The notes beneath the pieces are model-generated. The model did not search any database. It was not told where the DNA came from and worked only from the letters and a program-made list of their open reading frames with translations. Shown one piece after another: positions 1 to 22,903 of a DNA stretch of 22,903 nucleotides. Positions within the stretch are counted from its first letter, which is position 1; each line of letters opens with the position of its first letter. The stretch comes from Ktedonobacter sp. 13_1_20CM_4_53_11. GTDB taxonomy: Bacteria; Chloroflexota; Ktedonobacteria; Ktedonobacterales; Ktedonobacteraceae. Location of the stretch: assembly GCA_001919995.1 (NCBI GenBank), contig MNIY01000057.1, forward strand, positions 1 through 22,903, given 5' to 3'. The position numbers and the translations under genes were made by a program.

Positions 1-1
1 T

Positions 2-3000
2 TCGCAACTCCCGCTTGACACCGTCGTCTCCTACGTCACACAGATCGCCGAGGCCTTGCAATATGCACACGATCAGAAGGTGATCCATCGCGACATTAAG
101 CCGGAGAACATACTGCTTGGGCGCAACAACGAGGTCCTGTTGAGCGATTTTGGTATTGCCATCATGACTCAGAGTTCAGCCTCCCAGCATCCCCAGGATG
201 CGGCAGGATCCATTGCCTACATGGCTCCCGAGCAGATCCAGGCGCATCCGGGCCCAGCAAGCGATCAGTATGCTTTGGGCATTGTCATCTATGAATGGCT
301 GAGCGGAGATCGCCCTTTTCACGGGTCGTTTACAGAGATTGCCATCAAGCATGCGCTTACTCCTCCGCCATCTTTACGTGAGAAGGTTTCTACCATCCCA
401 CCTGCCGTTGAGCAAGTGGTATTGAAGGCGCTGGCTAAGAATCCAAAACAACGCTTTGAGCGGGTGCAGGCTTTTGCCGAAGCCCTGGAAGAAGCCAGTA
501 AGGAAGAAGCATCTGGGCGGACTCTCTTTGTGTCTGGCTCGGATATCCCTGGGCAACACCCAGCCGAAAGTGAACCTACAGCGGGCCAATGGAAAGCTCG
601 ACCCCACAACTTGCCTGCGCAACTCACCTCCCTGATTGGACGCGAAGAAGAGATCCAGGTATTATGTACACTCCTGCAACGACCAGAGATACGCCTCGTC
701 ACCCTCACAGGTACCGGTGGTGTCGGCAAAACACGCCTGGCCTTGCAGGTCGCAACTGACCTGCTCGATGACTTTGCCGGCGATATCTGCTTCGTCCCGC
801 TGGCTCCCGTCAGTGATCCCAACCTGGTCGTCCCCACTATCGTCCAGGCGCTCGGACTCGAAGTGAGCGGAGATCAACCACTGCTTGACCTCTTGAAAGT
901 ATCACTCCGAGACAAACGTCTGCTGCTGCTGCTCGACAACTTTGAGCAGGTGCTCGGGGCAGCGCCTGGCCTTTCGGAACTGCTGTCAGTCTGCCCCCAC
1001 CTCAAAATCCTGGTGACCAGTCGCGCTGTGCTGCACATCCGTGGTGAACACGAGTTTCTTGTACCACCACTGAGGTTACCCGACCTCACCCACCTTCCAG
1101 AGAGCGAAGTCCTCTCACAGTATGCGGCGGTAGCCCTTTTCTTGCAATGTGCGAAGGCAGCCAAGCCTGACTTCCAGATGACTCCCGCAAACATCCGTGC
1201 CGTCGCTGAAATCTGTGTTAGCCTGGATGGGCTACCTCTTGCTATTGAGTTGGCAGGTGCACGCGCCAAAGTCCTACCCCCTCAGGCCCTTCTGACGCGC
1301 TTAAGGCATCGATTGCAGGTATTGACGATCGGAGCACGGGATGTCCCTGCCCGGCAACAAACGCTCCGTAACACGCTTGCTTGGAGTTATGATCTGCTAG
1401 GTGTCAAGGAACAGCTACTTTTCAGGCGGCTCTCTGTCTTTGTTGGCGGCTGCACCCTGGGGGCCGTAGAGGCTATGTATAGTACTCTCAGTGATAGGCC
1501 CGCATACGTATTGGACGGGATAGCGTCACTCATTGACAAGAGCTTGCTGCGCCAAACGGAGCAGGAGGGGGAGGAGCCACGTCTGCTGATGTTGGAGACG
1601 ATTCGCGAGTATGGCCTGGAGGTCCTCACCACTAGTGGAGAGATGCAGAACGCGCGGCGGGCTCACGCTCTCTATTACCTGTCACTGGCGGAGGATGCGG
1701 AGACTGAGGTCGGGGGCCCACAGCAAGCTGTATGGTTGGACCGCTTAGAGCGGGAGCATGACAACCTGCGAGCAGCGTTGCAGTGGTCGTTAGGACAAAC
1801 TGGAGATGATGAGTCCGTGGAAAAAGAGCAGGATTTGGAGATTGCCTTGAGGTTGGGAGGAGCGTTGCGGAGTTTCTGGAGGGTCCATGGTCACATCACT
1901 GAGGGAAGGAGCTTCCTTGAGCGGGCGCTGGCGGCAAGTAAAGGAGCTGCGGCATTTGTGCGAGCAAAGGCACTCATTGCTGCTGCGAACCTGGCCTTCA
2001 TCCAGAGCGACTATGATAGCATGGAGATACTATGCAAGGAGAGCCTGGCGCTGTACCAGGAACTCGAAGACCTGCCAGGTATAGCGCACTCCGTCTATCT
2101 ATTGGCGAACGTGGCCTGGACAAGAGGCGACACAGCAACAGCGCGCTCCCTGTTGACGGAAGCTCAATCACTCGCCAGAGCGATCGACGACGAGGAGTAC
2201 GTCGCCTGGTCGCTGTTCGTCCAAGGACTGTTGGAGAGCAGTCAGGGTAACTACCCCAGGGCACGTACACTGTTCGAGGAGAGCCTGAAGATACACAGGC
2301 AGTTGCAGAATAAGAGAGGGATAGCTCATTCGCTCTCTCAACTGGCACAGGTGCTCTTTGTTTCCCAAAGCGATCAGGAGAGAGTACCCTCTCTGCTCGA
2401 GGAATGTCTCGCACTCTCCGAGGAGATAGGTTTCAAGGAGGGAGTTGCCGCATCGTCCTGGCTTTCGGGACAGGTAGCGCTTAGGCAGGGAGACCTTGTC
2501 AAAGCGCGCTCGCTAGCCGAGAAGGGTGTGGCACTCTACAGAGAAATGGGTCACCGGCACGGCATGGCTGAGTCCCTTCCTGCTTTAGGGAAGGTGCTCG
2601 CTGCCCAGGGCGACTATCCAACAGCACGCACGTTGTACGAGGAGGGCCTGGCAATCTCTGGAGAGTTGGGCGAAAAATGGGTGGTCGCTCAATGCCTGGT
2701 GGGATTGGGGGAAGTAGTTGCGGCCCAGCGACAGTTAGCCTGGGCGGCACAACTCTGGGGGGTAGCGGAGGCTCTACGCGACGCTATTGACGTGCCTTTA
2801 CCGCCTGTCGAGCGCACGAGTTATGACCGCTCGGTTGCCGCTACACGCGCCCACCTTGGGGAGGGGGCATTTGCCACGGCGTGGGCACAGGGACGGTCCA
2901 TGACGCCAGAGCAGGTCCTCGTCGCGCAGGGACGAAAACCTGGCCCGCCGCCGAAGACAATTATCCCGCCACCAACCTATCCTGATGGACTCTCGGCACG

Positions 3001-3175
3001 GGAAGTAGAGGTGCTGTGTCTGGTGGCGGCTGGCTTGACCGACGTCCAGATAGCCGAAAAGCTGATTCTCAGTCCTCGCACCGTGCATGCTCATACCAGC
3101 TCCATTTACAGCAAGCTCGACATTACTTCGCGCAGTGCGGCAACTCGCTACGCTATTGAGCACCACCTCGCCTGA
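2..3175 (+). CDS. Ser/Thr kinase - STAND ATPase - TPR - LuxR-type regulator (5' end outside window)
   Basis: Multidomain signalling regulator whose N-terminus lies outside the window; the frame is open from base 2. Numbering from the TTG at 56, the kinase part shows the catalytic loop HRDIKPEN (11-18), DFG (31-33) and APE (57-59), so the end of the catalytic domain is intact. A STAND/NB-ARC-like ATPase follows, with Walker A GTGGVGKT (219-226) and a Walker B ending in D294 (LLLLLDNF). About 400 residues of TPR-like helical repeats come next. The last 62 residues (from about 978) are a LuxR/GerE helix-turn-helix starting GLSAREVEVL. The likely role is a cytoplasmic sensor that phosphorylates targets, oligomerises through its ATPase and binds DNA; the signal is unknown. 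A kinase-less paralogue lies at 11038-13641. The domain calls are secure, but the integrated function is inferred. Confidence 0.93.
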   Translation, partial: SQLPLDTVVSYVTQIAEALQYAHDQKVIHRDIKPENILLGRNNEVLLSDFGIAIMTQSSASQHPQDAAGSIAYMAPEQIQAHPGPASDQYALGIVIYEWLSGDRPFHGSFTEIAIKHALTPPPSLREKVSTIPPAVEQVVLKALAKNPKQRFERVQAFAEALEEASKEEASGRTLFVSGSDIPGQHPAESEPTAGQWKARPHNLPAQLTSLIGREEEIQVLCTLLQRPEIRLVTLTGTGGVGKTRLALQVATDLLDDFAGDICFVPLAPVSDPNLVVPTIVQALGLEVSGDQPLLDLLKVSLRDKRLLLLLDNFEQVLGAAPGLSELLSVCPHLKILVTSRAVLHIRGEHEFLVPPLRLPDLTHLPESEVLSQYAAVALFLQCAKAAKPDFQMTPANIRAVAEICVSLDGLPLAIELAGARAKVLPPQALLTRLRHRLQVLTIGARDVPARQQTLRNTLAWSYDLLGVKEQLLFRRLSVFVGGCTLGAVEAMYSTLSDRPAYVLDGIASLIDKSLLRQTEQEGEEPRLLMLETIREYGLEVLTTSGEMQNARRAHALYYLSLAEDAETEVGGPQQAVWLDRLEREHDNLRAALQWSLGQTGDDESVEKEQDLEIALRLGGALRSFWRVHGHITEGRSFLERALAASKGAAAFVRAKALIAAANLAFIQSDYDSMEILCKESLALYQELEDLPGIAHSVYLLANVAWTRGDTATARSLLTEAQSLARAIDDEEYVAWSLFVQGLLESSQGNYPRARTLFEESLKIHRQLQNKRGIAHSLSQLAQVLFVSQSDQERVPSLLEECLALSEEIGFKEGVAASSWLSGQVALRQGDLVKARSLAEKGVALYREMGHRHGMAESLPALGKVLAAQGDYPTARTLYEEGLAISGELGEKWVVAQCLVGLGEVVAAQRQLAWAAQLWGVAEALRDAIDVPLPPVERTSYDRSVAATRAHLGEGAFATAWAQGRSMTPEQVLVAQGRKPGPPPKTIIPPPTYPDGLSAREVEVLCLVAAGLTDVQIAEKLILSPRTVHAHTSSIYSKLDITSRSAATRYAIEHHLA

Positions 3176-3395
3176 CAGGGACACCGCAAGGGCAATACAT
3201 TTCACAGCGTCAGGTATTTCATTCTAATGCAGCAATCTCACATGTGACCTGAACCCCTGCTGATAGGTGGAGGAGCAAAGGATATGATGTAACCTCCGCC
3301 GAATCTATTGAGGTAAAAACTATATTGGGGTTCCTGTCATCCGCTTTTTCACTCATCGCGAGGGAGCTCCCAGATAAACCAAAAAAGGAGATCTT
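3176..3395. promoter_or_regulatory. Gap before the DoxX-like gene with an SD-containing hairpin
   Basis: No gene of normal size is seen here. The stretch contains an imperfect inverted repeat, GGTGGAGG (3266-3273) against CCTCCGCC (3293-3300), with eight pairs including one G-U and a 19-nt loop. The left arm continues into a Shine-Dalgarno-like GGAGGAG, and the loop holds ATG ATG TAA, a two-codon open frame. No convincing -35/-10 pair was recognised, although the promoter of the gene at 3396 should lie here. Whether the hairpin is functional is unknown. Confidence 0.3.
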
Positions 3396-3944
3396 ATGAA
3401 GACGTTGTTCAGTTTCAAGACATTGTTCAGTTTCGCCGAACGGCTCGCGGGGCCGTTATTGCGTATTAGCTTGGGCCTGGTCCTGCTCTGGATTGGATCC
3501 CTGCATCTTCAAAATCCCCAATCAATCGTTGTCTTGCTCTCGATGTCGCTCCCTTTCCTGGCCTTCAGCACGTTCGTCTATGTGCTCGGCGCGCTTGAAG
3601 TCATTGCTGGCGTGCTGCTTATCGCTGGTCTTTGGGTGCGCTATGTCGCTCTGTTGGCCCTGGTGCTGTTTGCCGGGACGCTGACCATTTTCGTGATTGC
3701 GCCAGCAGTAACAGGCTTCCCCATCCTCAACCTGACGGGACAGTTCCTGCTGAAGGACATAGTTCTGGCTTCCGCTGCCATCACGGTGGTGGCAAGGGAT
3801 GCGGCCATGCATGAGGCGAAACGTGCTCAGCGCACCCATCTTGCTAGCCGTTCAGGAGATCACACGCTCTCCCCTATGAACAGCGAGGGCACGCAGGTGA
3901 ATGATGCAGCACCAGGTGAGCAAACTCATTCGCACCCAGCATAG
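3396..3944 (+). CDS. DoxX/DUF417-like four-helix membrane protein
   Basis: A 182-residue integral membrane protein with about four hydrophobic segments (roughly 20-38, 58-83, 84-105 and 118-137) and a polar, probably cytoplasmic C-terminal tail. WIG near the first helix and the motif GQFLLKD before the last helix resemble the DoxX superfamily, especially the DUF417/YkgB (RclC) branch, which is linked to redox or chlorine stress in enterobacteria. AGGAG at 3386-3390 supports the ATG at 3396. The N-terminus carries a duplicated six-residue unit (KTLFSF twice). A strong terminator follows, so this is probably a single-gene transcript. The superfamily call is reasonable, but the exact branch and function are uncertain. 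Confidence 0.75.
   Translation: MKTLFSFKTLFSFAERLAGPLLRISLGLVLLWIGSLHLQNPQSIVVLLSMSLPFLAFSTFVYVLGALEVIAGVLLIAGLWVRYVALLALVLFAGTLTIFVIAPAVTGFPILNLTGQFLLKDIVLASAAITVVARDAAMHEAKRAQRTHLASRSGDHTLSPMNSEGTQVNDAAPGEQTHSHPA
3399..3434 (+). repeat. 18-bp in-frame tandem duplication in the DoxX-like gene
   Basis: Two adjacent 18-bp units, 3399-3416 and 3417-3434, differ at one base (acg/aca) and encode KTLFSF twice just after the start codon. It looks like recent replication slippage that kept the frame. Confidence 0.8.
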
Positions 3945-3991
3945 TTAGCCAACTAACTTCCACACTACACCTGCACTCCGGTAGAGTAGAA

Positions 3992-4041
3992 AAGCTGGCT
4001 GGACTGGCATCATTCCATGCCAGTCCAGCCAGCTTCTTTTT
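3992..4041 (+). terminator. Strong Rho-independent terminator
   Basis: A perfect 19-bp stem (3992-4010 with 4017-4035) closes a 6-nt loop and is followed by CTTTTT (4036-4041). It lies 47 bp after the stop codon of the DoxX-like gene and should isolate it from the E1 region downstream. Confidence 0.93.
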
Positions 4042-4127
4042 GATCCGCTCCTTAAGCCACTGAACAGATCTTCGGCATCGCTAGCAACAGACGCAAGTAG
4101 TCAGCACAGGAGGAGGAGTTCTACCAA

Positions 4128-4160
4128 ATGCGAAAAACCACACATGCTCATCACAGCTAG
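4128..4160 (+). CDS. Possible 10-residue leader peptide with a very strong ribosome site
   Basis: AGGAGGAGGAG at 4108-4118 is followed nine bases later by an ATG (4128) opening a frame that encodes MRKTTHAHHS and stops with TAG at 4158-4160, inside the first bases of element E1. It has three His and two Thr codons. The ribosome site is striking for such a short frame, which is the only reason to list it. No attenuator hairpin pair was found, so translation and function are guesses. Confidence 0.25.
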   Translation: MRKTTHAHHS

Positions 4161-4248
4161 GTAATTCTGTTTAGTGAATGCTAGAGCAATGGAGAGATGG
4201 AATTACACATTTCTGTCGATGCATTCCTACTCTCATTAAGGTATATCT
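4156..4248 (+). promoter_or_regulatory. Element E1: three-block conserved regulatory element
   Basis: First of three copies in the window. Block 1 (4156-4173) reads GCTAGGTAATTCTGTTTAG-like; block 2 (4200-4221) begins GAATTACAC and ends TGTCGATG; block 3 (4239-4248) is AGGTATATCT. The gaps are 26 and 17 bp. GTAATTC in block 1 and GAATTAC in block 2 form an inverted pair. Block 3 contains a TATATC that resembles a -10 element. It ends 79 bp before the membrane protein gene at 4328. It is likely a promoter with upstream operator half-sites; the binding factors are unknown. Confidence 0.7.
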
Positions 4249-4327
4249 CTTGGTATGGTGAGCAGCATAGGTTCAAGTAGTAACGGAACTCCTGAGACAT
4301 ATATGCAAAGAAAGAGGGGAAATCCTT

Positions 4328-4939
4328 ATGCAACGGCCGTTTTCCCTGTCTGATCGCAACCACACCAATAACCTCCTGCAGGCCATCGTTTTGCTCCTGC
4401 TTGGAGTCGTCTTCCTTGCGATTGCATGGCTAGGCATGCTCAATACCTATTCCATGGGCGTCTTGCTCTTTGGTCTGGGAATGTTAGGAGTTGCCCCGCT
4501 CAATCCCAGGCGCTTTCTCCCGGCAGGTTGGTTGACGACAACTCTTGGGGTGGCAACCTTCCTCATGTTTCGACACTATATTCCTGATAGCCAGGTCCTT
4601 ACCGCCCATCTTCTTGCCATTGGAGTGGGGCTGCTCGGCATTGCATGGATAGCTCGTCACGGTCATATTGGCGCGGGAGCGCTGACACCAGGGGTCTTTG
4701 TTGTGGGGGTGGGGGTCACCGAGTACTTGCAAGCAGTACATCTCACTCCTTCTGCCCTGGTTCCTTTTGCGCTTTCCCTCTGGCTCCCCGGATCTGGCCT
4801 CTTTGTGCTTGGGCTGGTCTGCCTGGCGATGAATGGAAGAACATCCATCCATGCAAAGCGCCACGTGGCGAACCGTACAGAAACAAACATTCACGATGGG
4901 AGTAGCGTCGTACGTTCCACGAACGAGAACGGCAAGTGA
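4328..4939 (+). CDS. Multi-pass membrane protein of unknown function
   Basis: A 203-residue hydrophobic protein with about five or six membrane segments (roughly 17-38, 42-60, 66-82, 88-108, 113-133 and 140-166) and a hydrophilic tail of about 35 residues rich in His, Arg and Asn. I do not recognise the family. A purine-rich GAGGGGA at 4314-4320 supports the ATG at 4328. The gene lies just downstream of element E1. After it come a scrap of sigma-factor region 4 and then cydAB, so all could be on one transcript. That context suggests a role in membrane or respiratory stress, but this is inference only. Confidence 0.75.
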   Translation: MQRPFSLSDRNHTNNLLQAIVLLLLGVVFLAIAWLGMLNTYSMGVLLFGLGMLGVAPLNPRRFLPAGWLTTTLGVATFLMFRHYIPDSQVLTAHLLAIGVGLLGIAWIARHGHIGAGALTPGVFVVGVGVTEYLQAVHLTPSALVPFALSLWLPGSGLFVLGLVCLAMNGRTSIHAKRHVANRTETNIHDGSSVVRSTNENGK

Positions 4940-4960
4940 ATTAACCTGGCGACGCAAGGT

Positions 4961-5065
4961 ATGAAGATTAGCTCGAAAAAAGAACTGCGTATATCACGCG
5001 AACGTGTTCGACAGCTCGAAGTGGTAGCTCTGATGAAGATACGCCACCAGTATACATGTCAATAA
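4961..5065 (+). pseudogene. Remnant of sigma-70 region 4.2 (helix-turn-helix end)
   Basis: A 34-codon frame with the segment [11 protein letters not shown], the DNA-recognition helix of sigma-70 region 4.2. Codons from about 4979 to 5044 match the C-terminus of the sigma factor at 13912-14766 at 17 of 22 aligned residues, and the nucleotide match is also visible. Regions 1-3 are missing, so it cannot be a working sigma factor. It starts about 20 bp after the membrane gene's stop, and its own stop lies in the first unit of the 24-bp tandem repeat before cydA. It is most likely the relic of a third sigma gene; a small anti-sigma-like DNA-binding peptide is a remote alternative. Confidence 0.8.
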
Positions 5066-5105
5066 TCTCTTGTCTGTAAACGTCAATAATCTCTCGTCTG
5101 TAAAG
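5058..5105 (+). repeat. 24-bp tandem duplication immediately upstream of cydA
   Basis: Units 5058-5081 and 5082-5105 both start GTCAATAATCTCT and end GTCTGTAAA, with 22 of 24 positions identical. The second unit runs into the cydA ribosome site AAGGAG (5103-5108). It could be a duplicated regulator site or simple slippage. Confidence 0.8.
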
Positions 5106-5116
5106 GAGAGTTCTTC

Positions 5117-6472
5117 ATGTCTGATCTCTTAGCTGCGCGGGCTCAGATGGGCACCTCGCTCGCTTTCCATATCATCTTTGCTTCCCTGGGAATTGGACTG
5201 CCACTGCTTCTGTGTATTGCCGAAGGGCTTGCTCTCCGGTACAAAGATAGTGGCTGGATGACGCTCACCCGCCGTTGGACGAAAGCCTTTGCCCTGCTCT
5301 TCGCCATCGGCGCAGTCTCCGGCACAATACTCTCGTTTGAAATCGGCCTGCTCTGGCCGGCCTATACCAAGTTTTCCGGCTCGATCATCGGCCTACCGTT
5401 TGCCCTGGAGGGCTTTGCCTTCTTTTTAGAGGCCATCTTCCTCGGCCTCTACCTGTATGGATGGGAGCGCCTCTCGCCGCGTGCGCACTGGCTCTGTTCG
5501 TTTCCCCTCTGGATCAGTGGAGCGGCTTCGGCCTGGTTTATCGTCAGTGCGAACTCCTGGATGAATACGCCAGTCGGTTTCCAGATTACGCATGGACAGG
5601 TGACAGGTATCAATCCCTTACAGGCAATACTCAATCCGAGTACTCCGTATGAGACGACCCATATGCTCCTGGCAGCCTATGTGGCAACCGGCTTCGGCGT
5701 TGCCGCTATCTATGCCATCCAAATCCTGCGCGGCAAACGCGAACCGTACTACCGCAAAGGACTCATGCTGGCGATGGCGCTGGGCGCCATCGCCATCCCA
5801 TTCCAGATTTTCGATGGTGACTTGAGTGCCCGTTCGCTTGCGGATCTCCAGCCTGCCAAGTTAGCCGCGATGGAGGGGGTCTTCCATACGGAGAAAGGCG
5901 CGCCGGTCAAGATCGGTGGCATCGTTGATGATAAGACAGGGCAGGTCCTGTTTGCCATCGAAATCCCTGATGGATTGAGCATCCTGGCCAGAGGTGATCC
6001 ACATGCCACCATTGTAGGTCTCGATAAATACGCGCCTCAAGATCGACCTGACCCTTTCTTTGTGCATCCCTCGTTTGATGGCATGGTCGGCAGCGGTTTC
6101 TTTACCCTGCTCATCGGGGGCTTATTCTGGCTGCTCTACTTCAAGCGCAAACGGGTTGTTCCTGAGAATCGCCTGGTGCTGTGGGGGATCGTCCTGTCCG
6201 CTCCGCTCTCTTTTATCGCGATAGAACTTGGCTGGATCGTCACCGAACTGGGCCGCCAACCCTGGGTCATCTATAACATCCTGCGCACATCGGATGCGGT
6301 GACGACCGCGCCAGGACTGGGCATCAGCTTTGCGATTTTCTCCGGCATCTACGTGGTGCTGGCGATCACCCTGATCGTGCTTCTGCTGCGCCTGGCGCGT
6401 TCACCGCTGCCCAAGCAGGAGTGGCCTGTCCTCGTGAGTAGTAGTAGTGAAGAAAAGGGTGGCACGAAATGA
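5117..6472 (+). CDS. cydA: Cytochrome bd oxidase subunit I
   Basis: Subunit I of the quinol-oxidising cytochrome bd terminal oxidase, an integral membrane protein that reduces O2 to water and tolerates low oxygen and oxidative stress. The 451-residue length fits the short Q-loop type. The haem and proton-path residues expected from the E. coli enzyme are visible: H18, E98, E105, H182 and M323. The quinol-loop segment PAKLAAMEGVF (with K248 and E253) and the signature GRQPW (379-383) are also present. The ATG at 5117 has AAGGAG eight bases upstream. The stop codon overlaps the cydB start by four bases (ATGA), so the two are translationally coupled. No cydDC assembly genes are in the window. 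Confidence 0.97.
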   Translation: MSDLLAARAQMGTSLAFHIIFASLGIGLPLLLCIAEGLALRYKDSGWMTLTRRWTKAFALLFAIGAVSGTILSFEIGLLWPAYTKFSGSIIGLPFALEGFAFFLEAIFLGLYLYGWERLSPRAHWLCSFPLWISGAASAWFIVSANSWMNTPVGFQITHGQVTGINPLQAILNPSTPYETTHMLLAAYVATGFGVAAIYAIQILRGKREPYYRKGLMLAMALGAIAIPFQIFDGDLSARSLADLQPAKLAAMEGVFHTEKGAPVKIGGIVDDKTGQVLFAIEIPDGLSILARGDPHATIVGLDKYAPQDRPDPFFVHPSFDGMVGSGFFTLLIGGLFWLLYFKRKRVVPENRLVLWGIVLSAPLSFIAIELGWIVTELGRQPWVIYNILRTSDAVTTAPGLGISFAIFSGIYVVLAITLIVLLLRLARSPLPKQEWPVLVSSSSEEKGGTK

Positions 6473-7527
6473 CATTAACCTACACGATATTGATCATCCT
6501 CTGGCTTTCGCTGATCGTCTATGCTGTCCTTGGCGGAGCGGACTTTGGCGGGGGCATCTGGGACTTCTTCGCCTTTGGTCAAGAGGCACAACGTCAACGC
6601 CGTTTGATTGGGCAGGCTTTAGGGCCAGTCTGGGAGGCGAATCACGTCTGGCTGATCTTCCTGATCGTGGGACTCTTCACGGCCTTCCCCTTAGCCTTCT
6701 CAGTGCTTTCAATAGCGCTCTTTGTGCCGTTCACCCTGGCAGTGATCGGCATCGTGATGCGTGGAGCGGCCTTTATGTTTCGAGGCCAGGTTGATGATGC
6801 CACGACCTCGCGTCGGATCTGGGGCCGTGTGTTCAGTACCGCCAGCACCATCACCCCTTTCTTTTTCGGTGCCGCAGCCGCGGCAGTGGCCAGCGGCCAG
6901 GTTCACGTGGAGGCGGGTCGTGTTCAGACCGATCTCCTGGCCGGCTGGACAACGCCTTTCGCACTGACTATCGGCGCTTTAGCGCTCTCGCTGTGTGCCG
7001 TGCTCGCGGCCGTTAATCTGATAGTCGAGGCTCAGAACAGCAATGAGCCTGAACTCGTGGAGGCGTTTCGCCGCCGTGCCATGATCGCGGGAGCCATAAC
7101 GCTGGGACTGGATGCCATTGCCTTCATTCTGTCACCGTTCCAGGCGCCACTTTTATTGAACGGTGCGCTCGATCACGCGCTGCCCCTGATCATTGCTACA
7201 GCGCTGATCGGAGTGGGAGCTGCCACCTCGTTGCTACTGAGGCGCTACCGCCTGGCGCGTGTTCTGGCCTTCACCGTCACGGCCTTCATTTTTGCTTCCT
7301 GGGGGTTGTCGCAATTTCCCTACCTGGTCCCGGTTTCTGTGACCATAAGCAATGCTGCCAGTCCACCTTCCACACAGCTGGCGCTGCTCATTGGCACTCT
7401 TGTTGGTATGGCATTGCTCTTGCCCTCACTCTGGTTGCTTTTCCATGTCTTCAAGGGCAAGCATCCTGCACTGAACGGTCAGGAGAAAGCGGAGGAAACG
7501 AAAGAGCCAACATCCACACACCGCTAA
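6469..7527 (+). CDS. cydB: Cytochrome bd oxidase subunit II
   Basis: Second subunit of the bd-type quinol oxidase, 352 residues with about eight or nine membrane helices. The N-terminal signature GGADFGGGIWDFF (22-34, with D25) and GPVWEANHVW (52-61) are characteristic of CydB. The ATG overlaps the cydA stop by four bases. The C-terminal tail is hydrophilic and rich in Glu, Lys and Thr. A truncated MFS gene begins in another frame right at its end, so the 3' flank is a rearrangement scar, but cydB itself looks complete. Confidence 0.96.
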   Translation: MTLTYTILIILWLSLIVYAVLGGADFGGGIWDFFAFGQEAQRQRRLIGQALGPVWEANHVWLIFLIVGLFTAFPLAFSVLSIALFVPFTLAVIGIVMRGAAFMFRGQVDDATTSRRIWGRVFSTASTITPFFFGAAAAAVASGQVHVEAGRVQTDLLAGWTTPFALTIGALALSLCAVLAAVNLIVEAQNSNEPELVEAFRRRAMIAGAITLGLDAIAFILSPFQAPLLLNGALDHALPLIIATALIGVGAATSLLLRRYRLARVLAFTVTAFIFASWGLSQFPYLVPVSVTISNAASPPSTQLALLIGTLVGMALLLPSLWLLFHVFKGKHPALNGQEKAEETKEPTSTHR

Positions 7528-7876
7528 ACTTTTGCTGTGCGGTGTGTTTGCTTGTGGCATCGTAAGTCTAGGCGATGGAGCAGTGACGCCGATGGTGTCG
7601 TCCCTCCTCTCATTTGCCAGCCCACCAACCAGGCAAGGCGAAACGCTGGGTCTTGCACAAGGTGCCGCGGGGCTCGGACGAGTCATAGGTCCACTGGCCG
7701 CAGGAAGCCTCTTCGCGATTGGGGGTTCGGGCGCACCTTTCTTCTTTGGGAGTGCGCTCGTCGTGCTGGCAGCGTTGATCGCGTTCCCCACGCTTTCAAG
7801 CAAGCACGAGGTAACCCTTACGCATTCCACGCCTGAGGTTCAAACAATCTCTACAGCGCAAGATCGTTCCTCCTGA
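7523..7876 (+). pseudogene. C-terminal remnant of an MFS (TetA-like) transporter
   Basis: About 115 codons matching the last three or four helices of a drug/H+ antiporter-type MFS protein: a P-x-x-S-S-L-L-S-like segment followed by RQGETLGLAQGAAGLGRVIG, then two hydrophobic helices and a polar tail. A complete MFS protein has about 400 residues and 12 helices, so some 290 are absent. There is no ribosome site; the only start available is a TTG at 7532, five bases past the cydB stop. The frame is open back into the cydB tail, where it is merely a shadow. It is best read as a fragment left by a deletion or insertion next to cydB. Confidence 0.8.
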
Positions 7877-7938
7877 AGAAAGGCCATATCTGCTCTTCTC
7901 TTTCTAAAATCGCTTAGAAGGAAGATTCCCAAAGCAAC

Positions 7939-7975
7939 GTTGGTATTCTTACCAACTACAGAGGGCCAGTTGGTA
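7939..7975. other. Two mutually exclusive hairpins at the ftsH stop codon
   Basis: GTTGGTA (7939-7945) can pair with TACCAAC (7950-7956), closing a 4-nt loop. The same TACCAACT arm (7950-7957) can instead pair with AGTTGGTA (7968-7975), closing a 10-nt loop. The ftsH stop codon lies inside. There is no T-run on either side, so this is at best a weak terminator or an mRNA 3'-end stabiliser. Confidence 0.4.
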
Positions 7976-9962
7976 CAGCGCTTGTATCCTCCAAAATCGC
8001 GCGCAACTGTTTAGCATCAAGCGTTTCATGCAAGCGCAGTGAACGAGCAATGCCATTGAGTGTCTCACGGTGCGAAGTCAACAGGCTGATAGCACGATCA
8101 TAGGCCCGCTTCACGATACGATTAACTTCTTCGTCAATGATGTTGGCCGTCTGCTCACTATACTCGCGAGAGCCGCTTGAGAGGACGGTTCCTGCGAATG
8201 GATCTTCGCGTTCGCTAAAGGAGATCGTTCCGAGACGCTCGCTCATGCCCCAACGCGTCACCATCTGGCGCGCAATGGCCGTGACACGCTGCAAGTCGTT
8301 TTCCGCGCCTGTCGTGATGTGTCCAATTGCTACTTGCTCAGCGGCGCGTCCACCCAGCGCTGTCACCAGTTGCGCCTCCAGGTACTCTTTCGAGTAGTTA
8401 TAGCGATCATCTATCGGCGTATACTGTGTCACGCCAAGTGCCTGACCACGAGGCACAATCGTCACTTTGGTCACCGGATCAACATAATCCTGTAGCATAC
8501 CCGTCAGCGCATGACCGCTTTCATGGTAGGCAATGACATTCAGATCAGCCTCACTCAACACCAAAGGACGCTCTGCACCGATGAGAATCCTGTCCAGAGC
8601 AGCATCAAAGCAGTTTTGTGTCACCGCAATCAGGTTGCGGCGTGCTGCCAGGAGAGCCGCTTCGTTGACGAGGTTGGCGATGTCCGCGCCAACCATACCA
8701 GGAGTGGCACGAGCGATCGTAATCAAGTCGACGTTTGTTGCTAGAGGCACATTGCGAGTATGAATCTTGAGAATGGCCAGGCGACCATTCCAGTCGGGAC
8801 GCTCGACTGTCACTTGCCGATCGAAGCGCCCAGGACGCAGGAGCGCCTTGTCCAGCCCATCGGGCCGATTGGTAGCAGCGATGACGACAACAGACTGGCG
8901 TGTATCAAAGCCATCCATCTCAACCAGTAACTGGTTCAAGGTTTGCTCACGCTCGTCGTTGCTATTGATGCTGAAACCCCGCTGGCGCCCGACGGCATCG
9001 ATCTCATCGATGAAGATGATGCTGGGGGATGCCTTCTTGGCTTGATCGAAGAGGTCACGCACGCGACTTGCACCGACACCGACCAGCACTTCGACGAACG
9101 CTGAACCGCTCATCGAGAAGAAGGGGACTCTCGCCTCACCTGCGACAGCGCGTGCCAGCAAGGTCTTACCGGTTCCGGGAGGGCCTACCAGTAGCACGCC
9201 ACGGGGAATCTTTCCACCCAGGCGTTGAAACTTCTCCGGTGTCTTGAGAAATTCAACGACCTCAACGAGATCGTATTTGGCCTCATCAACCCCAGCCACA
9301 TCAGTAAACGTTGTGCCTGGCCTATCACCCAGCTCTACCCTGGCCTTACTCTTCCCAAAGCTGGAGATGTCCTGCTGGGTCTTTGTGGCCCGACGAGCAA
9401 AGAAGAAGATGACGCCGATCACTACAATCAAGGGGAGAAAGGTGAGCACAATGTTCAGCAAAAGATTTTGACCAGCGGCGGGCTTCGCCTGGTACTGTAC
9501 GTGATACGTGTTCAGCAAGGCGATGAGGTTGGGGTCGCCGTAGGGGAGCTGTGTCAGGTGATACTGCTTCGTAAGCACAGGGGTACCATTGGCATCCGTT
9601 AAAGAGAGAGCGTTCTTGAAGTCACCGGTGATGTCCTGCCCCTGGAAAGTAGCATCCTTGACATTGCCTGCTTGAACTTGCTTGTAGAACACACTGTAAG
9701 GTACCTCTCCAACACTTTGTTCATTGACACTCGAGCCTGGAGAGAAGAATTGGATGAAGGACCAGGAGATCAACACTATACCGACTAGAAGGAGAGAGAG
9801 CTTCAATAATTGCCTGCCATTATTTCGTGGGCTACCGCCATTGCTGTCGTTGCTCCCATCGCCTGAGCGCTGTCGTCCTGTCGGGCTCTGATCATCTGTG
9901 TTGCGCTGGTACATACGTACAACCTGAGTATCCATAGGTTGAACCGCTTTCTGGGTGATCAA
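7956..9962 (-). CDS. ftsH: ATP-dependent zinc metalloprotease FtsH
   Basis: Membrane-anchored AAA+ protease that degrades misfolded membrane proteins and selected regulators. Length from the TTG at 9962 is 668 residues. A polar, Asn/Ser/Gly-rich leader is followed by helix 1 (52-73), an extracytoplasmic domain and helix 2 (167-190). The AAA module shows Walker A GPPGTGKT (260-267), Walker B IIFIDEID (315-322) and the second region of homology with arginine fingers (363-384). The zinc site is HESGH (480-484), with D556 as the probable third ligand; Ser replaces the commoner Ala in HEAGH. The TTG has GGTGA just upstream; the ATG at 9935 is an alternative start with a weaker ribosome site. It stands alone on the minus strand, behind a structured leader. 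Confidence 0.96.
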
Positions 9963-9996
9963 CGATCACCTGGATGAGTATACTAGTATGATTGTT

Positions 9997-10100
9997 GAAG
10001 CTCCTGGATGCAGAGGCAGAATCACCTCTTTGACTGCGTTGTCAAAGTGAGAACCAGAGGACTGGTTTGAGCGATTTTGCGGCCTGAAACCAGGAGCTTC
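9997..10100. ncRNA. Candidate structured RNA or regulatory region upstream of ftsH
   Basis: An 11-bp perfect inverted repeat (GAAGCTCCTGG at 9997-10007, CCAGGAGCTTC at 10090-10100) encloses three smaller hairpins: AGAGG/CCTCT (10012-10016, 10025-10029), CTTTGAC/GTCAAAG (10028-10034, 10041-10047; the first two share two bases) and AACCAG/CTGGTT (10052-10057, 10062-10067). The right closing arm also fits a competing hairpin, CCTG-AAAC-CAGG (10083-10094). The whole resembles a multibranched RNA of about 104 nt. It could be the ftsH 5' leader (minus strand) or a plus-strand transcript. It matches no riboswitch class I recognise; a small MITE-like insertion with 11-bp ends is the alternative. Confidence 0.4.
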
Positions 10101-10114
10101 TATAGGAGAACGCT

Positions 10115-10222
10115 GTGTCGTATCGTTCTTTCACATATGTAGATTCGCCGCAGGTTACAGCATTTGCCAACCCTCTGCCCAGCCCCATTTTCACACGTCG
10201 TTTGATAGGTAATTTCGTCTAG
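10115..10222 (+). CDS. Possible 35-residue peptide between the hairpin region and E2
   Basis: A GTG at 10115 lies six bases after AGGAG (10104-10108) and opens a 35-codon frame ending with TAG at 10220-10222, inside block 1 of element E2. The peptide (starting MSYRSFTYVDSP) has no recognisable domain. The good ribosome spacing is the only support; a chance frame is quite possible. Confidence 0.2.
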   Translation: MSYRSFTYVDSPQVTAFANPLPSPIFTRRLIGNFV

Positions 10223-10296
10223 AAGGTTTTCTGCGCAACAAGATGATGAATTACACATTTTTGTCGATGTACTCCTGCGCTCTATGAGGTATATCT
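10204..10296 (+). promoter_or_regulatory. Element E2: three-block conserved regulatory element
   Basis: Second copy. Block 1 (10204-10221) reads GATAGGTAATTTCGTCTAG-like, block 2 (10248-10269) begins GAATTACAC and ends TGTCGATG, and block 3 (10287-10296) is AGGTATATCT. The spacers of 26 and 17 bp match E1 exactly in length while differing in sequence. The upstream half-site has one change, GTAATTT. It ends 80-101 bp before the two possible starts of the ECF-like sigma gene. Confidence 0.7.
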
Positions 10297-10376
10297 AGTG
10301 TGGTGGCGCGTAACATACAAGTATCCTCGAGCTGCTTCGTGTACGAGCCTCCAATCGCTTAGAGGAAGCTAAATAT

Positions 10377-10970
10377 TTGGAAAGAGATGAGATACAGATG
10401 CCAACAATATCGCATGTACGAGATAGCATCAATATTCCCATGGATGTGCAGGAGTACCAAACATTTGTTGAGGAGAACCTTAGCCTGATCTATCGCTATA
10501 TGTATAGCAAGGTCCGGAACAGAGAGGATGCTGAGGATCTGACGTCGCAAATCTTTCTCAAAGTAGTAAGCAAAATTGATCTCAGTCATAGCCGGCAAAG
10601 GGTGCAACAATGGCTGTTTCTCATTGCACGCACAACTATCGCGGACTACTGGCGAGATCATTATCGTCACCCCTCGAGTTCACTGGATGAGTTGTTAGAA
10701 ACCGGCTGGGAGGTCACGATGCGGGAAGAGACGATAGTGACAAACAGCTACGCCGCCGACCGCGTCCAACGTATTCTTCGCGCATTGCCTCAGCGATATC
10801 GAGAGGTCTTGCATTGCCGTTTTCTCCTCAACCTCTCAATAAGAGAGACTGCTTCAAGGATGGGAGTGACAGAGGCAAACGTCAAAGTCTTACAGTTTCG
10901 TGCTTTGAAACGTGCTGCTGATCTTGAACAGGTCGTCATAGACGAACCATATTGTAACTGCCTTCCGTAG
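10377..10970 (+). CDS. ECF-like sigma-70 family RNA polymerase sigma factor
   Basis: A two-domain sigma factor of 197 residues from the TTG at 10377 (AGAGGAAG eight bases upstream), or 190 from the ATG at 10398. Region 2 is seen at about 27-95: YQTFVEENLSLIYRYMY, then REDAEDLTSQIFLKV and WLFLIARTTIADYWRDH. After a linker, region 4 occupies about 128-185, with LPQRYREVLHCRFLLNLSIRE and a helix-turn-helix ending VTEANVKVLQFRALKRA. It has no region 3 and so fits the ECF class. Element E2 lies directly upstream, so control by E2, and perhaps autoregulation, is plausible. The STAND-LuxR gene starts 67 bp downstream; no anti-sigma gene is adjacent. Confidence 0.92.
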   Translation: MERDEIQMPTISHVRDSINIPMDVQEYQTFVEENLSLIYRYMYSKVRNREDAEDLTSQIFLKVVSKIDLSHSRQRVQQWLFLIARTTIADYWRDHYRHPSSSLDELLETGWEVTMREETIVTNSYAADRVQRILRALPQRYREVLHCRFLLNLSIRETASRMGVTEANVKVLQFRALKRAADLEQVVIDEPYCNCLP

Positions 10971-10971
10971 T

Positions 10972-11009
10972 AGTTCTTGGACTCAATTGTGAATCAGTTC
11001 CCGGACTCA
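10972..11009 (+). repeat. Direct repeat AGTTCyyGGACTCA between the sigma and STAND genes
   Basis: Two 14-bp copies, AGTTCTTGGACTCA (10972-10985) and AGTTCCCGGACTCA (10996-11009), 24 bp apart start to start, 12 of 14 identical. They lie in the 67-bp gap just ahead of the regulator at 11038 and could be paired regulator sites. Confidence 0.6.
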
Positions 11010-11037
11010 CTTTTCCGGTTGCTTCCAAGTTGAACAT

Positions 11038-13641
11038 ATGTTAGATGCAGTCAACGTTCAGTTCCACAACTTGCCTTCGCAACTCACACCGCTGATCGGA
11101 CGCGAGCAAGAGAGACAGGCAGTTTGCACACTCCTCCGACGACCAGGAGTGCGCCTCGTCACGCTCACGGGTACGGGCGGAGTTGGCAAAACACGCCTGA
11201 GTTTGCAAGTCGCGACCGACTTGCTGGATGACTTTTGCGACGGCGTCTGCTTCATCCAACTGGCACCCGTGAGCGACCCTGAACTGGTCGTCGCCACGAT
11301 CACGCGCACCCTTGGCATCAAGGAGGTGGGAGAGCGATCACTCCTCGATCTTCTCACATCCTATTTACAAGACAAGCACCTGCTGTTACTGCCAGACAAC
11401 TTTGAGCAGGTTCTGCCGGCAGCACCGCAGCTTTCAAACCTGCTGGCTGCTTGTCCTCACGTCAAGGTCCTGGTGACCAGCCGTGCTGTGTTACACGTTC
11501 ATGGAGAACACGAGTATCCTGTCCCACCACTGGCGCTCCCCGACCTCTCTCATCTTCCGGAGAGCGAAACCATCTCACAGTATGCATCGGTCGCCCTTTT
11601 CCTGGAGCGAGCAAGGGCTGCCAGGCCCAATTTTACGATGACAGCCGTCAATAGCCGCACGATCGCGGAGATTTGTGTCCGCCTGGATGGATTGCCTCTC
11701 GCCATTGAACTTGCAGGGGCGCGCATCAACCTGCTTCCCCCGCAGGCGCTGCTGGCCCGGTTGGAGCATCGCCTGGACGTGTTGACGAGTGGGCCCCAGG
11801 ATGTTCCTGCGCGGCAGCAGACCCTGCGCAACATGCTCGCCTGGAGTTATGATTTGCTGGATGCCGCAGAGCAGCGTCTCTTCCGGCGCCTCTCCATTTT
11901 TGTTGGCGGCTGCACATTGGAAGCTGTGGAGGGTCTCTATCAAGCTCTCGGTGAGATGCCGGCATACGTGCTGGATGGGGTAGCTTCCCTGATCGATAAG
12001 AGCTTGCTACGACAAACGGATCAGGAGGGGGAGGAACCCCGACTCGTGATGCTGGAGACGATCCGTGAGTACGGTCTGGAGTGCTTGACTGCGACTGGCG
12101 AGATGGAGATCACCCGCCAGGCTCATGCTGCTCACTACCTGTCGTTGGCGGAGGAGGCAGAGCTAGAACTGGGAGGGCCACAGCAAGCATCGCGGTTGGA
12201 GCAGTTGGAGCGGGAGCATGACAACCTGCGAGCGGCGTTGCAGTGGGTGATAGAACAGGCCGGCAAAGACGATTCCGGGCAACGTGCTGTTAATAGGGGA
12301 GAGATGGCCCTGAGGTTGGCGGGAGCGCTGCGCAGTTTCTGGGTAGCACATGGTCATATCAGTGAAGGGCGGCATTTCCTGGAGCGTGCATTGGCTGTAA
12401 GCGAGGGAGTCGAGGCAGCAGTACAGGCGAAGGCGCTCTTCGTGACGGCGTACCTGGCCTTCGTCCAAAGCGACCATGAGCGCACAGAGGAACTGGGCAA
12501 GCAGAGCCTGGCGCTGTATCGAGATCTCGAAGACCAACCAGGCATAGCCTTCGCGCTCTCGTTGCTGGGAAGTGTAGCCTGGACGAAGGGCAAGATGGTT
12601 GCAGCTCGGACTCTGACGGAGGAAGCCCTGGCAGTTGCCAGGCAGGTAGACGATATGGATCGCATTGCCTACTCCCTCTTTGTGTTAGGACTGCTCTCCA
12701 GCAGCCTGGGTGAGTACACCCGGGCCTGTGCCCTCTACCAGGAGAGCGTGGCGGTTCACCGGGCGGCGGGGAACAAGCGGGGTCTTGCTCATACCCTCTC
12801 CCAATTCGCCCAGGTGCTCTTTGTCTCCCAGGTGGATCAGGCGCAGGTGATCCCTCTGCTCGAGGAATGTCTCACGCTCTCTGAGGATGTGGGCTTCAAG
12901 GAGGGTATTGCGGCGTATGATTGCGTCTCGGGTCAACTGGCTCTCAGTCAGGGAGACCTGATCACGGCGCGCTCGCTGGCTGAGAAGAGCGTGGAGCTCT
13001 ACAGGGAAATAGGACACCGGCATGGTACGGCCAAGTCGCTCGCCGTTTTAGGGAAGGTACTCGCCACCGGGGGCGACTACACAGCAGCCTCCACGTACTA
13101 CGAGCAGAGCCTGGCAATCTCCGCTGAGTTGGGCGAAAAATGGGTAGCCGCCGTGTACCTGGTAGAGTTGGGGGAAGTCGTCGCGGCATTGCGACAATTA
13201 GCCTGGGCGGCACAATTGTGGGGAGCGTCAGAAGCTGTACGTGATGCTCTCGGCATCCCCATTTTTCTCGTTGAACGTGCTGATTATGAGCGCGCGGTCT
13301 CAGCAGCGCGTGCTCACCTGGGAGAGCGGGCGTTCGCTACCGCCTGGGCCCATGGACGCTCTCTGACACCGGAGCAGGCGCTCGCCGCCAGGGGGCAAAA
13401 ACCGGCTCCAACCTCGACGAAGATCGTGACTTCCCCCACGACCTATCCAGCTGGATTGACGGCACGCGAGGTAGAGGTCCTGCGCCTGCTGGCAAGCGGC
13501 ATGACTGACATCCAGATAGCTACCAAGCTCATTCTCAGTCCCCGCACCGTCCATGCCCACATCAGTTCCATCTATAGCAAGCTTGGCATTACTTCGCGCA
13601 GTGCAGCAACCCGCTATGCCATCGAGCACAACCTCGCCTGA
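11038..13641 (+). CDS. STAND ATPase - TPR - LuxR-type regulator (kinase-less paralogue)
   Basis: An 867-residue regulator closely similar to the C-terminal three quarters of the kinase-fused protein at the left edge, but starting directly at the ATPase. Walker A GTGGVGKT is at 45-52. The Walker B aspartate is D120, preceded by Pro (LLLLPDNF) where the paralogue has Leu. TPR-like repeats fill roughly 400-700, and a LuxR/GerE helix-turn-helix forms the last 62 residues, nearly identical to that of the paralogue. The ATG at 11038 has no clear Shine-Dalgarno site. It follows the ECF-like sigma gene by 67 bp and may share its transcript from E2. It presumably acts as an ATP-gated transcription activator; ligand and targets are unknown. 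Confidence 0.92.
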   Translation: MLDAVNVQFHNLPSQLTPLIGREQERQAVCTLLRRPGVRLVTLTGTGGVGKTRLSLQVATDLLDDFCDGVCFIQLAPVSDPELVVATITRTLGIKEVGERSLLDLLTSYLQDKHLLLLPDNFEQVLPAAPQLSNLLAACPHVKVLVTSRAVLHVHGEHEYPVPPLALPDLSHLPESETISQYASVALFLERARAARPNFTMTAVNSRTIAEICVRLDGLPLAIELAGARINLLPPQALLARLEHRLDVLTSGPQDVPARQQTLRNMLAWSYDLLDAAEQRLFRRLSIFVGGCTLEAVEGLYQALGEMPAYVLDGVASLIDKSLLRQTDQEGEEPRLVMLETIREYGLECLTATGEMEITRQAHAAHYLSLAEEAELELGGPQQASRLEQLEREHDNLRAALQWVIEQAGKDDSGQRAVNRGEMALRLAGALRSFWVAHGHISEGRHFLERALAVSEGVEAAVQAKALFVTAYLAFVQSDHERTEELGKQSLALYRDLEDQPGIAFALSLLGSVAWTKGKMVAARTLTEEALAVARQVDDMDRIAYSLFVLGLLSSSLGEYTRACALYQESVAVHRAAGNKRGLAHTLSQFAQVLFVSQVDQAQVIPLLEECLTLSEDVGFKEGIAAYDCVSGQLALSQGDLITARSLAEKSVELYREIGHRHGTAKSLAVLGKVLATGGDYTAASTYYEQSLAISAELGEKWVAAVYLVELGEVVAALRQLAWAAQLWGASEAVRDALGIPIFLVERADYERAVSAARAHLGERAFATAWAHGRSLTPEQALAARGQKPAPTSTKIVTSPTTYPAGLTAREVEVLRLLASGMTDIQIATKLILSPRTVHAHISSIYSKLGITSRSAATRYAIEHNLA

Positions 13642-13700
13642 AAGCCACTCTCACACCCTACGAATTCGACGATCTGTTTCTCCCGACCACAACAACGGTA

Positions 13701-13795
13701 GCTAGGTAATTCTGTCTAGAGGATTCCCAGGGCAATGAAGGGAAAGAATTACACGTTTCTGTCGATGTATGCCGGCCTATCAGTAAGGTATATCT
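13701..13795 (+). promoter_or_regulatory. Element E3: three-block conserved regulatory element
   Basis: Third copy. Block 1 (13701-13718) reads GCTAGGTAATTCTGTCTAG-like, block 2 (13746-13767) begins GAATTACAC and ends TGTCGATG, and block 3 (13786-13795) is AGGTATATCT. The spacers are 27 and 18 bp, one more each than in E1 and E2. GTAATTC and GAATTAC again form an inverted pair. It precedes the SigA-like gene by 68-116 bp, depending on which start is used. The rest of the 270-bp gap (13642-13911) holds nothing recognisable. Confidence 0.7.
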
Positions 13796-13911
13796 CTGGT
13801 AGAGCGTGTAGCACACCTGAAGCAAAGAACGAGTGTTGAATCGAGTAACCGATCACGAATAACTTGAATAGATACTCGAAACGGCAAGCATTCCAAAGGG
13901 AGCAGGGATTC

Positions 13912-14766
13912 ATGGTATTATTCAAAGACTCACAAGATACGCGCACCATCACTGGTCGGCAGGATACGGAATCTAAAGATAGCTTGAATAGCTACCTGTG
14001 TGATGTTCGTAGATTTAACCTCCTCACTTATGCTGAGGAAACCGATCTCGCGCGACAAGCCGGTGTCGGCAATGAACTGGCGCGTCACAAGCTGATCGAG
14101 TCAAATTTGCGCCTTGTCATCGCTATTGCGCGTCACTACAACAATTCAGGTGTGCCTCTTGTAGACCTCATCCAGGAAGGTAACCTGGGGCTGATACGTG
14201 CCGCCGAGAAATTTGACTATCAGCGTGGCTACCATTTCGGAACGTATGCGACCTGGTGGATCCGCCAGGCAGTAAGCCGCGCTGTTGAAGATCAGTCACG
14301 TCTGATTCATCTCCCTGAGCATGTGGCGACACGCCTGCGCAAGGTCCGACGCATCTCGGCGCAACTCTCGCAAGAGAGCGGGCAGGATCCCGTGCCGGAG
14401 CAGATAGCTGGGGCAAGCAATATGGATCTGGACGAAGTTAATTATCTGCTTGGCCTCGTCGAACAGCCTGTTTCTCTTGACACGCCCATTGATGATGAGG
14501 CCAATTTCTCACTCGTTGACACGCTTGATGATAGTGCAGCCCTGACTGAAACTGCCTCGCACCATCTCCTTGATGAAGAACTGCATCAAGCGCTCGCCTT
14601 GCTTAATCCACGTGAACGCATGGTCATCACCCTGCGCTACGGTATTGGCGATGGCCGCTGCCGTACCTTGCTCGAAATCGGGAAAGAACTGGGTATCTCA
14701 CGTGAGCGTGTTCGCCAACTCGAGGTGAGATCTTTGAAGAAGATGCGCGGATGCGTCGCCAAGTAG
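13912..14766 (+). CDS. RpoD/SigA-like group 2 sigma factor
   Basis: A sigma-70 factor of 284 residues from the ATG at 13912 (CAGGGA close upstream), or 300 from a TTG at 13864. Region 1.2 ([21 protein letters not shown]) is followed by region 2 with [18 protein letters not shown] and the -10-binding [16 protein letters not shown]. Region 3 starts near [13 protein letters not shown], and region 4 ends with [18 protein letters not shown]. Region 1.1 is absent and the length is short for the housekeeping factor, so it is more likely an alternative group 2 sigma. Element E3 lies upstream; a Rieske gene follows after 66 bp and may be co-transcribed. A degenerate copy of its C-terminus lies before cydA. 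Confidence 0.93.
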
Positions 14767-14832
14767 AGATATCAATACATCCATGTGTAGAGAGTTCGCA
14801 AGAGCTTCTACCAGGCTAGAAAGTGGGTCATC

Positions 14833-15531
14833 ATGAGTATTACTACACCGCCGATAAAACCACAGCTCACACCACAACAATATGAAATGTTGCATGGTGG
14901 AGGGGCTGAAGCTGCTGAAATTGCGAAACAGCGATTGTCACGCAGGCGTTTCCTTCGTCGATCTCTGTTTGCCGTCTGGGGACTATCTGCAACCGCCGGT
15001 GTGGCTGGTGCGCTCAACATGCTGTATCCAAACCTGACCGGTCAGTTTGGCTCTCTATTGACAGTTGGCAAAAAAGCAGATTTTCTGGCTGCCAGGCCTT
15101 CTGATTTCAAGATCGATCAAGCTGGCATGTTCTATCGCCAACCGGCTAAAGCCTATGTCGTCCATCTCGCCCAAGACACAACGTTCTCATTGCAAGGGAC
15201 AACGCTTGGGGATCAGCTGGCCTCGGAGACAGTCGTTAAAGATAGCGATGGCTCGTACTGGATTGCCTTGTTTCAACGATGTGTCCATCTGGGTTGTACC
15301 GTCCCGTTTCGCGATGACTGTGTGAGTTTCAAATGCCCCTGTCACGGCTCTCATTATAATGTGACTGGTGAATATCTGGATGGCCCAGCCCCAAGGAGCC
15401 TGGATCGCTTCGCCCTCTCCTTCAACGGAGAAGATGTGGTGATTGACACGGGAACACTCAACAATAAAGTGCCGCATCCTGATGCCACGACGCGCTTGAT
15501 TCCAGTGCCAACCGTACAATGTAGTGCATAA
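14833..15531 (+). CDS. Rieske [2Fe-2S] protein, Tat-exported
   Basis: A 232-residue membrane-anchored Rieske iron-sulphur protein resembling the QcrA subunit of menaquinol-cytochrome c reductase. The N-terminus has a twin-arginine-like RRRFLRR (37-43) followed by a hydrophobic segment of about 18 residues, typical of Tat-dependent Rieske anchors. The cluster motifs are CVHLGC (150-155) and CPCHGS (168-173), giving C150, H152, C168 and H171 as cluster ligands and C155 and C170 as the usual disulphide. No cytochrome b partner is nearby, so its complex is unknown. It sits between the SigA-like sigma factor and a peroxiredoxin on the same strand. The ATG at 14833 has only a weak upstream GTGGG. 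Confidence 0.93.
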   Translation: MSITTPPIKPQLTPQQYEMLHGGGAEAAEIAKQRLSRRRFLRRSLFAVWGLSATAGVAGALNMLYPNLTGQFGSLLTVGKKADFLAARPSDFKIDQAGMFYRQPAKAYVVHLAQDTTFSLQGTTLGDQLASETVVKDSDGSYWIALFQRCVHLGCTVPFRDDCVSFKCPCHGSHYNVTGEYLDGPAPRSLDRFALSFNGEDVVIDTGTLNNKVPHPDATTRLIPVPTVQCSA

Positions 15532-15641
15532 CATCATAAATACACTTGATCATTCCAAAGAGAAGTAAGGCAAGCTCGACAAGAAGCAAGAACGGTTCTA
15601 TTTGTTCTCACAAACATTCATTTTCAAGAGGAGGAGACGCT

Positions 15642-16142
15642 ATGAGCAAACGTGAAAACCAGGCACAGCCGGCAAAAGGGAAGGTGCAGGTTGGAGACTG
15701 GGCACAGGACTTTACCCTCCCCGACCAATCAGGGGCGTGGGTCTGCCTTGGAGATTTTCTCGGGAAGACGGCCATCGTGCTGTACTTCTATCCAAAGGAT
15801 AACACTTCCGTCTGTACAGCCGAAGCATGCGCCTTTCGGGACAGGTACGAGGTCTTTAAGGCTGCCGGAGCGGAGGTCATCGGCATTAGTTCAGACTCCG
15901 TGGAGTCCCACCGGCATTTTGCTCAGGAACACGAGCTCCCCTTTCTTCTGTTGAGCGATGAGGGTGGCATCATCAGAAAGCGCTATGGTGTGTCTACTGC
16001 TTTTGGTCTTCCGGGGCGCGTGACATACGTCATCGATAGACAGGGAATTGTCCGTCACATCTTCTTCTCACAATTTACTTCAGAGAAACATGTCACAGAA
16101 GCGCTCGAGACCCTGCGTACGATACAAGAGGAACATGTGTAA
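15642..16142 (+). CDS. bcp: Peroxiredoxin, BCP/PrxQ type
   Basis: A thiol peroxidase of 166 residues that reduces hydrogen peroxide and organic peroxides. The thioredoxin-fold AhpC/TSA core has VCTAEAC with peroxidatic C58 and resolving C63 five residues later, the spacing of the BCP/PrxQ group. The usual TPGC is TSVC here, with the conserved Pro lost just before the catalytic Cys, which is unusual. LPFLLLSDEGG and GRVTYVIDRQG are also typical. The frame is open further upstream (to 15546), but AGGAGGAG ends seven bases before the ATG at 15642, which fixes the start. It lies 110 bp after the Rieske gene and is followed by a terminator. Confidence 0.93.
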   Translation: MSKRENQAQPAKGKVQVGDWAQDFTLPDQSGAWVCLGDFLGKTAIVLYFYPKDNTSVCTAEACAFRDRYEVFKAAGAEVIGISSDSVESHRHFAQEHELPFLLLSDEGGIIRKRYGVSTAFGLPGRVTYVIDRQGIVRHIFFSQFTSEKHVTEALETLRTIQEEHV

Positions 16143-16178
16143 CTCGTTCGCTCACCACCGGTCCCAGTGCAACATCGA

Positions 16179-16236
16179 CTCCTCTGCTTGGTTCTGTCGT
16201 TTTCGTTTCAACAGTCTCGCAGAGGAGGCCTTTTTT
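16179..16236 (+). terminator. Terminator after the peroxiredoxin gene
   Basis: CTCCTCTGC (16179-16187) pairs perfectly with GCAGAGGAG (16219-16227), and TTTTTT follows at 16231-16236. The 31-nt loop contains a further CTGT/ACAG pairing that would shorten it. It lies between convergent genes. Confidence 0.75.
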
Positions 16237-16319
16237 GCCTCAGCCTCGCTTGTCCGGCATTCCCAACTTGTTCCTGCTTGATCAGTTCCTGGACGATTCG
16301 GGATGAGTCCTCCCTCGTC

Positions 16320-17258
16320 TTACTGAGCGACGAATTCCCGGGCAAAGCGATGGATGGGGGTCAGGTCTGTTGCGCTCGTGGGGAAATCGAGGATCAGCTC
16401 GTGGATGCCGACCTCTTCCAGTGCCGCAATACGCTGACGGATTGTCTGCGGACTGCCCACAAGCGAAGTATCTCTGAGCTGATTCCTCACAGGAGGAGGA
16501 AGCAAAGCCAACGCCGTTTCATCGTTCTCAGCAATGGAGCAGACAGCGCCGGTGGTGCAGTGGATCGTCGCGAAGTCGCGTCCCAACGTCTCACAATGCG
16601 TTTTGAGCACGGCTAGCTTATGCCGGATCGTCTCCAGATCACCAAGCACATTACAGGCATCGCCAAACTGCGCGACGAGCTTGAGTGTGACCTTCTCTCC
16701 GCCACCGCCAATCAGGATCGGGATATGCGGCTTCTGCACCCCTTTGGGCTGATTGATGGCGCCACGTACCTGGTAATACGTGCCCTCGAAGGTGGCCTCT
16801 TCCTGCGTCCACATGGCAAGAATGACCTGGAGTGCTTCTCGCAGCATGCGCAGGCGCTGCGGGCCATCAGGATAGGGATAGCCATACGCTCGATACTCGT
16901 GCTCGTACCACCCCGCCCCAATGCCGAAATTCAAGCGGCCATGTGAGAGGACATCGAAGGTGCTGGCCATTTTAGCGAGCAAGGCGGGATGGCGATAGCC
17001 ATTGCAGGTCACAATCTGGCCAATGCGGACGCGTCGCGTGTCGCGTGCCAGAGCCGCCAGCGACATCCAGGTCTCAAAGGTGACCTCCTGCGATGGCGTG
17101 GGAACGGTATGAAAGTGATCAACCATCCAGATGGACTCATACCCATCCTCATCGGCTGCCTTGGCCACATTCGTCATCGCTTCGTAGGCTTCAATGGGAT
17201 CCTTGATCATCGCCAAGTTCATTTTCCAGCCGTTGGGAATTTCGACACTATACTTCAT
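16320..17258 (-). CDS. LLM-class F420-dependent oxidoreductase
   Basis: A 312-residue luciferase-like (beta/alpha)8-barrel oxidoreductase, a family that usually uses coenzyme F420 (some members use FMN). Family hallmarks are seen: SIWMVDHFHTVP near the N-terminus, TCNGYRHPALLAKMASTFDVLSHGRL-type barrel strands, the glycine-rich GIGAGWYEHEYRAYGYP, and IPILIGGGGEKVTLKLVAQFGD. The C-terminal half has the expected VGSPQTIRQRI. The ATG at 17258 has AAGGA six bases upstream. It is a single minus-strand gene convergent with the peroxiredoxin. The substrate cannot be predicted; F420 use is inferred from the family. Confidence 0.9.
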   Translation of the reverse strand: MKYSVEIPNGWKMNLAMIKDPIEAYEAMTNVAKAADEDGYESIWMVDHFHTVPTPSQEVTFETWMSLAALARDTRRVRIGQIVTCNGYRHPALLAKMASTFDVLSHGRLNFGIGAGWYEHEYRAYGYPYPDGPQRLRMLREALQVILAMWTQEEATFEGTYYQVRGAINQPKGVQKPHIPILIGGGGEKVTLKLVAQFGDACNVLGDLETIRHKLAVLKTHCETLGRDFATIHCTTGAVCSIAENDETALALLPPPVRNQLRDTSLVGSPQTIRQRIAALEEVGIHELILDFPTSATDLTPIHRFAREFVAQ

Positions 17259-17870
17259 GCTTTCCTTCTTTCATTGAAAAGATGATACACAGCGCACGCA
17301 GAGCATTCTCAGGAAAGAGTGGAGCGGAGTCAGAACCTCTCGTGTGCAGCGGGTGGAACCGGCACCTGTTCTCAGGTCATCTGTGGTCGGGCTTTTGAGG
17401 AGCGTACCCACTCTCACCACGCGGGACTCCTGCGCGTGCGAAGGTCGAGCACCACTCCGAGAGACACGACTGATTGCACCAGGCAGATGGAGGTTCAGAC
17501 GAACGTATGGGATACACAACCGATGATAGAGGTCGAGCATCTCTGTCTCTCTTTCTACGGCATCACTCTTCTCTGAAAGAGATGATACCATATTGCCAGG
17601 TTCTTCCGCACATGAGCAGCCGCTTCGGGAGATCTCTGTATGAAAGAAAAAGCCTGTACTGGCTACTCTTCTGAAAGGGGGTTTTCATCCTGGGTGGTGA
17701 ACCCCTTTCATGACCATCTTGGGTCATCCGTTCAAAAATTTGCCCTTCGAGAAGGATAGAATACTCCCTCTTTGCTTGCAAACGAAGGTAGGAGAAGATA
17801 AAATCGGTAGTCGTTAACATCTTCTCATGCTCGAACACCGGTACTCTCATGTAAAGGAGGAGCTTATTTC
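17259..17870. other. 612-bp gene-free stretch with repeats
   Basis: No convincing gene. Seen: a direct repeat TGAAA(A/GA)GATGATAC (17275-17288 and 17574-17588); an 8-bp inverted pair TCTCTTTC/GAAAGAGA near 17547-17581; a 9-bp perfect inverted repeat TGAAAGGGG/CCCCTTTCA (17672-17680, 17702-17710); and ATGACC/GGTCAT just beyond it. The segment around 17715-17742 resembles the complement of the 34-bp repeat listed below and may be a mobile-element end. Confidence 0.4.
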
Positions 17871-18089
17871 GTGGATCGTGTTCTTACGTATCTCCTGCAG
17901 TTGAGGGATTTCTGCATGGACGTGCTTCCCCCTCGCTTTCTTCAATGGACGAAACCGCTCAGTACCTCATTGCTCCTCGAAACGCTCGCCGATCTTGGCA
18001 GAAACAAGTCCCAGCTCATCGCAGAAAACGCTCTTTTACGAAAACCTCTCACACATGTGCCGTCCGCCGCAACTTTAGAATTAGAATGA
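17871..18089 (+). pseudogene. N-terminal fragment of an integrase-type transposase
   Basis: A GTG at 17871, ten bases after the strong ribosome site AAAGGAGG (17853-17860), opens a 72-codon frame. The segment LADLGRNKSQLIAENALLRK resembles the N-terminal coiled segment that precedes the DDE integrase core in integrase-type (rve) transposases. The match stops at about 18047; the remaining codons to the stop look unrelated. Complete proteins of this kind run to about 300-400 residues, so the catalytic core is gone. The native 5' end with its ribosome site survives, indicating deletion from within. Family assignment is from memory of the motif and is moderate. Confidence 0.6.
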
Positions 18090-18313
18090 GCGTGAGGGAG
18101 CAAAATAGGGGCCTGCGACTTGGGTACTGGAATTGAGGCCAATTGCTCATGAATCCACACATGGACTGGCCTCAGACATTTTCTGCCCCATATGGCAGGC
18201 GCAACTTCCTTGCCTGAGAAGCGAGAAATGGGCCTCAACGCAATTTAGAAAAATCCGCCCTATTATTAGAAATAGTACGCGAATCCGCACTAACTTTAGA
18301 AAAAGTACTTTCC
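18060..18313. repeat. Iterated TTTAGAA motifs and inverted repeats in mobile-element debris
   Basis: Degenerate copies of a unit centred on TTAGAA lie at about 18076, 18245, 18266 and 18296. The last two sit in units that both start AATCCGC and contain AGTAC, matching at about 22 of 27 positions, 30 bp apart. Between the first and second lies the inverted pair TGAGGCCA/TGGCCTCA (18134-18141, 18167-18174). The DNA is AT-richer than its surroundings. The stretch from 18090 to 18659 holds no gene I can support; the repeats suggest transposase-binding sites of a lost element. Confidence 0.4.
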
Positions 18314-18526
18314 ATGAAACCCCACCTAAATATCGTTTCTACACGAGATACTTTTTCATGCATGTCTTTGGCTTGAAGAGGTATGCCCATGAGACATCAC
18401 CCTATTCTGAAGATGAGTTGTCCTCAACGAGTAGAGCCTTTTCTCGTTTTCTTACTCCACCAAACAGGCCAACCTGGAAGACCCTATGACAAGGAAATAT
18501 GCGTATGGAGAAAAACCAAACTGTCA

Positions 18527-18560
18527 ATTTTGCGAACAGATGTCCAAAGTAGCCACTACA
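18527..18560 (+). repeat. 34-bp repeat, left copy
   Basis: Starts ATTTTGCGAAC and ends CACTACA; matches 21274-21307 in the same orientation at 29 of 34 positions. TGTCA immediately precedes it. The two copies bracket the esterase remnant, ohr and the dehydrogenase. It is a possible insertion-sequence end; the complement of 17715-17742 is a weaker third relative. Confidence 0.7.
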
Positions 18561-18659
18561 GGCACAAACAAAGGTCATTGACCTGAAGATGGAGGAGCTG
18601 TCCACAGTTCCCCCACCACCAGTTTTTGACGACGGACACGGGCGTCGTTTCAGTGCAGT

Positions 18660-19581
18660 CTACCGCAGACCCTCCCACAGCGCTCGCTCGGCACGGCGAG
18701 GGTCTTTCAGCAGATCAGAACGGGTGTCGAACTGCATCGTCAGTCTCTGGTTCAGGTCGTACTGCGCCCAGCCAGGATCGCCGCATGTGGCAAAGCTCAC
18801 CCAGGCCGCATGCATCTTGTCAGCCGTCTGCTGGGGAGGGGCGTCTCCCAGGAGCACCTCCATGCCTCCGATAGCGAGCGTGTCGAAGACGAACGGGATC
18901 TCCAGGGCATGGCATGAGCCAAGTTGCCCATCAAACGCGGGCGACCGCCAGGCGAACTCGTACATATAGGTGCGCCCGTTGTTCCGTCTGTGGGCCTCGG
19001 CCAAGCGGATGGTGGGAAGACGGAAAAACCAGTCGGTGAGAATGGCCTCGTACACATCACCCGCGCTGGCATCGGGACGCGTTGCCTGATATGTCGCTAG
19101 CGTCTCGGCTACCGGGAGTCCATACAGAGCGACCACCCCGGTCAGGATATCCCCGTTAATGGCATTGATCGCGCCGTTGGGAACCAAAAACAGGCGCTCT
19201 TCTTCAGTAGTGGTTCCAACCAAAACGTCGATCTCTGCGCCCACTCCAGCAGCGATGCGATCGATTGGGCGCGCAGGAAGGACATCCCCGTCGATCACCG
19301 GCTCGAAAGGCATCAGCCGCCACCTCGCCCCAACGTGCAGGGTCTGGGTGCTCAAAAACATCAGCGCTCAATGCCAGTTGGGCCGCGATCAGCTGGTCAG
19401 AGGGAACCGCCGCGATGGCTTCTACCTCAGGCTCGACATCCAGCTTCTCGGCAAGATACTGGCCTATCCTCTGCGCGCTTGTGGAAGAGATGGCGTGATG
19501 GCCTGCCCCGCTCTGAGCAATGGCTCGGCGAAATAGCCCCTGGCTTGTGGCATCGAAATGAGTTTCTTTGCCCAATAGCAT
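18660..19581 (-). pseudogene. Type B carboxylesterase remnant (truncated and frameshifted)
   Basis: Two overlapping minus-strand frames together give the C-terminal half of a type B carboxylesterase. The first (from 19581 to about 19320) contains GLFRRAIAQSGAG. The second (from about 19320 to 18660) continues with LMPFEPVIDGD, VLVGTTTEEERLFL and the catalytic-His segment CHALEIPFVFD, ending at TAG. The switch between them around 19315-19325 is a frameshift in mid-domain. The N-terminal part with the oxyanion loop and the GESAGA nucleophile serine is absent, so the enzyme cannot work. Complete relatives have about 500 residues. Upstream, the sequence no longer matches the family, consistent with a deletion joined to the ohr promoter region. 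Confidence 0.85.
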
Positions 19582-19610
19582 GGGTGCGGTTCATCTTGTG
19601 CGTGACCTCG

Positions 19611-19628
19611 TTACACGCATTACACGGG
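19611..19628 (+). promoter_or_regulatory. Tandem 9-bp repeat upstream of ohr
   Basis: TTACACGCA (19611-19619) is followed directly by TTACACGGG (19620-19628), about 80 bp before the ohr start. It is a possible operator for a peroxide-sensing regulator, but no OhrR gene is nearby and the repeat is short. Confidence 0.25.
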
Positions 19629-19708
19629 CGGGAATGGAAAAGCGGCCGTTGTTGTTCTCATCATGTGAGACATAACGCGTATATCACCTATCAGGAGCGC
19701 AAAAGACC

Positions 19709-20146
19709 ATGAAGATTCTTTATACAGCGAAAGCAACCGTCCAAGGAGGTAGAAAAGGCCAGGCGCAGTCCTCTGACGGCCATCTGCAAGTGCATTTAAG
19801 CGTTCCCAAAGAGATGGGGGGAGATGGTGGTCAGGGCACCAATCCTGAGCAGCTTTTTGCCGCCGGGTACGCAGCCTGCTTCCAGTCAGCACTTGAGCAG
19901 GTCGCGCGTCGCCAGCACGTGGAGGCGGGCCCCACGACGATTACGGCCAATGTGGGCATTGGACCAACAGGCCAAGGCGGCTTCGGACTCGACGTCGAAC
20001 TCCATATCTTCATGCCTGGTGTAGACAAAGCCACGGCTGAGAAACTCGTTGAGCTTGCCCACGAAGTCTGTCCGTACTCGAATGCCACGCGGGGCAATAT
20101 CCCTGTCAAGCTGATTGTCGAGGAGCAACCCATCGCCGCTTCGTGA
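19709..20146 (+). CDS. ohr: Organic hydroperoxide resistance protein (Ohr, OsmC family)
   Basis: A 145-residue cytoplasmic thiol peroxidase that reduces organic and lipid hydroperoxides, normally recycled by lipoylated proteins. The Ohr hallmarks are intact: GGRKGQAQSSDG, GTNPEQLFAAGYAACF with reactive C57, and EVCPYSNATRGN with C121. The length is typical. The ATG at 19709 has AGGAG at 19693-19697, a spacing of 11. The D-2-hydroxyacid dehydrogenase starts 31 bp after the stop on the same strand, suggesting an operon. It is one of several peroxide-defence functions in the window. Confidence 0.95.
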   Translation: MKILYTAKATVQGGRKGQAQSSDGHLQVHLSVPKEMGGDGGQGTNPEQLFAAGYAACFQSALEQVARRQHVEAGPTTITANVGIGPTGQGGFGLDVELHIFMPGVDKATAEKLVELAHEVCPYSNATRGNIPVKLIVEEQPIAAS

Positions 20147-20177
20147 CTCGTTGAACCAACACATCTGAGGAGAACGC

Positions 20178-21155
20178 ATGAAGATAGCCATTCCCGACGA
20201 CTATCAGGATGCCGTAAGAATGCTCGACTGCTTTCAGAAGCTCAACGAACAGCAAGTCGTCATCTCTCGTGAACATATAAGTGACCCCGAAGTTCTGGCG
20301 GCCCGCCTGCAGGGAGTGGAGGCTCTTGTGCTCATTCGCGAGCGCACTCCCATCATCGAGGCACTACTGGCGCGCTTGCCGGACCTGCACCTCATTGTCC
20401 AAACTGGCAAACGGGCTCCACACATTGATCTCGCGGCCTGCACCCGTCACGGCGTCGCCGTCGTCTATGCTACACCCCCCCATCCGGGGAGACCGTATGC
20501 GACGGCAGAGTTGACCTGGGGGCTGATCCTGGCCGCGATGCGCTTCATTCCCCAGGAGGTCGCATCCATGAAGGCGGGCCACTGGCAGAGGACGCTGGGG
20601 CGGGCCCTCTCCGGTCGCACGCTAGGCATCTTCGGCTATGGAAACATCGGGAGACTGATCGCTACCTACGGGCAGGCATTCGGGATGAGGGTGCTGGTAT
20701 GGGGACGAGAGGGCTCACGCGCCCGCGCCCATGCTGACGGCATCGAGGTTGCCGCCAGCCGGGACGCGTTGTTTAGGGATACCGATGTACTGAGCCTGCA
20801 TCTCGCACTGATGGAGGAGACGCGCGGCATTGTTTCGGCAGGAGACCTGGCGAAGATGAAATCGTCTGCCCTGTTCGTCAACACCAGTCGAGCGGCTTTG
20901 ATTGAACCGGGTGCTCTGGAAGAGGCGCTCCGCGCCGGGCGTCCAGGGTACGCAGCGGTCGATGTGTACGAGAGCGAACCGGTCGCGGATCATCCACTGC
21001 TGCATATGGACAACGTTGTCTGCACTCCACACTTGGGCTATGTCGAAAAGGACAGCTACGAATCCCTGTTCGGGGCCGCCTTCGATCAACTTCTCGCCTT
21101 TGCCGCCGGCAATCGGATGAACGTCGCCAATCCCGAAGCCCTCAAACACGCTTGA
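20178..21155 (+). CDS. D-2-hydroxyacid dehydrogenase, NAD-dependent
   Basis: A 325-residue cytoplasmic dehydrogenase of the D-isomer-specific 2-hydroxyacid family, which interconverts 2-hydroxy and 2-oxo acids with NAD(P). The Rossmann nucleotide site is GYGNIG (153-158). The catalytic set is R238 (in NTSRAAL), E267 (in VYESEP) and H285 (in CTPHLGY). The N-terminus MKIAIPDDYQD is common in SerA-like members of unassigned substrate, and there is no C-terminal ACT domain, so it is not a full phosphoglycerate dehydrogenase. AGGAG lies eight bases before the ATG at 20178. It probably shares a transcript with ohr. Confidence 0.93.
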   Translation: MKIAIPDDYQDAVRMLDCFQKLNEQQVVISREHISDPEVLAARLQGVEALVLIRERTPIIEALLARLPDLHLIVQTGKRAPHIDLAACTRHGVAVVYATPPHPGRPYATAELTWGLILAAMRFIPQEVASMKAGHWQRTLGRALSGRTLGIFGYGNIGRLIATYGQAFGMRVLVWGREGSRARAHADGIEVAASRDALFRDTDVLSLHLALMEETRGIVSAGDLAKMKSSALFVNTSRAALIEPGALEEALRAGRPGYAAVDVYESEPVADHPLLHMDNVVCTPHLGYVEKDSYESLFGAAFDQLLAFAAGNRMNVANPEALKHA

Positions 21156-21163
21156 GGGCTTCG
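21134..21163 (+). terminator. 12-bp perfect hairpin over the dehydrogenase stop codon
   Basis: CGAAGCCCTCAA (21134-21145) pairs with TTGAGGGCTTCG (21152-21163) around a 6-nt loop, and the TGA lies in the right arm. No T-run follows, so it is either a factor-dependent end or an mRNA stabiliser. Confidence 0.5.
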
Positions 21164-21267
21164 AGCGCAAGCAATTGGGGCAGACCTGCTCAAGCTGCTG
21201 CTGCGGGTCCACGGTCATCCATCTGTGAATGCCCCAGCTCCGAGAAAATGCAGAAATCAAAAGCAAT

Positions 21268-21387
21268 TCACCCATTTTGCGAACGGATGTGCGAAGTAGC
21301 TACCACACGCAGTGCATACTCCTGCTCAGCATCGAGGAGCGCGGCGAGATAGCGCTCGAGCAGGAGGCGGTTGTCTTGTCCATCCAT
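21268..21387 (-). CDS. Possible 39-residue hypothetical protein
   Basis: An ATG at 21387 lies ten bases after GAGGAG and opens a 39-codon frame (starting MDGQDNRLLLERYLAALLD) ending at TGA (21268-21270). The first 25 residues could form an amphipathic helix. The last dozen are encoded by the complement of the 34-bp repeat, so the frame may be a gene scrap truncated by a mobile-element end. No family is recognised. The rest of the 337-bp gap from 21156 to 21492 shows nothing else. Confidence 0.3.
   Translation of the reverse strand: MDGQDNRLLLERYLAALLDAEQEYALRVVATSHIRSQNG
21274..21307 (+). repeat. 34-bp repeat, right copy
   Basis: Starts ATTTTGCGAAC and ends TACCACA; matches 18527-18560 in direct orientation with five mismatches. 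It lies 118 bp after the dehydrogenase stop codon and marks the right edge of the block containing the esterase remnant, ohr and the dehydrogenase. Confidence 0.7.
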
Positions 21388-21492
21388 TATGGCAGTTCTC
21401 CTCGTCGATATGGCTGCGAAGCCGAGTGCTTCGATAGAATGGCTAAACATCGTCTCTTTTGTGCTGAGTACTGAGGCACACATATGTGCACC

Positions 21493-21969
21493 TTACCTCC
21501 ACTGCTCCAAGCCATCATGGACCTCTTCAGACTGGTTTGCTGCAAAGATGGCTTGGATCTGCTCGGGATCGGGGGGACCACCAGCCACCAGCAGTGCGCC
21601 CAGGTCCTTCACGATGCGTAGACCATGTGCTGGCCAGACCAGCACCAGCATCTTCGCGGGTCCCGGTCCAGGATTGCGGAAGCCGTGCACCACCCCACGG
21701 GGAATGAAGACAAAGGTGCCCACCGGGCCGCGCACGATGCGCTCCTCCACCAGAAACTCCATCTCCCCATCCAGGACGTAAAACGCTTCGACTGCCTCCC
21801 AGTGACGGTGGGGCTGTGCGGCAGGCATTCCTGGCTCAGGCATCGTTTCAAAGATGGCCACGTCCTCTGTGTCCTCTTCGTCTACCTTGGAGATCATGGT
21901 CCGGCGTCCAAAGGGGAAGCTTCTGCCTTCTCCGGGTCCTAACACAATCGGCTCGTTTGGTGTTTCCAT
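21493..21969 (-). CDS. Cupin-domain protein
   Basis: A small single-domain cupin of 158 residues. The first cupin motif is seen at 53-68 (PHRHWEAVEAFYVLDG, with metal ligands H54, H56 and probably E61) and the second at 85-98 (GTFVFIPRGVVHGF, with H95). The frame is open further upstream to 22032, but AAAGGAG ends six bases before the ATG at 21969, which sets the start. It follows the isochorismatase-family gene by 63 bp on the same strand, so the two probably share a promoter. A metal-binding enzyme or small-molecule-binding role is likely; the substrate is unknown. Confidence 0.88.
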   Translation of the reverse strand: METPNEPIVLGPGEGRSFPFGRRTMISKVDEEDTEDVAIFETMPEPGMPAAQPHRHWEAVEAFYVLDGEMEFLVEERIVRGPVGTFVFIPRGVVHGFRNPGPGPAKMLVLVWPAHGLRIVKDLGALLVAGGPPDPEQIQAIFAANQSEEVHDGLEQWR

Positions 21970-22032
21970 CGTTGCTCCTTTCGAGAATTCGTCTCGTGCC
22001 ATCCAATGAGAGAGCATGATCTTGCCACCCAC

Positions 22033-22709
22033 TCAGCTTCTCTCCGGCCTGCACGTTTTTTTGTTCGCGACTCGCTGCTCCATGAGGAAGCTCTGGCTCA
22101 CCACAGGCTGGGCGCCCAGGGCTTCGATGAGGTGGGCGGAGTCGGAGACCCATCCGAACACCCTCTGCAGGATGAAGAGAGAGGCGTCGTGGTTGCTTCG
22201 GGACAGTCCCTGGCCGATTGGCTCGGCCGTGCAATCGGCCAGGAGCACGCACCTGAAATCTCGGAACATGGCGTCCCGCATCGTCGATTCGACGCAGACG
22301 CTGGTGGTGCAGCCAGTGAAGACCAGGTACTCAATTCCCAGACCGCGCAGGATCAGCTCCAGGTCCGTGCCATAGAACCCGCTGAAGCGGTGTTTGGAGA
22401 CGACAATATCCCCTGGCTCCGGCACGAGCTCGCACACAATCTGGGTGTTCCAGGTGAGAGGTCAAGGCGGTATTCCGTCTTGAGGTAGACGATCTTCACG
22501 CCCGACTTGCGTGCGGCGGCCAGAACTCGCGCCGTTGGGACGATGGCCTGGCGTATCGAGAAAATGTCTACCCCGGCGCGGTGGAACATTCCGCCCTCGG
22601 CCCCGAAGTCGTTCTGCATATCGACCACGACGACGGCCGTTCTGGCCAGGTCGATGGTGGTCGGCTCCGGCTTCGCCTCAATCACAGCTTTGGTGTTCAT
22701 TGATGCCAT
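22033..22709 (-). pseudogene. Isochorismatase-family hydrolase with internal deletion and frameshift
   Basis: Cysteine hydrolase of the isochorismatase superfamily, closest in feel to the RutB (ureidoacrylate amidohydrolase) group. The first frame (from 22709, with AAGGAG six bases upstream) has VVVVDMQNDFG with catalytic D30 and ends its homology at LKTEYRLDL. The second frame, entering at about 22460, resumes with TWNTQIVCELVPEPGD, then SKHRFSGFYGTDLE (catalytic Lys) and TGCTTSVCVEST (catalytic Cys). In relatives roughly 35-40 residues separate these parts, so a small deletion with frame loss near 22450-22465 seems to have occurred. All three catalytic residues survive in the DNA, but no single product contains them. 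A sequencing error cannot alone explain the missing segment. Confidence 0.85.
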
Positions 22710-22722
22710 CTCAGGCTCCTTT

Positions 22723-22737
22723 GGTCGCAGTGCGACC
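22723..22737. promoter_or_regulatory. 15-bp palindrome upstream of the isochorismatase-family gene
   Basis: GGTCGCA-G-TGCGACC is a perfect 7-bp inverted repeat around one central base, immediately upstream of the ribosome site of the minus-strand gene. Position and symmetry fit a repressor operator. The rest of the gap to the right edge (22738-22903) shows nothing I can identify. Confidence 0.45.
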
Positions 22738-22903
22738 GGACTTCAATCTTCGGGGCTTCTCCCAGAGAACGATGCTCCGAAATGGAATTGATTCAAACAA
22801 TAGTGCTTTTGTCTCACTGCTCACAACGTTTCGTTTGCATCAACGTGTTCACTTCGATGCTGCTATCTGAGCCGCGTGCTCTTGGAAGTGGCTCGGCAGC
22901 GTC

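What the first reader, a model, noticed from the sequence alone, without database searches (positions are those of the whole stretch)
4156..13795. Three copies of a novel spaced regulatory element (E1, E2, E3)
E1 (4156-4248), E2 (10204-10296) and E3 (13701-13795) share three blocks: TAGGTAATT..GT.TAG, then GAATTACAC..TTT.TGTCGATG, then AGGTATATCT. Gaps between blocks are 26/26/27 and 17/17/18 bp, while the gap sequences have diverged. That pattern points to selection on protein contacts rather than recent duplication. GTAATTC and GAATTAC form an inverted pair about 39 bp apart, near four helical turns. TTCTGTC recurs directly in blocks 1 and 2. TATATC in block 3 looks like a -10 box. No standard TTGACA box is seen at the expected distance, so a non-housekeeping sigma or an activator is likely.
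Basis: partly seen in the sequence, partly recalled or inferred. Interest (0 to 1): 0.82.

Follow-up and report, generated by a model that had tools for sequence, protein, structure and literature searches.

The report
Shared promoter of a respiration/stress regulon
Three matching stretches of DNA look like one activator-controlled promoter, reused in front of a bd-oxidase operon and two sigma-factor genes in what is probably an uncultured Ktedonobacteraceae bacterium; it is a new but fairly ordinary bacterial gene switch, perhaps worked by the MalT-like regulators encoded beside it.

Summary
E1, E2 and E3 share three blocks at near-fixed spacing; block 2 never appears in 100 shuffles. One detail is off: the first gap is 25/25/26 bp, not 26/26/27. 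G002, a genus relative of the nearest held genome, supplies five further copies, giving eight distinct elements. All eight lie outside the ORFs listed, point the same way as the next gene and end 41-122 bp before its start. The genes are cydAB-linked, ECF-sigma/STAND-LuxR, SigA-like-sigma/Rieske, Bcp peroxiredoxin and a PAP2/haloperoxidase-like enzyme. Orthologous blocks keep 140/147 positions, spacers 91/128. Only 2 of 47 class genomes gave a match. In the listed rows for 29 family genomes, the same two alone hold close relatives (over 73% identity) of the DNA-binding domain of regulator B. Best reading: an activator-dependent promoter. Block 3 is the -10, block 2 overlaps the -35 region, block 1 is a distal site, and the STAND-LuxR proteins are the likely binders. 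Promoter: strongly supported. Identity of the activator: inferred. It works like MalT-type regulons, but the DNA motif differs. New member of a known kind.

The parts
4158..4174 (+). E1 block 1, putative distal activator site (about -96 to -80 if TATATC is the -10)
4200..4221 (+). E1 block 2, putative proximal activator site overlapping the -35 region
4239..4248 (+). E1 block 3, putative -10 (AGGTATATCT)
10206..10222 (+). E2 block 1
10248..10269 (+). E2 block 2
10287..10296 (+). E2 block 3, putative -10
13703..13719 (+). E3 block 1
13746..13767 (+). E3 block 2
13786..13795 (+). E3 block 3, putative -10
3992..4035 (+). terminator-like stem-loop (19 perfect pairs, then CTTTTTG) between the DoxX gene and E1, so E1 probably heads a new transcription unit
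   Evidence: the scan as a whole finds no more terminator-like sites than shuffles (10 vs mean 8.1), but this one has by far the longest stem listed
4328..4939 (+). first gene after E1: 203-aa membrane-type protein (by eye), no Pfam family
4979..5050 (+). remnant of sigma region 4 (19 of 24 residues identical to the intact G002 sigma at the same place)
5117..6472 (+). CydA, cytochrome bd oxidase subunit I
   Evidence: PF01654, 3.1e-144
6469..7527 (+). CydB, cytochrome bd oxidase subunit II
   Evidence: PF02322
10401..10970 (+). ECF-type sigma factor, first gene after E2
   Evidence: Sigma70_r2, r4_2; the ATG start is chosen here by its Shine-Dalgarno-like sequence, the ORF tool gives TTG 10377
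11038..13641 (+). STAND-LuxR regulator B (NB-ARC, TPR, GerE HTH), second gene after E2; proposed activator
13912..14766 (+). SigA-like sigma factor (regions 1.2, 2, 3, 4), first gene after E3; ATG start chosen here, the ORF tool gives TTG 13864
14833..15531 (+). Rieske protein, downstream in the E3 unit
15546..16142 (+). Bcp/AhpC-type peroxiredoxin; its G002 homologue has its own copy of the element
56..3175 (+). STAND-LuxR regulator A (protein kinase, NB-ARC, TPR, GerE HTH), cut by the window start; HTH 83% identical to that of B

Best explanation
E1, E2 and E3 are copies of one activator-dependent promoter that co-regulates a small respiration and oxidative-stress regulon. Block 3 (TATATC) is the -10. 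Block 2 ends where a -35 would be and is the proximal activator site. Block 1, about 46 bp further up, is a second site. The activator is most likely the clustered STAND-LuxR proteins (B, itself in the E2 operon, and A), which would oligomerise on a signal plus ATP, bind both sites and recruit RNA polymerase. This would also drive their own synthesis and that of two sigma factors (positive feedback plus a sigma cascade). SHOWN by sequence: block conservation, fixed spacing, position and orientation before genes, shared distribution with the A/B HTH. INFERRED: that block 3 is used as a -10, that an activator binds blocks 1 and 2, that A/B are that activator, operon membership, and the direction of regulation.
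For: Eight distinct full elements, 3 in the window (repeated in G001) and 5 in G002, with block starts 42-43 and 39-40 bp apart. All eight lie outside the ORFs listed and 41-122 bp before a co-directional start. Orthologous blocks keep 140/147 positions and spacers 91/128, Fisher p 4e-8. A long terminator-like hairpin precedes E1. The element model matches in 2 of 47 class genomes. A and B share the recognition helix SPRT[VI]HAH[IT]SSIYSKL. The same-genus genome G003 (84% complete) shows no element, no E1 membrane protein and no close B, best 54%. Blocks 1 and 2 share a direct repeat TA-N5-TTCTGTC-N-A.
Against: No transcription or binding data. The co-distribution rests on two incomplete genomes of one genus plus the window, and other genes of the cluster may have the same distribution. 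G002's copy of A was not found. Orthologue E3 alone shows no significant block/spacer contrast (49/49 vs 41/44, p 0.10). The direct repeat is only borderline (p 0.05) and its 46-47 bp spacing is not a whole number of helical turns. A G002 regulator at another place also has TIHAH, in a different helix (SLHTIHAHLRTIYSKL). One weak ninth copy (L090) is followed on its strand only by an 84-aa ORF that mostly overlaps an opposite-strand ORF.
Confidence: 0.5

Rival explanations
1. The promoter is recognised by one of the sigma factors it drives (SigA-like or ECF), i.e. sigma autoregulation: block 2's end (TGTCGATG) serves as -35 and block 3 as -10. Block 1 is then an accessory site.
For: Elements stand before sigma genes at E2 and E3 and in the G002 E1 operon, which still holds an intact sigma. 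Gap 2 is 17-18 bp.
Against: The invariant part of block 3 is TATAT, 20-21 bp from the end of block 2, too far for a usual -35/-10 pair. Sigma contacts would not account for a 22-bp block 2 plus a 17-bp block 1. Relatives of both sigmas occur in genomes without the element: ECF homologues at 54-70% identity, 28 loci scanned outside G001/G002, and SigA-like homologues in 29 of 29 family genomes.
Confidence: 0.2
2. An activator encoded elsewhere in the genome (not A or B) binds blocks 1 and 2; the promoter reading stands but the binder is unknown.
For: Nothing in the data ties A/B to the DNA physically. The regulon genes (bd oxidase, peroxiredoxin, Rieske) suit many redox regulators.
Against: Among the 19 window ORFs scanned against Pfam, A and B are the only DNA-binding regulators other than sigma factors, and their HTH subgroup has the element's distribution.
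Confidence: 0.25
3. The blocks belong to a structured RNA leader (riboswitch-like), with the real promoter further upstream.
For: GTAATTC and GAATTAC could pair: 98.2% of cells form a standard pair in that helix, against 18-55% when the partner is slid by 1-3 columns, and one sequence (G002 PAP2 copy) has a change on both sides that keeps a pair. The structure was taken from these sequences, which favours it in the slid control.
Against: 174 of 500 shuffles reach the same covariation; 5 of 7 pairs never vary. No Rfam match in the window. Spacing is near-fixed while spacer sequence drifts, the element ends only 41 bp before bcp in G002, and conservation drops above block 1 (0.34 mean pairwise identity).
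Confidence: 0.04
4. The repeats are parts of a mobile or dispersed repeat family without regulatory role.
For: Copies are paralogous, with some likeness beyond the blocks.
Against: Full copies found number 3 in G001 and 5 in G002 (incomplete genomes), all directed at genes, and block conservation exceeds spacer conservation. No terminal repeat stands out in the alignment, though this was not tested on its own.
Confidence: 0.01

Closest known systems
MalT-dependent promoters (E. coli/Klebsiella mal regulon; Actinoplanes MalT region, PMC7567727, passages seen)
   Same: A STAND-LuxR protein with TPR-like sensor and a C-terminal DNA-binding domain; multi-site promoters; proximal site overlapping the -35 region; several transcription units under one regulator, in Actinoplanes a motif overlapping the -35 at 17 starts.
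   Different: MalT motif GGGGA(T/G)GAGG, or TCATCC-N5-GGATGA in Actinoplanes, is not the motif here. Sites here are 46-47 bp apart. Target genes are respiratory/redox, not maltose-linked.
Class II activator-dependent bacterial promoters in general (recalled)
   Same: Activator box centred near -42, poor or absent -35, recognisable -10.
   Different: A second conserved box near -88 at near-fixed distance in every copy; binder unknown.
Streptomyces SARP-LAL regulators (PMC5930380, search listing and start of abstract only)
   Same: Large ATP-binding LuxR-family-like regulators that bind promoters; heptameric direct repeats are named in the title.
   Different: There, as I recall, a SARP domain makes the DNA contact; searches show no such domain in A or B.
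ECF sigma autoregulated promoters (recalled)
   Same: Promoter in front of its own sigma gene, reused at other targets.
   Different: Long upstream blocks and a TATA-type -10 do not fit a two-box ECF promoter.

Membership tests
Bacterial activator-dependent promoter | Element lies between genes, just upstream of and co-directional with a coding sequence | tested here: met
   8 of 8 distinct full elements; 41-122 bp between block 3 and the start codon (my count)
Bacterial activator-dependent promoter | -10-like hexamer at constant place, no -35 hexamer at 16-18 bp | tested here: met
   TATAT invariant in 8 of 8; no TTGACA-type call at E1-E3 (the G002 copies were not scanned)
Bacterial activator-dependent promoter | Transcription starts just downstream and depends on a DNA-binding activator | not testable with these tools
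   needs 5'-end mapping and binding assays
MalT-type (STAND-LuxR) regulon | Regulator with NTPase (NB-ARC/NOD), TPR-like repeats and C-terminal GerE HTH encoded nearby | tested here: met
   A and B
MalT-type (STAND-LuxR) regulon | MalT box sequence in the promoters | tested here: not met
   Block consensus lacks GGGGA(T/G)GAGG and TCATCC-N5-GGATGA as given in PMC7567727; compared by eye
MalT-type (STAND-LuxR) regulon | The STAND protein binds the element | not testable with these tools
   only indirect: shared distribution and distinctive recognition helix
Sigma-70 consensus promoter | TTGACA-N16-18-TATAAT | tested here: not met
   one search lists none at E1-E3
Structured cis-regulatory RNA | Covarying helices or a match to a known RNA family | tested here: not met
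   no Rfam hit; covariation of the GTAATTC/GAATTAC helix reached by 174 of 500 shuffles

The most novel reading that the evidence does not exclude
A bacterial STAND (NLR-like) regulator pair, one of them fused to a protein kinase domain, reads two direct-repeat sites about 46 bp apart and sits at the head of a self-amplifying circuit. It switches on itself, an ECF sigma and a SigA-like sigma, together with bd oxidase, Rieske, peroxiredoxin and a haloperoxidase-like enzyme: an oxygen/redox regulon run by a MalT-like switch, evolved within one Ktedonobacteraceae genus.
Probability: 0.35. Interest if true: 0.6.

Novelty: new member of a known kind. Interest (0 to 1): 0.42.

Why it matters
Relatives of these STAND-LuxR proteins are numerous in the family: 0 to 22 matches at E <= 1e-60 per genome in 29 genomes, with at most 32 candidates scored in each. 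The literature listings seen here named no operator for any Ktedonobacter one. This element offers a concrete operator-regulator pair to test, and hints that NLR-like switches may control respiration and oxidant defence in these Chloroflexota. The element is otherwise an ordinary kind of bacterial promoter, found so far in one genus only.

Tried and rejected
Ancestral form of the element upstream of homologues in other genera: PSSM scans of 30 ECF-homologue loci (L039-L068) and of 43 further loci (L094-L136) found it only in G001 and G002. Block-2 pattern matches in 101 relatives: 32 in all, 8 of them full elements; the other 24 (2-3 mismatches) lack blocks 1 and 3 in place. The reversed-pattern control gave 9 matches. 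Below the eight full elements and L090, the sequence model listed 15 weaker hits in the family (E 0.001 to 0.5). I looked at five of the 15 by eye (L071-L073, L075, L092) and one more place (G024:C10); they look like chance; the other nine were not inspected. The eight elements (three of the window, five of G002) built the model, so the G002 hits with it are by construction; they were found first by pattern. G001:C257 (L090, E 1.7e-7) looks like a decayed or diverged copy and is not counted among the eight.

RNA-leader idea: hairpin covariation and folding of the E2/E3 leaders (z 0.82, 0.16, -1.04, -1.24) gave no support. The ECF leader is 93% identical between window and G002, above third codon positions (84%); I have no explanation and draw nothing from it.

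Plasmid records: no match for the E3 stretch. Viral contigs: one pattern match; the sequence around it, read by eye, shows neither block 1 nor block 3. Flagellar, SigB-type and Rex/FNR-like readings of the blocks were considered from memory and dropped for lack of fit; none was tested by a tool.

Limits: the 47 distinct HTH sequences compared come from 20 stretches I picked, 30 loci returned, and the window's A and B; they are not all family members, and the row list was capped. G001, G002 and G003 are incomplete (76%, 87% and 84%), so element counts are lower bounds and absences are soft. The window's own genome is not held. No structure prediction or protein-database search was run.
Full report
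WHAT IS THERE. Three blocks recur in E1, E2 and E3 exactly where reported. In 100 dinucleotide-preserving shuffles of the window, block 2 at up to 3 mismatches never appeared, while it has three perfect matches here. Starts of blocks 1 and 2 are 42, 42 and 43 bp apart; starts of blocks 2 and 3 are 39, 39 and 40 bp apart.

SETTING. The window encodes, in order: a kinase/NB-ARC/TPR/GerE protein (STAND-LuxR A, cut at the window edge); a DoxX/DUF417 protein; a long terminator-like hairpin (3992-4035); E1; a 203-aa membrane-type protein (by eye) without Pfam family; a sigma region-4 remnant; CydA; CydB; an MFS-type fragment; an FtsH on the other strand; E2; an ECF-type sigma; an NB-ARC/TPR/GerE protein (STAND-LuxR B); E3; a SigA-like sigma; a Rieske protein; and a peroxiredoxin; other genes follow. 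None of the three elements overlaps an ORF of 80 aa or more.

RELATIVES. The window's own assembly is not held. The nearest genome G001 has three block-2 matches, which are the counterparts of E1, E2 and E3 and are identical to them over the stretch printed; contigs of MAG CF_110 of the named collection give the same places. Searching 101 relatives for block 2 gave 32 matches in 21 genomes, and the reversed-pattern control 9; only in G001 and G002 are blocks 1 and 3 also in place. G002 has five such elements. One of its contigs has the length and match position of CATPCK010000443.1, Ktedonobacteraceae MAG S106_Bin_5. The five stand before the membrane-protein/sigma/cydA operon, before a Bcp peroxiredoxin, before the ECF sigma, before the SigA-like sigma/Rieske pair, and before a PAP2 protein that I read, from recalled knowledge of the family, as vanadium-haloperoxidase-like. 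The third genome of the genus, G003, has none. A sequence-only model of the eight distinct elements gave, in 29 family genomes, the same eight places, one weak copy in G001 (E 1.7e-7) and 15 hits between E 0.001 and 0.5; in the class, matches at E <= 0.001 in 2 of 47 genomes (stricter filters).

PROMOTER GEOMETRY. All eight elements point at the next gene; from the end of block 3 to the start codon are 79, 104 and 116 bp in the window and 109, 41, 103, 116 and 122 bp in G002 (my count). If TATATC is the -10, block 2 spans about -54 to -33 and block 1 about -96 to -80. The invariant core of block 3 is TATAT; the GG before it varies. No sigma-70 consensus promoter is called at E1-E3. A box overlapping the -35 region next to a plain -10 is what an activator-dependent promoter looks like.

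SELECTION. Between window and G002 orthologues the blocks keep 44/49 (E1), 47/49 (E2) and 49/49 (E3) positions; the spacers 21/42, 29/42 and 41/44. Pooled: 140/147 against 91/128, Fisher p 4e-8; E3 alone is not significant (p 0.10). Over all eight, mean pairwise identity is 0.90, 0.90 and 0.93 in the blocks, 0.47 and 0.54 in the spacers, 0.55 in the 25 columns after block 3 and 0.34 above block 1.

INTERNAL SYMMETRY. The inverted GTAATTC/GAATTAC pair is present (98.2% of cells pair, far above slid controls), but its covariation is reached by 174 of 500 shuffles. The best match between the blocks is a direct repeat, TA-N5-TTCTGTC-N-A, 46-47 bp apart, at shuffle p 0.05; neither block is a palindrome beyond shuffles. 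I treat the direct repeat as a hint only.

WHO BINDS. A and B have nearly the same HTH (83% identity), with recognition helix SPRTVHAHTSSIYSKL / SPRTVHAHISSIYSKL; the G002 copy of B has SPRTIHAHISSIYSKL. Among 47 distinct family HTH sequences read (a chosen sample), 4 carry SPRT[VI]HAH and all 4 are A/B proteins; one other G002 protein has TIHAH in a different helix and one G005 protein TVHSH. In the listed rows for 29 family genomes the only HTHs above 73% identity to that of B are those of G001 and G002. The element has the same distribution. G003 also lacks the E1 membrane protein and close relatives of B and of the ECF sigma (best 54% and 62-64%); its cydAB and Rieske genes were not looked for. 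This linkage supports A/B but cannot single them out.

MODEL. An activator of the STAND-LuxR type, made from the E2 operon, binds blocks 1 and 2 and recruits polymerase to the block-3 -10 at each unit. This gives positive feedback on the activator and on two sigma genes, and co-expression of bd oxidase, Rieske, peroxiredoxin and a haloperoxidase-like enzyme. Shown: sequence, spacing, position, conservation, distribution. Inferred: operons, transcription start, binding, binder, sign of regulation, signal.

AGAINST KNOWN SYSTEMS. MalT is the best-studied STAND activator (recalled); multimerisation allows cooperative binding to MalT boxes (PMC4381067, passages; PMC10427625, passages). In Actinoplanes its motif overlaps the -35 region of 17 starts, and the 5' end of the E. 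coli box lies at -34.5 to -35.5 (PMC7567727, passages). The present element works like that but does not carry that motif, so I do not file it as a MalT regulon. The listings of the literature searches (12 of 160, 5 of 5, 4 of 4, 4 of 5 and 12 of 525 papers shown) named no paper describing this element or an operator of Ktedonobacter STAND-LuxR proteins; that is a statement about those listings only.

VERDICT. A real, selected promoter family, found so far in one genus, with a plausible but untested activator. New member of a known kind; interest moderate.

Noticed in passing
window 4979-5050: Remnant of a sigma factor's region 4 between the membrane-protein gene and cydA; the G002 relative keeps an intact 368-aa sigma gene at this place (L037:3445-4551).
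   Followed up: partly
window 5058-5104: Two tandem copies of a 24-bp unit (GTCAATAATCTCTCGTCTGTAAAC) directly before the cydA start.
   Followed up: no
window 18512-18564 and 21259-21311: Another repeated stretch (75% alike); its core occurs at up to 3 mismatches in 9 of 29 family genomes, often several times and in identical copies in G009, so it looks like a dispersed mobile-type repeat.
   Followed up: partly
window 10297-10400: The ECF-sigma leader is 93% identical to G002, more than third codon positions of the gene (84%) and the upstream spacer (60%); no stable fold found. Unexplained.
   Followed up: partly
L090 1501-1582 (G001:C257:2731-2812): A weak ninth copy of the element (E 1.7e-7), apparently decayed; on its strand only an 84-aa ORF (1656-1910) follows, mostly overlapping an opposite-strand ORF that looks ferritin-like by eye.
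   Followed up: partly
window 3399-3434: 18-bp tandem duplication at the very start of the DoxX ORF.
   Followed up: no
window 22033-22709, minus strand: Isochorismatase-family gene appears split over two overlapping ORFs (22033-22437 and 22353-22709), suggesting a frameshift or an assembly error.
   Followed up: no
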